Shown here: piece by piece, positions 1 to 64,000 of the stretch | Layout of the letters: each line of letters starts with the position of its first letter | How positions within the stretch are numbered: position 1 is the stretch's first letter | Origin: Synechococcus sp. WH 8109 | Lineage (GTDB): Bacteria; Cyanobacteriota; Cyanobacteriia; PCC-6307; Cyanobiaceae | Direction of reading: 5' to 3' | Length of the DNA stretch: 64,000 bases | Assembly: GCF_000161795.2 (NCBI RefSeq) | Contig: NZ_CP006882.1 | Coordinates: 992,001 to 1,056,000, forward strand | The notes under the pieces: model-generated | Database searches by the model: none | What the model was told of the DNA's origin: nothing | The model's input: only the letters and a program-made list of their open reading frames with translations | Made by a program: the position numbers and the translations under genes

Positions 1-2404
1 GAAACTGCTTGCTCAAAGCGGCACGCACCTTGTCGTGAACAGGCTGAATTTTGTCGTCGGTGAGGGTTTCGTTTTTGCCGCGGTAGCGCAGACGGAAGGC
101 CTGGCTCACTTTGTTGTCGCCTAGCTGCTCGCCCTCAAAGCGATCCACCAGTTCCACCTGCTCCAGAAGAGGTTTGCCCGCCTTGCGGATGGCTTTGATC
201 AGATCGGCAGCTGCACTGGATCGGTCGACGATGACGGCAAGATCCCGCTCGCTGAAAGGCACGGTTGGGTATTGCTTGAAGGATGGCGTCCAGCGGTTGC
301 TGCGGGTGGCGGCATCCAGCAGTCGCGCAAGGTCGAGTTCGAACAGATAGGTGGCTTCAGGAAGATCGAGCTGCTCAGCCATGGCTGGGTGAAGCTGACC
401 AAAACAACCCAAGGGGCGTCCTTCCAACACCAGGGTGGCAGCCCGACCCGGATGCAGTCGTGCATCGTCTGTCAGGCGATGGTCAGACAGTTCCAGCTGC
501 AAGGCCTCCATCACCCTTGTGAGAACGCCACGGGCCTGGAAATAGTCGGGCGCCTGCGGCTTGCCGCTGGTGGCCCAGGTGGACAGGCGTCGATCTCCGC
601 AGATCACGCCACCTAGAATGGCGATCTGGCTGACAGCCTCCGCGGATCCGCTGTATGTGTTGCCGATCTCGAAGACGGAGCAACCCCGCTGCGACGCCTT
701 CAGATTGCGAACACAGATCTGCAGGTGCTCTTCCCAGAGGTTCGTGCGCAGATGGCTTGTGTCGGACAACAAAGGATTGCTGATGGCGATGCGCTGTTCC
801 TGCTCGGAAGCCGGAACGAGAGACAGGGTGGTGACCTCCTGTAGTCCTGTGGAACAGAACAGCTGCCGCAGGCGCCGTTCCGCCCGCTGGTGCGGTGTCA
901 GGGCACCTGGCTCCAGCGGATCCGGCAGGTGGGCCTCAAACCGATCGAAACCCACAAGACGAGCCACCTCCTCGATCAGATCAACTTCACGCTGGAGGTC
1001 TTGCCGTCTCGAGGGCGGTGCAATGACCTGCCATCCCTGGTCATGGGCTGAGAGCTGGCAACCGAGGGCTTTCAGGCAGTTTTCGATGCTGGTGTCATCC
1101 AGATCTTCCGGGCCATCGGAAGCATCGAGGGGGCCAAGCAATTGATGAAGGGCACTGCGCCTCAACAGCACCGGTTCCGCTTCTGCGGGACCGTTACCGC
1201 CAACCCAACGGCCGCGCTCAGAGCAGGAAAACTCCTGACTCAACAAGGCCGAAGCACGGGCCGAACAGGGCAGGGTCATTTCCACAGGCAACCCCTTTTC
1301 GAAACGACTGCTGGCATCCGTGCGCAAGCCCAGGGCCCGGGCTGACTGACGAACCCTCGGCGATGCAAACAGAGCGGATTCAAGCCAAATGTTTCGGGTA
1401 CTGGCGGTCACCCCACTCTCGAGACTCCCCATCACACCTGCGACGGCGACAGGCCGGTCATGGCAGGTGACGACCTGCACACGGCTGTCGAGACTTCGCT
1501 TCTGATCATCCAGACCTACGAAGATTTCCCCATCGCGAGCGGAACGGACCGCAAAACTCTTGGCGTCCACCGCTTGCCCGGTCAGTTGTTCCAGCGCATC
1601 GGCATCAAAGGCATGGAGGGGCTGCCCCTGTTCCAGCATCACCAGGTTGGTGACGTCAACCACCTCATTGACGCTGTTCACACCACCACGCTCAAGGCGC
1701 TGCTGCAACCAGGTGGGTGAGGGCTTGGAGCCGTCCACCCCCTCGATCCTGGTGATCGAATAGAAGCAGCCGTCCAGTTCTGTGTTCAGCGGAGTGGTGC
1801 TGGGATCCAGATCCAGCTCGGGCAGGCTCAATCTTCCACCGGTCAGGGCCGCCACCTCGCGAGCGATACCCACCATTGAGAGGCCGTCGGGACGATTGGC
1901 CGTGATGGCCAGCTCCAGAACGGTGTCGTCGAGTCCCAACAGAGGGGCCACAGGCGACCCGTTGGGCGGCAAGGATTCGTCCAGCTCATCCAGGATGGCG
2001 ATGCCGTCGGATTGCTCCGTCAGGCCCAGCTCGGTTAGGGAACAGATCATTCCGTTGCTGGCAACACCACGCAATTCACCGGCTTTGATCGTCAAGCCAA
2101 CGGCGGGGAGGGTGGCTCCGACCATGGCCACCGGTACATGAATGCCGGCACGCACGTTGCTGGCACCACAGACGATCTGGATGGGGTCCCGAGCTCCAAT
2201 ATCCACGCTGCAGACGCTGAGCTTGTCGGCGTTGGGGTGTTTCTCCCGTTCCAGCACATGGCCGACCACAACGCCATTGGCCTGGGCGCTGAGGTCATCA
2301 ATGTCGTCCACCTCAAAGCCCGCCATCGAAAGACGCTCGGAGAGATCGTCCACGGACTCATTCACCTGGACCAGCTGCTTCAGCCAGGAGATGGATACCC
2401 GCAT
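1..2404 (-). CDS. pheT: phenylalanyl-tRNA synthetase beta subunit (3' end outside window)
   Basis: Beta subunit of the heterotetrameric enzyme that charges tRNA-Phe in the cytoplasm. Reading leftwards from the ATG at 2404, the protein starts MRVSISWLKQLVQVNESVDD. A tRNA-binding (EMAP-like) domain follows in the first ~150 residues, then B3/B4 and B5 domains. The C-terminal ferredoxin-fold anticodon-binding domain is recognisable by YPTVPFSERDLAVIVD. About 801 codons are visible and the family is usually ~800-815 residues, so only the last few codons are missing. The frame is open throughout. The downstream neighbours rpmG and rpsR are divergent translation genes, with a 127-bp gap between the starts that must hold both promoters. 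Confidence 0.97.
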   Translation of the reverse strand, partial: MRVSISWLKQLVQVNESVDDLSERLSMAGFEVDDIDDLSAQANGVVVGHVLEREKHPNADKLSVCSVDIGARDPIQIVCGASNVRAGIHVPVAMVGATLPAVGLTIKAGELRGVASNGMICSLTELGLTEQSDGIAILDELDESLPPNGSPVAPLLGLDDTVLELAITANRPDGLSMVGIAREVAALTGGRLSLPELDLDPSTTPLNTELDGCFYSITRIEGVDGSKPSPTWLQQRLERGGVNSVNEVVDVTNLVMLEQGQPLHAFDADALEQLTGQAVDAKSFAVRSARDGEIFVGLDDQKRSLDSRVQVVTCHDRPVAVAGVMGSLESGVTASTRNIWLESALFASPRVRQSARALGLRTDASSRFEKGLPVEMTLPCSARASALLSQEFSCSERGRWVGGNGPAEAEPVLLRRSALHQLLGPLDASDGPEDLDDTSIENCLKALGCQLSAHDQGWQVIAPPSRRQDLQREVDLIEEVARLVGFDRFEAHLPDPLEPGALTPHQRAERRLRQLFCSTGLQEVTTLSLVPASEQEQRIAISNPLLSDTSHLRTNLWEEHLQICVRNLKASQRGCSVFEIGNTYSGSAEAVSQIAILGGVICGDRRLSTWATSGKPQAPDYFQARGVLTRVMEALQLELSDHRLTDDARLHPGRAATLVLEGRPLGCFGQLHPAMAEQLDLPEATYLFELDLARLLDAATRSNRWTPSFKQYPTVPFSERDLAVIVDRSSAAADLIKAIRKAGKPLLEQVELVDRFEGEQLGDNKVSQAFRLRYRGKNETLTDDKIQPVHDKVRAALSKQF

Positions 2405-2531
2405 CGGATCTAAGCCAGACAGCGCGCGATCTTAGGAAGTCCCCCCTGGGAGAGCTGCTCTGGAGCTGTCGGGTCAGGGGTTAAGCTCGATGTTTGTCAT
2501 TTCGCTTCGCACCTGCGGCGCAACGTCCTTT

Positions 2532-2726
2532 ATGGCCAAGAACAAGGGCGTCCGGATCGTGATCACTCTCGAGTGCACTGAATGCCGGTCCAATCCCGCC
2601 AAGCGTTCACCCGGCGTGTCTCGCTACACGACGGAAAAGAACCGCCGGAACACCACCGAACGGCTGGAGATCAAAAAGTTCTGTCCCCACTGCAACAAGT
2701 CCACGCTCCACAAGGAGATCAAGTGA
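2532..2726 (+). CDS. rpmG: 50S ribosomal protein L33
   Basis: L33 of the large ribosomal subunit, 64 residues, starting [18 protein letters not shown]. Two CxxC pairs (CTEC near residue 15 and CPHC near residue 53) form the zinc-binding version of the protein. The frame stays open upstream to about 2490, but the ATG at 2532 gives the standard family N-terminus. It is followed 38 bp later by rpsR, the usual cyanobacterial rpmG-rpsR pair, and then by an RNase II gene, so the three probably form one operon. Confidence 0.97.
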
Positions 2727-2764
2727 CCTTGCAGGTCCGTCTTTCCTCCATCCGTTCCTGAGTC

Positions 2765-2986
2765 ATGTCCAGCTCCTTCTTCAAGAAGCGTCTTTCGCCG
2801 ATCAAGCCCGGTGATCCCATCGATTACAAGGATGTGGATCTTCTCAAGAAGTTCATCACCGAACGCGGCAAAATTCTTCCCCGTCGCCTCACCGGCCTTA
2901 CTGCTAAGCAGCAGCGCGATCTCACTAACGCCGTCAAGCGTGCTCGCATCGTTGCCCTTCTGCCGTTTGTGAACCCCGAAGGTTGA
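2765..2986 (+). CDS. rpsR: 30S ribosomal protein S18
   Basis: S18 of the small subunit, 73 residues, [18 protein letters not shown]. The typical S18 core ([18 protein letters not shown], then [24 protein letters not shown]) is complete. It lies between rpmG and the RNase II gene, whose TTG start is only 10 bp after the stop, which suggests translational coupling in one operon. Confidence 0.97.
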
Positions 2987-2996
2987 TCCTCGGGCG

Positions 2997-5027
2997 TTGA
3001 ACAACTCAATCCAACTCGGAGACACCGTCGCGGTAGTTCTCAAGGGTTCCCCTCTTTTCGGCCGTCTTCTGTCCATCAAGGGCAGCAAGGCGGTTCTTTC
3101 TTTTGGTGGTCAACGTCGTGACCAGGGCCTGCCCCTGCGCGACTTGATTCATATTGATCCCGAACATCGCTTTGTTAACAGTGACCTTCCTGCACCTGAG
3201 CGGGTGCAGGACAGCGCTCCATCGGCACGGGCTGTTGTTGAGGCTTGGCAGCTGTTGGAAACGGATCAACCGGGGGGATTGGCTCGACTGAGCCTCTGTG
3301 AGCTGGGCGAGTTGGTATTGACCCCGTTCAACCTCGCTGGGCTGGCTGCGCTGTGGGCCTGGCTGCATGGGAACCAACAGTTGTTCCGCTGGCGTCGTGA
3401 CCGTTTGATCCAGCCACTCTCCCGCGAAGAGAGAGCCAGCCTGCGTCGCCAACGCCGAGCTGAGCGGCAGGCACAGCAGCATGAACAACGACAGCTCGCG
3501 TTGCTGCGGACTGAGCGAGCCCTTAGCGACGATGAACGCGTGGAGCTGGATCCGGTATGGGACGAGCGCTTCAGCCACTGGATTCAGTTGCTGAAAGACA
3601 ATCCCGCTGCGGTGGGTTTCGACCCTGATCTCAAGCAGTGGTCGGCAGAGTTGTCGATTGGATCGGATGCCGCCGATCTGCGGCAGTGGTTGATCGTGCG
3701 TGGGTTTCTCGATCCCAATGAGCCCATTGGCCTGAGGGGCAGCGTCTGGTCTCGCAGTTTTACCTCTGATCTGGTGGAGGAAGCGAATCGTCTTGTTGCT
3801 CTGTCGAATGAAGAGCTACCCGGGGATGAGCAACGCATAGACCTCACTCACCTGGCCACCTACAGCCTGGACGATTCGGGCACTCGAGAAATTGATGACG
3901 CGCTCTCGCTGGAGCGTCGTGATGGCGTCGATTGGATCTGGATCCACATCGCTGATCCAAGTCGTCTGATCGACATTGACTCCCCCCTTGATCATGAAGC
4001 CAGACGTCGGGCCACCAGTTTGTATCTGGCGGAGGGTGTGATGCCCATGCTCCCTCTGGAGCTGGCGGCCGGTCCCCTCAGTCTGCGGGCTGGCCAGCGT
4101 TGTGCAGCCCTGAGTGTGGCCGTTTGCCTTGATGACGATGGTGCCGTGGCGGAACAACGGATTGCGCGCAGCTGGATCCGACCCCGCTACGGCCTCACCT
4201 ACACCGATGGTGATGAGCTGATCGAGTTGGCACCCCCAGGAGATGAAGCCCTCTCGGATCTCTCGGGACTCTTGATGTTGCGCATGCGCTGGCGCCGCTC
4301 CAAAGGAGCCGTGATGTTTGACCAGCCTGAAGGACGCTTCCGCTACAGCGATGGGGCCTTGACGCTTCAGGTGATTGACCCTTCACCCTCCCGCCTGATG
4401 GTGAGTGAAGCGATGCTGCTGATGGGGGCTGTTGTGGCCTCCTTTGGGCAAGAGCACAGCCTGCCGTTGCCCTTCCGCAGTCAGCCTGCGGCTGAGCTGC
4501 CCTCCATCGATGAACTCGATCGAATCCCCGAGGGACCAGCCCGTGATGCGGCGATCAAGCGCTGCTTGAGCCGAGGCGTGCAGGGCACGCGAGCCATGCC
4601 CCATTTCAGTCTCGGGCTTGAGGCCTATGTGCAGGCGACTTCTCCGATTCGACGCTACGCCGATCTCGTCGCCCACCGGCAAATCATTGCCCAGCTCTCT
4701 GCGCTTGCACCGATGGATGAAGAGCGTCTGAGTGAAGTGATTGACGATCTCGATGATCCATTGCGCCAATCCATTCAGATCAGCCGTGAGGATCAGCGCC
4801 ACTGGCAGCAGGTGTGGTTCGCCGAGCATCAGAACACCGTTTGGTCTGCCGTATTCCTGCGCTGGCTGCGCCCGCAGGATCGCTTGGCCCTGGTTCATGT
4901 GAGCGAGCTGGCCATTGATCTGGTCGGTTGTGTTTCTGCAGAAGACCCTGCTCCTGGCGACGGTCTTGAACTCAAGGTGGGGCGTGCTGACCCGGTACGC
5001 GGTGAGCTGCAGCTTCAGTTGGCTTGA
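2997..5027 (+). CDS. RNase II-type 3'-5' exoribonuclease (RNB domain)
   Basis: 676-residue exoribonuclease of the RNase II/R family, expected to degrade single-stranded RNA from the 3' end. The start is a TTG 10 bp after rpsR; no better ATG exists before conserved sequence. The RNB domain fills the middle and C-terminal half. The catalytic motif reads SLDDSGTREIDDALS: D292, E298, D300 and D301 match the four acidic residues of E. coli RNase II, with Glu in place of the second Asp. Further RNB motifs are visible (IADPSRLIDID, EARRRATSLYLAEGVMPMLP, ATSPIRRYADLVAHRQ). A short C-terminal S1-like segment is weak. The 3' end overlaps the convergent oxidoreductase gene by 13 bp. A second RNB paralogue at 26.1 kb lacks these acidic residues. 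Confidence 0.92.
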   Translation: MNNSIQLGDTVAVVLKGSPLFGRLLSIKGSKAVLSFGGQRRDQGLPLRDLIHIDPEHRFVNSDLPAPERVQDSAPSARAVVEAWQLLETDQPGGLARLSLCELGELVLTPFNLAGLAALWAWLHGNQQLFRWRRDRLIQPLSREERASLRRQRRAERQAQQHEQRQLALLRTERALSDDERVELDPVWDERFSHWIQLLKDNPAAVGFDPDLKQWSAELSIGSDAADLRQWLIVRGFLDPNEPIGLRGSVWSRSFTSDLVEEANRLVALSNEELPGDEQRIDLTHLATYSLDDSGTREIDDALSLERRDGVDWIWIHIADPSRLIDIDSPLDHEARRRATSLYLAEGVMPMLPLELAAGPLSLRAGQRCAALSVAVCLDDDGAVAEQRIARSWIRPRYGLTYTDGDELIELAPPGDEALSDLSGLLMLRMRWRRSKGAVMFDQPEGRFRYSDGALTLQVIDPSPSRLMVSEAMLLMGAVVASFGQEHSLPLPFRSQPAAELPSIDELDRIPEGPARDAAIKRCLSRGVQGTRAMPHFSLGLEAYVQATSPIRRYADLVAHRQIIAQLSALAPMDEERLSEVIDDLDDPLRQSIQISREDQRHWQQVWFAEHQNTVWSAVFLRWLRPQDRLALVHVSELAIDLVGCVSAEDPAPGDGLELKVGRADPVRGELQLQLA

Positions 5028-6802
5028 TCCAGAACCCCGGTGATCCGCACCCAGGGCCCCCAGGGATTCTTTATGCCGCGGAGGTTCAGGGTTCGGTGCG
5101 AGTGATCCTCTTCGGATAGCCAGCGATGGATTGCCGGTTCCAGGGTGATCAGAGGCCAGATCCTTTCAGCGGTTTCCAATTGGTAGCCCTCCTGGAGGTT
5201 GCCGGTGAGCACGCCACTGAAACCGCCCTCATGGGGCTGGTTTGGCGCCTGGTTTACGTCAGGGGGAAGCAGCATGCTGGCTCGTGGGCCTGAAGGGCGG
5301 CCCATAGCGTCCAGGTGTTCAGGTCGAGCCAAGCCCTGCTCCTGTGCCTTGACCCAGTGTGGATGCCAGAGCGGCCAGTCCCAGATCGGGAGGACTGCTG
5401 CAGGGGCCTGCGGCTCGTGGATCAGGGCTGACTGGATGGCCTCAACATTCAGATCACCTATGTCACAGCCCTGACGAACGGCCATGGCCGCTGCCAGACC
5501 CGCCACCTGGCCCAGGTTGAGAATCAAGGGCTGCAGGCGCGTGGCCCCATTGGCCATGTGGCTGACGCTGAAGCCTTTCTCGGCCATCACAAGGTTGGGG
5601 ATCGAGTCTGAGATAAGGGCATCGAAGGGGATGCAGAAGGGCGTACCGCTCCAACGTCCTCCCCAACGCACACTTTTCGGGGCGATGGGCCAGTCCTCGC
5701 CCGGGTAGTGATGGTCGTTGGCATAGGTGCCCACAGCAATGCTGGTGCAGCGTCCCTGGGCATCGATGGGGAGCGGTCCCCGCAGGGCTTCTGTGGATAT
5801 CGGCAAAAGGTCGCGTTCCGTGACCGTTGTGCGACCCATCAGCCGCCGACTTTCTCGCCAGTACGGCATCAACGCCAGGCTGGGATCTGCTCCCGGGAAG
5901 GCGTTGCCGGCAGTGATCCAACCACCGCTGCATTCCTCCAGCGCCGCCAGGAAATCCATGCTGTGCCGTTGCATCTCTTGGGCCAGCTCCGCACGAACCT
6001 CGCCATCAGCACTGAGGGCTCGATCGATGCTGTTGTGCCAGTCGTTGCCCTCCAGAGGCCAATTGAGCATGACCAGGCCGCTGGGCAGACGGCCATAGGT
6101 GATGGTTTTCTCGAGGCCGAAGCTGGCGGTGCTCCGATCGAAAGGAATCCGCGGTACAGAAGCGACATGGCGCGGAGTGAGTTCCCCATGCAATTGGCCC
6201 ATCGCCACCCAGGTGGGTGACTGAGTGGGTTGCTGTTGAAAAAAAGCTTCGCTCTCAAGCCGGGACTGTTCGGGGGCGCTGGGTTCCTCCCAGATCTCCT
6301 TGGCTTCCCAACCCCAGCGGAAGGGCGCCGACGACAGGGCAAGCAGATCTCCCAGATCGCTGCCATCCACAAACACATCGGCGGAAAAGCTTTCGACGCC
6401 ATTGGCGCTGTGGATCTCCACAGATTGGAGGCGACCCTGCTGGCAGTGAACCTGTTCCAGGCTGCAGTGGGGACGCCACTCCAGCCTGGGCTCAGCCACC
6501 ACCCAGCGTTGCAGGATCCGTTCGGCTGTTTGCGGCCTGTATCCGAAACAACTCACCCAGTTGTGGTCGAGCCCGCTCGGCTCCTCCAACTCCAACTGGC
6601 GCAGAAAGGCGCCCCAGATCCCGGTTTGCCAACAGGTCAGTTCATGGCCATCCGGGGCACAGACTCCTGCCGAACTCACCATGCCCCCCAGCCAGGGGCC
6701 AGGGGTGATCAGTGTCGTGTCTGCTCCTGATCTCGCGCTCTGCAGCGCAGCAGCGACGCCCCCGCAGCCACCACCCCAGACCACCACGTCGCGGTGCGTC
6801 AT
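5015..6802 (-). CDS. FAD-dependent oxidoreductase
   Basis: 595-residue flavoprotein. The N-terminus has a dinucleotide-binding Rossmann motif, VVVWGGGCGGVAAALQSARSGA, interpreted as the GxGxxG-type FAD site, followed by GPWLGGMVSSAGVCAPDG, which is typical of the FAD-dependent oxidoreductase family Pfam FAD_oxidored. A second FAD-contact region (DVFVDGSDLGDLLAL) occurs near residue 155. The C-terminal half contains SVSHMANGATRLQPLILNLGQ, a conserved family signature. Substrate unknown. It is divergent from metG (86 bp between starts) and convergent with the RNase II gene. Confidence 0.8.
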   Translation of the reverse strand: MTHRDVVVWGGGCGGVAAALQSARSGADTTLITPGPWLGGMVSSAGVCAPDGHELTCWQTGIWGAFLRQLELEEPSGLDHNWVSCFGYRPQTAERILQRWVVAEPRLEWRPHCSLEQVHCQQGRLQSVEIHSANGVESFSADVFVDGSDLGDLLALSSAPFRWGWEAKEIWEEPSAPEQSRLESEAFFQQQPTQSPTWVAMGQLHGELTPRHVASVPRIPFDRSTASFGLEKTITYGRLPSGLVMLNWPLEGNDWHNSIDRALSADGEVRAELAQEMQRHSMDFLAALEECSGGWITAGNAFPGADPSLALMPYWRESRRLMGRTTVTERDLLPISTEALRGPLPIDAQGRCTSIAVGTYANDHHYPGEDWPIAPKSVRWGGRWSGTPFCIPFDALISDSIPNLVMAEKGFSVSHMANGATRLQPLILNLGQVAGLAAAMAVRQGCDIGDLNVEAIQSALIHEPQAPAAVLPIWDWPLWHPHWVKAQEQGLARPEHLDAMGRPSGPRASMLLPPDVNQAPNQPHEGGFSGVLTGNLQEGYQLETAERIWPLITLEPAIHRWLSEEDHSHRTLNLRGIKNPWGPWVRITGVLDQAN

Positions 6803-6888
6803 GACGAGGGCCGGTTGGCGTGGAGCGAGATGGGCATGCTCGTTAGAGTCTGTCGTCGCTGCGGTGCAGCGGAGTTCGAACTTTTCTG

Positions 6889-8433
6889 ATGCCCTACACC
6901 CTTACGACTCCGCTCTATTACGTCAACGATCGTCCCCATCTGGGCAGCACGTACACGACCCTGGCCTGTGACGCCTTGGCTCGCTTTGAGCGGCTGCAGC
7001 TGGAGAAGGTGACCTTCGTGACCGGTGTTGATGAGCACGGCCAGAAGATTCAGCGCACGGCAGAACGTCAGCAGCTGAGCCCACAGGACCACTGCGATAA
7101 GGTCAGCACCCGCTACCGCGATCTCTGGAATCAGTGGGGGATTTCTAACGATCGCTTTGTGCGCACCACCAACCCGCGCCACCTGGAGTTGGTGGAACAG
7201 TTCTACGAACGGGTCAAGGCATCAGGCGACATCGTTGTCGGCAAGCAGACTGGTTGGTACTGCGTCGATTGCGAGGAATACAAGGACGATCCGGCCGAAG
7301 CGGAGTCGCCCTCCTGTTCGATCCACCGCAAGCCTCTCGAATGGCGCGATGAGGAGAACCTGTTCTTTCGGCTCTCCCGCTATCAATCCGCCATTGAGGA
7401 GTTGGTGTCCCGCGATGACTTCATCGCCCCTGCCAGCCGACGACAGGAAGTGCGCAATTTCGTCGCCCAAGGTCTGCGCGACTTCTCCATTTCGCGGGTG
7501 AATGTGTCCTGGGGACTTCCGGTCCCCGACCATCCAGGCCACACCTTCTACGTCTGGTTTGATGCCCTACTCGGTTATCTCACAGCGCTTCTTGATGATG
7601 GCGAATCGGTATCGCTCGATCGGCTCGCCTCCTGCGGTTGGCCCGCCTCCGTGCACGTGATCGGCAAGGACATCCTTCGCTTCCACGCTGTGTTCTGGCC
7701 TGCCATGTGCATGTCTGCAGGACTGCCTGTACCGCAAAAGGTTTTCGGCCATGGCTTCCTCACCCGTGAGGGCCAGAAGATGGGCAAATCCCTCGGCAAT
7801 GTGCTGGACCCGGAACTGTTGCTGGAGCGATGCGGCAGCGATGCCGTTCGTTGGTACCTCCTGCGCGACATCCAATTCGGAGACGACGGCGATTTCCAAC
7901 AGCAACGCTTTCTGGATCTGGTCAACAACGATCTGGCCAACACCATCGGCAACCTGCTGAATCGCACCTCGTCGATGGCGCGCAAGTGGTTCGATGACGT
8001 CGTTCCCCCGGCTGGTGCAGCCTCAAGTGCTGACCATCCCCTGGCCCTCAAGGCTGCGGAAACCGTCAGCACGGTGATTGAGGCGATGCCGCAGCTTGCG
8101 TTCAAAACCGCAGCCGAGTCGATCCTTCAATTGGCTATTGCCGCGAACGGTCATCTCAATGAAACGGCTCCCTGGAGTCGCATGAAGGAACCCGGTCAAG
8201 AGCAGAGCGTGGCCGAGGATTTGTTTGCTGTGCTGGAAACCACGCGCATCGTTGGACTCCTGCTTGCCCCGCTGCTGCCCGACCTCAGCGAGCGGATCCT
8301 GTCCCAACTTGGGGAACGCCTGGATCCAGACAACTGGTTGAAACAGCTGAATTGGGGAAGGCTGTGCAGCGGTTCTGCGCTGCCCAAGCCAACACCGGTG
8401 ATGCAGCGGTTGGAACTGGATGAACCGCTCTGA
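6889..8433 (+). CDS. metG: methionyl-tRNA synthetase
   Basis: Class I synthetase that charges tRNA-Met; 514 residues. The HIGH-type signature is near the N-terminus (YYVNDRPHLGSTYTT) and the KMSKS-type loop appears as QKMGKSLGNV near residue 300. A small Cys/His knuckle (WYCVDCEEY...CSIH) sits in the connective-peptide region. There is no C-terminal EMAP/Trbp111-like extension, as in short bacterial MetRS forms. The window also carries fmt (33.9 kb) and an elongator-type tRNA-Met (14.8 kb). The 3' end abuts or overlaps the start of the LptC-like lipoprotein gene. Confidence 0.96.
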   Translation: MPYTLTTPLYYVNDRPHLGSTYTTLACDALARFERLQLEKVTFVTGVDEHGQKIQRTAERQQLSPQDHCDKVSTRYRDLWNQWGISNDRFVRTTNPRHLELVEQFYERVKASGDIVVGKQTGWYCVDCEEYKDDPAEAESPSCSIHRKPLEWRDEENLFFRLSRYQSAIEELVSRDDFIAPASRRQEVRNFVAQGLRDFSISRVNVSWGLPVPDHPGHTFYVWFDALLGYLTALLDDGESVSLDRLASCGWPASVHVIGKDILRFHAVFWPAMCMSAGLPVPQKVFGHGFLTREGQKMGKSLGNVLDPELLLERCGSDAVRWYLLRDIQFGDDGDFQQQRFLDLVNNDLANTIGNLLNRTSSMARKWFDDVVPPAGAASSADHPLALKAAETVSTVIEAMPQLAFKTAAESILQLAIAANGHLNETAPWSRMKEPGQEQSVAEDLFAVLETTRIVGLLLAPLLPDLSERILSQLGERLDPDNWLKQLNWGRLCSGSALPKPTPVMQRLELDEPL

Positions 8434-8440
8434 ACAAAGC

Positions 8441-9586
8441 ATGCTGAGTCGCTTGTCACGTTGTGGTCTGACAGCAGCCCTTGTGGCGAGTGCATGGCTC
8501 ACCGGTTGCACAACGAGGCGGCCGATCGCGCTTGAACCCACGCCGTCCTTTGTCTTCCGGTCGCTGGATTTGAGCCAGCGGGCCGACGATGGCAACCGTG
8601 ACTGGGATCTCACCAGCCCCGAGGCTCGTTACGACCTTAGTAGTCGAACCATCCGTGCACGACGTCCCGAGGGAGTTCTCTATCGAAACGATCAACCGCA
8701 CTACAGGATCACCGCAGATCTCGCCACGGTGCTACGTGATGGAGAGCTCGTCGTTCTTGAAGGATCGGTCCAGCTGCGGCAGTTGAGCCAACGGGGGCTG
8801 ACGATTGAGGGAGACAATCTCATTTGGACACCATCGCAGTCACGGATGGTGATCAATCAACGGCCCAAGGCCAATGATGGCCAGACGCAAATTCGCTCAC
8901 GCGAGCTGGCGTTCCAGCAGGACTCCGAGGTGCTGGAGTTCAGCGGCCCAACCCAGCTGAACCGTGTTGATGAAACCAGTGTTGCTTCCACAGTGGTGCA
9001 GGGTGGGAGCGGAACCTGGAATCTGAAGAGTGGTTTGTTGCAGGCGCCTGGTCCGGTGCAGGCCATCCGCAGCGATGGCCGCACACTCAGCGCTTCAGGC
9101 CTCAATGGCAACACCCGCCAGGGTTACCTCGACCTTCAACAACCGGTCACGCTGGTGCTGGAGAACGACCGTGGTCTGATCACTGCCGGCCAAACACGTT
9201 GGTTATTTTCAGCGAAGCAATTTCAATCTGATCATCCCGTTCAGGCTGATTTGAAAAACAGCAATGTGCAGGGCAAAGGATTCAAGCTTGATCAGCTCAC
9301 TGGCACCGTGATCATTTCTAGTGACTGTCGCGTTGAGCAGACGTTGGAAACACTGACGGCCAGTCGCTGCGCTTGGAACTGGAGCAGTGAACGGGTAGTG
9401 GCAGATGGCGATGTAGTTCTTCGGCGGACAAAACCAGAGCAGGTCACTCGCGCCTCACGCATGGAAGCCAAGATTTCGGACGATGGTGAGATCCGCTTCG
9501 GCCAAACCGGAGCGAGGGTTGAATCGACGATCAAGCTGAGTCCGGCGGCACAGGAGAAGCATCGCCGGCCCCAAGTGTCGTTCTGA
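8441..9586 (+). CDS. LptC-like LPS export lipoprotein
   Basis: About 381 residues. The N-terminus MLSRLSRCGLTAALVASAWLTGC is a lipoprotein signal peptide ending in a clear lipobox (LTGC), so the mature protein should be tethered in the periplasm. The rest is beta-rich repeats of the LptC/OstA type (DGELVVLEGSVQLRQLSQRG, SASGLNGNTRQGYLDL), consistent with a part of the Lpt bridge that carries lipopolysaccharide to the outer membrane. An upstream in-frame ATG at 8420 would overlap metG by 14 bp and add seven residues before the signal peptide; 8441 gives the better signal. The 3' end overlaps the convergent CCB-like gene by 56 bp. Confidence 0.78.
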   Translation: MLSRLSRCGLTAALVASAWLTGCTTRRPIALEPTPSFVFRSLDLSQRADDGNRDWDLTSPEARYDLSSRTIRARRPEGVLYRNDQPHYRITADLATVLRDGELVVLEGSVQLRQLSQRGLTIEGDNLIWTPSQSRMVINQRPKANDGQTQIRSRELAFQQDSEVLEFSGPTQLNRVDETSVASTVVQGGSGTWNLKSGLLQAPGPVQAIRSDGRTLSASGLNGNTRQGYLDLQQPVTLVLENDRGLITAGQTRWLFSAKQFQSDHPVQADLKNSNVQGKGFKLDQLTGTVIISSDCRVEQTLETLTASRCAWNWSSERVVADGDVVLRRTKPEQVTRASRMEAKISDDGEIRFGQTGARVESTIKLSPAAQEKHRRPQVSF

Positions 9587-10181
9587 GACGCTGGGTCCAG
9601 CCCTCAATCCATCGCTCATCGGAGCGGGTGAAACAACGGGGCGACCAACCCCCCACGATCACGGCCCCCTCGTTCCCCATCGGGCAAACAACGATGGCGG
9701 GGAGTGAAGGCAGCATCGCGTCGAATTCCGCTCGGCCAGGAAAGAGCGTTGTGTTGACCAAGGAGATGGTTTGCTCACGCTCCATGGCCCGTTGGGTGAT
9801 CGCTCCTGGCTGGAAAACCTCCTGACTGATCAGGCCCCGACGCAGTACGACTTGATGGCGCCAGAGCACGAGCACGGATGCCGCTGGCGTCGCTGTCAAC
9901 AGCATGTGGCTGCCCCAGGCCAACTCCTGTTGTTGGTTTTCGCTGAACTGATCCGCCATCAAAAGTCCCTGTTCTCCCTTCAACGGAACTTTCTCTGCTG
10001 ACTTTGGGTTCGCCCGTGTCCACAGCACCGCCACCAGCATCAGGCCCACCGCTGCCATCCCGGCAAGAACTTCTGCCCGTTGAAATTCCGGTGTGACTGT
10101 CTGCGCTACCTCTGCATTGGTCACAGTCAGACCCAGCAACAAGAGCGCACAGATCAGAACGGCTCGGGCGGGACCTGGCAT
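9531..10181 (-). CDS. cofactor assembly of complex C subunit B (CCB2/CCB4-like)
   Basis: 216-residue membrane protein similar to the CCB2/CCB4 family, which helps attach heme ci to cytochrome b6 of the b6f complex. Two hydrophobic segments lie near the N-terminus (AVLICALLLLGLTVTNA; VLAGMAAVGLMLVAVLW), followed by a soluble domain with family features (GWSPRCFTRSDERWIEGW). ATG at 10181 was chosen; a TTG directly upstream is possible. It is divergent from the TerB-like gene. The 56-bp 3' overlap with the LptC-like gene is unusually long but both frames look real. Confidence 0.75.
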   Translation of the reverse strand: MPGPARAVLICALLLLGLTVTNAEVAQTVTPEFQRAEVLAGMAAVGLMLVAVLWTRANPKSAEKVPLKGEQGLLMADQFSENQQQELAWGSHMLLTATPAASVLVLWRHQVVLRRGLISQEVFQPGAITQRAMEREQTISLVNTTLFPGRAEFDAMLPSLPAIVVCPMGNEGAVIVGGWSPRCFTRSDERWIEGWTQRLRTTLGAGDASPVPPDSA

Positions 10182-10228
10182 CAACAGATGGTGCTGTCAG
10201 AACGCAATCATCCTGCTCAAATACGAAC

Positions 10229-10651
10229 ATGTCCGGCTCTGCCATGACGACTCCCGAGGCTTTTGCCGCTATTGCCCTTGCCGCTGTTGCCTGTGATGGA
10301 AGGCTGGGGCGGGATGAGGCCCATGCCCTGCGCCTTCAGCTGGAGAACCGATCGCTTTACTGCGACAGCTCTGAAGCGGCCATGGGTGAATTGTTTGACC
10401 GCTTGCTGTTGCTGTTACGGGAGCAGGGCGTCCAGGGCTTGATCACGTCCGCCTTGCCTCAGCTCAATCGATCCCAGCAGCAGTCCGCCCTGGCTGTGGC
10501 AGCGCATCTCGCGCATGCCGACCGCAAGATCACAGCGGAGGAGACCGATCTCCTGGACCAGCTCACCCGTCAGATGACACTGCCCGACAACGAAGCCCGC
10601 ATGATTGTTGAGGCAATTGCAGCCTTGAACCGCGACATGCTGGACAGCTAA
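10229..10651 (+). CDS. TerB-like (tellurite resistance B family) protein
   Basis: 140-residue all-helical protein. The arrangement AFAAIALAAVACDGRLGRDE near the start and AVAAHLAHADRKITAEETDLL near residue 95 is the repeated metal-binding-like acidic pattern of the TerB/DjlA N-terminal fold (D-G-x-x-x-x-E and D-x-x-x-x-x-E-E). Its role in cyanobacteria is unknown; the name does not imply tellurite resistance. It lies 33 bp before the Psb32-like gene in the same direction. Confidence 0.75.
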   Translation: MSGSAMTTPEAFAAIALAAVACDGRLGRDEAHALRLQLENRSLYCDSSEAAMGELFDRLLLLLREQGVQGLITSALPQLNRSQQQSALAVAAHLAHADRKITAEETDLLDQLTRQMTLPDNEARMIVEAIAALNRDMLDS

Positions 10652-10684
10652 CGGCAGACTGAGTCAGTCGTAACGCCTGAAGAG

Positions 10685-11356
10685 ATGCCTCGTTCCGCCC
10701 GACGCCTATTGGCCAGCCTCCTTAGTTTCGGGGTCTGTTTTCTTCTATGGGCCCCTGCCAGTCTGGCGATCTCACCTGCTGCACTGGGTGGAAGCCTGCC
10801 GGATGCGTTGGTTATCGACGATGCCGATGTGTTCAGCCGCGCCAGCCGTGGTGAATTGGAAGCGAAATTGCGCAGCTTTGAAGATCAACGGGTCGATGCC
10901 CGTTTAATCACGCTGCGGCGTTTGGATTACGGCATCACCTTGAACAGCTTCGGTGAGGAACTCCTTGAAACATGGAGCTCACCCAGCGGCAATCCCTTGC
11001 TACTGATGTTGATCGAAGCCTCCAACAAGCGTTCCGCTGTGGTGGCTAATCAGGAGCTTGAGGCACAGCTTCCTCCCAGCCTGCTGAAGAGCACCGCCCG
11101 TACAACGATGACTGTGCCCTTGCGGGAGGGCGATCGTTATCGCCAGGCATCCGTTGATGGTCTCACCCGACTTTCAACCGTTCTCTCGGGTGGCGAGGAT
11201 CCCGGCCCTCCGAAGGAGATCGAACGGGTCACCCTGCCCACCAACATTCCCACTAAGGCCGAAACCGCTGAAAGCGATGCCACTAAGTGGGTGATCATCC
11301 TGTTGGTTCTTGGAACCATCATTCCGATGGCCACCTGGTGGGTTTTCTCGCGTTGA
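10685..11356 (+). CDS. psb32: TPM-domain thylakoid protein, Psb32-like
   Basis: 223 residues: N-terminal signal peptide (hydrophobic SLLSFGVCFLLWAPASLA), a TPM domain (DALVIDDADVFSRASRGELEAKL, then VDARLITLRRLDYG) and one C-terminal membrane segment (WVIILLVLGTIIPMATWWVF). This architecture matches Psb32 and plant TLP18.3, lumenal proteins that help photosystem II repair. The stop codon TGA overlaps an ATG (TGATG at 11354-11358) that begins a chain of mini-ORFs running into pcxA (see the repeat at 11356-11402). Confidence 0.82.
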   Translation: MPRSARRLLASLLSFGVCFLLWAPASLAISPAALGGSLPDALVIDDADVFSRASRGELEAKLRSFEDQRVDARLITLRRLDYGITLNSFGEELLETWSSPSGNPLLLMLIEASNKRSAVVANQELEAQLPPSLLKSTARTTMTVPLREGDRYRQASVDGLTRLSTVLSGGEDPGPPKEIERVTLPTNIPTKAETAESDATKWVIILLVLGTIIPMATWWVFSR

Positions 11357-11402
11357 TGGTCCGACTGCGATGAGCCGACTGCGATGAGCCGACTGCGATG
11401 AG
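11356..11402 (+). repeat. three tandem 14-bp units forming a chain of mini-ORFs before pcxA
   Basis: The unit CCGACTGCGATGAG occurs three times exactly at 11361-11374, 11375-11388 and 11389-11402. With the TGATG at the end of psb32 it makes three five-codon reading frames: MVRLR (11356-11373), MSRLR (11370-11387) and MSRLR (11384-11401). Each stops with a TGA that overlaps the next ATG, and the last overlaps the pcxA start at 11398. Since 14 is not a multiple of three, each repeat shifts the frame. This could couple translation of psb32 to pcxA, or simply be slippage that happens to leave the coupling intact. Confidence 0.85.
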
Positions 11403-12546
11403 CCGCCGTAAGTGGATCAACCTGTTCAGCAACAGCCAAGCGATCGAGCTCTCCAGTGATCTTGAGCGTGGTTATGAGGCGGCTCTGCTCATCCAAAGCC
11501 TGGAGTTGGAGTACTACGGCGACCGGCAGATCCGGCCGGAGCTCAAGCTCTCCGTTCCGCGCTCTGTTCAGTCCACGATTCTTCGCCGCTTTAAAACCGC
11601 GCTGGCCATCTGCCGCAATTCAAAAGCGACTCTCTCGAAACAACGGGGCCAACTGGATTCCCAGGAGTTGCGTCAACTTCAACTGATTGAATCTGTAGTG
11701 AGCCGCTATGGATCGCATCGATCAAGCACTTCGCCGTCGATTAGCCGCTCACCGGATGCCCTCCCCCGTTCGCTTCTGGGTGTCTTCGACAGCATTCGCC
11801 TCCAGTTAGATCCCTCGACGGAAGACAGCGTCGTGGCGGGGTATCGACGCCGGCGGGACAGCACGCTGATTTCACTGAGGGTTCTGCTTCTTCTCGTTTT
11901 GGTTCCCTTGCTTGTTCAGCAGATTGCTGGCACCTATCTGATCTCGCCTGCGGTAAATAAGTTTTCACCCGAACTGCCTTTCCTGAGCTACCCGAAGCCT
12001 CAGCTGGAAGAGAAGGCGGCTGAAAAACTTCGGCTCTACAAGCAAGAACTTGAATTCGATGCCTTCCTCAAGGGCGTGCAGCCCCTTGAGGAGGGCGCTC
12101 TGCGCGACAAGCTCACCGAAAAAGCGGCTGAACTCAAGCACGATGCCGATGAGGAAAGTCTCAAGGCGATCAAGAATGTTTTTTCGGATTTGGCAGGTCT
12201 GATCGCCTTCGCCGTGGTGTGTTTTATGAGCCGCGATGAACTGCGTGTTCTGCGTGGGTTTATTGATGAGGCTGTTTACGGGTTGAGTGATTCGGCCAAG
12301 GCCTTCGCCATCATCCTGTTTACCGACATCTTCGTGGGTTACCACAGCCCAGAAGGTTGGCAGGTCTTGCTGGAAGGGATTGCCGGGCATTTCGGCCTTC
12401 CCTCCAGCCAAAGTTTCGTCAACCTCTTCATCGCGACGTTCCCAGTGGTGTTGGCGACGATTTTCAAGTATTGGATTTTCAGATATCTCAACCGTGTGTC
12501 TCCGTCTTCCGTTGCGACGCTGAAGGGAATGAATGGCAGTGGTTGA
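11398..12546 (+). CDS. pcxA: proton extrusion protein PcxA (CemA/CotA family)
   Basis: 382-residue inner-membrane protein of the PcxA/CemA family, which supports light-dependent proton extrusion and inorganic carbon uptake. The soluble N-terminal ~160 residues are followed by a membrane segment (LISLRVLLLLVLVPLLVQQIA) and, after a charged linker, by three further hydrophobic stretches (LAGLIAFAVVCFM, AFAIILFTDIFVGYHSPEGW, FIATFPVVLATIFKYWIF). The FVGYHSPEGWQ motif is typical of CemA-type proteins. Translation starts at the third ATG of the 14-bp repeat. The 3' end overlaps cobU by 14 bp. Confidence 0.93.
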   Translation: MSRRKWINLFSNSQAIELSSDLERGYEAALLIQSLELEYYGDRQIRPELKLSVPRSVQSTILRRFKTALAICRNSKATLSKQRGQLDSQELRQLQLIESVVSRYGSHRSSTSPSISRSPDALPRSLLGVFDSIRLQLDPSTEDSVVAGYRRRRDSTLISLRVLLLLVLVPLLVQQIAGTYLISPAVNKFSPELPFLSYPKPQLEEKAAEKLRLYKQELEFDAFLKGVQPLEEGALRDKLTEKAAELKHDADEESLKAIKNVFSDLAGLIAFAVVCFMSRDELRVLRGFIDEAVYGLSDSAKAFAIILFTDIFVGYHSPEGWQVLLEGIAGHFGLPSSQSFVNLFIATFPVVLATIFKYWIFRYLNRVSPSSVATLKGMNGSG

Positions 12547-13117
12547 CCCCTCCTCCACAGTGGAGCCCCCCGTTGCCGGCCAGACCAGCCGGCTGATCCT
12601 GGTGAGTGGGCCAAGCCGCAGTGGCAAGAGCCGTTGGGCTGAGCACCTGTTAAGACACCACCCTGTTGTGACCTACATCGCCACGGCGGCCGCCCGACCG
12701 GATGACCGTGAGTGGCAAAAGCGCCTGGAGGCCCACCGGCAGCGTCGGCCCGACCATTGGAGCGTTTCCGAATGTGGAGCAGAGCTGGTGAGCGTGATCA
12801 ACGGCCTTGCTCCCGGGCAATCTGTTCTGATTGATGCACTCGGTGGTTTTGTTGCCCAGCACCTGGAACTCACTGCATCTGAGTGGGATCACCTCTGTGA
12901 ACAGCTGATCGCCTCGATCAGGGCATCGCACTGCACGTTTGTTCTGGTGATCGAAGAAACAGGCTGGGGCGTTGTTCCCCCTACACGCATTGGAGGCTTG
13001 TTCCGTGATCGTCTCGGAACCCTCGCGCAAGCACTTGACCCCGTTGCTGACGCTGCCTGGCTCGTTCTCCAGGGTCGCGCTCTGGATCTCCATTCCCTTG
13101 GCCAGGTGGTGCCATGA
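12533..13117 (+). CDS. cobU: adenosylcobinamide kinase / cobinamide-phosphate guanylyltransferase
   Basis: 194-residue bifunctional enzyme of the cobalamin nucleotide-loop pathway: it phosphorylates adenosylcobinamide and then transfers GMP. The P-loop is at LVSGPSRSGKSRWAE near residue 25. Family motifs TYIATAAARPDDREWQKRLEAH and VLVIEETGWGVVPPTRIGGLFRD are clear. The start overlaps the end of pcxA, and the stop overlaps the start of trmL (ATGA), so the three genes are probably co-transcribed. Confidence 0.95.
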   Translation: MAVVDPSSTVEPPVAGQTSRLILVSGPSRSGKSRWAEHLLRHHPVVTYIATAAARPDDREWQKRLEAHRQRRPDHWSVSECGAELVSVINGLAPGQSVLIDALGGFVAQHLELTASEWDHLCEQLIASIRASHCTFVLVIEETGWGVVPPTRIGGLFRDRLGTLAQALDPVADAAWLVLQGRALDLHSLGQVVP

Positions 13118-13605
13118 CTGAAATTGCCCCCCTGCGTATTGCTCTGTTCGAGCCTCAGATCCCTCCGAACACCGGCAACATCGCCCGCACCTCGGCGGCT
13201 TTCAGGGTGCCGTTGACCCTGATTGAACCCCTCGGCTTCAAGGTGGATGATCGAAGCGTTCGTCGTGCAGGTCTTGATTACTGGCCCCACGTTCAGCTTT
13301 CAATCACTTCCAACTTTGCCGAGTTCCAAGCTGAGCTTCGTCCTGAGCAGAGGTTGATCGGCTGCAGTCGTCGTGGTGGGTCATCGCTCTCCTCGTTCAC
13401 GTTTCAACGGGGAGATGTTCTGCTGTTTGGTCGTGAAGACACCGGTCTACCGGAACCGGTGCGCGAAGCCTGCGACAGCATCCTCACGATCCCCATGCCT
13501 GGAGCTGCTGATGACGCAGGCCAAGGAGGTGTTCGCAGCCTCAACCTTTCCGTAGCCTGCGCCCTGGTGACTTACGTGGCTGGACAAAAGTTGCGGTTGT
13601 GGTGA
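13114..13605 (+). CDS. trmL: tRNA (cytidine/uridine-34-2'-O)-methyltransferase, TrmL/YibK type
   Basis: 163-residue SpoU-class (SPOUT) methyltransferase expected to methylate the wobble ribose of certain tRNA-Leu species. Motif 1 is EPQIPPNTGNIARTSAAF, motif 2 LLFGREDTGLPEPVRE and motif 3 IPMPGAADDAGQGGVRSLN; these form the trefoil-knot SAM site. Length matches the short YibK form. The start overlaps the cobU stop by four bases (ATGA). Confidence 0.93.
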   Translation: MTEIAPLRIALFEPQIPPNTGNIARTSAAFRVPLTLIEPLGFKVDDRSVRRAGLDYWPHVQLSITSNFAEFQAELRPEQRLIGCSRRGGSSLSSFTFQRGDVLLFGREDTGLPEPVREACDSILTIPMPGAADDAGQGGVRSLNLSVACALVTYVAGQKLRLW

Positions 13606-13638
13606 TCCGACCACTGCTCCAAACCCCCTTGCGCGCGG

Positions 13639-14727
13639 ATGTTCGGCTCGTTACCTTCAACGCGTCTCAGTGGTTTCATGCGCGCAACGCTTGCTCTCGC
13701 AGCTGCTGTAACCCCTGTTTTGTCTTTGGGTCTGTGGAGTGGCCTTCCCGGGATCGCCGATAACGCCACTTTTGATCTTGCAGAGCTGCCCCCTCTGCCA
13801 GCTCTATCTACGAACAATTCCGTTGCTGTTGTCAGCAAAGTCGAAACCAGCAATCAAGTCTGGTTCAAAGTTGTTCGTGCCACGTCCTTGCGGCGGTTCG
13901 CTGAGCTATTAAACCTCGATCGTGAGGTGCTGGCCTCGTTAAACAACGTTCCAAGCTCCCACGTTTTTGATAATGAAAGTTGGCTTTCCTTGCCGGACTC
14001 TGCACGGGTTGTTGCCGTGACGTTGTCGTCACTCAACGAGTCCAGTGAACGTCAGACGCTTCCGTTAGTTGCCCCACCTCCGGTAAGCGCCACGGCCAAA
14101 ATCAAGTCAGGCGACTCTCTAGCATCGTTCCTTAAACGCCATGGCGTTACGCAAAAGCAGCTGTTGAGTTGGAATCCAGGCCTTCAGCTAAGTGCTTTAA
14201 CGATCGGCCAGGAACTGCAGATCGCTCAAGCCTCTTCAGGTCAGTCAATCCTGTCTGTTCGCCCCCTCATCAGTGGAGGCGCTGCATGGCCTGATCGCCC
14301 TCTGTTGTCTTCAGCCGACCAGCCCGACAGCCTGAAGCCGCCGATTGTTGGTTACCAGTGGCCCACCAAGGGGGTTTTCACGTCCGGTTATGGGTGGCGC
14401 TGGGGACGCATGCACAAAGGCATTGATATCGCCAACAACACTGGAACGCCCGTTTTTGCTGCACGTGATGGAATCGTTTCTTTTTCCGGCTGGAGAGGCG
14501 CTTACGGCTATCTGGTTGAAATCGCCCACAGTGATGGCGAATTAACGCGTTATGCCCACAACAGCCGTCTTTTGGTCAAAAAAGGACAGATTGTTCCCCG
14601 TGGCTCTCGCATCTCACTGATGGGAAGCACCGGAAGAAGCACCGGCCCTCACCTTCACTTTGAAATCCGTCGGGCCGGTGGCGCTGCCCTCAATCCCTTG
14701 GTCAAACTTCCGGCACGTAAGGCCTAA
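13639..14727 (+). CDS. M23 peptidase with LysM domain
   Basis: 362-residue secreted or periplasmic peptidase of the LytM/M23 family. An N-terminal signal-like hydrophobic stretch (ATLALAAAVTPVLSLGLW) is followed by a LysM-type segment (KSGDSLASFLKRHGVTQKQLLSWNPGL) and a C-terminal M23 domain. The zinc-site motifs are visible: HKGIDIANNTGTPVFAA (HxxxD) and HLHFEIR (HxH). These enzymes cleave peptidoglycan cross-links or regulate amidases. An alternative start at 13678 (MRATLALAAAV) would give a more compact signal peptide. A tRNA-Met gene lies downstream on the other strand. Confidence 0.9.
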   Translation: MFGSLPSTRLSGFMRATLALAAAVTPVLSLGLWSGLPGIADNATFDLAELPPLPALSTNNSVAVVSKVETSNQVWFKVVRATSLRRFAELLNLDREVLASLNNVPSSHVFDNESWLSLPDSARVVAVTLSSLNESSERQTLPLVAPPPVSATAKIKSGDSLASFLKRHGVTQKQLLSWNPGLQLSALTIGQELQIAQASSGQSILSVRPLISGGAAWPDRPLLSSADQPDSLKPPIVGYQWPTKGVFTSGYGWRWGRMHKGIDIANNTGTPVFAARDGIVSFSGWRGAYGYLVEIAHSDGELTRYAHNSRLLVKKGQIVPRGSRISLMGSTGRSTGPHLHFEIRRAGGAALNPLVKLPARKA

Positions 14728-14789
14728 ATCAGGCTTGCTCAACTCAACAAAAGTTCGAACAAGCTGCTCACCAGCATGAAGCAATGAAT

Positions 14790-14862
14790 GTCAGAGGGGA
14801 GACTTGAACTCCCGACCTCAGGGTTATGAATCCTGTGCTCTAACCAGCTGAGCTACTCTGAC
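14790..14862 (-). tRNA. tRNA-Met (CAU), elongator type
   Basis: 73 nt on the minus strand. The acceptor stem GTCAGAG pairs with CTCTGAC, the D-arm is GCTC...GAGC, the anticodon loop TTCATAA has anticodon CAT, and the T-arm is GGGAG TTCAAGT CTCCC. The 3' CCA is not encoded. The acceptor does not start with C1 unpaired as in initiators, so an elongator tRNA-Met is favoured; a CAU isoleucine tRNA is a less likely alternative. The anticodon stem has one A-C mismatch next to the loop. Confidence 0.95.
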
Positions 14863-14908
14863 GCAGGCCCTTCAGGCCAGTACCCATCATACATCTCAGG
14901 GTTAAGCC

Positions 14909-15217
14909 TCAGCGCATGTCGATGGCATTGAGGCGATCGCGGAAGGATTTCGGCTGGTCGTCCTTGATAAGTGGAAGCGCCGTATCAACAACCGCTGTTG
15001 GTGCTGGTACTGGTGCCGGCTCGATGCTCCGCGTTGCCGTTGAACGTCGGGTTGCGCCGCGATTCCCACCCAGACTCTTCAGCTGGCCAGTGCGCTGGTC
15101 TCGATCTAGGGGTTTCTTGCGCAGATCTCCCTTCAGCTGGTTCAGTAGACGGAAATGTCCGGTGGAACTGAACTTGCGCAGGAGCGCAGGATCCCAGCTC
15201 GTGAGTTGGTCAGTCAT
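14909..15217 (-). CDS. hypothetical basic protein
   Basis: About 102 residues, starting MTDQLTSWDPALLRKFSSTG. It is rich in Arg and Lys in the middle (LKGDLRKKPLDRDQRTGQLK) with a proline/alanine linker (EPAPVPAPTAVVDTALP), and ends FRDRLNAIDMR. There is no membrane segment or known motif. The sequence looks coding by composition and uses the region between the tRNA and the peroxiredoxin gene fully. Function unknown; it may be a lineage-specific cyanobacterial protein. Confidence 0.65.
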   Translation of the reverse strand: MTDQLTSWDPALLRKFSSTGHFRLLNQLKGDLRKKPLDRDQRTGQLKSLGGNRGATRRSTATRSIEPAPVPAPTAVVDTALPLIKDDQPKSFRDRLNAIDMR

Positions 15218-15338
15218 CACCTGAGTTTATGGCGACGGATGGCTAGGCTCGTGATAGGTTCAAACCTGATACTGGAAGTCGAATCGACTACGTGTTAAGT
15301 CGTTTGCGGCCTTCAGCTCACTCATTCACCTCCCGAAC

Positions 15339-15941
15339 ATGACCGACACCGGTTGCTTGCGTGTGGGCCAGCAGGCCCCTGATTTCACAGCCACCGCTGT
15401 GGTGGACCAGGAGTTCAAGGAAGTCACCCTGTCCCAGTACCGGGGCAAGTACGTGGTGCTGTTCTTCTATCCGCTGGATTTCACCTTCGTTTGTCCCACT
15501 GAGATCACGGCCTTCAGCGACCGCTACGCCGATTTCTCCAGCAAGAACACCGAGGTACTCGGCGTTTCCGTGGACAGCCAGTTCAGCCACCTGGCCTGGA
15601 TCCAGACCCCTCGCAATCAGGGTGGCCTGGGCGATATCAACTATCCCCTCGTTGCCGATCTGAAGAAGGAAATCTCCACGGCCTACAACGTTCTCGACGA
15701 GGCTGAGGGTGTTGCCCTTCGTGGTCTGTTCATCATCGACCCTGACGGTGTGATCATGCACGCCACCATCAACAATCTGCCTGTTGGACGGAACGTTGAT
15801 GAAACCCTGCGCGTTCTGCAGGCCTTCCAGTACGTGCAGTCCAACCCCGACGAGGTTTGCCCTGCTAACTGGACTCCTGGCGAAAAGACCATGAAGCCTG
15901 ACCCTAAGGGTTCCAAGGAGTACTTCTCCTCTATCGGCTGA
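15339..15941 (+). CDS. 2-Cys peroxiredoxin
   Basis: 200-residue typical 2-Cys thioredoxin peroxidase that reduces peroxides with thioredoxin as donor. The peroxidatic cysteine is in [12 protein letters not shown] (near residue 53) and the resolving cysteine in DEVCPANW near residue 174. The C-terminal YFSSIG resembles the YF motif of overoxidation-sensitive enzymes, although no GGLG motif in standard form is seen (GGLGDINYP is present near residue 95). A Rho-independent terminator follows 34 bp after the stop. Confidence 0.95.
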
Positions 15942-15974
15942 TCGTTCGATCAATCCGATCAGTCATTTCGTTTT

Positions 15975-16005
15975 GCCCTGCCCGTCAAACGGGTGGGGCT
16001 TTTTT
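15975..16005 (+). terminator. Rho-independent terminator of the peroxiredoxin gene
   Basis: A GC-rich stem (GCCCTGCCCGT / ACGGGTGGGGC, short CAA-type loop) is followed by a run of T. The left side lies just after the peroxiredoxin gene, and the right side lies inside the last codons of the convergent UPF0182 gene, so the terminator is partly coding on the other strand. Confidence 0.85.
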
Positions 16006-18729
16006 CATGAGTTGATCCAAAGCAAGATTGAGGTCGCGGTCCATGGCGACCAATCGACCGTCACTCACAACAATCCTTGCCAGGGAAGGCAGCCCAACCT
16101 TCTTGGTACGCAGATACACCGGTTCCACATAGAGAAGTCCGGAGCCCACGGGAAGCACAAGCAGATTCCCCTGCAGGAGTTCCAGATCCTCCTGATCCCA
16201 TAAACCAAACTGCTCGCTCACATCTGGATCCTGATGAATTAGAGCCTGAACCTGTTCCGGGCCGGGAATGTATTTGTCTTTGGGAAAGTCGATCAGTTTC
16301 AATTCACCGTAGTGATCGCCATCGTTGCGAGCCACCAACCAAGCCGTGAGATTTGGCCTTGATAAAGGTGTCAGGGGTTGGAGCAGGAGAAATTCGGAGT
16401 TGTCGTTGCTTTGAAGCTGAGCCGTGATGTGATAAGGAGCAACATCTACTTTGCGGCCCCCGTAGATCTCGCTTGGCACCTGCCAAACATCATCACCATT
16501 GTAGAAAATTCTGGGATTTGAAACGTGGTAACGCTTCAATTGATTGACCTGTGCATTGAAGAAGTCCTCAGGAACTCTGCGGTGATCAAGATAAGGTTTT
16601 GGCATTGCCTCCATCGGCTCCATCAAGTCTGGAAAAGCGTGAGCCCAGGCCATCACAATTGGATCCTCAGGTTCCGATATGAAAAACCGAATGCTGCCGT
16701 TATAAGCATCAACAATGGCCTTCACTGAGTTTCTTAAATACCTATCGGGATCATCTGCTGAGACCGCTGCGCTGTAGGGCAGCGTTGAACTGTGGGTGTA
16801 ACCCTCGACAACCCAATACTGATGTTGGCTGCGTTGTTCTGAAGTCGCGGTGGCGGTGTTTGAGCTGTCTCTCTGAGGGTTTGGAATGGAGATCAGGTAG
16901 GGCTCACCGCGAAAATCAATGAAGGGGGCGATTGCCTTAACGCGACTGCGCACATCACGCCGGATCAAAAGTTTGGAATCAGCATTGATCGTTGTGGTGA
17001 TCAGCAATCGAGGGTCACGCAGATAAACAGCCGCTGCTAATCGTTGAAGCCAAGTTCCAATCGGCACTCCGCCTGATCCCTGATAGTGCGTCATCACATT
17101 GATGTCGCCTTCGGGGTAGTCGAATTCTTCAATCTGCGTTGGAGCGATGGCATAGGGCGAAGGAAGCATCCCGTAATAGATCGCTGCATCACCAACGGGG
17201 ATGGCCTTCTGTACCTCCGAACGTTCAATACCCAGTTCCGGATTTCCCTCAATGAGTGTTTCTGGGCCAAGACCTTTAATGAAATACGAGGGAAGGCCAT
17301 CACTGCTTCGGTCATTCACCGGACTGACGGTGAATCCATAGCCGTGCGTGAAGATGAAGTGACGGTTCTGCCAGGTTTTGGATTGACGCGGTAACGCGGA
17401 TTGATCCAATTCGCGGGCTGAGAGGATCACTTGCTGCGACGAATCGCTGTTTTCATTCAGCGGGTAGCGATCAACAGCTGCATTGGAAAAGCGGTAGTAC
17501 ACCCTTAGTTGCTGGAGTTGCCGGTTGGCTTCCAGCAGAGGACTGCTGTCCCAGAGGCGCACATTTTCGAGCGTGCTAACACCTTGCTCGCGATCAGCGG
17601 CGCTGAACCTTGTCGGGTCGACGACCTGACTCTTGATTTGATCTAACTGGAAGCCCCATTGCGTGGCCTCAATGGCATTTTTCAGATAGCGCTCTTGCAG
17701 AGAAAATTCCCTTGGCCGCACCACCAGCCAGCGCGTTAGCGGTGTTGCCACCGTTTCCAGCACCACAAGAGAGACCAAGCCCAGTGCAAGGCCCTGACGG
17801 AGGCGTCGCCGGCACGGTACGAGAAGTGCACATGCGATCAACACCAGCAGCAATGTGGCGAAGCCACGTAATGGAAGGGTCATGTGGGCCTGTAACCAGC
17901 CCGCCCCTGCCACCAGGCCGTGTTGTGTCCACAGGAGCTGATGCCTTGATAACCACACCTGCCCCGCCGCTCCGAACAGCAGAAGCGCCGACAGCAACCT
18001 GATCAGTTGGATCTGTCGCGCAGCAAAGGCTGGACTGGCCCAGTCAGAAATCGATTTTGAGCAAGCCAGCACCCGCCAGAGCTCAAAGGCGAGGGTGAAC
18101 GCGGCAGCCAAGAGCAGCAGCTCTAGGGCCAGATGCAATCCGGCAAAACGCCCCAAGCCGAAGCTCAGATCCGCTCCCAGCAAGGGGTCTTTCGTGGATT
18201 CATCGGGAATCCAGAGAGCAAGCGACCAGAGGCCCCAGGCCCGGCTGACGACAGCCACCAGCGATCCCGCCACGATCCGTGCCAGCCACAGCCTCAACCG
18301 CGGCCAGGCCATCGCAATCCCTATCGCCCCTGCCCGAACGAGTCCTGCAGCTGAGCTGATGCTGTGTTGGAGCCCAGGAATTGGCTGCCATTCCCCAAGT
18401 TGAAACGGATCGCGGATGGCCAACGCCAACAGATCCAGCGTCAGCAAGGCACTGAGCAGCACAGCACCACCACTGACTAACAGCGTGAATCCATAGGACC
18501 ATCCGGTCAGGCTCATCGTCTTCGATGAAATCGACGTGTTTTGCCTGAATTGCCTGGACCAGGCCTGGGCTGCCAGCAGCGGCAGCATCGACAACCCCGC
18601 GAAGAGAAGCTGCAGGAGCCAGCGCTTGAGGAGAACGTCGCTCCAGGCGAACTGATCGAACCAGAGCCACTCGATCTGCATCCGGGCTGCAACAACAACC
18701 AGCGGCAGCAGAAGGAGGAGGCGTCTCAT
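15985..18729 (-). CDS. UPF0182 family integral membrane protein
   Basis: 914 residues, the usual length of UPF0182. The first ~310 residues hold about seven membrane segments, starting [16 protein letters not shown]. They are followed by a large soluble domain with the family motifs PREFSLQERYLKNAIEATQW and FIFTHGYGFTVSPVN. Function is unknown in all bacteria. It starts within the ATGA overlap at the end of ftsH, so the two genes are translationally coupled. Its last eight codons (MKKAPPV region) form part of the terminator of the convergent peroxiredoxin gene. Confidence 0.93.
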   Translation of the reverse strand: MRRLLLLLPLVVVAARMQIEWLWFDQFAWSDVLLKRWLLQLLFAGLSMLPLLAAQAWSRQFRQNTSISSKTMSLTGWSYGFTLLVSGGAVLLSALLTLDLLALAIRDPFQLGEWQPIPGLQHSISSAAGLVRAGAIGIAMAWPRLRLWLARIVAGSLVAVVSRAWGLWSLALWIPDESTKDPLLGADLSFGLGRFAGLHLALELLLLAAAFTLAFELWRVLACSKSISDWASPAFAARQIQLIRLLSALLLFGAAGQVWLSRHQLLWTQHGLVAGAGWLQAHMTLPLRGFATLLLVLIACALLVPCRRRLRQGLALGLVSLVVLETVATPLTRWLVVRPREFSLQERYLKNAIEATQWGFQLDQIKSQVVDPTRFSAADREQGVSTLENVRLWDSSPLLEANRQLQQLRVYYRFSNAAVDRYPLNENSDSSQQVILSARELDQSALPRQSKTWQNRHFIFTHGYGFTVSPVNDRSSDGLPSYFIKGLGPETLIEGNPELGIERSEVQKAIPVGDAAIYYGMLPSPYAIAPTQIEEFDYPEGDINVMTHYQGSGGVPIGTWLQRLAAAVYLRDPRLLITTTINADSKLLIRRDVRSRVKAIAPFIDFRGEPYLISIPNPQRDSSNTATATSEQRSQHQYWVVEGYTHSSTLPYSAAVSADDPDRYLRNSVKAIVDAYNGSIRFFISEPEDPIVMAWAHAFPDLMEPMEAMPKPYLDHRRVPEDFFNAQVNQLKRYHVSNPRIFYNGDDVWQVPSEIYGGRKVDVAPYHITAQLQSNDNSEFLLLQPLTPLSRPNLTAWLVARNDGDHYGELKLIDFPKDKYIPGPEQVQALIHQDPDVSEQFGLWDQEDLELLQGNLLVLPVGSGLLYVEPVYLRTKKVGLPSLARIVVSDGRLVAMDRDLNLALDQLMKKAPPV

Positions 18730-20543
18730 GCGAGGCCAGCGATGTCTCTGAATCGATCACCGTTGATCGTTTCCTCGGCAATCAAAACGCCCACAAGCTC
18801 ATCCATCAACTCACGGCGAGGCTCCAGCAGGGCGATGGCCTGCGCCAGAGCACTCTTTGCGAGCTGGCGGATTTGAGCGTCAATGGCTTGGCCAGTGGAT
18901 TCGGCGTATCCCGGCCGTTGGTTAAACCAATCGCGCCCCAGAAAAACCTCCGTACCCGGGCCCTCGAGGGCCATCGGTCCGAGGCTGGAAAAGCCAAAGC
19001 GCGTCACCATCTCCCGTGCCAGTTGCGCCACTATCTGGAGATCTCCACTGGCACCCTGGGTGATCTCGAGCGATCCGAAAACCACTTGCTCAGCCGCTCG
19101 TCCTCCCAGGGCCACCACCAGATCAGCGAGGCAGGAGGAGCGGGTGATCAACCCGGAATCAAGCACCTCCTCGTCAGGCATGAAGCGGGTATAACCACCG
19201 GCTCCTCCGCGGGGAAGAATCGTGACTTTATCCACCGAGTTGGCCGCTGGAAGAAGACTGGCCACCAGGGCATGACCCACTTCGTGATAGGCGATGAGCC
19301 GTTTTTTGGCACTGTCCTGCAAGGGGCGGTTGCTCAGCCCCATGGTGATCCGCTCCAAGGCCCCCTCCAGCTGGAACTGACCGATGCTGAGCATGTTCTG
19401 GCGGGCCGTGAGGATGGCCGCTTCGTTGAGCAGATTGGCGAGGTCAGCCCCGGAAAAACCCGGAGTGCGGCTCGCCCAATCCGACAGCGAAACCGAGTCA
19501 TCGAGGGGGCGAGTTCTCGCATGCACGGCGAGAATGGCTTCGCGACCTCGCCGATCGGGAAGGCCCACATCAATGCGCCGGTCGAAGCGTCCTGGTCGCA
19601 ACAGTGCGGCGTCGAGCACGTCGGCACGGTTTGTGGCCGCCAGCAGAATCACACCGGAGTTTTCCTCAAAGCCGTCCATCTCCGTCAGGAGTTGGTTGAG
19701 GGTCTGCTCCCGTTCATCGTTTCCGCCGCCTATACCAGCACCCCGCTGGCGACCCACAGCGTCGATCTCGTCAATGAAAACGATGCAAGGGGATTTTTCC
19801 TTGGCTTGGCGGAACAGATCGCGAACCCTGCTCGCGCCAACACCCACGAATAGCTCAACAAACTCAGAGGCCGCGATGGAGAAGAACGGCACGCCCGCCT
19901 CGCCTGCAATCGCCTTGGCAAGAAGCGTTTTCCCGGTTCCAGGGGGGCCTATTAGCAGCACCCCCCGAGGGATCTTGGCGCCCAGGCGGATGAAAGCTTC
20001 GGGCTGATTGAGAAAGGTGACCACCTCCTCAAGTTCCAGTCGCGCATCATTGATGCCGGCAACATCCTCAAAACGAAGCTGAAGGTCTTCCTGGGGTTTT
20101 AACCGAGGTTGACTGCGCCCAAACCCAAGAGCTTTGTTCGCCATTTGAGCCGAACGCTTCAGCAGAAACGACAAGCCGACCACCACCAGCAGGACCAACA
20201 TCAGGGTTCCCGCCAGTTCGCGTCCTGCTTGTTCGCGGCGTATGTCAACAACCGTCAGGGGCGTGCCGGAGCTTTCAGCGGCACGAAGAATTTGGTTGTC
20301 GTTGGCGAAAATGGGAACGGTGACCCTTCGGCCATCGTTGTATTGGACTCTTACCTCCCGTCGACCGGGCACAAGATCCAACTGTTTGATCTCTTTCGCA
20401 TCGATATCACTCAGCAGGGTGGAGTAACTCACCGTGTCCTGCTTCGTCCAAAAACCCTGAATCGAAGAAGGTTGAGCCTTCTGAGGGGCCGCGGAACCAC
20501 TGGAGTCGTCCGAACCTGATGCCACATCATCGTTTCGCTTCAC
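18726..20543 (-). CDS. ftsH: ATP-dependent zinc metalloprotease FtsH family
   Basis: AAA+ membrane protease. Order: FtsH extracytoplasmic-type segment ([18 protein letters not shown]), one membrane helix ([19 protein letters not shown]), Walker [14 protein letters not shown], Walker [14 protein letters not shown], second region of homology [16 protein letters not shown], and the zinc site HEVGHALVA. Two starts are possible: GTG at 20543 (used) or TTG at 20585. With the upstream start the gap to divergent rpmF is only 27 bp. Neither start gives the N-terminal membrane helix found in most FtsH proteins. In cyanobacteria FtsH complexes act in thylakoid quality control; which paralogue this is cannot be decided here. 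Confidence 0.92.
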
Positions 20544-20612
20544 GGAGCCTAGCGATTTGACGCAAGGGGGTTCCAAACGAGACAATCTCAGTTTGGAAAT
20601 TCACCAGGCGCA

Positions 20613-20789
20613 ATGGCCGTCCCGAAGAAGAAAACATCAAAGGCCAAGCGCAACCAGCGCAGCGCCACCTGGAAGGCCAAGGCAGCCGTTGCCGCCCAGC
20701 GCGCCATGTCCATCGGCAAGTCTGTGCTGAGTGGCCGCGCCCAGGGTTTTGTCTATCCGGTGAGTGAGTCCGAAGACGGCGAATCCTGA
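20613..20789 (+). CDS. rpmF: 50S ribosomal protein L32
   Basis: 58 residues, starting [20 protein letters not shown], the standard L32 N-terminus; the cyanobacterial form lacks the CxxC zinc motifs. It is divergent from ftsH. Its 3' end overlaps the 3' end of the convergent glycerate kinase gene by 37 bp. Confidence 0.95.
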
Positions 20790-21730
20790 GTCGAACACGG
20801 GAGGTGGATTCGCCGCAGGGTTCGATCCGGATCCACCTCCACAACAACATCCGCCTGCATTGTGTGAAAACTGCTCGATGGCAGCGAGCAGAGAATCATG
20901 CGGATGAAACGATCCAAGTCGGCATTCGATAGCGACGCACCCCGTTCGGCCTCAAGTGTGGCTTCCTGTTGCCGCTTCCATCGCCAAGGCGCGTTGAAGT
21001 CGGTCGCTCGCAGTTGCCAGAGTTGATCGAAACAACTCCAGGTGGGTTCGTAGTGGGCGAGCACAGGTTGCAGCTTCAGGCGCCACTCCAACTCCTGCGA
21101 CGTTAGGGGGCTCTCGAGATGGGGCTCATCCGCAGTTGCGTCGGCATTTGGTCTGCAGCCCACAAACCAACCCTCAAAAATCAGCAGGTCGGCGTCGCAA
21201 CGGCGCCAACCGCTCCGATCTCCACGTCCATGTCGTTTGGCTTTGTCGAAGCAGGGCATCAGGACGTTCTCACCTTGTCGCCATGTCTGAAGACACTCAT
21301 GAAGGAGCTCCAGGTCATGGCTGCCAGGAAGCGCGCGAGGCACACCCCAGGGGTTGCCCTGCATCGCCGTATCAAGCCGTTCGGCCTCGAAATAAAAGTC
21401 ATCGAGCGAAACCACCTGGATCGAGAGGTGAAGTGCCCGTGCGGCAGCTTCAATCCACTGCCCCAGGGTGGTTTTCCCGCAACCCGGCAAAGCACTGAAT
21501 CCGAGCAGTCGGCGTTGTCCCTTCCATTGCTGCCCCAGGCTCAGAAGCGGCAGACCAACAGACCACAGCCAATCCGGTGTTGCCTGAGGATGCCAGTGAT
21601 TGATGGCGACCCGATGACACCCAGAGTTGCGCTGCAGTCCAGACCAACTCTGAAGGTCGCCCAACCCGAGATGCTGCAACAACCGCTGCTGATCGTTGCT
21701 GGGGATGACGCGTTGGCCCTCAGGATCCAA
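20753..21730 (-). CDS. D-glycerate 3-kinase (plant GLYK type)
   Basis: About 325 residues of P-loop kinase. Walker A is [16 protein letters not shown], followed by [15 protein letters not shown] and [14 protein letters not shown], matching the GLYK family that completes the photorespiratory C2 cycle by making 3-phosphoglycerate. The TTG at 21730 is preferred: it overlaps the end of ycf20 by 11 bp and has a GGAG sequence about 10 bp upstream. The open frame goes on to 21808 but that part is a shadow of ycf20. The C-terminus overlaps rpmF. Confidence 0.85.
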
Positions 21731-22031
21731 CTTTGAACGCCTCCAGAACAACGGCGTAAACGAACCCAAGCCGGAGGTTGTCGAGCCAGGGAAGACGACG
21801 GCGCCCAAGAACCATCAATTCACAGGCGATGAGGGCATAAATCGCCGTGTAAGTCCTGAGTTCAACAGCATCCAGGATGTATACGGGAAGGTTGCTGCCG
21901 ATGAAAAATCCGAGCAGCAGCAGTAGTAACGAAGCGCTGCGGCGCCACCAGGGGCCAGACCAGGACCGCCGGATGCCAGCGCCCCACGCGTTCTGAAGCC
22001 CCGCCAGACGTGTGCGCTGGATTGAGCTCAT
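21720..22031 (-). CDS. ycf20: Ycf20-like (DUF565) membrane protein
   Basis: About 103 residues from the ATG at 22031 (MSSIQRTRLAGLQNAWG). Hydrophobic segments LLLLLLGFFIGSNLPVYIL and AIYALIACELMVL are followed by the family ending [18 protein letters not shown], which closely resembles Ycf20 of algal plastids. In green algae and plants Ycf20-like proteins affect photoprotective quenching; the cyanobacterial role is not established. The start overlaps the stop of the upstream HAD gene (ATGA), and the stop overlaps the glycerate kinase start, forming a tight three-gene operon. Confidence 0.83.
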   Translation of the reverse strand: MSSIQRTRLAGLQNAWGAGIRRSWSGPWWRRSASLLLLLLGFFIGSNLPVYILDAVELRTYTAIYALIACELMVLGRRRLPWLDNLRLGFVYAVVLEAFKVGS

Positions 22032-22807
22032 CGATCCGGCACCGAAAGCAGGAACTCCAGATACTTCAGCGTTACTGCCCCCTCCTGGCAAGAGGGACCG
22101 GAAAGCACGGTTGCTGGTTGTCCAGGTTCCCCCAGGTGATCCAACACCGCAGCGGCCTCGTCACCGGAATCACGCAAAGCATGGACATCCCAGGGGGAAG
22201 GGGTCAGCAGACAACGGAGACCTGCGGCTCTTGCTGCCGAGAGACCTGCAGCAGAATCTTCGACGGCGAGGCTGGCAGCACTATTGGCCCCACTACGTTC
22301 GAGAGCGAGTAGGTAGCCGTCCGGTGCTGGCTTGCCCGAAGCAACTTCATCCGATGTCACCACCCCATCGAAGCTGGGAATTTGCATCTTTATCTGTTCC
22401 AGGAGAGCCATCACCGACGCCGATCCGCTGGAGGTGACGATCCACTGCTGCACGCCGGCCCTGCTCAACTCCTGCAAAAGCCTCTTCACTCCGGGACGGA
22501 GATGCACATGTCCTTGGCGGACCCGTTCCAGGTAATGGACGCATTTGCGATCACGCACCTGTTCCAGTTGCTCCTGGCTGAGGTGCACCCCACAGGCTTC
22601 AGCATGAAATTTCACCCTGCGGAGTCCGCCGGGAATCGTCAGCAGCCTGTTGTACAGCGCTTCATTCCAAACAAGGGGGAGATCCAGCTCCTTGAAGGCC
22701 AGGTTGAAGGCCGGTCGATGACCGTCCATTTCCGTGTCGGCCAAGGTGCCATCCACATCCCAAAAGACCGCTGAAAGCCTGTTCACCTTGAGGAGCAGCA
22801 ACGGCAC
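22028..22807 (-). CDS. HAD-superfamily hydrolase, CbbY/beta-phosphoglucomutase-like
   Basis: 259 residues. Motif I is AVFWDVDGTLADTE (nucleophile Asp in DVDGT), motif II WIVTSSGSASV, motif III around SGKPAPDGYLLAL, and motif IV LAVEDSAAGLSAARAAG. The helical cap after motif I is typical of CbbY-type sugar-phosphate phosphatases. The GTG at 22807 or the next GTG (VNRLSAVFWD) could be the start. First gene of the HAD-ycf20-glycerate kinase operon; divergent from recJ with only 32 bp between starts. The substrate may be a sugar phosphate, possibly a Calvin-cycle side product, but this is an inference. Confidence 0.85.
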   Translation of the reverse strand: MPLLLLKVNRLSAVFWDVDGTLADTEMDGHRPAFNLAFKELDLPLVWNEALYNRLLTIPGGLRRVKFHAEACGVHLSQEQLEQVRDRKCVHYLERVRQGHVHLRPGVKRLLQELSRAGVQQWIVTSSGSASVMALLEQIKMQIPSFDGVVTSDEVASGKPAPDGYLLALERSGANSAASLAVEDSAAGLSAARAAGLRCLLTPSPWDVHALRDSGDEAAAVLDHLGEPGQPATVLSGPSCQEGAVTLKYLEFLLSVPDR

Positions 22808-22839
22808 AATGCTGGAACATCACCGCATGTAGCGTTCCC

Positions 22840-24738
22840 TTGCCGGCTGTTCCGCTCCACTGGTCCTGGTCCCTTCCAGCCGTGGTGGAACCATCGCCAT
22901 TGCGAGGACTTGATTTGCCGCTGTCGCTGCGATGCTTGCTGCGGCGTAGGGGATTCAGCTCAACATCCGAGGCCGAGAGCTTTCTCTTTCCTGGTGATCT
23001 GCCACCCACACGCGATCATTTCCCCGATCTCGAGCAGGCCTGTACGCGCTTGGTAACGGCCTGCCGATCCCGTGAACGCGTCGCCATCTGTGGTGATTAC
23101 GACGCTGATGGGATGACCAGCACAGCGTTGTTACTGCGGGCATTGGCCCCATTGGGTGCTGAGCCGGAACCCGCCATTCCCTCGCGGATGGAGGAGGGAT
23201 ATGGCCTCAATCCCGTCATGGTGCAGCGGCTCTACGACGATGGCGTGCGACTGCTGGTCACCGTTGATAACGGTGTTGCCGCGAGGGAAGCCCTCGAACT
23301 GGCCGCAAGTTTGTCCATGCAGGTGATCGTGACCGATCACCACACGATCCCGGCGGAACGGCCGCCCATGACCGCGCTCATTCACCCGGCCACCACCCCG
23401 GAGGGCTCGCCTTACCGCGGACTCGCCGGTGTGGGGCTGGCCTATGTGCTGGCCCATGCTGTTGCCGATGTGCTGAACAAACCAGAAGCCATCCGCGTTG
23501 CACGCGATCTGTTCTGCATCGGCACGGTTGCCGATATGGCTCCTTTGGTAGGGGCCAACCGCAGTTGGTTGCTGGAGGGGCTGAACCACCTGCATCGTTC
23601 TGAGTGCAAGGGGGTGCAAGCGCTTCAGCGCCTGGCGGGTCTCGGGGAACGTCCGCTGACGGCAGAAGACATCGGTTTTCAGCTTGCACCAAGAATCAAT
23701 GCAGTGGGCCGCCTTGGGGAACCTAGGCTTGTGGTGGATCTGCTCACGGCTGAGGATCCCGATTCAGCGATGGCCCTCGCACGCCGTTGTGATGATTACA
23801 ACCGCCAGCGACGGGATCTCTGCGACGCGATTGAAGCGGAGGCCGTGGCTCTGGTGGAAGCGGAGTCCAGTGACGCTCTCCCCTCATTCCTGTTGTTGGC
23901 GCAAAGCCACTGGCACCACGGAGTGATTGGCATTGTTGCTGCGCGGCTGATGGAGCGCTATCACCGCCCCACCGCTCTTCTGGCCGGTGATGGAGATGGA
24001 AGCCTGCGGGCTTCGGTACGAGGACCCATCGGTTTCGCGGTGGATCGTGCCCTCTCTAAATGCAGTGATCTACTGACCCGCTTTGGAGGCCATCCCGCTG
24101 CCGGGGGATTCACTGTCAAAGCGGAGTTTGTGCATGCCCTGCATGAGCGCCTCTGCGCCGAAGCCGATGGGTGGTTGATGACCCAGGCCCAGGGGCGTCC
24201 CGTGCAACCCGACGCTCTCCTGCAGTTGAAGGATGTGAACTGGGATCTGTGGCGCCACTTGCAATCCCTGGCCCCCTTCGGCATCGGTCATCCCAAACCT
24301 CTGTTCTGGTCACGACGGGTGAGCGTTGAGGATCGGCGCGACCTCAAAGGAGGACACCTGGCCCTAACGCTGCGCCAGGGTGAGAGTGAGCGTCGCGCCA
24401 TCGCCTGGCGATGGGATCCATCGGCGGCTGTTCCCGCATGCTGTGACGTGGCTTACAGCATTTCGATCAACCGTTGGCAGGGTGAGCAGCGGCTGCAGCT
24501 GGAGCTCAAGGCCATCCGTGCCCATACGGAGTTGGTGTTGATCGACCGCGGCACACGCCAGTACACCGCCCAGTTGACGAAAACCTCAGGGCTGAAGCTC
24601 ACCAATGGCGAGGGTGTGACGCTTCAGGCAAGCATTCAACAAGAACAATCCCTCACCAGCGACAACGACCTGGCGAGGGATCAGCGGGTGATTCAGTTGA
24701 TCGAAGAAGCCTGCCTGGGATTAGGACTACGTCCTTAA
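22840..24738 (+). CDS. recJ: single-stranded-DNA-specific exonuclease RecJ
   Basis: 632-residue 5'-3' exonuclease of the DHH family used in recombination and repair. Motif I is VAICGDYDADGMTSTALL, the DHH motif is VIVTDHHTIPAERP, and the DHHA1 domain contains LRASVRGPIGFAVDRAL and RFGGHPAAGGFTV. An OB-fold domain follows near residue 480. The start is a TTG; no ATG exists nearby that keeps the conserved N-terminus. psb30 follows on the opposite strand. Confidence 0.95.
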   Translation: MPAVPLHWSWSLPAVVEPSPLRGLDLPLSLRCLLRRRGFSSTSEAESFLFPGDLPPTRDHFPDLEQACTRLVTACRSRERVAICGDYDADGMTSTALLLRALAPLGAEPEPAIPSRMEEGYGLNPVMVQRLYDDGVRLLVTVDNGVAAREALELAASLSMQVIVTDHHTIPAERPPMTALIHPATTPEGSPYRGLAGVGLAYVLAHAVADVLNKPEAIRVARDLFCIGTVADMAPLVGANRSWLLEGLNHLHRSECKGVQALQRLAGLGERPLTAEDIGFQLAPRINAVGRLGEPRLVVDLLTAEDPDSAMALARRCDDYNRQRRDLCDAIEAEAVALVEAESSDALPSFLLLAQSHWHHGVIGIVAARLMERYHRPTALLAGDGDGSLRASVRGPIGFAVDRALSKCSDLLTRFGGHPAAGGFTVKAEFVHALHERLCAEADGWLMTQAQGRPVQPDALLQLKDVNWDLWRHLQSLAPFGIGHPKPLFWSRRVSVEDRRDLKGGHLALTLRQGESERRAIAWRWDPSAAVPACCDVAYSISINRWQGEQRLQLELKAIRAHTELVLIDRGTRQYTAQLTKTSGLKLTNGEGVTLQASIQQEQSLTSDNDLARDQRVIQLIEEACLGLGLRP

Positions 24739-24748
24739 AACGAGACGA

Positions 24749-24856
24749 TCAGAGTGCGCCGCGGCGGTAGAAGAGGATGAAGATGACAGCGGGACCGGCA
24801 ATGGTGATCATCGCCAGGGCGGCAAAGTTAGCGATCAGGTGAATGTCAAAGCCCAT
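24749..24856 (-). CDS. psb30: photosystem II reaction centre protein Psb30 (Ycf12)
   Basis: 35 residues beginning [14 protein letters not shown] and ending [11 protein letters not shown], the standard Psb30/Ycf12 sequence with one membrane helix. Psb30 is a small subunit at the edge of photosystem II near PsbJ and cytochrome b559. It is convergent with recJ (10 bp between the stops) and divergent from the YkgJ-type gene. Confidence 0.95.
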
Positions 24857-24964
24857 GGCGATCCAGCGCTGTCCAAAATCGTTTCACCTCCCAGGCTACG
24901 GGGCTTTGACCCAAGAGCGACGGATTGGTTCTGATCTCTGTGATGGCTTGTCACAGCTTCAATC

Positions 24965-25339
24965 ATGAGCCGAGAGACACCGCAATGGACCTGCATCAAA
25001 CACTGTGGAGCCTGTTGTCGACTCGCTCCAGAGGAACGAGCTGATGCCCTGGCGGCCTTGAGCGAAGAGCAACAACGCACCTATCTGGCCATGGTTGGCC
25101 CTGACGGCTGGTGCATCCACTACGACACGGGCAGTCAGCGCTGCACGATTTATGAGGAGCGTCCTGATTTTTGTCGTGTCAGTGGTCTGGGCCGTCTTTT
25201 TGACGTTCCCGATGATCAGTTCGATGCCTTCGCCATCACCTGTTGCCAACAACAGATCCGCAGCACCTACGGCGGCCGCAGTGGCGTGATGCGTAAGTTC
25301 AAGCGCGCTCAGACCGCGGGAGGTTCTCTTGACGAGTGA
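24965..25339 (+). CDS. YkgJ-family cysteine cluster protein
   Basis: 124 residues with the CxxxCGACC-like cluster (CIKHCGACCRLAP) near the N-terminus and further Cys in GWCIHYD, CTIYEERPDFCRVSG, interpreted as the zinc- or iron-chelating cluster of the YkgJ (UPF0153) family. Function unknown. The 3' end overlaps the first UPF0016 gene by 11 bp, suggesting one operon. Confidence 0.85.
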   Translation: MSRETPQWTCIKHCGACCRLAPEERADALAALSEEQQRTYLAMVGPDGWCIHYDTGSQRCTIYEERPDFCRVSGLGRLFDVPDDQFDAFAITCCQQQIRSTYGGRSGVMRKFKRAQTAGGSLDE

Positions 25340-25661
25340 GCAAACAAGCCCTGAGTCGCGCAGCTTTGCTGCCGTGCTGTTCAGCACTTTCACCACCGTC
25401 TTCGTGGCTGAACTTGGCGACAAAACACAGTTGGCAACCCTGTTGCTCTCGGCCCAGTCCGGCTCTCCTGTTCTGGTGTTTATCGGTGCCGCACTGGCGT
25501 TGATTGCCTCCAGCCTTGTGGGCGTTCTCGTGGGTCAATGGTTGGCCAAAACTCTTCCGCCTGAGCGTCTTGAACTGATGGCTGGGGTGTTGATGGTGGC
25601 GCTCGGCATCTGGCTCGGTCTCCAGGCCGCCAGCTCCCTTTGGCTCAATGCAGCGCGTTGA
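25329..25661 (+). CDS. half-size UPF0016/GDT1 cation exchanger, first of a pair
   Basis: 110 residues with a single copy of the ELGDKTQLAT motif (VAELGDKTQLATLLLS) and three membrane helices. Members of this family (plant PAM71, yeast Gdt1, cyanobacterial Mnx) carry two such halves and move Mn2+ or Ca2+. Here each half is a separate gene; two bases separate the stop from the next start, so a heteromer with the following protein is likely. TTG start, overlapping the YkgJ gene. Confidence 0.9.
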   Translation: MTSEQTSPESRSFAAVLFSTFTTVFVAELGDKTQLATLLLSAQSGSPVLVFIGAALALIASSLVGVLVGQWLAKTLPPERLELMAGVLMVALGIWLGLQAASSLWLNAAR

Positions 25662-25663
25662 CG

Positions 25664-25981
25664 ATGGATTTTCCCCTTCTGATCTCCACGTTCTTGACCG
25701 TGTTCCTGGCTGAACTCGGTGACAAGACCCAACTCGCCACTGTTGCTATCAGTGGCACGTCCAATCGCCCCCTGGCCGTGTTTCTCGGCTCATCATCTGC
25801 GTTGGTTCTGGCCAGTTTGCTGGGGGCCTTTGCCGGTGGTTCCGTTGCGACGGTGATTCCCAGCGACCTGCTCCAGCTGCTCGCCTCCCTGGGTTTCCTC
25901 GTGATCGGCGGCCGCTTGCTGATTCCTCTCGTCCGTGATGGTGAAGCCAACACTGACGGGGATCAAACTTCTGAGTCCTAA
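25664..25981 (+). CDS. half-size UPF0016/GDT1 cation exchanger, second of a pair
   Basis: 105 residues from the ATG at 25664 (MDFPLLISTFLTVFLAELGD). It has the second ELGDKTQLAT motif and three helices, ending with a charged tail. Together with the previous gene it makes up one complete six-helix exchanger. Manganese homeostasis matters for the oxygen-evolving complex, which fits a cyanobacterial Mn2+ role, but the ion is not shown by the sequence. Confidence 0.9.
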   Translation: MDFPLLISTFLTVFLAELGDKTQLATVAISGTSNRPLAVFLGSSSALVLASLLGAFAGGSVATVIPSDLLQLLASLGFLVIGGRLLIPLVRDGEANTDGDQTSES

Positions 25982-26081
25982 AGTGGTCTTTGAAGGGCTG
26001 ACTCTGCACGGCCTGCTGAATAGCGTCGACCACCCCTTCCGTCTCTCCCGGCCCTGATGGTCGGTTTCTGCGCACGTCACG

Positions 26082-28403
26082 ATGAAATTTACGGTTGCCG
26101 ATCTGCTGGATCAGCTCTCTACGGAGCATCCCTCTGAGCCCGACCAACTGGCCAAGATCCTCAAGCTCAGCAACAAGACGGATAAAGCGGCGCTTGAGCT
26201 TGCCGTTTCATTACTGATGAAAATCGGTGTTATCCAGAAGACGAGTGAGGGTGGACTTACTCGCCCCCAAGAGAGTGATCTGATTGATGCTCGCCTGCGT
26301 TGCAGCAGCAAAGGCTTCTGCTTCGCCATTCGCGATGACGGCGGCGAAGACATCTATGTACGTGACCATCAGCTGAACCACGCCTGGAATGGCGATCGTG
26401 TGCTGGTGCGGGTGACGCGGGAAGGCGGACGCCGCCGCTCTCCAGAAGGAGGCGTGCAATGCATCCTGGAACGGGCCACGCAATCTCTCCTGGCTCAGGT
26501 GGAGCAGCAGAGCGACCAGCTGCTGGCCTCCCCATTGGATGAAAGGGTGCTTGCCGGCATCGAACTGCCAACAGAGGATTCCAAGTATCTCCCCGGTGAT
26601 GAGGTGTCCAGCGTTGTCGAGGTGCGCATCGATCGCTACCCCGTGGCTCAGCATCCTGCGGCCGGCCACGTTGTGCGATCTCTCCCGCTGAATGGCGGAC
26701 CAGCAGCCGACCGGGACCTTCTGCTGACCAAAGCTGGTCTTCAGGACCGTCCGGTAGCACCCAGGAGCTCTGGCAAAACGCCTGCGTCAAAAGGCCGGGT
26801 CGATCTCACCGCACAACAATCGCTGCTGCTTAAGGGATGGAGCCAGGACGATGCACCGGGTTTGCCTGCCGTGCACGTTGAAACCAAGGATGGCGGTTGT
26901 CGCCTCTGGGTCCATGCGCCCAGTGTGGGTGAGCGGATCGGTCTGGGCAACAGCCTCGATGCCTGCCTCCGCGACCGCGGTGAAGCCCTTTGCCTCGGTG
27001 AAGTCTGGCAACCGCTGCTGACTCCGTCCCTCCAAAAGGCCACCAGCTTCTCGGCCGGGTCCGAGGCTGATGCCATCAGCGTTCGGCTCGACGTCTCTGC
27101 CAACGGTGAGGTGAGCGACTGGGAGTTCATGCTCAGCACGGTGCGCCCCGTCGCCGAGGTGAGCGCCGATCAGTTGGTCGCCCTGGCGGATCGCAAACCC
27201 AAGGCGCGCAGCGTCCCTACCGCTCTCAAGCCGATCAAAGACCAGCTCGGTCAGTTGGAGACCCTGCGCTTCTGCAGCACGCTGTTGTTGGAGCAGGAGC
27301 GTGCCAACGGGATTGTGCAACTTGATCTCTGCCCTCCTCAACTGGAGGCCCTTGGTGATCTGTGCAGCGCAGATCCATCCGGGTTGCGGCATCGCTGGGT
27401 TGATGCGTTCAACCCGGTCGATCCCCATGCGTTCCTTCAGCCTCTGTTGAGGGCCGCCGACCGTGCATGGACAGCACAACGACTCGAGCTCCAATTGCCG
27501 GGCATCACCATCGAGGCGGATGAACCCGATGGCAGCGTGCTCACCGATGTGGCGAAGACAGCCATCGCCCTGGATCTTCCCCTTGAACTGGATGACGACG
27601 GCTGTCCATCAGCTTCGGAACTGATTCAGGTGTTCAAAGACAGCAGTCAACGCCGGGTGCTTGAACAACAGCTCAGTCACGCCCTGCCTCCTCTCACCCT
27701 TGTGGCATCCACAGAGGTCCCACCTGCGGCAGCAGATTCCGATGGGGACGAGGTTGCTGCGTCAAGTCAGAACACCTCACTGACCCCGTGGACCTGTGCC
27801 ACCCAGCACTACACCCACCTGGTGAATCAACAGATGATCGTTGCGCTGCTGACGGATGCCAAGGATCGTCCAACTGTGCGTCACAAGACGCGCCTGAAGC
27901 TTGGCCTCAAGGGTGCGGGTGCTGATCTCACATGGCCCCTGTTCACCGCATCCCAGGACGAGAAGTTGAACGGGTTGGTGAACGAGCGCACCGTGCAGCG
28001 GCTCAACACGCGTCGGCGTCAGGTATTGGAACTGGAAAAGGATCTGCTGTCGATGATCCAAGCCCGTTCAGCCCAACCCCTGATCGGTGAACAGGTGGAA
28101 GGGCGCATCAGTGGTGTGCAGAGCTATGGCTTTTTCGTGGAAGTTGGTGAAAGTCGCGTTGAGGGGCTGGTGCATGTGAGCTCCCTCAACGATGACTGGT
28201 ACGAATACAGATCACGCCAGAATCGCTTGGTCGGGCGTAAGAACCGCCAGACCTACCAACTCGGCGACGCCGTGCAGGTGCGCGTGATCAATGTGGATGT
28301 TCTGCGCAACCAGATCGACCTTGAGGTCATCAGCCAGGGTGCCAATGGCTCTACGGAACCTGAATCCTCGGAGCCGCTGCCCGTTGCCCTCAGCGAGCGC
28401 TGA
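26082..28403 (+). CDS. RNB-family protein with degenerate active site, Zam-like
   Basis: 773 residues with RNase R architecture: N-terminal winged-helix (MKFTVADLLDQL), cold-shock-like segment (SSKGFCFAIRDDGGEDIYV), RNB-like middle and a clear C-terminal S1 domain (VEGRISGVQSYGFFVEVGES). The RNB catalytic segment is changed: where RNase R has TIDGEDARDFDDA this protein has KGWSQDDAPGLPA (residues 251-263), so the four catalytic aspartates are Trp, Pro, Leu and Pro. It probably binds RNA without cleaving it. It resembles the cyanobacterial acetazolamide-resistance protein Zam. ubiX follows after 3 bp. Confidence 0.8.
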   Translation: MKFTVADLLDQLSTEHPSEPDQLAKILKLSNKTDKAALELAVSLLMKIGVIQKTSEGGLTRPQESDLIDARLRCSSKGFCFAIRDDGGEDIYVRDHQLNHAWNGDRVLVRVTREGGRRRSPEGGVQCILERATQSLLAQVEQQSDQLLASPLDERVLAGIELPTEDSKYLPGDEVSSVVEVRIDRYPVAQHPAAGHVVRSLPLNGGPAADRDLLLTKAGLQDRPVAPRSSGKTPASKGRVDLTAQQSLLLKGWSQDDAPGLPAVHVETKDGGCRLWVHAPSVGERIGLGNSLDACLRDRGEALCLGEVWQPLLTPSLQKATSFSAGSEADAISVRLDVSANGEVSDWEFMLSTVRPVAEVSADQLVALADRKPKARSVPTALKPIKDQLGQLETLRFCSTLLLEQERANGIVQLDLCPPQLEALGDLCSADPSGLRHRWVDAFNPVDPHAFLQPLLRAADRAWTAQRLELQLPGITIEADEPDGSVLTDVAKTAIALDLPLELDDDGCPSASELIQVFKDSSQRRVLEQQLSHALPPLTLVASTEVPPAAADSDGDEVAASSQNTSLTPWTCATQHYTHLVNQQMIVALLTDAKDRPTVRHKTRLKLGLKGAGADLTWPLFTASQDEKLNGLVNERTVQRLNTRRRQVLELEKDLLSMIQARSAQPLIGEQVEGRISGVQSYGFFVEVGESRVEGLVHVSSLNDDWYEYRSRQNRLVGRKNRQTYQLGDAVQVRVINVDVLRNQIDLEVISQGANGSTEPESSEPLPVALSER

Positions 28404-28406
28404 GTG

Positions 28407-29015
28407 ATGCATCCCTACGTTCTTGCGGTCACCGGTGCATCCGCTCAACCCCTGGCTGAGCGTGCCCTACAGCTGCTGCTGCAGCGCGGGCGCTCGGTGC
28501 ATCTTGTGCTCAGCCATGGTGCTCATGAGGTGTTTCGTGCGGAACAAGGCCTGACGATCCCTGTTGATCCGCTGAAGCAACGCGAGTTCTGGAGAGAGAG
28601 GCTTGCGGTGGAAAGTGGGGAGCTCACCTGTCATCGCTGGAATGATCAGGCTGCCTGCATCGCCAGTGGCAGCTACCGAACCCGGGCGATGGTCATCGTC
28701 CCCTGCAGCATGGGAACCGTCGGGCGGATCCATGCCGGAATCGCCGCAGATCTAATCGAACGTTGTGCGGATGTGCATCTCAAGGAGCGTCGCCCCCTAG
28801 TGATTGCTCCCCGGGAGATGCCTTTCAACCTGATTCACCTCCGCAACCTCACCGGCCTCGCTGAAGCTGGAGCCACCATTGCCGCTCCCATTCCGGCCTG
28901 GTATACCCGGCCCGATTCATTGGAGGAGATGGTGGACTTTCTGGTGGTGCGCCTGTTCGATGGCCTTGAGGAGGACCTTGCACCCCTGAAACGCTGGCAG
29001 GGCCCCCTGGAATGA
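28407..29015 (+). CDS. ubiX: flavin prenyltransferase UbiX
   Basis: About 202 residues. UbiX prenylates FMN to make the cofactor for UbiD decarboxylases. Signatures include VLAVTGASAQPLAERAL at the N-terminus (FMN phosphate loop), IVPCSMGTVGRIHAG and RPLVIAPREMPFNLIHLRNL. ATG at 28407 was chosen; a GTG three bases upstream is possible. It follows the Zam-like gene directly and overlaps the next gene by four bases. Confidence 0.93.
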   Translation: MHPYVLAVTGASAQPLAERALQLLLQRGRSVHLVLSHGAHEVFRAEQGLTIPVDPLKQREFWRERLAVESGELTCHRWNDQAACIASGSYRTRAMVIVPCSMGTVGRIHAGIAADLIERCADVHLKERRPLVIAPREMPFNLIHLRNLTGLAEAGATIAAPIPAWYTRPDSLEEMVDFLVVRLFDGLEEDLAPLKRWQGPLE

Positions 29016-29497
29016 GCATGTTTCAGCGTCTGCTGCTGATTCCCTGCTTGGCGCCACTGCTGGCCTTGCTGGTTCTGTCGGCCACCAATGTCGGAGACAA
29101 GACCCGGATCCGTCTGCTGGTTTGGACAACACCTCCACTTCCCGTTGGGGCTTGGACAGCCCTGGCTGGTGTGGGTGGTGCGGTCGGAGCCGCTGTTGCA
29201 GCGGTTTTGGTATCCCCAGTGGAGCGTCCCCTGAGTCACCAAAGGCGTTCTCCTGTTCAACCGGAATTCGACGAGAGGGGCTACGCCGCCAATGAACCGA
29301 CACCCAGATCCAGCGCAAACCCAGGCCCAGAAAGAGATGTAAGAGAACCGACTCCAACCGTGTCTGTGGCCTACCGCGTGATTCAGCGCCCTTCATCAGC
29401 CCCCCCGCAGTCAGACCGTTCATCAGGCGCTTCAGCCGTGGGATCTCCTGCACAGGAGTTCAGTGATTGGGGAGATGATCCGGAGGCGAACTGGTAG
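29012..29497 (+). CDS. hypothetical membrane protein
   Basis: 161 residues with two N-terminal hydrophobic segments (LLIPCLAPLLALLVLSATNVG; GAWTALAGVGGAVGAAVAAVLV) and a long polar, proline- and serine-rich tail ending SDWGDDPEANW. The two-helix plus disordered-tail layout resembles small LapA-like membrane proteins, but no motif confirms this. The ATG overlaps the ubiX stop (ATGA). Confidence 0.65.
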   Translation: MSMFQRLLLIPCLAPLLALLVLSATNVGDKTRIRLLVWTTPPLPVGAWTALAGVGGAVGAAVAAVLVSPVERPLSHQRRSPVQPEFDERGYAANEPTPRSSANPGPERDVREPTPTVSVAYRVIQRPSSAPPQSDRSSGASAVGSPAQEFSDWGDDPEANW

Positions 29498-29542
29498 GCA
29501 ACGCACCAAGCTGCTTACAGTTGCGCCAGCAATGCTGGATCG

Positions 29543-29980
29543 GTGAGCGAAACCCCCGTCGAGAAGCAGTCTTCAGGTCAAGAGGCCCCTGCCAAAGCGG
29601 CGCCGAAATCCAAGCCGCCCAAGCCGGAGGACAAGCCCTTCCCTGAATTCATCGACACACTTTTTTTGCCGGCCGTCGCCAAACAGTTGGCCGAACACGA
29701 CATCACCGCTGATCGGCTTGAGCGAGTGGATGGTCAGCGTCCCGTCGTCGGTGGTGAATGTCCAATGGTGGTTGGTGAACTTCCAGGGGGCCGTCGCTTC
29801 TGGGTCTGCTTCTCCAAGGCCGACATCAACAGCGTCAAAGTGATTGCCCTGGCTGATGCCGGCAGCGAGCCAACGCTGCTGGAGAGCTTTCTGATCGATG
29901 AGAGGCGGATGTCTTTGCCCCTACTCGTTTCCCGTCTCTTGCAACGGCTCAACGGCCAAAAGTGGCTGGGAGGTAACTAA
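29543..29980 (+). CDS. DUF2996 protein
   Basis: 145 residues. The first ~35 residues are a Lys/Pro/Ala-rich linker (KAAPKSKPPKPEDKPFPEF), followed by a compact domain with GRRFWVCFSKADINSVK and LESFLIDERRMSLPLLVSRL, as in the cyanobacterial DUF2996 family of unknown function. GTG start. It lies directly upstream of acsF; whether the two share a role is not known. Confidence 0.8.
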   Translation: MSETPVEKQSSGQEAPAKAAPKSKPPKPEDKPFPEFIDTLFLPAVAKQLAEHDITADRLERVDGQRPVVGGECPMVVGELPGGRRFWVCFSKADINSVKVIALADAGSEPTLLESFLIDERRMSLPLLVSRLLQRLNGQKWLGGN

Positions 29981-30046
29981 CCGCCCGCATTGGCCTCGGG
30001 GGTTGGGCTGACACGCCTACATTGGCAGGATCGTGAACCGCAACTG

Positions 30047-31117
30047 ATGGTCCCTCCCACCGCCGTGGCCGAAGGCAGCGCTGTAGCAATCAAGGATCCT
30101 GTCAAGGACACAATCCTGACCCCTCGCTTCTACACCACCGATTTCGAAGCGATGGCGGCAATGGACCTTCAGCCCAATGAGGCTGAACTGGAAGCCATCT
30201 GTGAAGAGTTCAGGAAGGATTACAACCGCCACCACTTCGTTCGTAACGAGGAGTTCGAGGGTGCTGCCGACAAGCTTGATCCTGAAACCCGCAAGGTGTT
30301 CATCGAATTCCTAGAGCAGAGCTGCACGTCAGAATTTTCAGGATTCCTGCTCTACAAGGAATTGAGCCGCCGGATCAAGGCGAAGAACCCTCTGCTGGCC
30401 GAGTGCTTTGCTCACATGGCGCGGGATGAAGCTCGCCACGCCGGCTTCCTCAACAAGTCGATGAGTGATTTCGGCATGCAGCTGGATCTCGGCTTCCTGA
30501 CGGCGAATAAGGATTACACCTTCTTCAAGCCGAAATTCATCTTCTACGCGACCTACCTGTCTGAAAAAATCGGCTACTGGCGTTACATCGCCATTTACCG
30601 TCACCTCGAAAAGAACCCCGACAGCAAGATCTTCCCGATCTTCAACTTCTTTGAGAATTGGTGTCAGGACGAAAACCGTCATGGTGATTTCTTCGATGCC
30701 CTGATGAAGGCCCAACCGGACACTGTTCGTGGCCCCATCGCCAAACTCTGGTGCCGCTTCTTCCTCCTGGCGGTGTTCGCCACGATGTACGTGCGTGACG
30801 TGGCCCGCAAGGAGTTCTACGAGTCTCTTGGATTGGACGCTCGCACCTACGACAAAATGGTGATCGAGAAGACCAACGAAACGTCTGCGCGCGTTTTCCC
30901 CGTTGTTCTTGACGTGAACAACGACAAGTTCTGGACACGCCTCGAACGCCTGGTGTCCAACAACGCCGCATTGGACAAGGCTGACGCCAGCGATACCATC
31001 GCTCCTCTGAAACTGCTCCGCAAGCTGCCCTTCTGGATCGGAAACGGTGCCGAGATGGCCAAGCTGTTCCTGATGCCCGCGATCGACAGCGATCGTTTCC
31101 AGCCAGCTGTGCGCTGA
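30047..31117 (+). CDS. acsF: Mg-protoporphyrin IX monomethyl ester oxidative cyclase (aerobic)
   Basis: 356-residue diiron enzyme that forms the isocyclic ring of chlorophyll using oxygen. The iron-binding motifs are visible as [17 protein letters not shown] (Glu ligand), [10 protein letters not shown] (ExxH) and [14 protein letters not shown] (ExxH). ATG at 30047 ([13 protein letters not shown]) fits the family; the frame is open 57 bases further upstream. tldD follows 32 bp later in the same direction. Confidence 0.96.
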
Positions 31118-31149
31118 GGGGACTCCCCAGGCCCAATCGAGGAGATTTC

Positions 31150-32559
31150 TTGACCAACGCCTTTTCGAATCAGTGGCAAGGACTCTTGGAGTCCTTGCTG
31201 CACCGTGGTAGCTCCGCAGGAGCTGACCTGGTTGAAGTTTTCCTCGAGCGCACAGACCACATCGGTTTGCTTGCTGAACAGGATCGGATCACCAGTGTGA
31301 ATCCGTCATTCGCCCGTGGAGCTGGCCTCAGGGTCTTCCGTGATGGCCGAGATGGCTTCGTCAGCACCAACGATCTCAGTGAAGCTGGTCTCAAGCGCGC
31401 CCTTGACCAGGCCCTCGCCATGCTCGGTCTCGAGGCCCAACAGCTCACGTCCCGGTCAACCTTTGAAGGGTTGAAGCAGCTGAGCGACTACGGCTTGAAC
31501 AAAGCCGACTGGCTGGAACGCTGCCCTTCCTTGGATCAGGCCAGCCAGTGCCTGCTCAAAGGCACAGACCATCTCAATCGCCTTGGTCAGCACCTGCAGG
31601 TGCGCCGTGGCAGTTACGCCCGCGATTGGCAGGAAGTACTGGTAGCTGCATCCGATGGCACCTTTGCCCACGACATCCGCCTGCATCAATCGACCGGTCT
31701 CTCCGTTCTTGCCGCCGACGGAGATCACCGCTCCAGCATTGGCCGCCGCTACGGCAGTTCCGATCGTCCTGACGATCTTCGGGACTGGGATTCCGAATCC
31801 AGTGCAGCTGAAGTGTGCAACAGCGCGGGAACGATGTTGCGGGCCGACTACGTGGATGCCGGACAGATGCCGGCTGTTCTCGCCAATCGGTTCGGTGGCG
31901 TGATTTTCCACGAGGCCTGTGGCCACCTCCTTGAAACAACACAGATTGAACGGGGCACCACGCCCTTCGCTGACCGGGTTGGTGAACTGATCGCTCACCC
32001 TGCAGTCACCGCCATCGATGAAGGGCTGAGTGCTGGATCCTTCGGGTCCCTCTCTATGGATGACGAAGGAATGGAACCTGAGCGCACCGTTCTGATCAAA
32101 GACGGGGTGCTCCAACGTTTCATCAGTGACCGGGCAGGTGAACTGCGCACGGGCCACAAACGCACCGGAAGCGGCCGGCGTCAGAGCCATGCCTTTGCCG
32201 CTGCGAGCCGGATGCGAAACACCTTCATTGATGCGGGTACGCATACCCCTGAACAGTTGATTGAATCCGTCGATCAAGGCCTGTACTGCAAAGCCATGGG
32301 TGGTGGAAGCGTCGGCCCGACAGGTCAGTTCAATTTCTCCGTTGAAGAGGGGTATCTGATTGAGAATGGCAAACTCACCAAACCGGTGAAAGGGGCGACG
32401 TTGATCGGTGATGCCAAGGAGGTGATGCCTCGCATTTCGATGTGCGCCAACGATCTGGAACTGGCTGCTGGGTTCTGCGGATCCGTCAGTGGAAGTGTGT
32501 TCGTCACCGTGGGCCAACCCCACATCAAAGTTGATTCGATCACGGTGGGGGGCCGTTGA
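31150..32559 (+). CDS. tldD: metalloprotease TldD
   Basis: 469 residues. TldD is the catalytic subunit of the TldD/TldE protease, known for trimming leader peptides and degrading unfolded peptides. The zinc site HEACGHLLE (HExxxH) is near residue 256, followed by the family region IDEGLSAGSFGSLSMDDEG. TTG start with a GGAG ribosome-binding site 8 bp before. The stop overlaps the tldE start (TGATG). Confidence 0.94.
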   Translation: MTNAFSNQWQGLLESLLHRGSSAGADLVEVFLERTDHIGLLAEQDRITSVNPSFARGAGLRVFRDGRDGFVSTNDLSEAGLKRALDQALAMLGLEAQQLTSRSTFEGLKQLSDYGLNKADWLERCPSLDQASQCLLKGTDHLNRLGQHLQVRRGSYARDWQEVLVAASDGTFAHDIRLHQSTGLSVLAADGDHRSSIGRRYGSSDRPDDLRDWDSESSAAEVCNSAGTMLRADYVDAGQMPAVLANRFGGVIFHEACGHLLETTQIERGTTPFADRVGELIAHPAVTAIDEGLSAGSFGSLSMDDEGMEPERTVLIKDGVLQRFISDRAGELRTGHKRTGSGRRQSHAFAAASRMRNTFIDAGTHTPEQLIESVDQGLYCKAMGGGSVGPTGQFNFSVEEGYLIENGKLTKPVKGATLIGDAKEVMPRISMCANDLELAAGFCGSVSGSVFVTVGQPHIKVDSITVGGR

Positions 32560-33929
32560 TGATGAGCAGCAACAACAGTCTTAACGCCACGGATCTCAGG
32601 GATCGCCTTCAGACGCTCGCCTCGCGAGAAGGCATTCGTCGTTGGGATCTTGGTGCCGCCTGCAGTGACGACTGCTCCGTTCAGGTGGATCGTGGAGAAG
32701 CCAAACAACTCAAGGCATCTCAGCGGAGCTCCATCACCGTCCGGGTTTGGAACACCGATGGACTTGTGGGCATCACCAGCACCACCGACCTCTCCGATAG
32801 CGGCTTGGAGCAAGCCCTGGTGGGAGCCCATACGGCCAGCCGTTTTGGCAATCCCGAGGACATCCCTGAGTTCTCCCCCCTTGCCACAGCTCCACTCCCC
32901 GAGCTCCATCGACCGCTTCAACCGCGCCAAGGAATCCTCCCCCTGCTGGATACCCTTCGGGATGCGGAAGCCGATCTGTTGGGTCGTCACCCCGCGATCC
33001 AGACCGTCCCTTACAACGGACTGGCGGAATCCCTGTCCCAGAGCCTCTATCTCAACAGTGATGGAGCCCTGCGCCAGATGGAGCGCACCCAATCCAGTCT
33101 GTATCTCTACGCAAGGGCGGAGGAAACAGGTCGTAAGCCCCGCAGTGGAGGTGCTGTTCGTATAGGTCTTGGCAGCAGCGAACTGGATGTTGAAGGGTGC
33201 ATCAGCGAGGCCGTTGATCGCACTGTCAGCCATCTGGACTATCGACCGATCGAAACGGGGAGCTACCGGGTTTGCTTCACCCCCGAGGCTTTTCTCTCTC
33301 TGCTTGGTGCCTTCAGCAGCATGTTCAATGCGCGTTCGGTGCTCGATGGGGTGAGCTTGAGCCAGCGGGATTCAATTGGATCTGATGTGGCGGTTCCCTT
33401 CTTCAACCTCCACGATGACGGCCTCCACCCCGGACACATCAGTGCAGCAGCCTTTGATGGCGAGGGAACACCAACCCAGCGCCTCTCATTGATTGAGGGC
33501 GGAACCCTGCGGAATTTCCTTCACTCGGAAGCCACGGCCCGAGCCTTCGGTGTTCAACCCACCGGCCATGCTGGGCTTGGAGCCAAGGTTTCGGTGGGTC
33601 CAGACTGGTTCGTGGTTGGTTCCAACCCGCAGGTGAGCAGCGGTAACAGCCTCAACCACCGCACCGAGTCAGGCCCCTTCGTGCTGATTGAGGATCTGTC
33701 AGCTCTTCACGCCGGTGTGAAAGCCACCCAGGGATCCTTCTCCTTGCCCTTCGATGGCTGGTTGGTGAACAACGGCGATCGGGTCTCCGTGGAAGCAGCA
33801 ACGGTTGCCGGCGACATCCGTTCTGTTCTCAACGGCATTGCTCATCTGGAAGCTGACTCTGAAATCACCCACCGAGGGGTTTCTCCTCATGTTTGGGTGG
33901 ATGGACTCTCCATCACCGGCGAAGCCTGA
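32559..33929 (+). CDS. tldE: metalloprotease partner TldE/PmbA
   Basis: About 456 residues. TldE is the non-catalytic partner that completes the TldD active site groove. Family features: LKASQRSSITVRVW, TLPYNG-type core, VGSNPQVSSGNSLNHRTESGPFVLIEDL and GDRVSVEAATVAGDIRSVL; the HExxxH motif of TldD is absent as expected. The start overlaps the tldD stop, giving tight coupling and equal stoichiometry. fmt follows two bases after the stop. Confidence 0.93.
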   Translation: MMSSNNSLNATDLRDRLQTLASREGIRRWDLGAACSDDCSVQVDRGEAKQLKASQRSSITVRVWNTDGLVGITSTTDLSDSGLEQALVGAHTASRFGNPEDIPEFSPLATAPLPELHRPLQPRQGILPLLDTLRDAEADLLGRHPAIQTVPYNGLAESLSQSLYLNSDGALRQMERTQSSLYLYARAEETGRKPRSGGAVRIGLGSSELDVEGCISEAVDRTVSHLDYRPIETGSYRVCFTPEAFLSLLGAFSSMFNARSVLDGVSLSQRDSIGSDVAVPFFNLHDDGLHPGHISAAAFDGEGTPTQRLSLIEGGTLRNFLHSEATARAFGVQPTGHAGLGAKVSVGPDWFVVGSNPQVSSGNSLNHRTESGPFVLIEDLSALHAGVKATQGSFSLPFDGWLVNNGDRVSVEAATVAGDIRSVLNGIAHLEADSEITHRGVSPHVWVDGLSITGEA

Positions 33930-33931
33930 CG

Positions 33932-34948
33932 TTGAAGATTCTGTTCTGGGGGACACCGGTCTATGCGTTGCCAACCCTTAATGCACTGCATGATGCGGGT
34001 CACACCATCGTTGGGGTAGTAACGCAGCCGGATCGTCGGCGGGGTCGAGGCAAACAGCTGGTTCCATCCCCGGTGAAGGCGAGGGCGGAAGAACTCGGCC
34101 TCCGTGTGTTCACCCCTGAACGGATCCGACGGGATGACGATTGCAAAGCAAAGCTTGCTGCACTCGGTGCTGATGCCTCGGTGGTCGTTGCCTTCGGACA
34201 GATCCTTCCCAAGGATGTGTTGGAGCAGCCGCCTCTGGGCTGCTGGAACGGCCACGGATCACTTCTACCGCGTTGGCGCGGTGCTGGTCCCATCCAGTGG
34301 GCCCTGCTCGAAGGGGATCAGGAAACGGGTGTGGGGATCATGGCCATGGAAGAAGGTCTCGATACTGGTCCGGTTCTGCTCGAGCAACGCACCCCGATCC
34401 AGCTGCTGGAACCTTCCAACGCCTTGGCCAAACGGCTCAGCGCTCTCACTGCAGAGCTGATGGTGCAGGCCATGCCGCTGGTTGAAGCGGCGGGTCCGGG
34501 GCCAGAAGACGAGAGATTGGCGAGGCTCAACGTGCGGGTTCAGACCGAGGAGTCGACCTATGCCCGCATGTTGGATAAGCAGGATTTCCAATTGGATTGG
34601 TCAACCCCTGCCCTCAGCATTCATCGCAAAGTGATGGGGCTTCATCCCGGAGCGTTCACCCAGTGGCAGGGCAAACGCCTGAAGGTGTTGCGCACGGAGC
34701 CGTTGATCGAGCGCCTCCAGGATCAACTCAGCGCTGAGGGACGCAACCTCGTGGGCCAATGGCCCACCGGCGGGCATCCCCCAGGGACGATCCTGGACGT
34801 GATTGAGGATCTGGGGCTTGTGGTGAGCAGTTCAGGTTGTCCCCTTCTGATTCGGGAGGCACAGCTGGAAGGAAAAGCACGCAGCACAGCCCCGGTTCTG
34901 TTGCAGCAACTCAAAGCCACTCCCGGAGATCGATTGGGCGAGGGTTGA
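33932..34948 (+). CDS. fmt: methionyl-tRNA formyltransferase
   Basis: 338 residues. The enzyme formylates initiator Met-tRNA. The N-terminal domain begins LKILFWGTPVYALPTLNAL; the catalytic region includes GHGSLLPRWRGAGPIQWALL (Asn/His/Ser loop; NGHGSLLP) and GVGIMAMEEGLDTGPVL. The C-terminal OB-like domain starts near residue 210. Start: TTG at 33932, two bases after the tldE stop, matches the family N-terminus. The stop is two bases from the stop of the convergent gene at 34950. Confidence 0.93.
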   Translation: MKILFWGTPVYALPTLNALHDAGHTIVGVVTQPDRRRGRGKQLVPSPVKARAEELGLRVFTPERIRRDDDCKAKLAALGADASVVVAFGQILPKDVLEQPPLGCWNGHGSLLPRWRGAGPIQWALLEGDQETGVGIMAMEEGLDTGPVLLEQRTPIQLLEPSNALAKRLSALTAELMVQAMPLVEAAGPGPEDERLARLNVRVQTEESTYARMLDKQDFQLDWSTPALSIHRKVMGLHPGAFTQWQGKRLKVLRTEPLIERLQDQLSAEGRNLVGQWPTGGHPPGTILDVIEDLGLVVSSSGCPLLIREAQLEGKARSTAPVLLQQLKATPGDRLGEG

Positions 34949-34949
34949 T

Positions 34950-35600
34950 TCAGTATTCCGTGTACAACACACGCGCTTGAGACCAAACCCGATCGAGATC
35001 CTGCTCAGAAAGCTGAAGAGCTTCCGGGAACATCGTCGAGAGCCATTGTTGGCGCTTCAAGAGGGTGTCCGCTTCAAAAAAAGTTTGCTGCGACGACAGA
35101 ACTCTGAATTTGAGAAATTCCAGCAACCTTGCGCGCAGGCGAACCGCATCGATCAGTTTGATCCGTTGGCCTTGATCACAGAGATGAATGGTGTTGCCTG
35201 TTTCCACTCCACTTAATCGCGGTGCAAGCAATTCCAACGTTGTCGGCGGTTGCCAATGGCGCGCCTTGGTCTCGGGGTGGGGGTAATAAATCCAGCCGTT
35301 CACAAGCTCACTTTGAGGCATCTTGATCTCCACACTCCAGAACGAAAACGTTTCGGGGGGGTGGAGGTCAGTCCATTGAACGTTCTCAAACAGGTGATCT
35401 GGATTCGAAAGTGAAACCTCGAGGGGAGCGAAGTCGAGATTCAGCGTGCCGAAGAAACAGCCCGAAAGGTCTAGCCCTAAGGCCTGGAACAAGGGGAATT
35501 GCATTCGGATCGTGCCATCTGGATATGGAGATTCGTTGCTTGTTCCGGAGGCGACTCCATGGCCAGCACAGAGTCGCCCGGTGAGCCATTCCTGGTTCAT
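34950..35600 (-). CDS. hypothetical protein with archaeal riboflavin-kinase-like layout
   Basis: 216 residues. The N-terminal half has the order GHGVASG - GTLNLDF - NGWIYYPHPETKARHW - TLELLAPRLSGVETGNTIHL. This follows the order of motifs in the CTP-dependent riboflavin kinase family (DUF120): a glycine-rich loop, GTLNV, and LEIIAP...L.DGD-V near the end of the barrel. The C-terminal ~65 residues are helical (LRARLLEFLKFRVLSS). This is a pattern match by eye and not proof of kinase activity; the CTP-binding residues cannot be verified here. ATG chosen at 35600, three bases after the stop of the upstream DUF6464 gene. Confidence 0.6.
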   Translation of the reverse strand: MNQEWLTGRLCAGHGVASGTSNESPYPDGTIRMQFPLFQALGLDLSGCFFGTLNLDFAPLEVSLSNPDHLFENVQWTDLHPPETFSFWSVEIKMPQSELVNGWIYYPHPETKARHWQPPTTLELLAPRLSGVETGNTIHLCDQGQRIKLIDAVRLRARLLEFLKFRVLSSQQTFFEADTLLKRQQWLSTMFPEALQLSEQDLDRVWSQARVLYTEY

Positions 35601-35603
35601 CAA

Positions 35604-35942
35604 TCAGCGAAGTTCACGGTGGCTGCAGTTTTCACAGGGACCTTCCGGCCACACAGCACAGCGGAGCAAAGGGCTACGAGCATTGAAACGACAGTTCGGA
35701 TCACCGATCACCCAGCCGTGTTTCCAGGGTGTTGCATCGGCAGGACGCGCCTGGTGTTTCACCAACAGGGCCACTGAGGCCATCACATAGCGACCGTTGC
35801 GAAGGGCGTAACGGTGACGACGTTGCATCACAAGAAAGGATTGCTGTTCAACAACAAGCCATCGCCCCGGTTGTGGCGGATCCTCAAGTTCAACGCGATG
35901 GAGCAAACGGTCTCCACTGATATGGCGAAGTTCAACAAGCAT
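35604..35942 (-). CDS. DUF6464-like protein
   Basis: About 112 residues from the ATG at 35942 (MLVELRHISGDRLLH). The C-terminus has NCRFNARSPLLRCAVWPEGPC and CSHRE, a cysteine-rich cluster (C..C..C..C) that probably binds metal and resembles the cyanobacterial DUF6464 family. Function unknown. The start overlaps the terC stop by 11 bp, so the two are likely co-transcribed. Confidence 0.68.
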   Translation of the reverse strand: MLVELRHISGDRLLHRVELEDPPQPGRWLVVEQQSFLVMQRRHRYALRNGRYVMASVALLVKHQARPADATPWKHGWVIGDPNCRFNARSPLLRCAVWPEGPCENCSHRELR

Positions 35943-36669
35943 GGCCTTCGTCCTGATCGAGTGCCTTGCTGCGGATTGACATGCCCCAAGCAAACAGCAA
36001 CAGCACCACCACCAAGGTGAGCCAATCGGGTTGATTGAGGCTGGGCACAACAACATGAACAATCAAGCGCAGCGCAACAAAAGCAACGGCAAGAAACCCA
36101 GCCGTTTCAAGCCGCGGATACAGATCAAGCCAGCGGATGAACAGGGCGGATGTAAAACGCAGTGCCACGATGCCGATGAAAGCACCCGTACTAATCAACA
36201 CAATCTGATCACTGATGGCCACTGCTGCGGCAACGCTATCGATGGAGAAGGCCAGATCAGTGAAGGCCAGCAGCAAAACCGTGTTCAGAAACGGGCGTGA
36301 CAGACCGTCGGATTCATTTCCTTCGCTGGATTCCGCGTCATCGCCTGATCGGTTACTGAAGTGATCAACCACCAGCCACACCAAATAGGACGCAGCGACG
36401 AGTTGCACCCAGGCGTTTTGCAACACCCACTGGGCCACAACAATCAAAGCGATCCGCAAGACCAGTGCAATGCCAATGCCCAGGTTGAGGGCAAGGCCTT
36501 CCCGCTCCGGTTGGCGGCTGCTGCGGGCGATGGCCGCGAGGGCCACGGCATTGTCAGCCGACAGGATCAGCTCCAGAAGCACCAAAACAGGCAGCAGGGC
36601 CAAAACCTCACCCCATTGGTCGGCACCTTCAAAGAAATCCGACAGTGAGGGAAGCGAAGTGATATCCAT
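35932..36669 (-). CDS. TerC-family integral membrane protein
   Basis: 245 residues with seven or so membrane helices. The TerC signature occurs as LLELILSADNAVALAAIAR near residue 35 and again as LAFTDLAFSIDSVAAAVAIS near residue 140: acidic residues inside membrane helices, the putative metal site. TerC proteins are linked to metal (manganese) export and, in plants, to thylakoid biogenesis. It is divergent from the gene at 36708 and heads the TerC-DUF6464 pair. Confidence 0.9.
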   Translation of the reverse strand: MDITSLPSLSDFFEGADQWGEVLALLPVLVLLELILSADNAVALAAIARSSRQPEREGLALNLGIGIALVLRIALIVVAQWVLQNAWVQLVAASYLVWLVVDHFSNRSGDDAESSEGNESDGLSRPFLNTVLLLAFTDLAFSIDSVAAAVAISDQIVLISTGAFIGIVALRFTSALFIRWLDLYPRLETAGFLAVAFVALRLIVHVVVPSLNQPDWLTLVVVLLLFAWGMSIRSKALDQDEGHAC

Positions 36670-36707
36670 CGCGGCAGCCTAGAAAGTGCAAGCGCTGTTC
36701 CATTGCG

Positions 36708-37457
36708 ATGCAGATCCGGGCCGAGCTGTGTCACGTCGACACCCTGAGATGCATCGTGCGGGTCGAGGCTTGGCTCGACGGTTCTCTGCAGGGCAGCGCC
36801 CTCGGTGAAGCCGCCACTGCTGAAGAGGCTGAGGAGAGGGCGTTGCACCGCCTGTACTCCAGGCTGGGGTCCATAGACGAACCACAACAGCTCCTGAATC
36901 CAGCTCGCCCTGAAGCCCAGGTGGATGAGCCGAATCTGAAGCAGGTGCCCGTCGAGCGGCCAAGAAAAATTGATCAAACCCCGACCTCGAATGCTCCACT
37001 ACCCCCTGCCATCCATCAGGTCCCAGTCACGCCTGCTGAAAACGCCCCCTCTGAAACTCCAACGGATCCTGACGACTGGAGTGATGAGCTGACCGCCATC
37101 GATATGGAAATCAGACGCATTGGTTGGTCTCGTGAGCAGGAGCAGGAGTACTTGACTCGAGCCTTCGGTCTCGGCAGCCGCCACAAGCTCACGCGCTATG
37201 CCGATCTGGTGGCCTATCTCCGTCAGTTGAAGTTGATCCAAGCCAACGACGACGCTTCTACGGCACCAGCACCCATCCGTCGTGGTGACCTGCTTCAACA
37301 AGGAGATGAAATGTTGAAGCAGCTGGGCTGGAGCTCCGATCAAGCCAGGACCTTTCTCCAACAACAATTGGGGGCGACCAGTCGTCAACAACTCGGTGAT
37401 GAACAGCTTCTGCAGTTCAACATGCTGCTGGAGGAGCAGACCCTAAAAGTCTCATGA
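36708..37457 (+). CDS. conserved hypothetical protein; its 3' end is the left repeat of the island
   Basis: 249 residues. The first ~50 residues (LCHVDTLRCIVRVEAWLDGS, then EAATAEEAEERALHRLYSRLG) look like a small alpha/beta domain resembling a double-stranded-RNA-binding or Rad52-like fold. A proline-rich linker follows, and then two similar three-helix segments (IDMEIRRIGWSREQEQEYLTRAFG near residue 135; DEMLKQLGWSSDQARTFLQQQLG near residue 200) that look like an internal duplication. Not recognised. The last ~11 codons fall in the 49-bp sequence repeated at 42939-42987. A phage capsid fragment begins immediately after the stop. Confidence 0.7.
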   Translation: MQIRAELCHVDTLRCIVRVEAWLDGSLQGSALGEAATAEEAEERALHRLYSRLGSIDEPQQLLNPARPEAQVDEPNLKQVPVERPRKIDQTPTSNAPLPPAIHQVPVTPAENAPSETPTDPDDWSDELTAIDMEIRRIGWSREQEQEYLTRAFGLGSRHKLTRYADLVAYLRQLKLIQANDDASTAPAPIRRGDLLQQGDEMLKQLGWSSDQARTFLQQQLGATSRQQLGDEQLLQFNMLLEEQTLKVS

Positions 37458-37472
37458 GTCGGGCGTAAATCC
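37424..37472 (+). repeat. attL-like direct repeat (49 bp)
   Basis: Starts GCTGCTGGAGGAGCAGAC in the last codons of the gene at 36708 and runs through its stop codon to AAATCC. The partner copy is at 42939-42987; 45 of 49 bases are identical by eye. A duplicated 3' gene end on both sides of a cargo region is the usual result of site-specific integration. No integrase gene remains nearby. Confidence 0.7.
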
Positions 37473-37652
37473 CTTGTTATTTACGGGAACTTTGCTGACC
37501 TGTTGATCGGTCTGTACGGGACGTTGGAGATCCTGGTCGACCCCTACACCGACTTTGCTAAGGACACGACGGGCATCAGGGCCTTGCAGTCGATCGACAT
37601 TGCTTTGCGTCACGCCGAATCATTCGCAGCGATGCAGGACGCAATCGCATAA
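37458..37652 (+). pseudogene. remnant of a phage major capsid protein (C-terminus)
   Basis: Open frame without a start codon, 64 codons, directly after the stop of the upstream gene. It reads IYGNFADLLIGLYGTLEILV - DPYTDFAKDTTG - IDIALRHAESFAAMQD. The order GNF-DL-IG-(W/Y)G-LE-L-VDPYT followed by a D-ALRHAESFA-ending is the C-terminal P-domain end of HK97-fold capsid proteins. The 5' part of the gene is missing. It is followed by a strong terminator at 37685. This fragment is the best evidence that a phage or phage satellite once occupied this site. Confidence 0.75.
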
Positions 37653-37684
37653 CCGCGACAGCGCCCTGCTTGTGGTGCGTACTG

Positions 37685-37714
37685 GCCCGGGGCTTGGACA
37701 CCCCGGGCTTTTTT
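37685..37714 (+). terminator. Rho-independent terminator after the capsid remnant
   Basis: Perfect 8-bp stem GCCCGGGG / CCCCGGGC with an 8-base loop, followed by TTTTTT. It fits the end of the former capsid operon and insulates the AT-rich gene that follows. Confidence 0.9.
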
Positions 37715-37745
37715 GTTTATATGTTCGAAACTGGTTGATTAAGCC

Positions 37746-38387
37746 ATGTCACTTGTTGATCGGGTTAAAAGTCCTGGAGAGATTTACGTGTTGCTTGTTA
37801 CTTTTATTTTTACCGAGCAATTTGACAGAAATTTAGACTTGGAAGCTGTCGAAGAAGGTGCAATTAGAAATTTTCTTGAAATATCTCATTCATTTTTGGA
37901 TGCACTCACTAATCATATGCAGCCAATAGGGGCTGCATTTTTTGTATATACATTTATCCTGATAGCGCTGAGATTGTGGGGGAATAAATCGCGGAGATTG
38001 ATTGATGTGCTCGCAATTTTCCTTACAGCTTGCTGGATCGTTGAGCTTGTCATCATTAATCTACTTCTTGTTGCTCCTATCAAAAGCCCCATTCTTTTGA
38101 TCGTTGAGCTTTTGCTCTTTATCCCAATTATCTTGATTTGTTTTTCGTGGTGGTATTGGCGAATAAACCATGGGCGATCTGAAAGAAATTTGTCACCTGC
38201 AATTGTAGTAACGGATGGACCAGGAGCTCTTGAATATTTTTTCTTCGCGGCAGAGGTTTGCTTTGACTACTCTCAGGATTCATGTAAAACTGTTATTTCA
38301 AAATTAGTACGACTTTTAAATGGATTTGTAGTACTAGACGTTTTTGGATTGACTCTTTCAAGAGCAGTGGATTTAGCTATAGGTTGA
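37746..38387 (+). CDS. AT-rich integral membrane protein, channel-like layout
   Basis: 213 residues with about five hydrophobic segments (AAFFVYTFILIALRLW; LIDVLAIFLTACWIVELVII; SPILLIVELLLFIPIILICF; ALEYFFFAAEVCF; GFVVLDVFGLTLSRAVDL). The last two segments around a short loop resemble the pore-helix and final helix of two-helix (Ion_trans_2) potassium channels, but the GYGD selectivity filter is missing, so the link is tentative. Base composition is much richer in AT than the core genes, indicating foreign origin. Confidence 0.6.
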   Translation: MSLVDRVKSPGEIYVLLVTFIFTEQFDRNLDLEAVEEGAIRNFLEISHSFLDALTNHMQPIGAAFFVYTFILIALRLWGNKSRRLIDVLAIFLTACWIVELVIINLLLVAPIKSPILLIVELLLFIPIILICFSWWYWRINHGRSERNLSPAIVVTDGPGALEYFFFAAEVCFDYSQDSCKTVISKLVRLLNGFVVLDVFGLTLSRAVDLAIG

Positions 38388-38486
38388 TTTCAGGGTCCTT
38401 GCTTGATCATCGGCCTCGGGTCATCGAAGGCGCGTTGTTTATCTAGCCTGTGGTGGTCAAAACAGTAGACAGATAGGGACAGCTAG

Positions 38487-38696
38487 ATGGATTTAATGAC
38501 GATTAGCGAGGCTGCAAGGCGCCTCGGATACAAGTCCAGATATCAGCTCTACAGGCTGATTAACGACGGCTACCTGCATGAGCATGTCCATGTGCAGCAG
38601 CACACGGGGCAGCGTTTGGTTGACATAGAGGGGCTGAGGGAGAAGCTGCAGTGCATCTGCCAGTGGCGACCCAACAGCGTGTTCCTCAGGCGTTAG
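38487..38696 (+). CDS. small helix-turn-helix DNA-binding protein (excisionase-like)
   Basis: 69 residues starting MDLMTISEAARRLGYKSRYQ. TISEAARRLGYKSRYQLYRLINDG has the spacing of a winged-helix/MerR-type DNA-binding helix pair as found in excisionase-like proteins, followed by a short beta-hairpin-like part (HVHVQQHTGQRLVDIEGLREK). A second small frame (GTG 38663 to 38755, ending LLNVIELAQDS) overlaps the end in another frame, so the C-terminus may be frameshifted. Its role could be control of the island; this is inferred from location only. Confidence 0.6.
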   Translation: MDLMTISEAARRLGYKSRYQLYRLINDGYLHEHVHVQQHTGQRLVDIEGLREKLQCICQWRPNSVFLRR

Positions 38697-38764
38697 AGAT
38701 AGAGCTGCAGTGGGTGACGCTGCTCAACGTGATTGAGCTGGCTCAGGACAGCTAGAGCGTTGGA

Positions 38765-39499
38765 TCAGTCCTCACAAATACCTTCTTTGTAAGAGCTGCA
38801 CGAACGAGTTCTTAATTCTTCCCATCGCCAAATCCAAGGACTAAGCATGTCAGGATCATCAAGCATCCAGCATCCCTGCCCAATATTTTCAGCGTTTATG
38901 TAGCTGGAATAATCAGTATATGAGTTGATGAAATTAGGTTTTACGATTTCTTCTTTTGCTCTTTGGCATAGTTTGAAGAATTCACGTCTGTGCTTTGCGT
39001 CTATGGCTGCTTCCCTTGCGGCAGCAGCGTTCGCGCGAGCTTCTGCTTCTCGCCGCGCTTTATTTCTTGCCTCGGCTTCCTTCCGTTTCTGAGCTTCATT
39101 TTCTTGCCGACGTTTTGCCACCTCAGCCAAGCGATCTGACTCCTTCTTTTGGAGCCTTGGACTGGTAGGTCTTAAAAACTTCTCAATTCCATCTATGTCA
39201 TCCAGCCCAAAAGATGCGGTGATAATTTCACCATCATTGTCGCGTTAGCAGAGCTGCTGATTGGGCTGTGTGTAGCCACCCATTGAGTTTCGGCTGTTCC
39301 ATCTCCAGCCGTAAACGACAGGGTTGTCTGGCTCTTGCTGATAGATGTCCGGCTCGCTGCGCTCTCTATACGACTCAATGTCCAGAAGAGTCGGAACGAG
39401 AATGTCCCGACAGGCTTTGGCGGTTTGGGCCTTTTGATCAAAGGCATTGCATGACCTGACAAATATCGCCAGCGGCAACAGCAGCAGTAGCCGTTTCAA
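38765..39499 (-). pseudogene. secreted coiled-coil protein broken by an in-frame stop
   Basis: Two stretches in the same minus-strand frame are separated only by a TAA at 39247-39245. The first part starts with a signal peptide (MKRLLLLLPLAIFVRSCNA) and ends YTQPNQQLC; after the stop the frame continues RDNDGEIITASFGLDDIDGI, then a long Arg/Glu/Ala-rich coiled coil (AEARANAAAAREAAIDAK) and a Cys-containing tail. Without the stop it would be one protein of about 244 residues. Either a nonsense mutation inactivated it, or the downstream part is made from an internal start (TTG at 39130). Function unknown. Confidence 0.65.
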
Positions 39500-39544
39500 C
39501 TCAAAAGGCTCGGTATGCCACCCAGTCTGGCTACTACTTCAGGT

Positions 39545-39817
39545 ATGCCCAACAAGGACCGCTCTTTCCACGAAGCGCCAGAGAAGGCTGTTGGTGAGGG
39601 GTGGCTGTATTCCGAGCTGGAGCAGAAGCTCTGTCACTTCAAGCCCGACACAGCGACCGTGCATGCCCAGTGGGTTGCCATCAGGACATACAGCTACGTT
39701 CCGCCCCGCCCGCCTGAGCCGATGAATCGCAGGCGGATGCTGCGGCACAACGCTGTTGAGGCTTGGCAGACGATGCAGAAGACGGGCTGGAGACGCTGCC
39801 CTCCGCCTGTTCGCTGA
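39545..39817 (+). CDS. DUF1651 family protein
   Basis: About 90 residues starting MPNKDRSFHEAPEKAVGEGW. The family pattern is present: GWL....L..F.PD......W.......PR...P....R...R..A...W......GWR.C.P..R, ending WQTMQKTGWRRCPPPVR. DUF1651 is almost confined to marine Synechococcus and Prochlorococcus and often sits in genomic islands. Function unknown. Confidence 0.75.
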   Translation: MPNKDRSFHEAPEKAVGEGWLYSELEQKLCHFKPDTATVHAQWVAIRTYSYVPPRPPEPMNRRRMLRHNAVEAWQTMQKTGWRRCPPPVR

Positions 39818-40004
39818 AAGCAATCGTTTCTCGCTAGGACAGACGGACCCAGCAGTTGCCGCTGACATGGGTCCGCGTCCCGCCCGGAGCCCTCCAGAAC
39901 GGAACGCAATTCAAATAGCCCAGTGACACCAGTCGATTCAGCGTGAATTGATACCAACTTGGGCATTTTGTTACCGGCAGAAAAAAAGGGAGCAGAGTGG
40001 CGTC

Positions 40005-40211
40005 ATGAGCAACACCAATGATCCGAACGCATGGCATCTGGGTCTGCGTCGGCCAATGGGGGGTGACCCTCTAAATGAACCCGTCATGGCTGCGATATAC
40101 GGCTACGAGTTCAACGGCGACTTATGGCGACTTAATGACCAGGGCTATCCGGAACCTTTGTTAGAACCCATGCTCGGCCGGTGGGAGCAACTGCACTATC
40201 CCGAGGGGTAA
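40005..40211 (+). CDS. small hypothetical protein
   Basis: 68 residues starting MSNTNDPNAWHLGLRRPM and ending RWEQLHYPEG. Acidic, with several Trp and Tyr and no membrane segment. Coding is supported by amino-acid composition only; not recognised. Upstream in-frame starts exist as far as 39948, but the ATG at 40005 gives the most natural protein. Confidence 0.45.
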   Translation: MSNTNDPNAWHLGLRRPMGGDPLNEPVMAAIYGYEFNGDLWRLNDQGYPEPLLEPMLGRWEQLHYPEG

Positions 40212-40379
40212 ACCTCAAAATGGTTCTCACCCCCGCCTGTGCGCTGAAGGGAGAGGGAGACGCGGGCGAGGGAACCCGCTGGCTTTCATCTCCCGAGGCG
40301 TTTGCAGTGGTGCTAGCGCCAAAACAATCCTCACAGCAAACGCGAAGAGACCTGGCTAGTAATTAATGCCTAATTAGCA

Positions 40380-40485
40380 GCATTTGATACTCGGGGAGAG
40401 CCCCCAGTTAGAGAGAATTAATTTGAAGGCAGTGGTGCCTTCAATGCGTCGTTTGGGGTGGGCTGAGGGGCCCGCCTCTTTTTAT
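40380..40485 (+). ncRNA. possible small RNA with two hairpins and terminator
   Basis: In a gene-poor stretch (40212-40893), a small hairpin GGGGAGAGCCCC (near 40396), a hairpin GAAGGCA-GTGG-TGCCTTC (40424-40441) and a terminator (GGTGGGC / GCCCGCC followed by TCTTTTT, 40457-40485) follow one another without any reading frame that looks real. This is compatible with a short transcript ending at the terminator. Promoter and expression are not shown. Confidence 0.3.
40457..40485 (+). terminator. Rho-independent terminator in the island
   Basis: Stem GGTGGGC / GCCCGCC (one G-T pair) with loop TGAGGG, followed by TCTTTTT. No intact gene ends directly upstream, so it may end a small RNA or a decayed operon. 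Confidence 0.6.
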
Positions 40486-40813
40486 GCGCTGACTACTGCT
40501 GTTGCTGCGCCTGCTGCTGACTAAGCGTTTTAGGCCGTTTGGACTGTTGCGCCCGAGCTTCGGTCAGCGTTGTCGATGCTGAGCGAAAGCGCGCAGCTAA
40601 AGAGAGCGACTCGGACAACAGCTGACAACTGCCGTTGCTGCATGCGCACTTTTATGCGCACACTGAATAACATTTAGGCCCAGACCCACTGCAGCAAGGG
40701 GGTTATAAGCAAAAGACATGCTCCTGGAGGAGCAAGCTATGAAAACGACGAGCTGACTTCTTTAGCTGAAAAGCCAGCACTGAAGCAGCTTTTCAGGGTT
40801 TAGGAATAGCTTG
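40486..40813. other. gene-free stretch in the island
   Basis: No convincing reading frame on either strand. It contains GC-skewed CTGCTG/TGCTGA-rich sequence and CTCCTGGAGGAGCAAGC near 40731, which resembles the core of the att-like repeat (GCTGGAGGAGCAGAC) but is shorter. It probably represents decayed mobile sequence. Confidence 0.5.
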
Positions 40814-40898
40814 TTTGCGTGCAGATATGGCCTTTCGCAGCTGCATAAGAGCCTTTTGCGTGCGTTTTTGCGTGCAGGGCTAAACCGTTTTGCGTGCA
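40814..40898 (+). repeat. cluster of TTTTGCGTGCA motifs
   Basis: Four near-identical copies of TTTTGCGTGCA lie within 85 bp (starting at 40814, 40854, 40865 and 40888). The same motif begins the larger repeats at 42881 and 46160, and variants with GCGCACAC occur near 40650 and 43075. Outside 40.6-46.2 kb it was not noticed. It could be a binding site array for a recombinase or regulator of the island. Confidence 0.6.
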
Positions 40899-41049
40899 CG
40901 AGCCCCATAGCGGCAATGCAGCCATCTCAGAGGCGTTCAAGATCGTGAACAGCAACGTGCTCGAACCAGAGCAACGCGAGCAGCTGCAGGCGATCCGAGC
41001 GCATCTGGACAGCCTTGAGGAAGGCGGATCACAGGTGATCGACGTCTAG
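40894..41049 (+). CDS. short reading frame, possible gene fragment
   Basis: 51 codons from a GTG inside the last TTTTGCGTGCA motif. The product has an amphipathic helical part (AISEAFKIVNSNVLEPEQRE, QLQAIRAHLDSLEEGG) that looks like real protein sequence. The frame stays open upstream to 40849 through the repeat. It may be the 3' end of a larger lost gene. Not recognised. Confidence 0.4.
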   Translation: MHEPHSGNAAISEAFKIVNSNVLEPEQREQLQAIRAHLDSLEEGGSQVIDV

Positions 41050-41156
41050 TGGTAGTAACCAGTCTTTCGGCAGCTATCAGCAGACTCTTTTGACTGCTGA
41101 CGGGCTTTGAACACGTCCATCTCTTGGCTGGCACCTATCTGGATCAAGGGCTCTAG

Positions 41157-41228
41157 ATGGAGCAAACCATCGCTGTACTGCACAAGGCAGTTGACCTAGT
41201 GCCGCAGCTTGGAGAGGATGTTGACTAA
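41157..41228 (+). CDS. very small open frame overlapping the next gene
   Basis: 23 codons, MEQTIAVLHKAVDLVPQLG, ending in TAATG that overlaps the ATG of the gene at 41228. The coupling suggests it may be translated as a leader, or it is a gene remnant. Confidence 0.35.
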   Translation: MEQTIAVLHKAVDLVPQLGEDVD

Positions 41229-41590
41229 TGACAATAAACATCGGAAAAACAATCCTCTATGCGATGGGAGCCCTCGTTGTCTTCGCTTTCATAAGGATGA
41301 GTGGGGATGATTGGGACACTTGGACACCCAGAGAAGAGGCCAGGAAAGCCTGCGAAGTAGAGATCAAGAAGGGACGCCTCTATAGGGTTTCGTACCCAAA
41401 GCCGGGGGACCCAAAGAAGAATTTCTACGGGCGCCATTGTGAACTGAGTTTGTACTGGAATCGCTACGAACTGCAGGAGATAAACGGTGATTACAAGACC
41501 TATGAAGAGTTGAGAAAGGCTCGCTGGCAGGATTACCGCCCCATCCGTAGGTACTACTTCGACGGGCGCGGCGTCGTGGAAATGCGATGA
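41228..41590 (+). CDS. hypothetical protein with N-terminal membrane anchor
   Basis: 120 residues. One hydrophobic N-terminal segment (ILYAMGALVVFAFIRM) acts as signal or anchor, followed by a polar, aromatic-rich domain with two cysteines (KACEVEIKKG; GRHCELSLYW), a possible disulfide. Not recognised. Its stop overlaps the following start (ATGA), so the two genes are coupled. Confidence 0.6.
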   Translation: MTINIGKTILYAMGALVVFAFIRMSGDDWDTWTPREEARKACEVEIKKGRLYRVSYPKPGDPKKNFYGRHCELSLYWNRYELQEINGDYKTYEELRKARWQDYRPIRRYYFDGRGVVEMR

Positions 41591-41775
41591 ACATGATCAA
41601 CGACTACGAGCCAGCACCACCTCAGAACTTCATCGGGCCAATGGTCTACCCGATCAAGTACCTGCCATGCCGTGTGTGTGGTGGGTCAGTCCGTGTCGCT
41701 GACAAGTACAGACACGCGAAGACAGCAGTCCATGGCGAGTGCTGGAGAGAAGAGCTGAACAGCTCCTCGCATTAG
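41587..41775 (+). CDS. small protein with zinc-finger-like CxxC
   Basis: 62 residues. CRVCGGSV, then HAKTAVHGEC forms a C-x2-C ... H-x5-H-x2-C pattern that could bind one zinc ion. Such tiny zinc proteins are common in phage and island DNA. ATGA overlap with the upstream gene. Confidence 0.55.
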   Translation: MNMINDYEPAPPQNFIGPMVYPIKYLPCRVCGGSVRVADKYRHAKTAVHGECWREELNSSSH

Positions 41776-41860
41776 GTAGGGGACGTAAGAGGGGAACCAT
41801 CTCAGGGATGTAAGGCAGGGAGTCCTGCATCTCTCATCGGCGATCTGATCTATTGCGTCC

Positions 41861-42166
41861 CTACAAGAAGGTGCAAAGACCTTCGTAATCGTGAACTTTG
41901 TAAGTGGTGCTCTTTCCAGAGTCCTCCATTTCGACCTCACCTAGATCCTCTACCAATTCGAACCTCGCAGGAGGTCTGACTAAATCGAAGGATTCATTCC
42001 CTTCAACGTCTGCCCAGTAGGTCACATTGCCTTCGTGGATGCTTTTAATACACTTCACCAATGCTGGCTCATCCACCTCCATACGGCTGTATTCGGAGTG
42101 GATGTCTTCTGCCATCACTGGTAAGCATCCGAATGCCATCACTGCCAGAAGGACGTGGGTCTTCAT
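41861..42166 (-). CDS. small secreted hypothetical protein
   Basis: 101 residues from the ATG at 42166. MKTHVLLAVMAFGCLPVMAED is a standard signal peptide with an AxA-like site (VMA|ED). The mature part is acidic (YSRMEVDEPALVKCIKSIHEG...) and has two cysteines, one near each end, which could pair. Not recognised. The frame is open further upstream, but the signal peptide fixes the start. Confidence 0.6.
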   Translation of the reverse strand: MKTHVLLAVMAFGCLPVMAEDIHSEYSRMEVDEPALVKCIKSIHEGNVTYWADVEGNESFDLVRPPARFELVEDLGEVEMEDSGKSTTYKVHDYEGLCTFL

Positions 42167-42262
42167 CAGTGGTTCTGATTGCTCAGATCTAAATAGCACC
42201 GGTTTGCAAGATGCCACTCTCTGAATACCTTGGGGCAATGGTCTCCGTCTTCGTTGACTCCA

Positions 42263-42451
42263 ATGCCAGAGAACTGGATTCCTGGGCTTCAGCCTCCTAA
42301 GCCTTCCGCTGCCAACCTCAAGAAAGGACCAACTGTCGAGGGTGTTTCTGAAGAGGGAAAGAATGAGAAGGTCATCTCTCTGGAAGAACTAGAGCAAGCC
42401 AAGGAATCAGGCTTCGAGGTTCCCAATGAAGGACGTGCCCCCGGCTTTTAG
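42263..42451 (+). CDS. small hypothetical protein
   Basis: 62 residues starting MPENWIPGLQPPKPSAANL, highly charged (VEGVSEEGKNEKVISLEELE) and probably disordered. A TTG start at 42230 would add 11 residues. Not recognised; coding support is weak. Confidence 0.4.
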   Translation: MPENWIPGLQPPKPSAANLKKGPTVEGVSEEGKNEKVISLEELEQAKESGFEVPNEGRAPGF

Positions 42452-42489
42452 GGCTCTTCTGATAGCTGCAAGGACTTTCTGGCTGACTT

Positions 42490-42744
42490 CTAGGGCTGCA
42501 ATTCCGGGAGGATGTGAGTCACCAGGTCAGCGTTGACCCAGTTGATGACGCCGGTATCGACATCAGCCACTTGGAACAACGTTGGAATCTTCGGGTTTCT
42601 GGCACCGCCATCCACCCAGATCACATCAGCCATCCGCCAGGCACCTTCCGTGTCAGTAACGATCATGGTCATGCCTGCTTTGACATGCAGGAAAACGGGG
42701 TCTGACTTGGGCGCTGCAACGGCGCTCGCATGATCAACCGACAT
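42490..42744 (-). CDS. DUF3104 family protein
   Basis: 84 residues. The core FLHVKAGMTMIVTD, then WRMADVIWVDGGARNPKIPT and LFQVADVDTGVINWVNADLV matches the DUF3104 family of marine Synechococcus, usually found in flexible genome regions. Probably a small beta-barrel; function unknown. It is the last gene before the right repeat. Confidence 0.78.
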   Translation of the reverse strand: MSVDHASAVAAPKSDPVFLHVKAGMTMIVTDTEGAWRMADVIWVDGGARNPKIPTLFQVADVDTGVINWVNADLVTHILPELQP

Positions 42745-42840
42745 ACCCCTCTTGCTAGTACAGCAGTATTAGTACAGGAGCAGGCGGCAGGTCCAGGAAA
42801 TGAATCGGAAGACTGATGAACGGCATCGCACTCAGGACTG

Positions 42841-42957
42841 CCTAGGGCAGTCACAAGCCTTCCTAATCAAATAAGCGTGCTTTTTTGCGTGCAGATTGTC
42901 GAGGTTCGTTGAAAACCAAGTCAGTCACTCAATCTGTAGCTGCTGGAGGAGCAGACA
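42841..42957 (+). repeat. long direct repeat, copy A (partner at 46120-46236)
   Basis: Begins CCTAGGGCAGTCACA, passes through TTTTTTGCGTGCAGATTGTC and ends in GCTGCTGGAGGAGCAGAC. Copy B at 46120 has the same order of blocks with scattered differences. The end of copy A is also the start of the attR-like repeat, so two repeat systems meet here. Confidence 0.75.
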
Positions 42958-42987
42958 CTGAAAGTCTCATGAGTCGGGTTTAAATCC
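42939..42987 (+). repeat. attR-like direct repeat (49 bp)
   Basis: Matches 37424-37472 at 45 of 49 positions, including the duplicated last codons and stop (AAAGTCTCATGA) of the gene at 36708. A TAG directly upstream in that frame shows that only the 3' end was copied, as expected of an att site. Confidence 0.7.
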
Positions 42988-43251
42988 TCTATAAACACAG
43001 GCCTAGCCAAGGTTTGAGCGGAACGGGTCATTGCTCTTGCGCACCAATATCGTCACTTGTGGTTGCTTGTATCAGCCTTTTTGCGCACACTAATGCGTAC
43101 AGGGCAGCACCCAGGAGATACCAAAACTTCGGTTTAATGAGAAGTGGGCTAGAGGCCTACGGCGTCTAGCCAGGTCAGCCAAAAGTTAATCTCCTTCAAT
43201 TAATTGCTAGCAGATACGGATATAGATGCCCGAAAAAAGCAAGCAATAAGC
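42988..43251. other. intergenic stretch upstream of pstS
   Basis: No convincing gene. It contains GCGCACAC/GCGTACAGG variants of the island motif near 43075-43100 and a GGCCTACGGCGTCTAGCC inverted-repeat-like element near 43157. It probably includes the end of the mobile DNA and the upstream promoter region of pstS. Confidence 0.5.
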
Positions 43252-43270
43252 CTTAACTCACTCTTAATTT
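43252..43270 (+). promoter_or_regulatory. PHO box upstream of pstS
   Basis: CTTAACTC-ACT-CTTAATTT: two direct CTTAA half sites spaced by 11 bp, the layout of cyanobacterial PhoB (SphR) sites (consensus CTTAACCT-N3-CTTAACCT). It is placed about 80-95 bp before the likely start codon of the phosphate-binding protein gene, supporting induction under phosphate starvation. Confidence 0.75.
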
Positions 43271-43347
43271 GATGTTTATTGCTTCACAAAGACCAAGGGA
43301 TTGGTGAGGTCATAAAACAAGAGTGCAACAACTCAACATCCTTGGTT

Positions 43348-44325
43348 GTGATTCGCTCTGCACGCACTGCTCTCCTGTTGGGAGCCGCCCTCGCTTTTGG
43401 AACTGCACTGCCATCTTCTGCGGCTCCCAGGCTGAACGGAGCTGGCGCCTCGTTCCCGGCCAAGATCTACCAGCGTTGGTTCGCCGATCTGGCTAAGGCT
43501 GGCGGCCCTCAGGTGAACTACCAGGCTGTGGGTTCCGGTTCTGGCCGTAAAGCCTTCATCGATCAAACAGTGAACTTCGGCGCATCGGATGATCCGATGA
43601 AGAAGAAGGATATGGCCAAGGTCGACCGTGGTGTTATTCAGATCCCGATGGTGGGTGGCACCATTGCCTTCGGCTTCAACAAGCCTGGCTGTGAGCTGAA
43701 GCTGACCCAGGAGCAGGCTGTTCAGGTCGCCATGGGCATGATCCAGAACTGGAAAGAGCTCGGCTGCAAGCCCGGCACACTCATCTGGGTGCACCGCTCC
43801 GATGGATCTGGCACCACCAAGGCCTTCACCAACTCCATGCAGGCTTTTTCCAAGACCTGGAGCCTCGGCACCGGTAAATCTGTCAAGTGGCCCGCTGGCG
43901 TTGGAGCCAAAGGCAACTCGGGCGTTGCTGCAGTAATCAAGAACCGGGTCGGCGCAATCGGGTACGTGAACCAGTCGTACATCAAGGGCAACGTCAAAGC
44001 AGCCGCTGTTCAGAACCTTTCTGGTGAATTCCTCAAGCCCTCTGTTGCTTCAGGAGCTACTGCCCTTAATGGCATCACTCTGGATAAGGATCTGGCTGGT
44101 ACAAACCCGAACCCTTCCGCTAAGGGTGCTTACCCCATCGCCACCCTCACCTGGGTCCTGGCATACAAAACTGGTAATGGTGCTAACGCCAAGGTGGTGC
44201 AAGAGGCCTTCAACTACATGCTGAGCGACGCCGCTCAGGGCAAAGCTCCTTCCCTGGGCTTCGTTCCCCTCAAGGGCAACATCCTGGCCAAGTCCAAGGC
44301 TGCTGTAAACAAGATCGGCAAGTGA
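43348..44325 (+). CDS. pstS: phosphate ABC transporter substrate-binding protein (PstS/SphX type)
   Basis: About 325 residues. The GTG at 43348 gives VIRSARTALLLGAALAFGTA with a normal signal peptide cleaved near SSAA; the frame is open back to a TTG at 43279, which would add 23 odd residues. The mature part starts LNGAGASFPAKIYQRWF. Phosphate-loop motifs are QAVGSGSGRKAFIDQ, FGASDDPM and HRSDGSGTTKAFT. It captures phosphate in the periplasm for a Pst transporter, whose membrane parts are not in this window. Regulated by the PHO box upstream; ptrA follows. Confidence 0.9.
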   Translation: MIRSARTALLLGAALAFGTALPSSAAPRLNGAGASFPAKIYQRWFADLAKAGGPQVNYQAVGSGSGRKAFIDQTVNFGASDDPMKKKDMAKVDRGVIQIPMVGGTIAFGFNKPGCELKLTQEQAVQVAMGMIQNWKELGCKPGTLIWVHRSDGSGTTKAFTNSMQAFSKTWSLGTGKSVKWPAGVGAKGNSGVAAVIKNRVGAIGYVNQSYIKGNVKAAAVQNLSGEFLKPSVASGATALNGITLDKDLAGTNPNPSAKGAYPIATLTWVLAYKTGNGANAKVVQEAFNYMLSDAAQGKAPSLGFVPLKGNILAKSKAAVNKIGK

Positions 44326-44359
44326 TATTGGTTTGAACCGGTTTCAAGAACCTCCCATA

Positions 44360-44386
44360 AGAGGACCCCTCGGGGCCCTCTTTTTA
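44360..44386 (+). terminator. Rho-independent terminator of pstS
   Basis: AGAGGACCCC / GGGGCCCTCT stem with one mismatch, followed by TTTTTATT, 35 bp after the pstS stop. It separates pstS from ptrA, which therefore needs its own promoter. Confidence 0.85.
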
Positions 44387-44415
44387 TTGCCTGATTGGTG
44401 CCAATTACGATCGAT

Positions 44416-44434
44416 CTTAGAGATCTCTTAACCA
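44416..44434 (+). promoter_or_regulatory. possible PHO box upstream of ptrA
   Basis: CTTAGAGA-TCT-CTTAACCA, two half sites 11 bp apart, with a third weaker element CTCTCCC at the same phase (44438). This is about 75-90 bp before the ptrA start and fits PhoB control of ptrA as known in marine Synechococcus. One half site is degenerate. Confidence 0.55.
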
Positions 44435-44507
44435 AATCTCTCCCGACTCTTTGTTTGGGATCGATGTTGTGTTTAATACAGTTTTTTTCGAATTCACGGA
44501 ATTCCAA

Positions 44508-45170
44508 ATGCTTGTCACTCCATCAGCTGATCTGAGTTCAACAGCTCTGAGTTTCCAGGCGTTTATTGAAAGCAGCTACGACAATCGCAATGTTGTGCAT
44601 GTCACCTCGGGAAGTTTTGTTCCTCTACTGAAGAACAGCGTTTGGTTTGTCATTCGCGGCATGGTCAAGCTGGGGGCACTTTCGGTGCATGGCGATGAAC
44701 TGGTGCTTGGCCTTGTGGGTCCCAATGAACCCTTCGGTGCCGCATTCACCAATGTGGAGGCCTACGAAGCTGTAGCGATCACAGATTGCGATCTGCTCTG
44801 CTGCAATCTGGCGGAGCTGGAGCATTCTCCTCAGTTGGCGCTTGGCTTCGCCAAGGCCATGGCCGCGCGTTACCGCCAGGCGGAGTCGATGCTTGCCCTG
44901 CTGGGGCTGCGGCGAGTTGAAGAACGGGTCCGGGGGTTTCTGGAGCTGCTCGCCAAGGACTTTGGCGAACCCTGTGAGGCCGGGTTGCGGGTCACCCTTC
45001 GCATGACCCATCAGGAGATCGCCAGTGCCCTCAGCACCACACGGGTGACCGTGACCCGAGTGTTGGGCCAGTTGCGGGATGAAGGCTGGCTTCAGATTGA
45101 TGCCTCTAGGCATCTAGTGCTGACCGACGCCGGCCGCCATTCAACCGTGATGGCCTGTTCTGAGTCCTGA
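44508..45170 (+). CDS. ptrA: CRP-family phosphate-stress regulator PtrA
   Basis: About 220 residues from the ATG at 44508 (MLVTPSADLSSTALSFQ). It has a cyclic-nucleotide-binding-like beta-roll domain in the first half (FVPLLKNSVWFVIRGMVKLG; LVLGLVGPNEPFG) and a C-terminal Crp/FNR helix-turn-helix (MTHQEIASALSTTRVTVTRV). In marine Synechococcus a CRP-like regulator next to pstS/sphX, PtrA, controls phosphatases and other genes in the second phase of phosphate stress. The gene name rests on this context and on the domain. Confidence 0.85.
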   Translation: MLVTPSADLSSTALSFQAFIESSYDNRNVVHVTSGSFVPLLKNSVWFVIRGMVKLGALSVHGDELVLGLVGPNEPFGAAFTNVEAYEAVAITDCDLLCCNLAELEHSPQLALGFAKAMAARYRQAESMLALLGLRRVEERVRGFLELLAKDFGEPCEAGLRVTLRMTHQEIASALSTTRVTVTRVLGQLRDEGWLQIDASRHLVLTDAGRHSTVMACSES

Positions 45171-45277
45171 TCCCCATCGGTTGACAGGATCCTTTGCTTT
45201 GACTTGCTGCAGCAAGTAATTAGAAGTATCGGCAGGAGGAGCAGAAGCTTTCTCATTCGCCAATGGTGGCTGCGGTT

Positions 45278-45394
45278 TCAGTCTTCTGAACTGAGATCAC
45301 GCCGATACCGATCGGGGCTGAAAAACCAAATGATCAGCCGGGTGGTGAACCAGGCGAGCAACACGCCCAGAGCTATCGAGACGAACGCCTCCAC
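45278..45394 (-). CDS. 38-residue single-helix membrane protein
   Basis: GTG start at 45394; the product has one helix (AFVSIALGVLLAWFTTRLII) followed by a basic-acidic tail WFFSPDRYRRDLSSED. This is a typical small membrane protein and the only good coding frame in 45171-45729. An in-frame stop 12 bases upstream limits the start. Not recognised. Confidence 0.5.
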   Translation of the reverse strand: MEAFVSIALGVLLAWFTTRLIIWFFSPDRYRRDLSSED

Positions 45395-45729
45395 AATAAG
45401 TATTCAGAGAACATCAGCCGAAGCTGGATGTCCTTAATATGCCGCGCTGAACAAGGGACTGGAGGACGACCGTTAACGATCAGTCGCGAACTGGCTCGTC
45501 CTTGTCTTTGGTTGCCTCGACTTGAGGCTGACACTTGACCACTGACTTTGAAGTCAGGGAGGCCTAGAGACACTGCAGCTGCGCTTCACGCAGTGCGGCA
45601 TAAATGTCGAGAGAGGGGTCAGTCATCGATTGGCGTTTCCAAAAGCGAAGGCGCAGGGCCTAGTGCTGCTGAGAGGGGACCTACTGAACTGAGGAGCAGG
45701 AAAACCAAGGAGCCAATGGCAGATGCCCG
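45395..45729. other. gene-free stretch
   Basis: No reading frame with protein-like composition was found on either strand. GAGAGGGG-type repeats near 45612 and 45674 are noted but form no clear structure. Confidence 0.4.
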
Positions 45730-46086
45730 GTGAGTAGAACTACTCAGAGTCAGCAACCCCTGACCGCTCAAACTCTTGAGCAGATCCTTGAAAACGCGTC
45801 ACATCAACTGTTAAGCGATCCAAGGTTTTGTAACGAGCTGAACTTTTTGTCTCGGTTGAGCCATACGGGACTCGATTTGTTGCCTATTTCTTGGAAAACA
45901 GGGATACACGCAATGAAAGCGACCAAGCTCACTACTGCTCCACAGGGCTTCGAGTACTACAGGGTTTGCGACGAAGAAGGTGTCTGCCGTGTAGTAAGAG
46001 GCATGTGGGCAGCCAAGCACCTCATAGAAGACATGCCTGAGCTAATCGCCACTAGGACAAAGCTCTACCCAGCGGAGTGGAGTTAA
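45730..46086 (+). CDS. hypothetical protein
   Basis: 118 residues from a GTG, or 57 residues from the ATG at 45913 (MKATKLTTAPQGFEYYRVCD), which has a better ribosome-binding site (CAGGGA). The C-terminal part (EYYRVCDEEGVCRVVRGMWAAKHLIED) looks like a real small domain with two cysteines. The N-terminal part (LTAQTLEQILENASHQLLSD) also looks coding. Not recognised. It is followed by repeat copy B. Confidence 0.5.
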   Translation: MSRTTQSQQPLTAQTLEQILENASHQLLSDPRFCNELNFLSRLSHTGLDLLPISWKTGIHAMKATKLTTAPQGFEYYRVCDEEGVCRVVRGMWAAKHLIEDMPELIATRTKLYPAEWS

Positions 46087-46119
46087 AGCTCTGAATCCAA
46101 AGGCATAAGCAAGCAGCTT

Positions 46120-46236
46120 CCTAGGGCAGTCACATGCAGCCCTACCTAAATAAACGTCTTTTTTTGCGTGCAGATTGTCGAGGATTGCTGAAAAACCAGT
46201 CAGCCATTTGAATTGTCGCTGCTGGAGGAGTAGACG
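46120..46236 (+). repeat. long direct repeat, copy B (partner at 42841-42957)
   Basis: CCTAGGGCAGTCACA, then TTTTTTTGCGTGCAGATTGTCG, GGATTGCTGAAAAACCAGTC and GCTGCTGGAGGAGTAGACGCT, in the same order and spacing as copy A. After 46238 the similarity stops, so copy B lacks the second half of the att-like core. The two copies bracket pstS and ptrA. Confidence 0.75.
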
Positions 46237-46468
46237 CTCACCCAGGCCAAATATGTATTAACACTCAGGAACGGTCGGAGCTAATGGCCTACAACGGGTT
46301 TGCGGCAGGGACTGATACGGCGTCCATGCCGATTGCAGCAGGGTGAATCGTCTACACACTCTGCTCAGCCCGGTCGTTCCCTCCGCTTCTTTCCTGAAGG
46401 GGGGAATGGCCCTTATGGGGAAGCAACGAAATCAGAGCTCTGAAGTGAAAGGTTGCTGAGCTGCTACC
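46237..46468. other. gene-free stretch after repeat B
   Basis: No gene recognised. A GGGGGGAATGGCCC segment near 46398 could form local structure. Confidence 0.4.
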
Positions 46469-46850
46469 TCAACTCCGGAAGTTGAACTCCAGCTTGGTTT
46501 TGGGTTTTTGGTACTTGATCACATTCATCACTTGAAGACCAGTATTTTCAGACTTCCTCTCCTCGGCAAGTGCTTTGAGGATCATTGAGCCCGAAGCCTG
46601 CCAGTCCTGATCGACTTCAATTAATTGCTTGGCTCGTGAGTAGTACTCCGCAGCTTTCGCTAAATAAAGAGATTTTTGGCTTGCTGTATTTGAAGATATT
46701 GCCGTTGTGATGGACTTTGCTTCCGCTTCGACAATTGTACAGCATGCTTTTCAGTGCACAGAATCTTCTTGAGACCTGTAATCCCGTGAACGCGCTTTCG
46801 AACATGGTGATTGAACACACCTCTAGGAATCGTTTGAACAGCTGAGGCGG
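46469..46850 (-). pseudogene. frameshifted gene remnant
   Basis: Two protein-like segments on the minus strand lie in different frames. The upstream part reads AVQTIPRGVFNHHVRKRVHG then ITGLKKILCTEKHAV (from about 46850 to 46745). The downstream part, one frame over, reads VEAEAKSITTAISSNTASQK and AKAAEYYSRAKQLIEVDQDW, then ends YQKPKTKLEFNFRS at 46469. The switch lies near 46730-46745. No start codon precedes the upstream part after its in-frame stop. Family unknown. Confidence 0.55.
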
Positions 46851-46954
46851 ATCCTCATAGCGACCATTTTTTGGTCTGAGTGTTCCCTGATCTCTCAACG
46901 TTTTGAATCTTTAACCTGCCAAATTCACCAGCTGCACTTCTGATAAGGTCAGTC

Positions 46955-47461
46955 ATGGATCACCCGCCCCTTGTTGTACGACAGCTGATTAATGAGCTTC
47001 GGGATGACATGTCCGAAGCGGGCCGTGAACTCAGAAATCGCAGCACTTGGGATCTCCAATGCCCAGTCGTCATCATTGATGCCCGAACTGAACCCAACCG
47101 GGTAGTTCGAACCTCAGTGCGCGGCATCACTGGTGCCATAGCCACCAGCAACGTGATCGATGATCCCTTAATGCGCTCTTTTCTGGTTCGCTTCCGTGAA
47201 GTTGGTGCTGATGAAGCCCTCGATGAATTTCTGCAGGGTCCAGAGGCAGAACGCTTCTCGGAGCTCTGGGACATCTACAACGATGAAGCCCAACAGCAGG
47301 GTCTAGCGGTCTGGTCCCACAGTGACGCCGCCAAATTTGTGCTCAAGTCGAAAACTTGTTTTGACGATGGTCAGTTGGCCTGTGTTGCCATTACGTCGGG
47401 AGACCATCGTGATGCCCATGACGTGCTCACCTTTTCTGTAGACGCCTGCTGGTTGTCTTGA
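46955..47461 (+). CDS. hypothetical protein
   Basis: 168 residues starting MDHPPLVVRQLINELRDDMS. Acidic soluble protein; central part VVIIDARTEPNRVVRTSVRG and later ELWDIYNDEAQQQGLAVWSH look well folded. There is no membrane segment or known motif. Codon use resembles core genes, so it may mark the right edge of the flexible region. Confidence 0.6.
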   Translation: MDHPPLVVRQLINELRDDMSEAGRELRNRSTWDLQCPVVIIDARTEPNRVVRTSVRGITGAIATSNVIDDPLMRSFLVRFREVGADEALDEFLQGPEAERFSELWDIYNDEAQQQGLAVWSHSDAAKFVLKSKTCFDDGQLACVAITSGDHRDAHDVLTFSVDACWLS

Positions 47462-47491
47462 GCTCCGGTTCGGCCTTAAACGCACCAGAAT

Positions 47492-47626
47492 TCAGGAACG
47501 GATCAGTTGAACAACAACAAAAAGCGCTGAAGCTGCCAGTGGCCAAAGCAACCAGGTCAACTGAGGAATGGTGAGGGCGAGCACAAGCCCGATGACAAAG
47601 AAAATCAGAAAACGGCCGAGGGTCAT
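47492..47626 (-). CDS. small membrane protein
   Basis: 44 residues from the ATG at 47626, with two hydrophobic stretches (LGRFLIFFVIGLVLALTIP; LLWPLAASALFVVVQLI). Not recognised. The frame remains open upstream to 47737, but that part has no protein-like character. Confidence 0.55.
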   Translation of the reverse strand: MTLGRFLIFFVIGLVLALTIPQLTWLLWPLAASALFVVVQLIRS

Positions 47627-47666
47627 GAAGGCACCAATACCTATGTATTGAACCGAAAACTCCGCC

Positions 47667-47903
47667 TTAGGCCAGTTTTTCGCGCCTTGAGCTGGGAGCT
47701 GGTTCTGGTGTGAACAGGATGGGGATAGAGGAAGCAACCAGCACGCCGCCCACAGTCAGCAAAACCAGCAGGGGAATGGGCCGGACAAGGGGTTGACGCT
47801 GCAGCGGTGTCGTGCAGCTGGGGCAGAGCGGAATAACCCCCTTGGGTGGATGCAAGACCAAGGCCGGGCCGCAACAGCAGCACGGGCACCGGTAGCGCGG
47901 CAT
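47667..47903 (-). CDS. zinc-ribbon membrane protein
   Basis: About 78 residues from the ATG at 47903: MPRYRCPCCCCGPALVLHPP with a CxxC-type ribbon completed by LCPSCTTPLQ, then one membrane helix (PIPLLVLLTVGGVLVASSIP) and a basic tail. The longer start at 47969 would overlap the mfd start, so the short form is preferred. Divergent from mfd with 64 bp between starts. Confidence 0.6.
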   Translation of the reverse strand: MPRYRCPCCCCGPALVLHPPKGVIPLCPSCTTPLQRQPLVRPIPLLVLLTVGGVLVASSIPILFTPEPAPSSRREKLA

Positions 47904-47967
47904 CGACCGGTGAAACGCAGCTGCCGTCACCTTATTGCGAAGATCATGGATTGCCGAGGCCTGCTCC

Positions 47968-50900
47968 ATGCCGCTCCGTTCCCTGGTGACCAAGTTGCAG
48001 GAAACTGCACTCACCGGTGAGCTTGATGAGCGCTCAAGCCGCCCCGAACGTTTGTTGATGCGCGGGGCTGGTCGCTGCAGCCGAGCTCTGGTGGCCAGCG
48101 CGCTGTCAAAACGGCGGGGCGCACCTCTGCTCATGGTGGTGCCAACGCTTGAGGAAGCAGGACGCTGGACGGCGCTCTTGGAATTAATGGGGTGGAGCCA
48201 GGCCAGCCTTTACCCCACCAGCGAAGGCTCTCCCTATGAACCCTTCGATCCCACAAGTGAAATCACCTGGGGGCAACTTCAGGTTCTGAGTGACCTGCTG
48301 GGGGAACCAAACGCTGCGTCCTGGGCAATAGTGGCCACGGAACGATGTTTGCAGCCACATCTCCCCCCGCCGGATGTTCTGAAAACGAAAACGCGCACCT
48401 TGCGCAAAGGGGATGAGGTTGATCTTGAGGCACTGGGCGAGACGCTGGCCCAACTTGGCTACGAACGGGTCACCACCATTGAGCAGGAGGGGAGCTGGAG
48501 TCGTCGCGGCGACATTGTCGACATCTTCCCAGTGAGCAGTGAGCTGCCTGTTCGACTCGAATTTTTCGGAGAGGAGCTCGACAAGCTGCGGGAATTCGAT
48601 CCCGCCAGCCAACGCTCACTGGACCCCGTCGATGCGCTTCGACTCACACCAACAGGGTTTGGGCCTCTGATAGCCGACCAGCTCAGGGAGACGATGCCCG
48701 ACGGACTTGAGCAACTGCTCGGTGCTGAGGGCACAGAGCAGATTTTGAACGGTGGAACACCGGAAGGCATGCGCCGGCTGATGGGGCTCGCCTGGGGTCA
48801 CCCCGCCTCGCTTCTCGACTACCTGCCGGACACCACAACAGTGGTGATCGATGAGCGACGCCAGGGCTTGGCCCACGGACAACAGTGGCTCAGCCATGTT
48901 GAGGAACATCACCACGACATGGCTGCTGAGGCAGGTCTGGACGAGGCCGATCGTGATCGGCTCTGGCCAGCGGTTCTGCACCGTGAGATTGAAGCCGCCT
49001 ATGCCTTGGCGGAGGTCTTCCATGGCTTTGACATGGCAGAACTACTCGAAGTCGACCAGCACCCCAACAGCTTCGACCTCGCTAGCCGTCCTGTTGCGGC
49101 CTACCCCAACCAATTCGGAAAACTCGGGGAACTGATCAAGGGATTTCAAACCGAGCGCACGGCGGTTTGGTTGGTGTCTGCGCAACCCAGCCGAGCGGTT
49201 GCTCTGCTGGAGGAGCACGACTGCATCAGTCGTTTTGTGCCGAACGCGGGAGACAGCAATGCCATTACTCGTCTAATTGAACAGAACACTCCCGTCGCCT
49301 TGAAGGTGAGGGGCACGGCCGAACTTGAGGGTTTGCAGCTGCCGGCCTGGAGGATTGCCCTGGTCACCGACCGCGAATTCTTTGGTCAGCAGAGCCTCAG
49401 TTCCAGTGGCTATGTACGCCGTCGTCGCAAGGCCGCCAGCCGCACGGTGGATCCCAACAAGATGCGCCCGGGCGATTTTGTGGTGCATCGAAACCATGGC
49501 ATTGGCCGCTTCAAAGCCATGGAAAAACTTGCGATGTCAGGGGACATTCGCGACTACCTCGTGGTGCAGTACGCCGATGGAATCCTTCGGGTTGCCGCCG
49601 ATCAACTCGGAAGCCTTGGGCGTTACAGGGCCACGAGTGAAACACCACCGCAGCTCAACCGCATGGGTGGTACGGCTTGGAACAAGGCCAAGGAACGGGC
49701 AAAGAAAGCAGTTCGCAAGGTTGCCCTTGATCTGGTGAAGCTGTACGCCGAACGACAACAGGCCGCAGGCTTTGCCTTCCCCACCGACGGGCCCTGGCAG
49801 GTGGAAATGGAGGAGTCTTTCCCCTATGACCCGACGCCGGATCAACTGAAGGCAACGGCCGACGTGAAACGAGACATGGAACGGCAGGAGCCGATGGATC
49901 GACTGGTGTGCGGGGACGTTGGCTTCGGCAAAACCGAAGTTGCCATCCGCGCCATCTTCAAAGCCATCACCGCTGGGAAGCAGGTGGCGATGCTGGCACC
50001 AACAACGGTGTTGGCTCAACAGCACTGGCGCACACTCTCGGAACGCTTCGCGCCGTATCCGATCAAGGTGGCTCTTCTTAATCGTTTCCGGACGGCGTCG
50101 GAACGCAAATCCATTCTCGATGGCCTGAAGCAGGGAACCATCGACGCCGTGGTGGGAACCCACCAGTTGCTCAGCAAAGGAGCGTCATTCCAAGAGCTTG
50201 GTCTGTTGGTGGTGGATGAAGAACAGCGCTTCGGTGTGAACCAGAAGGAAAAGATCAAAGTGCTGCGAAAGGACGTGGACGTGCTGACGCTGTCGGCAAC
50301 TCCGATTCCTCGAACGCTCTATATGAGCCTTTCGGGGGTGCGGGAGATGAGCCTGATCACCACACCACCTCCTCTGCGCCGTCCGATCAAGACGCACCTG
50401 GCTTCTCTGGATCCGGAGGCGGTGCGCAGCGCCATCCGCCAGGAACTGGATCGTGGGGGCCAGGTGTTTTATGTGGTTCCCCGGGTGGAAGGAATCGACG
50501 AGGTAGCTGCAGGTCTACGGGCGATGCTTCCAGGCCTGAAGCTTTTGGTGGCTCACGGTCAGATGGCTGAGGGCGAACTGGAGAACGCCATGGTGGCGTT
50601 CAACGCCGGCGAAGCCGACGTGATGCTCTGCACCACGATTGTGGAGAGCGGTCTGGACATTCCTCGCGTCAACACGATCCTGATCGAGGACGCCCACCGT
50701 TTTGGCTTGGCCCAGCTGTACCAATTGCGGGGTCGGGTCGGCCGCAGTGGGATTCAGGCCCATGCCTGGTTGTTCTATCCGGGTAACGCATCGCTGAGCG
50801 ACACCGCTCGTCAGCGGCTGCGCGCCATTCAGGAGTTCGCCCAACTGGGCAGTGGATATCAGCTCGCCATGCGGGATATGGAGATCCGTGGAGTCGGCAA

Positions 50901-51546
50901 TCTCCTCGGCGTGCAGCAGAGCGGCCAGATGGAAACCATCGGCTTTGACCTCTACATGGAAATGCTGCAGGAATCCCTGGCCGAAATTCAGGGTCAAGAC
51001 ATCCCCAGCGTTGAAGACACCCAGGTGGACCTCCCCGTCACGGCCTTCGTGCCTGCAGACTGGATAACTGATCCTGATGAGAAGATTGCGGCCTACCGGG
51101 CTGCCTCCGACTGCCTCTCCGCCGAGGCCCTGGTGGAGCTGGCTGCGAGTTGGGCCGATCGCTATGGAGCGCTGCCCGCTGCCGTGGTGTCGCTTCTGCA
51201 GCTGATGGAACTCAAACTTCTGGCGAAGCAGTGCGGCTTTTCCAGGATCAAACCGGAAAAGCCCAACATCCTGCTTGAAACTCCCATGGAGGAACCGGCG
51301 TTCCGTTTGCTGCGCCAGGGGTTGCCCAAGCATCTGCATGGCCGTTTGATTTATCAGGCTGGCAGCGGCATCCAGCACAAGGTGATGGCCCGCGGTATCG
51401 GTGTACTCCCTATGGAGAAGCAACTGGAACAGCTAATGGAATGGCTGCGTCTGATGGCAGCCCAGATTCCCGATGCAGATGGCAAAACCGAAGCACAGCT
51501 GCAGGAAGAGCTGCGTGCCAAGAACGCGGAGGTAGTTCGGGTCTGA
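47968..51546 (+). CDS. mfd: transcription-repair coupling factor
   Basis: 1192 residues. Mfd removes RNA polymerase stalled at DNA damage and recruits UvrA. The UvrB-like N-terminal domain begins near LMVVPTLEEAGRWTALLELM; the polymerase-interacting domain contains PGDFVVHRNHGIGRF; helicase motifs are VCGDVGFGKTEVAIRAIFKA (Walker A), VVDEEQRFGV (DEEQ, Walker B) and QLRGRVGRSGIQAHAW. The TRCF C-terminal domain is complete. Start ATG 47968 chosen; the frame extends 33 bases further upstream. Confidence 0.97.
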   Translation: MPLRSLVTKLQETALTGELDERSSRPERLLMRGAGRCSRALVASALSKRRGAPLLMVVPTLEEAGRWTALLELMGWSQASLYPTSEGSPYEPFDPTSEITWGQLQVLSDLLGEPNAASWAIVATERCLQPHLPPPDVLKTKTRTLRKGDEVDLEALGETLAQLGYERVTTIEQEGSWSRRGDIVDIFPVSSELPVRLEFFGEELDKLREFDPASQRSLDPVDALRLTPTGFGPLIADQLRETMPDGLEQLLGAEGTEQILNGGTPEGMRRLMGLAWGHPASLLDYLPDTTTVVIDERRQGLAHGQQWLSHVEEHHHDMAAEAGLDEADRDRLWPAVLHREIEAAYALAEVFHGFDMAELLEVDQHPNSFDLASRPVAAYPNQFGKLGELIKGFQTERTAVWLVSAQPSRAVALLEEHDCISRFVPNAGDSNAITRLIEQNTPVALKVRGTAELEGLQLPAWRIALVTDREFFGQQSLSSSGYVRRRRKAASRTVDPNKMRPGDFVVHRNHGIGRFKAMEKLAMSGDIRDYLVVQYADGILRVAADQLGSLGRYRATSETPPQLNRMGGTAWNKAKERAKKAVRKVALDLVKLYAERQQAAGFAFPTDGPWQVEMEESFPYDPTPDQLKATADVKRDMERQEPMDRLVCGDVGFGKTEVAIRAIFKAITAGKQVAMLAPTTVLAQQHWRTLSERFAPYPIKVALLNRFRTASERKSILDGLKQGTIDAVVGTHQLLSKGASFQELGLLVVDEEQRFGVNQKEKIKVLRKDVDVLTLSATPIPRTLYMSLSGVREMSLITTPPPLRRPIKTHLASLDPEAVRSAIRQELDRGGQVFYVVPRVEGIDEVAAGLRAMLPGLKLLVAHGQMAEGELENAMVAFNAGEADVMLCTTIVESGLDIPRVNTILIEDAHRFGLAQLYQLRGRVGRSGIQAHAWLFYPGNASLSDTARQRLRAIQEFAQLGSGYQLAMRDMEIRGVGNLLGVQQSGQMETIGFDLYMEMLQESLAEIQGQDIPSVEDTQVDLPVTAFVPADWITDPDEKIAAYRAASDCLSAEALVELAASWADRYGALPAAVVSLLQLMELKLLAKQCGFSRIKPEKPNILLETPMEEPAFRLLRQGLPKHLHGRLIYQAGSGIQHKVMARGIGVLPMEKQLEQLMEWLRLMAAQIPDADGKTEAQLQEELRAKNAEVVRV

Positions 51547-51625
51547 AGACTCAACCCAATTCTGAGAAAAACGTTACCAACCACGCAATTCTTCGTTACA
51601 TTGGCTCTAGATAAATCCGTTGGAC

Positions 51626-51793
51626 ATGGGTGAATTCGTCGAAATCGGTGCTGGTGGGGTTTCTCTGGAACTGATAAGCGGCGTTTTCTGTGCCACCGCT
51701 CTTGGCGTGTATGCCCTGTTCCAGCCAGGAGCTTCAGATGATGACGACTCCAATGGTGGAGGCGGCGGCGGACTGATGCAGCCGATCTCCTGA
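51626..51793 (+). CDS. small membrane protein, 55 residues
   Basis: Starts MGEFVEIGAGGVSLELISGV, one membrane helix (ELISGVFCATALGVYALF) and a tail with an Asp run and six glycines. ATG and stop are clear and the frame fills the gap between mfd and ctpA. Function unknown; probably a conserved small cyanobacterial protein. Confidence 0.6.
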   Translation: MGEFVEIGAGGVSLELISGVFCATALGVYALFQPGASDDDDSNGGGGGGLMQPIS

Positions 51794-51794
51794 G

Positions 51795-53144
51795 CTACTG
51801 AAGCGCGTAGCTGAGGTTGGCTCCGCCTGGTTGATAGGTCGTGCCTGTCTGAATTTTCTTCAATTGGTTCAACAGGGTCCCTTCAGCCATCGTGTATTGA
51901 CTGTCTTTCTGGGTTCCAAGATCTTCAACCGAGAAATTCCTGATCTCCTGTTTCGACATCGCTGCTTCGATGTCCGGTTGGATTCCGTTCTTGTGAATAT
52001 CGGTTCCCTTTGGCGTCAGGTACTTCGCGATGGTGACTGTCAGACCGGATCCATCGGCCAATCCGCGAACGGCCTGTACAAGCCCTTTGCCGAAGGTCTT
52101 CTGTCCAACGAGTTGGGCACGGGAATTGTCCTGAAGTGCCCCTGAAAGAATTTCGCTGGCACTGGCCGATCCCTGATCTATCAGCACCACCAGAGGTTTG
52201 TCGGTGATTGCACTTCCCCTGGCGCGCCTTACATCGCGGATTCCTGCGCGGGTTCGGGTGCTGACGATTGTGCCTTCGTTGAGCCATTGGCGGGCGATGT
52301 CCACGCTGGCCTCGAGCAAGCCGCCGGGATTGCTGCGTAGATCCAGCACGTAGCCCTCAGCAGCCTGTGATTCCAGATCCTTGATGGCCACACGCATCTC
52401 ACGCGTGGCGTTGGCATTGAATTGCTTGAGACGGATGTAGCCCACCTTGCGGCCATTGGGCGCCGTGTTGAGCATGGCCTTCACGGCATGAATCTCAATG
52501 CGTGCCCGTTTCAACGGCACATTCAGCACCTGACCCTGGCGCCTGAGTCCCAGCACGACATCGGTGCCCTCCGGACCTCGGATCAACTTGACGGCGTCCT
52601 CGGTGGTCATGCCTTTGGTGGAGGCACCATCGATGGAAACGATCACATCCTTAGGCTGAACGCCGGCACGGGATGCAGGGGTGCCCTCAATCGGGGAGAC
52701 AACAATCAGCTTTTTCGTGTCTTTGTCGAGACTGAGCTGGATCCCCACGCCCATCAACTCACCGGAGGTGTCGATCTGCATCTCCTTGAACTCCTTTGGA
52801 TCAAGGAAACGCGTGTATGGGTCATCAAGGCTGGCCAGCATGCCCCGGATCGCCTCGTAGGACTCGGCGCTGCCCCCATAGGACTTCCGCAGCAGATTGC
52901 TTCGCAATTGGCGCCACTTTCTTTCGTCGTAGGAGCCCGTCGAATCCAGGTAATCGCGATAAACGATCTGCCAGACCTGATCAATCACCTCCTTGGGGCT
53001 GTCGTGAATTGATCCGCCGGAAGCCGATGGCAGGGAAAGACCTGGTGAGCTGATGCCCAAGGCGGTGACCACACCACCGATCCCCAGTACCAATAGCAAC
53101 GGAGTCGATCGGACCAAAGAACGCAGGCGCTGACTCCGAACCAT
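51795..53144 (-). CDS. ctpA: carboxyl-terminal processing protease (S41 family)
   Basis: 449 residues. The N-terminus has a signal or anchor helix (TPLLLVLGIGGVVTALGI), followed by a PDZ domain (GVGIQLSLDKDTKKLIVVSP, then GTPASRAGVQPKDVIVSIDG) and the S41 protease core. The catalytic serine is in DQGSASASEILSGAL, and the lysine is about 26 residues later in GQKTFGKGLVQ. CtpA-type enzymes mature the D1 protein of photosystem II; whether this is CtpA or a paralogue (CtpB/CtpC) cannot be decided from the sequence alone. The stop is one base from that of the small gene upstream in the window. Confidence 0.93.
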   Translation of the reverse strand: MVRSQRLRSLVRSTPLLLVLGIGGVVTALGISSPGLSLPSASGGSIHDSPKEVIDQVWQIVYRDYLDSTGSYDERKWRQLRSNLLRKSYGGSAESYEAIRGMLASLDDPYTRFLDPKEFKEMQIDTSGELMGVGIQLSLDKDTKKLIVVSPIEGTPASRAGVQPKDVIVSIDGASTKGMTTEDAVKLIRGPEGTDVVLGLRRQGQVLNVPLKRARIEIHAVKAMLNTAPNGRKVGYIRLKQFNANATREMRVAIKDLESQAAEGYVLDLRSNPGGLLEASVDIARQWLNEGTIVSTRTRAGIRDVRRARGSAITDKPLVVLIDQGSASASEILSGALQDNSRAQLVGQKTFGKGLVQAVRGLADGSGLTVTIAKYLTPKGTDIHKNGIQPDIEAAMSKQEIRNFSVEDLGTQKDSQYTMAEGTLLNQLKKIQTGTTYQPGGANLSYALQ

Positions 53145-53178
53145 GGCCCTTCAGGAGTGATTCTTCAGACTAACTAGA

Positions 53179-54375
53179 TCAGGCGGGCTCCACCCAACGA
53201 CCGTCCTCTTTGATCAACTGGATCAGGGCTTCAACGCCCTCCGCTTCAGGCACCTTGCGGATTTCATCACGGCCGCGATAGAGCGAAATCACGCCCGGAG
53301 TTTTGCCGACGTAGCCGTAATCGGCGTCGGCCATCTCGCCGGGACCATTGACGATGCATCCCATCACGGCGATGTCCAGACCCGTGAGGTGGGATGTGGC
53401 GTTGCGCACCTTATGCAACACCTCCTCCAGGTTGAACAGGGTGCGACCGCAGCTAGGGCAGGCAACGTACTCGACCATGGTCTTGCGCAGACCCAGGGAT
53501 TGAAGAATCGAGTAGCAGACGGGGATTTCCTTTTCAGGGGCCTCCGTCAGTGATACCCGGAGCGTGTCTCCCAATCCATCGGCCAGCAGTGTGGCAATGC
53601 CTGCGGTGCTCTTAATCCGGCCGTAATCACCATCGCCGGCTTCGGTCACGCCCAGGTGGAGTGGGTAATTGAAGCCTTCCTTATCCATGGTGTCCGCCAT
53701 CAGGCGGTAGGCAGCGAGCATCACCGGAGCCCGCGAGGCCTTCATCGAAATCACAATGTTGTGGAAATCAAGCTCATGGCAGATGCGCACGAATTCCATC
53801 GCTGACTCGACCATCCCCTCAGGAGTGTCGCCGTAGGTGAACAGCATCCGCTCCGCAAGGGAGCCATGGTTCACCCCGATTCGAAGCGCCTTGTTCTGAT
53901 CCCGCAGCAGGGTCACCAAGGGCTCGAACGTCTCACGGATGCGCTTGCCGATGGAGGCAAATTCCTCGGGGCTGAACTCCTGGCGGTTCGGATCTGGCTT
54001 ATCGAAAATGAAAAGGCCGGGATTGATCCGAACTTTGTCGACGTGCTGGGCGACCTCCAGGGCGATCTTGACGCCGTTGTGGTGAACATCCGCCACCAGT
54101 GGAATGGTGCAGCCGCGCTGACGAAGCTCCTGACGGATCTGTCCCATCGCCTTGGCGTGGGCCATCGAGGGGGTCGTCACCCGGACGATCTCACTGCCCG
54201 CTTCGGCGAGGCGGATGATGCCGGCAACAGCAGCCTCGATGTCAAGGGTGTCCTCGTTGATCATCGACTGCACCACGATCGGGTGCTCGCTGCCCACGGG
54301 CACATCACCCACCATCACAGTACGAGTCACACGGCGGTGGATCTGGGTGTCGTAGCGCCGATCCAGGGCAGTCAT
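53179..54375 (-). CDS. ispG: 4-hydroxy-3-methylbut-2-en-1-yl diphosphate synthase
   Basis: About 398 residues. IspG (GcpE) converts MEcPP to HMBPP in the non-mevalonate isoprenoid pathway, here probably fed by ferredoxin. The TIM-barrel part contains [19 protein letters not shown] and [13 protein letters not shown]; the 4Fe-4S cysteines are in [14 protein letters not shown] and [23 protein letters not shown] at 54375 ([16 protein letters not shown]) preferred over one at 54408 that overlaps the upstream glycosylase. Confidence 0.95.
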
Positions 54376-54395
54376 GGGGCCGGAGGTGAAGCGCG

Positions 54396-54959
54396 TCAAC
54401 GTTCGCACAGCCTGCGCCGAACCGCGTCCAGATCCTGCCGTGTCAGATCCAGTGGCGCGCCGGCGGCTTTGGAGGGATTGCGCAGCAGATAGGAGGGGTG
54501 AAAAATAGGCATCACCGCCCGCTCATTCCAGCTCTGCCACTGACCACGAAGCTGGGTCATGCCCCCCTTGATGCCAAGGATGGCCTCCACAGCTGTGGCT
54601 CCCGTGAGCACGATCACCGTGGGATCAACCGTCTCCAATTGAAGGTCAAGCCAGGCCCGGCAGGCAGCCAACTCAGCTTTTTTCGGTCGTCGGTTGTTGG
54701 GGGGCCGGCATTTGATCGCGTTGCAGATGTAAAGGTCATGCTCTGGATCCAGATCCACATCCCGCAGCAGTTGATCGAGGGCACGTCCCGAACGCCCGAC
54801 AAACGGAACGCCCTGAGAATCTTCCTGAGCTCCGGGTGCTTCACCAATCAGCATCAAATCCGCTTTGGGATTACCGCGGCTCATCACGACGGTGTGGCGC
54901 GTGGTGGCCAGGTCACAGGCTGTGCAGGCACTGCAGGCCTCCAGGCTGGAGAGAGTCAT
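54396..54959 (-). CDS. uracil-DNA glycosylase, family 4 (Fe-S type)
   Basis: 187 residues. N-terminal cysteines [14 protein letters not shown] belong to the 4Fe-4S cluster, with others in [34 protein letters not shown] is the family 4 motif for uracil recognition, and [10 protein letters not shown] the C-terminal active-site motif. It removes uracil from DNA. The ATG overlaps the stop of the VOC gene (ATGA), so both are co-translated. Confidence 0.92.
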
Positions 54960-55357
54960 GACATCGGAGCAACAGATGCCAGGGGAGCCAGGAGCAACAG
55001 GGGGTTGCCCTCCGGATCGTGGATCCAGGCCTCAGCACCAAAGGACTCGAGGCGCGCCTCCTCCAGTAGCGATCCACCACGCTGCAGGGCGTTTCTCAGC
55101 AGCCGTTGAAGTTCAGGCATGGGCTCCTGCGATGGGGGGAGCCGCAAACAGGGCGCCAACGCTCGCCCCCTGGGTGGAAAAGAGCGCCGGCGTGAGGGCC
55201 TGTAGATCTCCAGCTGGGTGCCATCGCTGAATTGAACGATGCAGTGGTGCTCCGCCACCCCAGGCTTCAACGTGGCATGAAATAGCTCGCTGTAGAACGT
55301 CGCCAACCTGGCGCTGTTCTCAGCGGCCAAGACCCAGCTGATCTGTATCGCATTCAT
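54956..55357 (-). CDS. VOC-superfamily (glyoxalase-like) protein
   Basis: 133 residues from the ATG at 55357 (MNAIQISWVLAAENSARLAT). The beta-alpha-beta-beta-beta repeats are seen in LATFYSELFHATLKPG and AWIHDPEGNPLLLLAP, which ends with the usual DPxGN-x-L motif. The metal ligands of true glyoxalases are only partly present. Substrate unknown. Coupled to the glycosylase gene by ATGA. Confidence 0.8.
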   Translation of the reverse strand: MNAIQISWVLAAENSARLATFYSELFHATLKPGVAEHHCIVQFSDGTQLEIYRPSRRRSFPPRGRALAPCLRLPPSQEPMPELQRLLRNALQRGGSLLEEARLESFGAEAWIHDPEGNPLLLLAPLASVAPMS

Positions 55358-55416
55358 GGGCGCTGAGAAATCAAGGTTGTCTGCGACACCATCTGCGGCA
55401 GGATGATGAAGTTTTA

Positions 55417-55439
55417 AACGCACCGCGGGGAGGTGCGTT
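55417..55439 (+). promoter_or_regulatory. hairpin enclosing the ribosome-binding site of the aminotransferase gene
   Basis: AACGCACC / GGTGCGTT is a perfect 8-bp stem around loop GCGGGGA, 4 bases before the start codon at 55444. The Shine-Dalgarno sequence GGGGAGG lies in the loop and the right arm, so pairing would partly hide it. This could regulate translation or be a coincidence. Confidence 0.5.
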
Positions 55440-55443
55440 ACCG

Positions 55444-56622
55444 ATGCCGCGCCCGCCAGAACTTTCCGACCGGGCTGTCGCCCTTAAACCGTCTCTGACG
55501 CTGGAGATCAGCGCCAAGGCCAAAGCACTGCGCGACAGCGGCAAGGACATATGCAGCCTTAGTGCCGGTGAGCCGGACTTTGAGACACCTCCATTCATAG
55601 TTGAAGCGGCACAGCATGCTCTGGAATCCGGGTTCACCCGCTACGGCCCCGCCGCGGGGGACCCCGACCTTCGTGCTGCTCTGGCCCACAAACTGAGCAT
55701 CGAAAACGGGATTCCAACCCAGCCGGAGCAGGTCCTGGTGACCAACGGTGGCAAGCAAGCCATTTACAACCTTTTCCAAGTGCTGCTCAATCCCGGTGAC
55801 GAAGTTCTGGTGCCGGCGCCCTACTGGTTGAGCTATCCCGAGATGGCAGCCCTGGCCGGGGCAAGCACAAGGATCATCCCCACCAAAGCTGAGGAAGGCT
55901 TCCGTCTCGACCTCGATCTGCTGGAGCAGCAGATCACTCCACGCAGCCGACTGCTGGTGATCAATTCCCCTGGCAACCCCAGCGGCCAGGTGATGTCGCG
56001 GGCCGAACTCGAGGCCCTGGCCGCGCTGGTGGCCCGTCATCCCCAGCTGATGGTTATGAGCGATGAGATCTATGAATATCTCCTGGCCGATGGTCAGCAG
56101 CACTGCAGCTTTGCGGCCATTGCCGAAGAGATCCGCTCGCGCTGCTTCATCGTGAACGGCTTTGCCAAAGGATGGGCGATGACAGGTTGGCGCCTTGGTT
56201 ACCTGGCTGGAGATGCTGTCGTGATCAAGGCTGCTTCAGCGCTGCAGAGCCAGAGCACCAGCAATGTGTGCAGCTTTGCTCAACGGGGTGCCCTAGCGGC
56301 GATCGAAGCACCCCGAGATTGCGTGCGCGAGATGGCAATCAGCTACAACCGCCGCCGAACTCTGCTAACTGAAGGGCTGCAGGCTCTGGAGGGCATCACC
56401 CTGACTCCCCCTCAAGGGGCCTTCTACGCCTTCCCCCGGCTGCCGGACGGTGTGCCCGATTCAATGGAGTTCTGCCGGCAAGCCCTGGAACAGGAAGGTC
56501 TGGCCGTGGTTCCGGGTCTGGCCTTCGGCGATGACCGCTGCATTCGACTGTCCTGTGCCGTAGCAGATGAGACGATCAACGATGGACTGATGCGACTGAA
56601 GCGGCTGCTTCGTTCCTTCTGA
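55444..56622 (+). CDS. aspC: class I aminotransferase (aspartate aminotransferase type)
   Basis: 392 residues, PLP-dependent fold type I. ISLSAGEPDFETPPFI-like N-terminus (SLSAGEPDFETPP), NPSGQVMSR, MSDEIYEYLL (Asp and Tyr binding PLP), and the lysine in NGFAKGWAMTGWRLGY (SK-type motif as AK). The family includes aspartate/prephenate aminotransferases, so the exact substrate may be aspartate, prephenate or both. First gene before the phn cluster, separated by a 32-bp spacer with a short GATCT repeat. Confidence 0.88.
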   Translation: MPRPPELSDRAVALKPSLTLEISAKAKALRDSGKDICSLSAGEPDFETPPFIVEAAQHALESGFTRYGPAAGDPDLRAALAHKLSIENGIPTQPEQVLVTNGGKQAIYNLFQVLLNPGDEVLVPAPYWLSYPEMAALAGASTRIIPTKAEEGFRLDLDLLEQQITPRSRLLVINSPGNPSGQVMSRAELEALAALVARHPQLMVMSDEIYEYLLADGQQHCSFAAIAEEIRSRCFIVNGFAKGWAMTGWRLGYLAGDAVVIKAASALQSQSTSNVCSFAQRGALAAIEAPRDCVREMAISYNRRRTLLTEGLQALEGITLTPPQGAFYAFPRLPDGVPDSMEFCRQALEQEGLAVVPGLAFGDDRCIRLSCAVADETINDGLMRLKRLLRSF

Positions 56623-56654
56623 TCCGATCTGATCTGATCACTTCCTTTTTCAGA

Positions 56655-57578
56655 ATGTCTGTACGAGAACGCAGGGCCGTGGTTGCCACCGGTTTGATTG
56701 CCGGCCTCGCACTCACGGCCAGTGTTTCCAGTTGCAGCGCACCCCAGAACGACGCCAAACAGGCCGTTCTGCAGATCGGTGCCATCCCCGACCAGAACCC
56801 CGAGAAACTCAATCGCCTCTACGGAACGCTCTCTTCGGAACTCAGCGAAAAGCTGGATGTTCCTGTGCGGTATGCGCCGGTGAGCAATTACGCGGCGGCG
56901 GTGAGTGCCTTCCGCACCGGCAGCCTTGATCTGGTCTGGTTCGGTGGACTCACCGGTGTGCAGGCCAGGCTGCAGACGCCTGGAGCACGGGTGTTGGCGC
57001 AACGGGACATCGATGCAGAGTTCACCAGTGTGTTCATCGCCAATGGCGACAGTGGTTTGCGCCCCTTCACCAGTGCCGACCAACTGGTTGAACTGAAGGG
57101 ACGCCGACTGGCCTTCGGTTCGGAGAGTTCCACCTCCGGCCGCCTGATGCCCCAGTTCTTCATGGGGGAAAACGGCGTGAAACCTGAGGATCTGGCGGGG
57201 GGCGGCCCTGGCTTCAGCGGAAGCCACGACGCCACCATTGCTGTGGTTCGGAGCGGTGCCTATGAGGTGGGCGCCTTGAACGAGCAGGTCTGGCGCAGCA
57301 ATGTGGCGGACGGCCGCGTCGATCCAGGCAAGGTATCGGTGATCTGGAGGACACCGCCCTACGTGGATTACCACTGGGTTGTAAGGCCCGGTCTGGATGA
57401 GCGCTTTGGCGATGGTTTCACCGACCAGCTCCAGACCGCCTTGCTGGACCTTTCGGCAGACACAGAGAACGGCGCCACGATTCTTGAGCTTTTCGGTGCC
57501 GAACGCTTCATCCCCGCCAAGGACGAGGACTACGTGATGATCGAAACGGTGGGACGCCAACTAGGAAAGATCCGTTGA
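56655..57578 (+). CDS. phnD: phosphonate/phosphite ABC transporter binding protein PhnD
   Basis: 307 residues. The N-terminus has a hydrophobic signal (TGLIAGLALTASVSSC) ending in a lipobox-like SVSSC, so it is probably a lipoprotein. Binding-protein features: IGAIPDQNPEKLNRLYGTLS, WFGGLTGVQARLQ and LAFGSESSTSGRLMPQFFM, as in the PhnD/PtxB family. First gene of the phnD-phnC-phnE set, with a 4-base overlap with phnC. Ligand could be phosphonate, phosphite or phosphate; the sequence does not tell. Confidence 0.9.
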   Translation: MSVRERRAVVATGLIAGLALTASVSSCSAPQNDAKQAVLQIGAIPDQNPEKLNRLYGTLSSELSEKLDVPVRYAPVSNYAAAVSAFRTGSLDLVWFGGLTGVQARLQTPGARVLAQRDIDAEFTSVFIANGDSGLRPFTSADQLVELKGRRLAFGSESSTSGRLMPQFFMGENGVKPEDLAGGGPGFSGSHDATIAVVRSGAYEVGALNEQVWRSNVADGRVDPGKVSVIWRTPPYVDYHWVVRPGLDERFGDGFTDQLQTALLDLSADTENGATILELFGAERFIPAKDEDYVMIETVGRQLGKIR

Positions 57579-58279
57579 CGGCGCTTCTGGAGCTGCACCA
57601 GGCCTGCCTGGGGCAACGGCTCCAACCGATCACCCTCACCCTTCGTGCGGACCAGCGTGTGGTTTTGCTCGGTGCCAGTGGCGCCGGCAAAACCACGTTG
57701 CTGAAGCTCTGCAACGGGGCCCTAAGTCCTGATGCAGGATCCGTGCACTGGTGTGGTCGCCCCCATCAACAGCTGTCCCGCCGGCAACGGCGCCAGATCG
57801 GCACGCTCTGGCAGGACCTGCGCCTGGTGGAGGAGCTGAGCGTGATCCAGAACATCAACAGCGGTGCCCTGGGACGCCATGGGCTGCTCTGGGCGATTCG
57901 AAACCTGCTGGGTCCCCTGGACCCAAACACCTGCCTGGCACTGATGCACCAGGTGAAATTGGAGGCCGATTTGCTTGAACAGCCCGTGCGGGAGCTCTCT
58001 GGAGGGCAGCGCCAACGGGTGGCTCTGGGCCGTCTGTTGCATCAGCAACCTGAACTCTTGCTGGCGGACGAACCCCTCTCCGCCCTTGATCCCAGCCTCG
58101 CCGAAGACGTTCTCAACACCCTGCTTCTCTTGCCGGGCTGTCTTATCAGCCTGCATCGACCGGATCTGATACACCGGTTCGATCGGGTTCTGGGGCTCCG
58201 TAGTGGTGCCCTGGTGATCGATGCGGCTCCAGACACCATTCATCGGGATCAGCTGGAATGGCTCTACGCATCGGCCTGA
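57575..58279 (+). CDS. phnC: phosphonate ABC transporter ATPase PhnC
   Basis: 234 residues. Walker A LLGASGAGKTTLLKLCNG, signature motif VRELSGGQRQRVALGR, Walker B LLLADEPLSALDPSLAED. TTG start overlapping the phnD stop. Shorter than E. coli PhnC but with all core motifs. The 3' end overlaps phnE by 22 bp, so the three transporter genes are tightly coupled. Confidence 0.92.
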   Translation: MTALLELHQACLGQRLQPITLTLRADQRVVLLGASGAGKTTLLKLCNGALSPDAGSVHWCGRPHQQLSRRQRRQIGTLWQDLRLVEELSVIQNINSGALGRHGLLWAIRNLLGPLDPNTCLALMHQVKLEADLLEQPVRELSGGQRQRVALGRLLHQQPELLLADEPLSALDPSLAEDVLNTLLLLPGCLISLHRPDLIHRFDRVLGLRSGALVIDAAPDTIHRDQLEWLYASA

Positions 58280-59790
58280 GGCCAGCCCTGCCGCTGATCC
58301 CACTGCTGCCTGGCCTCAGCCTGCTGGGCGTTCTTGTGGTGCTGTTGCGTGATGGGCACGGCGGAGGACTTGCACTTCTGCAACAATTCGCCGCTGGGGC
58401 CGTGCAGCCCTCCATCGATCCCATCGTGCTGGGCAGTTTGCTGAACGGGCTCCAGATCACCCTGGTGATCGCCGTGATGTCCTGGGGCATCAGCAGTGTT
58501 CTCGGCGTGGGTCTTGGACTCCTGAGCTCAAGCACGTTCTGGGAAATCCTGGCGGACGTGCGTTGGCCTGCCGTGATCTTGCGCCGTTGGCTAGCGCCCC
58601 TGCGCGCTTTGCATGAACTGATCTGGGGGCTTTTGCTGCTTCAGGTGTTCGGACTGAATGGCTGGGTTGCGATCTGCGCCATCGCGATTCCCTACACGGT
58701 TCTGATGGCGCGGGTGATTGCCGATCAGGTGGATTGCCACGTTTCACCGGCAATCCCGGTACTCAAGGGAGCCGGGGCCACACCATGGGCCGTGATACTC
58801 ACCGGGCTTGTCCCACCCCTGGCAGAGCCGATCAGCGATCACATCGGCCACCGCCTTGATTGTGCGCTTCGTTCAGCCTTGATTCTGGGCGTTTTCGGCC
58901 TTGGAGGACTGGGGACAGACCTCAGCCTCAGCCTGCGCTCGCTTCAATTTCAGGAGCTTTGGAGTGGCCTGTGGTTGCTGGCCATCGCCATGGTGGTGCT
59001 CGACCGAGTGCTGCGAACGCTGCGCAGCTGGTCACGCATGCTGATTCTTCCCGTGGCCATGGCCAGCCCCTGGGTTGCCCTCGGCTGGGGAACACAGCTG
59101 GATCTGCACCTGGCCTGGCCAGTGGCTGAGTGGACGATGTTTGTAGGCAACCTCACCGACGGAACCGTGGGGGTGAAGGCTGCCCTGGAGATCTCCTGGC
59201 CCGGGGTGATTGGTGCCACGGTGTGGATCACCCTGATCGCCGGTTGTCTTGCCACCGGCCTTCCCCCGCTGCTGCTGCTTGTTTGGCCCAGCCAGGCCAG
59301 CCTGCGTCTGCAGGGAGTGGTTTGGGGGGCGTTGCGACTCATCCCGGCACCTCTCACCGCTCTGCTGCTACTGATGTTGGCCAAACCAAGCCTGAGCTTG
59401 GCAGGGCTGGCCCTAGGCCTGCACCACGGCGGTGTGATGGGTCGGGTGCTGATCGACGACATCCGCAGCACGGGATTGTGTTCAGCCCAAACCATTAAGG
59501 CCTGCGGCGCCTCCAACCGGGTGAGCTGGCTTTACGGCCCCCTTGCGGATGTGAGTCGCGCTTACCTCACCTATGCGACCTACCGGTTGGATGTGATCCT
59601 GCGCGACACCGCGATCATCGGCATGGTGGGGGGAGCCGGTCTGGGCTGGCAGCTGATGGAGGCCCTCAGCTCGTTTCATTGGTGGCTTGTGCTCTGGATC
59701 GTGCTGATCTCCGCGGTGCTCACACTGCTGGGTGAGAGCCTGGGTGAACGACTTCAGGGGAGCTGGAACAGCCGGGCCATGGCCTTATGA
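58258..59790 (+). CDS. phnE: phosphonate ABC transporter permease PhnE (double-length)
   Basis: 510 residues with about twelve membrane helices, equal to two PhnE units fused in one chain. Each half carries a permease EAA-type loop: near residue 165 (SPAIPVLKGAGATPWAVILTG) and near residue 410 (LCSAQTIKACGASNRVSWLYG). A homodimeric transporter would thus be built from a single polypeptide. It overlaps phnC at its start and the SGNH hydrolase at its end (ATGA). Confidence 0.88.
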   Translation: MALRIGLRPALPLIPLLPGLSLLGVLVVLLRDGHGGGLALLQQFAAGAVQPSIDPIVLGSLLNGLQITLVIAVMSWGISSVLGVGLGLLSSSTFWEILADVRWPAVILRRWLAPLRALHELIWGLLLLQVFGLNGWVAICAIAIPYTVLMARVIADQVDCHVSPAIPVLKGAGATPWAVILTGLVPPLAEPISDHIGHRLDCALRSALILGVFGLGGLGTDLSLSLRSLQFQELWSGLWLLAIAMVVLDRVLRTLRSWSRMLILPVAMASPWVALGWGTQLDLHLAWPVAEWTMFVGNLTDGTVGVKAALEISWPGVIGATVWITLIAGCLATGLPPLLLLVWPSQASLRLQGVVWGALRLIPAPLTALLLLMLAKPSLSLAGLALGLHHGGVMGRVLIDDIRSTGLCSAQTIKACGASNRVSWLYGPLADVSRAYLTYATYRLDVILRDTAIIGMVGGAGLGWQLMEALSSFHWWLVLWIVLISAVLTLLGESLGERLQGSWNSRAMAL

Positions 59791-60473
59791 GCGGTGCGAA
59801 CGACGCCCCCCGTCAGCTGATCGTGCTCGGGGATAGTGGCGTTCATGGTTGGGGTGACCGTGAAGCGGGCGGCTGGTGCCAGCGGCTGCGCCTGCGCTGG
59901 ATGAACCTACCCAGCGCTCCGGTGGTGTATCCCCTGGGCATCCGCGGGGATGGCCTGGAACGCTTGGCGGCCCGCTGGCGCAGCGAGTGGTGCTGCCGCG
60001 GCGAACTGCGTCGCCAAACGCCGGGCGGACTGCTGCTCAGTGTCGGGCTGAATGACACCGCCCGCGTTGGTCGGATCGACGGCAGACCCCAACTGGATGT
60101 GGAGGCCTTTTCGTTTGGCCTAGGACAACTTCTCAATGAGATGACCCAGGAGGTGCAGGTGTTTGTGCTTGGCCTCACTGCGGTGGATGAGCACGTGATG
60201 CCCTTTGCTGGCTGTCTCTGGTACAGCAACAGCCAGATCTCGGCCACGGAAGCTGTGATAGCCGAACAGTGCCGTGAAGCAGATGTGCCCTTCCTGTCCA
60301 TGCATCGGGAGATGCAGGAGGAGCCCGACTGGTTGACCTGGATGGAACCCGATGGAATCCATCTCAATGCCGATGGACACCGCTGGCTCGACCAGCGCTT
60401 GGGTCAGTGGGCGCTTCTGCAGGAGTGGGCCGGACTCGCTGCCCTTAACACATCAACACCTATCAGCACGTAA
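59787..60473 (+). CDS. SGNH/GDSL-type hydrolase
   Basis: 228 residues. Block I is IVLGDSGVHGWGDREAGGW (catalytic Ser), block III LLLSVGLNDTARVG (Asn), and block V EPDGIHLNADGHRWLD (Asp/His). Such enzymes are esterases or lipases. ATGA overlap with phnE places it in the phosphonate transport operon, so it might release the organic part of a phosphorus compound; this is inferred from context only. Confidence 0.85.
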   Translation: MSGANDAPRQLIVLGDSGVHGWGDREAGGWCQRLRLRWMNLPSAPVVYPLGIRGDGLERLAARWRSEWCCRGELRRQTPGGLLLSVGLNDTARVGRIDGRPQLDVEAFSFGLGQLLNEMTQEVQVFVLGLTAVDEHVMPFAGCLWYSNSQISATEAVIAEQCREADVPFLSMHREMQEEPDWLTWMEPDGIHLNADGHRWLDQRLGQWALLQEWAGLAALNTSTPIST

Positions 60474-60527
60474 ACCAAACCCGCAGCGACCACTAATGTG
60501 TGACTCTTCTGACATTGGTGATCGGAC

Positions 60528-60695
60528 TTGGGACCTGACCGCTCTGCAGAACGCGCTGCCGGCGACCCCCCTGCCCAGCGCAAAACCACGCTCAAGTGGG
60601 ACGAAAATGGTGAACTCACAGCCCTGGATATGGCACGCATCGTTGACCGCTTGACCCAGCCGGAGCTGCAGCGCTGCGACCTCGACCCCTCCTGA
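60528..60695 (+). CDS. small hypothetical protein
   Basis: 55 codons from a TTG. The C-terminal part KTTLKWDENGELTALDMARI then VDRLTQPELQRCDLDPS looks like real coding sequence and resembles small conserved cyanobacterial proteins. The start is uncertain: an ATG at 60497 lies in another frame. Ends three bases before the stop of the PCP-reductase-domain gene on the other strand. Confidence 0.45.
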   Translation: MGPDRSAERAAGDPPAQRKTTLKWDENGELTALDMARIVDRLTQPELQRCDLDPS

Positions 60696-60698
60696 GGA

Positions 60699-60863
60699 TC
60701 AGCTCGGGGCCATGGCCTGCTTGGCGGATTTGTAGAAATCCAGATCGATGTTGGAACGTCCGTCTGAATCCGCCATCGCCTCAACCCGTTTACGAACAGC
60801 AGGCCGTACGAAGAACGGAACATCTTTCTTGAGTGCTGCCAGTGCCTCTGGTTGCCAGTCCAT
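60699..60863 (-). CDS. PCP-reductase-domain small protein
   Basis: 54 residues from the ATG at 60863 (MDWQPEALAALKKDVPFFVR) through VRKRVEAMADSDGRSNIDLD. The W...A...L..(V/I)P.FVR..VR...E..A...G...I pattern is the C-terminal domain of the light-independent protochlorophyllide reductase subunit (PCP_red), here as a free-standing protein. A longer start at 60920 is possible. Function of the free domain is unknown. Confidence 0.7.
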   Translation of the reverse strand: MDWQPEALAALKKDVPFFVRPAVRKRVEAMADSDGRSNIDLDFYKSAKQAMAPS

Positions 60864-60997
60864 CAATCCAAAACCGTTGAACCCATGATCCGGCACGAAA
60901 GTGCTGATCTGCGGCACCAAAGGGCCAACCGCTTACGGCCTGAGGATTGAACCGTTGGATCAGTTGCACTGATCTGATGCCCATCCAAACCAGCTGA

Positions 60998-61744
60998 TCA
61001 GAGCGCCATCAGCAGCATCGCCAAAACTGCCGCAAAAATGGTCTGTAGAGCATTGACCAGCTCATTGCTCAACCAGGTCACGCGATCCTGCACCAGGGCG
61101 CCGAGCAGGCTCTCGCCGAGGGTCGCCACCAGACCAACCAGCATCACGAGCCCTGCCACAGGCCATGAGGGAACCAGCTGCAGGGCAAGCATCACCAGGG
61201 TCATGGCGATGCTGCCGGCGGCACTGGCCAGGGTTCCCTCAAGGCTAATGGCCCCTTCGGTACCTGGTGGAACCACCCGCAGGCTGGTGATCAACACCGT
61301 GGTGCGACCGAAACGCTTGCCGACCTCACTGCCGAAGGTGTCGGCCAACTTGGCGGCAAAACTCGCCGCAAAGCCAACCAAAAACAGCTCATGGGGTTCG
61401 ACACCGGCACCGATGAGCAGTGCCAGGAAGGCTCCAACAGAAGCAGAACCCCAGACGTTTTCTGGGCCGCGTTGACCGCCGCGGGCTTCGGCAAGACCCC
61501 GGCTCTGCTTGTTTTGAAAGCCGATCTTGGTGACCAGACTTCCCAGACAGAGGTAGGCGACCACGGCCAACCAGCCCGACCACCCCAAACAACCCCAAAG
61601 AATCGTGCCCAAGGCAGCCGCATGGACCCATCCACTGCGGGTGAGCACAGATGACCGCTGCGCCAGGGCAATCAAAACCGTGTTCACCAGCAGGGCCTGA
61701 ATCCAAAGTGCGGACATCACACCGTGTTGCAGTGCCCTAAGCAT
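60998..61744 (-). CDS. DUF92 membrane protein, phytyl-phosphate-kinase-like
   Basis: 248 residues from the ATG at 61744 (MLRALQHGVMSALWIQALLV). About seven membrane helices and the TIGR00297/DUF92 motifs GFQNKQSRGLAEARGGQRGP, FAASFAAKLADTFGSEVGKRFG and RVVPPGTEGAISLEGT. In plants (VTE6) and the cyanobacterium Synechocystis this family phosphorylates phytyl phosphate to reuse phytol from chlorophyll breakdown for tocopherol and phylloquinone. The frame continues 120 bases upstream but without protein-like sequence. Confidence 0.85.
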   Translation of the reverse strand: MLRALQHGVMSALWIQALLVNTVLIALAQRSSVLTRSGWVHAAALGTILWGCLGWSGWLAVVAYLCLGSLVTKIGFQNKQSRGLAEARGGQRGPENVWGSASVGAFLALLIGAGVEPHELFLVGFAASFAAKLADTFGSEVGKRFGRTTVLITSLRVVPPGTEGAISLEGTLASAAGSIAMTLVMLALQLVPSWPVAGLVMLVGLVATLGESLLGALVQDRVTWLSNELVNALQTIFAAVLAMLLMAL

Positions 61745-61802
61745 CTCCTGCCTACGGCCATTGCAGAGGGAGAATCGGGGCGTTCGTTCTCTGGTCGACC
61801 GG

Positions 61803-62219
61803 ATGGTGTTCAACAGCAACAAGGGCTTTTTCCTCACCCTGGATGACGCCGCCGCTCCGGCCACCCTCGAGCTGCCTCAACAAAAGGATCCAGTAACCGA
61901 AGATGCACCGGTCGAGGCAGCTGTGGTCGCAGCCTCCGAGCCTTCAGTGGTTGCCAAGCCTTCAGCCCCAGAAGCGGTTGAAGAGACCGTTGCAGAAGCC
62001 AGCTCTGCATCCAGCGCTCAGCCAGCAGCCTCACTCACCACTGCAGAAGCCATCGCCGCTGAACTGGCTGCAGCAGAGGCAGCCCGCCCGGCCGTGACCT
62101 ATTCCACCTTTGCCCCCAGCAACCTCATGCCTGGTGTCGGACTGCGCCAGCGCAGCCGCCGGCCTGGAGCAGCTCTGAAATCCTTCCGGGGGATCGCTCA
62201 GGATCTCTTCAAGAGCTAA
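61803..62219 (+). CDS. alanine-rich hypothetical protein
   Basis: About 138 residues from the ATG at 61803 (MVFNSNKGFFLTLDDAAAPA). The middle is a low-complexity Ala/Val/Glu/Ser tract (VAEASSASSAQPAASLTTAE) and the end is basic (MPGVGLRQRSRRPGAALKSF). The conserved ends with a variable disordered centre suggest an adaptor or linker protein, but no family is recognised. The last 11 bases overlap rsmE. Confidence 0.6.
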   Translation: MVFNSNKGFFLTLDDAAAPATLELPQQKDPVTEDAPVEAAVVAASEPSVVAKPSAPEAVEETVAEASSASSAQPAASLTTAEAIAAELAAAEAARPAVTYSTFAPSNLMPGVGLRQRSRRPGAALKSFRGIAQDLFKS

Positions 62220-62940
62220 TCAGCCCATCACGCCAACGAACCAGTTCCACGGCACCAGCCACCGCGGCAGTCGAACTGCGCAGGATGGTTGATCCCATCT
62301 GGACAGGCTGAATCTGGGCTTCGGTGAACTGCTTCAGTTCCTCTTCGGTCCATCCCCCTTCCGGGCCGACCATGAGCCATGTGAGTTGAACAGGATCGGC
62401 CTGGTGACGCAACCATTGATCTAAGGCCGGTGTGGACGTCTCGCGAGTCACTCCCACCAGACGCTGACCCCGCTCATCTTCCATCCATTGGGATAGGTCT
62501 TTGAGATCGAGCAGCTGTGGCGTCCACAACCGTTCGCACTGCTCCACCGCTTCACGAATGATCGTGGCCCAGCGCTCGGGTCGGTGGTCGGCCTGGGGAA
62601 CACAGCGATCGCAGCGCAGGGGCTGAATCCGATCAATCCCAAGTTCACAGGCCATCCGGACCACCTCATCCATCCCCCGCCGCATCAAGGCCACGGCCAG
62701 GCCCAGATGAGGTTGGGCCAAAGACTCAATCAGTTGCGCTGGCTTATCGAGCGCGAGCAGCTTGGGTTCCACCAGGGTTGCGGTCGTGAGCCGGCCGCAA
62801 CCATCGATCAGATCCACCCGCTCGCCACAGCGCAGGCGCAACACTCTCCGCAGGTAGTGCTGCTCTTCGATGTTGAGCAGAACCGATCCACCCTGCTCCA
62901 GGCGATCCGGCGACAGAAGCAAGCGCCGCCGTTCAGCCAC
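62209..62940 (-). CDS. rsmE: 16S rRNA (uracil-1498-N3)-methyltransferase
   Basis: 243 residues from a GTG at 62940 that overlaps the stop of the DUF3531 gene by eight bases. SPOUT methyltransferase: N-terminal PUA-like part (HYLRRVLRLRCGERVDLIDG), catalytic part ALMRRGMDEVVRMACELGID, and the knot motifs VGPEGGWTEEELKQF and QMGSTILRSSTAAVAG. It modifies U1498 at the decoding site of 16S rRNA. Confidence 0.92.
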   Translation of the reverse strand: MAERRRLLLSPDRLEQGGSVLLNIEEQHYLRRVLRLRCGERVDLIDGCGRLTTATLVEPKLLALDKPAQLIESLAQPHLGLAVALMRRGMDEVVRMACELGIDRIQPLRCDRCVPQADHRPERWATIIREAVEQCERLWTPQLLDLKDLSQWMEDERGQRLVGVTRETSTPALDQWLRHQADPVQLTWLMVGPEGGWTEEELKQFTEAQIQPVQMGSTILRSSTAAVAGAVELVRWRDGLISS

Positions 62941-63382
62941 CGGCAGGGAAAACGCTGTCGGGATGGTCTTCAACCGGCCAATTTTCATTGACCCCACCAA
63001 CGACCAGCTCTTCGATCTGAACCACGTCGGAGTCCAGTTGACGCAGAGCGTTAATCAGAACATCGATGGCAACTCCATCCGACGTACCGAGATCCACCCA
63101 GCAACGTCCCCAGTCGTTCTGGTATTCGAGCTGCCCCATGTTGTGCATCAGGGCTGGCATCGCCGACTCAGCCCCATCGTCGTCGTAGGTCAACCAGCTG
63201 AGATCCGAGCCGGCGTCATGCACCTGCAGGTTTTCTGCGTTGAAGCCGCCCAAACGCCCGATCACGTACCAGCTGTCGAAGACACCATCGACGTAATTCC
63301 GTTCCCCCTGACTGGGGGGTTCCGAGAAACGGATCCATAACCAGCAATTGAAGGGATCGACTTCACGAAAACGAATGTCCAT
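62933..63382 (-). CDS. DUF3531 protein
   Basis: 149 residues starting MDIRFREVDPFNCWLWIRF. Family features: Cys/Trp-rich start, NYVDGVFDSWYVIGRLGGFN and MGQLEYQNDWGRCWVDLGTS. Conserved in cyanobacteria and plastids of plants; function unknown. Co-transcribed with rsmE. Confidence 0.85.
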   Translation of the reverse strand: MDIRFREVDPFNCWLWIRFSEPPSQGERNYVDGVFDSWYVIGRLGGFNAENLQVHDAGSDLSWLTYDDDGAESAMPALMHNMGQLEYQNDWGRCWVDLGTSDGVAIDVLINALRQLDSDVVQIEELVVGGVNENWPVEDHPDSVFPAGG

Positions 63383-63423
63383 GGGGCCATCGCGACACCG
63401 TCATCATCGTTCAAGCTGAACGC

Positions 63424-64000
63424 ATGCTCGAGCTCTCAGGAATCACCTATGCACCTGCAACGGCTGGTGCCCCCATCCTCGACGGCATCGGTTTTCAGAC
63501 GCAGAAGGGACGGCCGCTGCTGATTGCTGGCGCCAGCGGATCCGGAAAGACATCGCTGCTGGAAATCATCAGCGGCCTGGCATCAGCCACATCCGGCAGC
63601 ATCCGCTGGAACGGCAACACGCTGAAACGACGGCAGCTGCGCTGGCTTTGCGGCATTGTTTTCCAGTTTCCCGAGCGCCATTTCCTCGGGCTGAGCGTGG
63701 CTCAGGAACTGCGGCTGGGGCATCGGCGGCTCGGTCATGAGCGCGAACAGAGCGTGCTCGAACGGGTTGGCCTCGACACCATCTCCTCTACAGCGGCGCC
63801 AGAACGGCTGAGCGGCGGGGAGCAACGGCGGCTTGCCCTCGCCGTGCAAATGCTCCGCGGCGCTGAAGTGCTCCTCCTGGATGAACCCACCGCAGGTTTG
63901 GATTGGTCAGTACGTCGGGACGTGCTTAATCTGCTTGCCGGCCTCGCTCGTGAACAGGTGTTGATCGTGGTCACCCATGAACCCGAGCTGTTTCAGGACT
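63424..64000 (+). CDS. ABC transporter ATP-binding protein (3' end outside window)
   Basis: 192 codons visible. Walker A LIAGASGSGKTSLLEIISGL, signature SRLSGGEQRR-type sequence (ERLSGGEQRRLALAVQML), Walker B VLLLDEPTAGLDWS and the H-loop VLIVVTHEPE. The Q-loop is VFQFPERHFLGLSV, whose FPExxFF-like form points to the ECF/CbiO cobalt-type ATPases. The transported substrate is unknown. Confidence 0.88.
   Translation, partial: MLELSGITYAPATAGAPILDGIGFQTQKGRPLLIAGASGSGKTSLLEIISGLASATSGSIRWNGNTLKRRQLRWLCGIVFQFPERHFLGLSVAQELRLGHRRLGHEREQSVLERVGLDTISSTAAPERLSGGEQRRLALAVQMLRGAEVLLLDEPTAGLDWSVRRDVLNLLAGLAREQVLIVVTHEPELFQD

Follow-up and report, generated by a model that had tools for sequence, protein, structure and literature searches.

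What lies behind a protein gene whose last codons reappear a few kilobases downstream? In the window analysed here (64,000 nucleotides of Synechococcus sp. WH 8109; NZ_CP006882.1, positions 992,001 to 1,056,000), the end of the gene starting at 36708 (gene 36708) is repeated with 45 of 49 bases identical, 37424-37472 against 42939-42987, at a spacing of 5515 bp; the repeat spans the last 10 sense codons and the stop of gene 36708-37457, with 15 bp beyond. The original prediction, which saw this duplication correctly, took the two copies for the ends of one decayed element, 37424-42987. The insert proves to be larger and composite: it reaches 46217, and consists of three units bounded by four cores (Table 1). 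Sequence comparison makes it likely, in our view, that this island is an additive array of three small integrative elements at one protein-gene attachment site.

Table 1. Features of the island behind gene 36708, in window coordinates
Feature	Position	Strand	Remarks
Target gene, 249 aa	36708-37457	+	integration core is the last codons
Core copy 1, inside gene 36708	37423-37441	+	left boundary of unit 1
49-bp left-end sequence of unit 1	37424-37472	+	replacement gene tail TLKVS-stop and 15 bp
HK97-type protease/major capsid fusion, C-terminal stub	37461-37652	+	residues 156-218 of 218-residue query
Hairpin and T-run behind capsid stub, terminator-like	37685-37714	+	z -2.75, DNA folding parameters
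Unit 1 cargo, 213-aa protein	37746-38387	+	homologues in G019 (80%) and G008 (73%)
AlpA/excisionase-like HTH protein, 69 aa	38487-38696	+	weak profile matches and position beside capsid genes
DUF1651 protein	39515-39817	+	profile match
Core copy 2	40719-40737	+	unit 1/unit 2 boundary
Left arm of unit 2	40812-40898	+	three TGCGTGCA at +97, +150 and +172 from core
Unit 2 ORF, 120 aa	41228-41590	+	no profile match
DUF3104 protein, unit 2	42490-42744	-	profile match
Right arm of unit 2	42845-42937	+	TTTTTTGCGTGCAGATTGTCGAGG, motif at -52
Core copy 3	42938-42956	+	unit 2/unit 3 boundary; 49-bp repeat 42939-42987
pstS, periplasmic phosphate-binding protein, unit 3 cargo	43279-44325	+	
CRP-family regulator, presumably PtrA-like, unit 3 cargo	44451-45170	+	named from family and position beside pstS
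Unit 3 ORF, 118 aa	45730-46086	+	no profile match
Right arm of unit 3	46120-46216	+	80% identical to unit 2 right arm; motif at -52
Core copy 4 and displaced original 3' tail of gene 36708	46217-46270	+	right island boundary

Cores, empty sites and the extent of the island

Within the 49-bp repeat is a 19-bp core, of which the window contains four copies (at 37423, 40719, 42938 and 46217), with three mismatches at 40719 and two at 46217. Shuffled sequence predicts 0.03 matches at up to three mismatches where the window has four, and a backbone control of 510 kb of strand gave one. The tandem units so delimited measure 3.3, 2.2 and 3.3 kb; the cores at 40719 and 46217 were missed in the original prediction, which left pstS and the CRP-family gene outside.

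Relatives supply the right-hand boundary. Gene 36708 was matched in 29 of 33 relatives within the genus (partially in G007 and G012), and in three of them, G033, G002 and G029, its end is joined directly to the equivalent of window position 46218, with a junction overlap of 21 nt. Because these empty sites join the gene end to 46218, the island extends to 46217, a length of about 8.8 kb; they also bear out the claim of an att-like insertion at the 3' end of a protein gene. The tail found at the empty site stands behind the last core in the window genome, G009 and G019; it was not seen there in G031, and in G013 the last tail is unlike it. Island states differ in the last few residues of the gene 36708 protein, and the replacement tails, on comparison, keep the gene open. 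The exact gene-end pattern was found in four stretches of the genome contigs.

Core number varies from genome to genome: four in the window, three in G019, two each in G009, G031 and G013, and one in each empty-site genome. The second core of G009 has four mismatches, a level at which the backbone yields 14 matches per 510 kb of strand. The left-end sequence of core copy 2 lies directly behind the gene in G009 and G031, and in G031 both unit 2 ends come after the gene and ahead of the following core; therefore, unit 2 is delimited independently. Unit contents and shared modules are ordered differently among genomes. Read from these alignments, the 49-bp match reflects left ends of one type in two units, and the copies are not the attL and attR of a single element.

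For G023 and G020, the possibility of islands with an integrase behind the gene was considered and set aside: no second core was found there in either, and the genes looked backbone-like by eye. A G023 integrase lies about 12 kb downstream.

Arm motifs

In five genomes the motif TGCGTGCA stands at constant distances from the cores, with some ends lacking it, an arrangement that by analogy resembles the attP of a tyrosine integrase. At right ends it falls at -51 to -53, exact in five of eight unit-closing cores, altered in two and absent at 40719, where unit 1 ends on the right without a motif at -52. At left ends it falls at +97 to +101, at five of the nine cores that have element DNA on the right; the exact left motif is missing at 37423, 42938, G031 2905 and G019 2801. 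In the window, unit 2 retains the motifs at its two ends, and unit 3 at its right end. Three occurrences of TTTTTGCGTGCA were found in the whole genome, all in the island, against none for the reversed control; three att and arm patterns searched in viral contigs gave no match.

Unit 1 and its capsid remnant

The prediction of an HK97 capsid C-terminus has held up well. The stub represents the last ~60 residues of such a protein, with homology clear from about 37476. Two profiles hit 37503-37652: PHROG 617, for the major head protein, at 3.2e-6 over its positions 572-624 of 626, and Phage_capsid of Pfam at 6.1e-6, with 26.3 bits against a cut-off of 24.2. The hairpin and T-run behind it agree with the terminator that had been proposed there. 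The HTH protein matches weakly to PHROG 2655 excisionase (0.006) and HTH_17 (3.6e-5, under cut-off), and relatives of its gene adjoin capsid genes elsewhere. A PADLOC scan of ten island ORFs reported only this protein, as mad1 (1.1e-4), and the 213-aa cargo, as a 2TM effector (0.08).

A whole capsid-carrying satellite is present in related genomes, with integrase, HTH, primase/helicase, capsid-protease and AlpA-like genes; neither replication genes nor an integrase were found in unit 1 by ORF list and profile scans. The combination of capsid stub, cargo gene and AlpA-like gene recurs elsewhere, at five of seven stubs inspected. By these resemblances of sequence, unit 1 is probably a shrunken remnant of a capsid-carrying phage satellite. 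The idea of a decayed capsid-carrying element is supported for unit 1 and unsupported for the rest of the island: satellite origin applies to unit 1 only, not to unit 2, which contains small genes, nor to unit 3. Unit 1 may have entered by another route, for example by recombination between islands. Phage records gave no match to the interval 37424-42987.

A fixed break point in the capsid gene, with a satellite integrating there in the style of HE-PICIs, was also considered. The genus set contains two C-terminal capsid stubs and two N-terminal pieces broken near the same codons (VIYGNF). In a search of 300 genomes, however, C-terminal stubs start at residues 59, 102, 132, 142, 156, 161, 179, 189 and 197; because the starts are scattered in this way, a fixed integration site in the capsid gene is unsupported.

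Unit 3 and the origin of its phosphate genes

Close ptrA orthologues lie 121-141 kb from gene 36708 in six relatives (G033, G002, G029, G009, G031 and G019), which hold a pstS-ptrA pair at that distant place. The window genome has a clean deletion there; its single close ptrA copy is the one in the island, the next match being 36% identical. The island segment is 85.3-87.8% identical to those of the six relatives; G033, G029 and G002 are 94.5-95.4% identical to one another, and the resident pair of G019 itself reaches no more than 85.3-88.9% identity with the others.

One way to account for this is arrival from outside. A tree of the 1.7-kb segment, built without G025 (too little upstream sequence), G013, G017, G020, G022 and G023, rejects the grouping of the island with G033, the nearest relative compared (AU p=0.0012). 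Fourfold-site divergence from G033 is 0.33 for pstS and 0.21 for ptrA, as against 0.15 for mfd, 0.14 for ctp, 0.17 for ispG and 0.16 for gene 36708. The sequences suggest that the unit 3 pair of pstS and PtrA-like gene probably came from another lineage.

A second perspective supposes that the resident pair was relocated within the genome and then evolved fast, with nothing foreign in it. We hold this to be doubtful. The single close ptrA copy and the clean deletion at the usual place are what it would lead one to expect, and a tree of ptrA alone, which includes G013, G017, G020, G022 and G023, does not reject descent with G033 (AU p=0.06); against G009, moreover, ptrA diverges less at fourfold sites than mfd does (0.25 and 0.31). 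The 1.7-kb tree speaks against relocation, as does a pstS divergence from G033 about twice that of the core genes.

How the array may have formed

In the additive reading, three elements would have integrated successively in the last codons of gene 36708. A tyrosine recombinase would bind the TGCGTGCA arms and cut within the imperfect palindrome CTGCT-GGAGG-AGCAG; every insertion would remake the gene end from the element's own tail, and push the older att copy one step further to the right. The absence of a recombinase was anticipated in the original prediction, and none turned up: there is no integrase in units 1-3 by ORF list, profile scans or genome searches; no recombinase for the site was found in 34 genomes of the genus, in a search that left out the divergent tyrosine integrase family of PMC10187409; and the islands of G000, G009, G031, G013 and G019 have no integrase among the matches listed. 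As no present unit was found to encode it, the enzyme would have been lost, or would act in trans.

The latter choice leads to a different account, in which the units are integrase-free cassettes, non-autonomous and moved in trans by one recombinase, and the gene end would for that reason be a capture platform. The lack of listed integrases in the five islands, the retention of motifs at both unit 2 ends and the unit 3 right end, and the varying order of unit contents are all compatible with it; no candidate recombinase has been found, however, and decayed elements that were once autonomous would look identical. We think it rather unlikely. An extended version, in which a working platform captures cassettes with attP-like ends in trans and swaps pstS and regulator modules between lineages, the resident copy then being discarded, is speculative and to our minds unlikely; the trans-acting enzyme would then possibly be related to the recombinases of capsid satellites.

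Chance or slippage might also have duplicated the 3' end of gene 36708, with islands growing as the copies recombined homologously. That units do also recombine with one another is shown by the differing order of their shared modules; the motif distances that stay constant across five genomes, the replacement tails and the clean empty sites indicate site-specific integration instead, and make this account highly improbable. Hardly tenable at all is a single decayed element of 5.5 kb, prophage or satellite, beside which pstS-ptrA would be no more than ordinary flanking sequence: the repeat identity and the capsid remnant favor it, but the empty sites end at 46217 and not at 42987, the extra core at 40719 has its left-end sequence directly behind the gene in two relatives, and pstS-ptrA is sited elsewhere in six.

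Relation to known elements and significance

Additive flexible genomic islands are described, for example at tRNA-Lys in Methylophilaceae (PMC10872708). The present array differs in its protein-gene target, in carrying pstS-ptrA, a pair now missing from its usual place, and in that empty sites, arm motifs and a displaced tail are resolved. The likeness to Prochlorococcus tycheposons that had been suggested (PMC10872708, PMC10187409) extends to marine integrative elements with nutrient-acquisition cargo, here pstS and a CRP-family gene; it does not extend to the tRNA target (the only tRNA in the window is at 14789) or the encoded recombinase, and the units, at 2.2-3.3 kb, are set against tycheposons of 4-200 kb (PMC10872708). 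Another element of picocyanobacteria, which has a divergent tyrosine integrase and sits at tRNA-Phe or tRNA-Cys (PMC10187409), likewise forms variable islands that include nutrient genes, in both Prochlorococcus and Synechococcus; it differs from the present array in its tRNA target and in having an integrase of its own. For PICI-like satellites, helper-embedded PICIs offer a comparison (PMC10111431): the relatives of unit 1 carry the integrase, HTH, primase/helicase, capsid-protease and AlpA-like genes, whereas unit 1 retains just the capsid stub, cargo and AlpA-like gene, at a different site.

The literature searched yielded no description of this island. Integron gene-cassette arrays also line up short units that lack an integrase at a single site, and in this the array is like them; its units differ in having attP-like ends with arm motifs. 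The array represents an integrative island of picocyanobacteria that occupies the end of a protein gene rather than a tRNA gene, and the group of capsid stub, cargo and AlpA-like gene recurs as a satellite remnant in miniature. Among marine picocyanobacteria, the capacity to acquire phosphate is a main niche trait. An att-flanked phosphate-binding gene with a CRP-family regulator would offer a concrete, testable route for the exchange of phosphate traits between lineages.

Empty sites and the extent of the insert

The extent of the island is best read from relatives in which the site is empty. The target gene, gene 36708, was matched in 50 of the 59 relatives searched (29 of 33 within the genus), and in G033, G002 and G029 its end, at window position 37444, abuts position 46218 with an overlap of 21 nt; because of this junction the insert is put at ~8.8 kb, with pstS and a CRP-family gene included. 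In G028, the gene tail is of the empty-site kind and the contig stops 733 bp further on. The original prediction of an insertion at this gene thus stands, with empty sites in those three relatives, whereas the 5.5-kb extent it proposed does not; the 49-bp repeat given as its ends is present, with 45 of 49 bases identical.

Features of the island and of related loci
Feature	Location	Remark
Target gene	window 36708..37457 (+)	249 aa
Island	window 37423-46217	units 1-3 in tandem
Cores	window 37423, 40719, 42938, 46217	
49-bp repeat	window 37424-37472, 42939-42987	
G201 element	L210 ~10240-14320	reverse orientation
G201-type integrase fragment	G000 1,293,494	
Three integrase genes or pieces	G029 contig 1, 1,562,667-1,592,641	within 30 kb
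Stub joined to gene 3' end	G027 contig 8 (L138 ~4485-4700; L102 1319-1674)	
Further capsid-gene 3' ends	G000, L134 12370-14142 (1,312,370-1,314,142); L055 11206-13112	followed by HTH-gene relative
1048-aa protein gene	L056 5518-8664	between two capsid gene pieces
Two small ORFs	L193 1955-2449	between capsid stub and AlpA-like gene

A 19-bp core, TGCTGCTGGAGGAGCAGAC, occurs with ≤3 mismatches at four sites in the window, with 0.03 expected from shuffles; the remaining window (108.6 kb of strand) holds none at ≤3 mismatches and two at ≤4, and 510 kb of backbone strand of relatives one and 14, respectively. Within the core sits CTGCT-GGAGG-AGCAG, whose predicted fold is ordinary (z −0.67); it is therefore treated as an imperfect palindrome only.

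When the DNA downstream of the gene was scanned in 28 relatives, extra cores appeared in G009, G031, G013 and G019; that of G009 has four mismatches, yet its arm (the motif-bearing DNA beside a core) is present, and G008 has a marginal core, also with four mismatches. Absence of a core is weakly informative where contigs stop soon past the gene, as in G018 (229 bp). The empty-site gene tail follows the right-most core in the window, G009 and G019, and gene 36708 itself has a new tail there, a pattern not seen in G031 or G013; the reading frame of the gene is open in all five. In G009 and G031, DNA starting at window 40716 comes directly after the gene, and in G031 the next core is preceded by the right end of unit 2; these junctions set off unit 2 as an insertion of its own.

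Ends and arm motifs

The attP of a tyrosine integrase is usually laid out as a core plus arms. The ~120 bp preceding most right-end cores are similar to one another; this right-end arm, sought in 300 family genomes, was found in G000 and G019 (at least two places each), G031, G009 and G013, counts that are lower bounds with the best two candidates per listed genome scored, and the match in G033 covers the core only. TGCGTGCA lies at −51 to −53 from five of eight unit-closing cores (window 42938 and 46217, G009, G013, G019 4098), is altered at two (G031 2905, G019 2801) and is absent before one (window 40719). To the right, it lies at +97 to +101 in five of nine cores with element DNA on that side (window 40719, G009, G031 1437, G013, G019 1435), three of which hold extra copies at +150 to +172; it is absent right of the other four (window 37423 and 42938, G031 2905, G019 2801). 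TTTTTGCGTGCA occurs three times in the whole genome of WH 8109 (G000, a single contig of 2,111,515 bp), always within the island (reversed control, 0), and 11 times across 34 genus genomes, seven of them in the island at gene 36708 (control, 1).

The capsid stub and related satellites

The predicted capsid remnant was borne out by the profile check: the stub in unit 1 matches PHROG 617 and Pfam Phage_capsid. From the stop codon of gene 36708 onwards its frame is uninterrupted, and clear homology begins only at ~37476. Full-length relatives (564-566 aa) occur in G028, with protease and capsid domains, in G013, and in G027, where its neighbours are helicase/primase-like genes, another ORF, an HTH-gene relative and an integrase-like ORF that is cut off. 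Capsid matches were found in 29 of 300 family genomes; among 40 matches listed, 13 reach ≥54% identity over residues 2-215 or more of the 218-residue query, and 10 represent C-terminal stubs, leaving out broken-copy pieces in G015 and G260. An AlpA-like gene, so named by eye from sequence, follows within 0.9 kb in five of seven stubs inspected, the window included, and not in L187 (G319) or L102 (G027 contig 8). In G145, two 56-bp copies of a tRNA-Pro end, spaced 9.3 kb, flank an intact element; an IMG/VR contig of 8,725 bp has a capsid protein 65% identical, the same gene order and a terminal 413-aa ORF, integrase-like by eye. The nearest named cyanophage capsids (S-LBS1, S-CBS1, S-CBS3) are 40-42% identical.

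A miniature satellite in G201 looks autonomous: its ~4 kb hold a capsid stub, an AlpA-like gene and a 415-aa integrase, with a sequence like the tRNA-Pro end of G145 (no tRNA-Pro being called by ARAGORN at the G201 locus), two TGCGTGTA motifs, and a third before a truncated copy of the same sequence. Among 20 satellite or island loci, TGCGTG[TC]A has three copies in the G201 locus only, one in seven and none in 12.

Other loci carry capsid pieces as well. On G027 contig 8, too, a stub directly adjoins the 3' end of a protein gene, which looks like a metallothionein. In L134, capsid end and terminator are reduced to 85 bp. The L056 protein resembles a subtilase by eye and has four repeats, nearly identical and spaced 369 bp, and the L193 ORFs have double-glycine-type leaders and are bacteriocin-like by eye.

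Recombinase and cargo

No integrase was found in the islands, as predicted: the Phage_integrase profile matches in all 34 genus genomes, none of the matches listed down to weak E-values being in an island, and the G201-type integrase (PHROG integrase match 3.1e-14; Pfam score under cut-off) is matched in 24 of these 34, again never in an island, with only a fragment in G000. The G201 element, with its motifs, capsid stub, AlpA-like gene and integrase, is a single case, and hints at a possible kinship between its recombinase and that of the window site. The three G201-type genes or pieces in G029 may represent related elements arrayed in tandem.

Cargo is shuffled between islands, since pieces of units 1 and 2 (DUF1651, DUF3104 and the HTH gene) recur at many genus loci (a lower bound, as the best eight candidates were scored in each genome) and in four or more other stretches of G000. 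Homologues of the 213-aa cargo protein occur in G019 and G008. Two Synechococcaceae MAG contigs (L087, L088) match the gene-end pattern exactly.

Origin of the phosphate pair

In unit 3, pstS (PHROG 5385, 2.4e-137) is followed by a gene with CRP-type HTH and cNMP-binding domains, which we take to be ptrA; the names mfd, ctp and ispG are likewise assumed, in part from family. In WH8102, the severe phosphate stress response is described as being under the control of PtrA, a CRP-family regulator (PMC11098088). Close orthologues lie 121-141 kb from gene 36708 in G033, G002, G029, G009, G031 and G019, in the order pstS1, pstS2, ptrA in all except G019, where a separate pstS1 match was not seen. The usual place in G000 retains both flanks and pstS1; pstS2-ptrA is lacking there, and the junction is clean.

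Identity between the island segment and the six resident copies is 85.3-87.8%; the resident copies of G033, G029 and G002 are 94.5-95.4% identical to one another, and that of G019 just 85.3-88.9% to the rest. Between G000 and G033, the closest on mfd among these six (G028 lying outside that comparison), mfd is 95.1% and a flank of the usual place 95.3% identical. A 1.7-kb tree sets the island beside G019 (support 91/93) and rejects {island, G033} (AU p=0.0012), a grouping not rejected with ptrA only (p=0.06). Fourfold-site divergence from G033 is 0.33 for pstS, 0.21 for ptrA, 0.15 for mfd, 0.14 for ctp, 0.17 for ispG and 0.16 for gene 36708; from G009 it is 0.39, 0.25 and 0.31 for pstS, ptrA and mfd. 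A foreign origin of the pair is quite probable on these comparisons, which fit a donor outside the nearest relatives.

Comparison with known systems

Three systems offer parallels: an additive island of Methylophilaceae marked by recurring repeats of a tRNA-Lys end (PMC10872708), an integrase family of picocyanobacteria found near tRNA-Phe and tRNA-Cys (PMC10187409), and the HE-PICIs, which insert into capsid genes and other late genes (PMC10111431). A gene-targeting attP is described as usually bearing a replacement end (PMC10111431), and the same is seen at the window site. The island differs in that no integrase was found in its units, the target is a protein gene in a picocyanobacterium, and the resident phosphate module has apparently been replaced.
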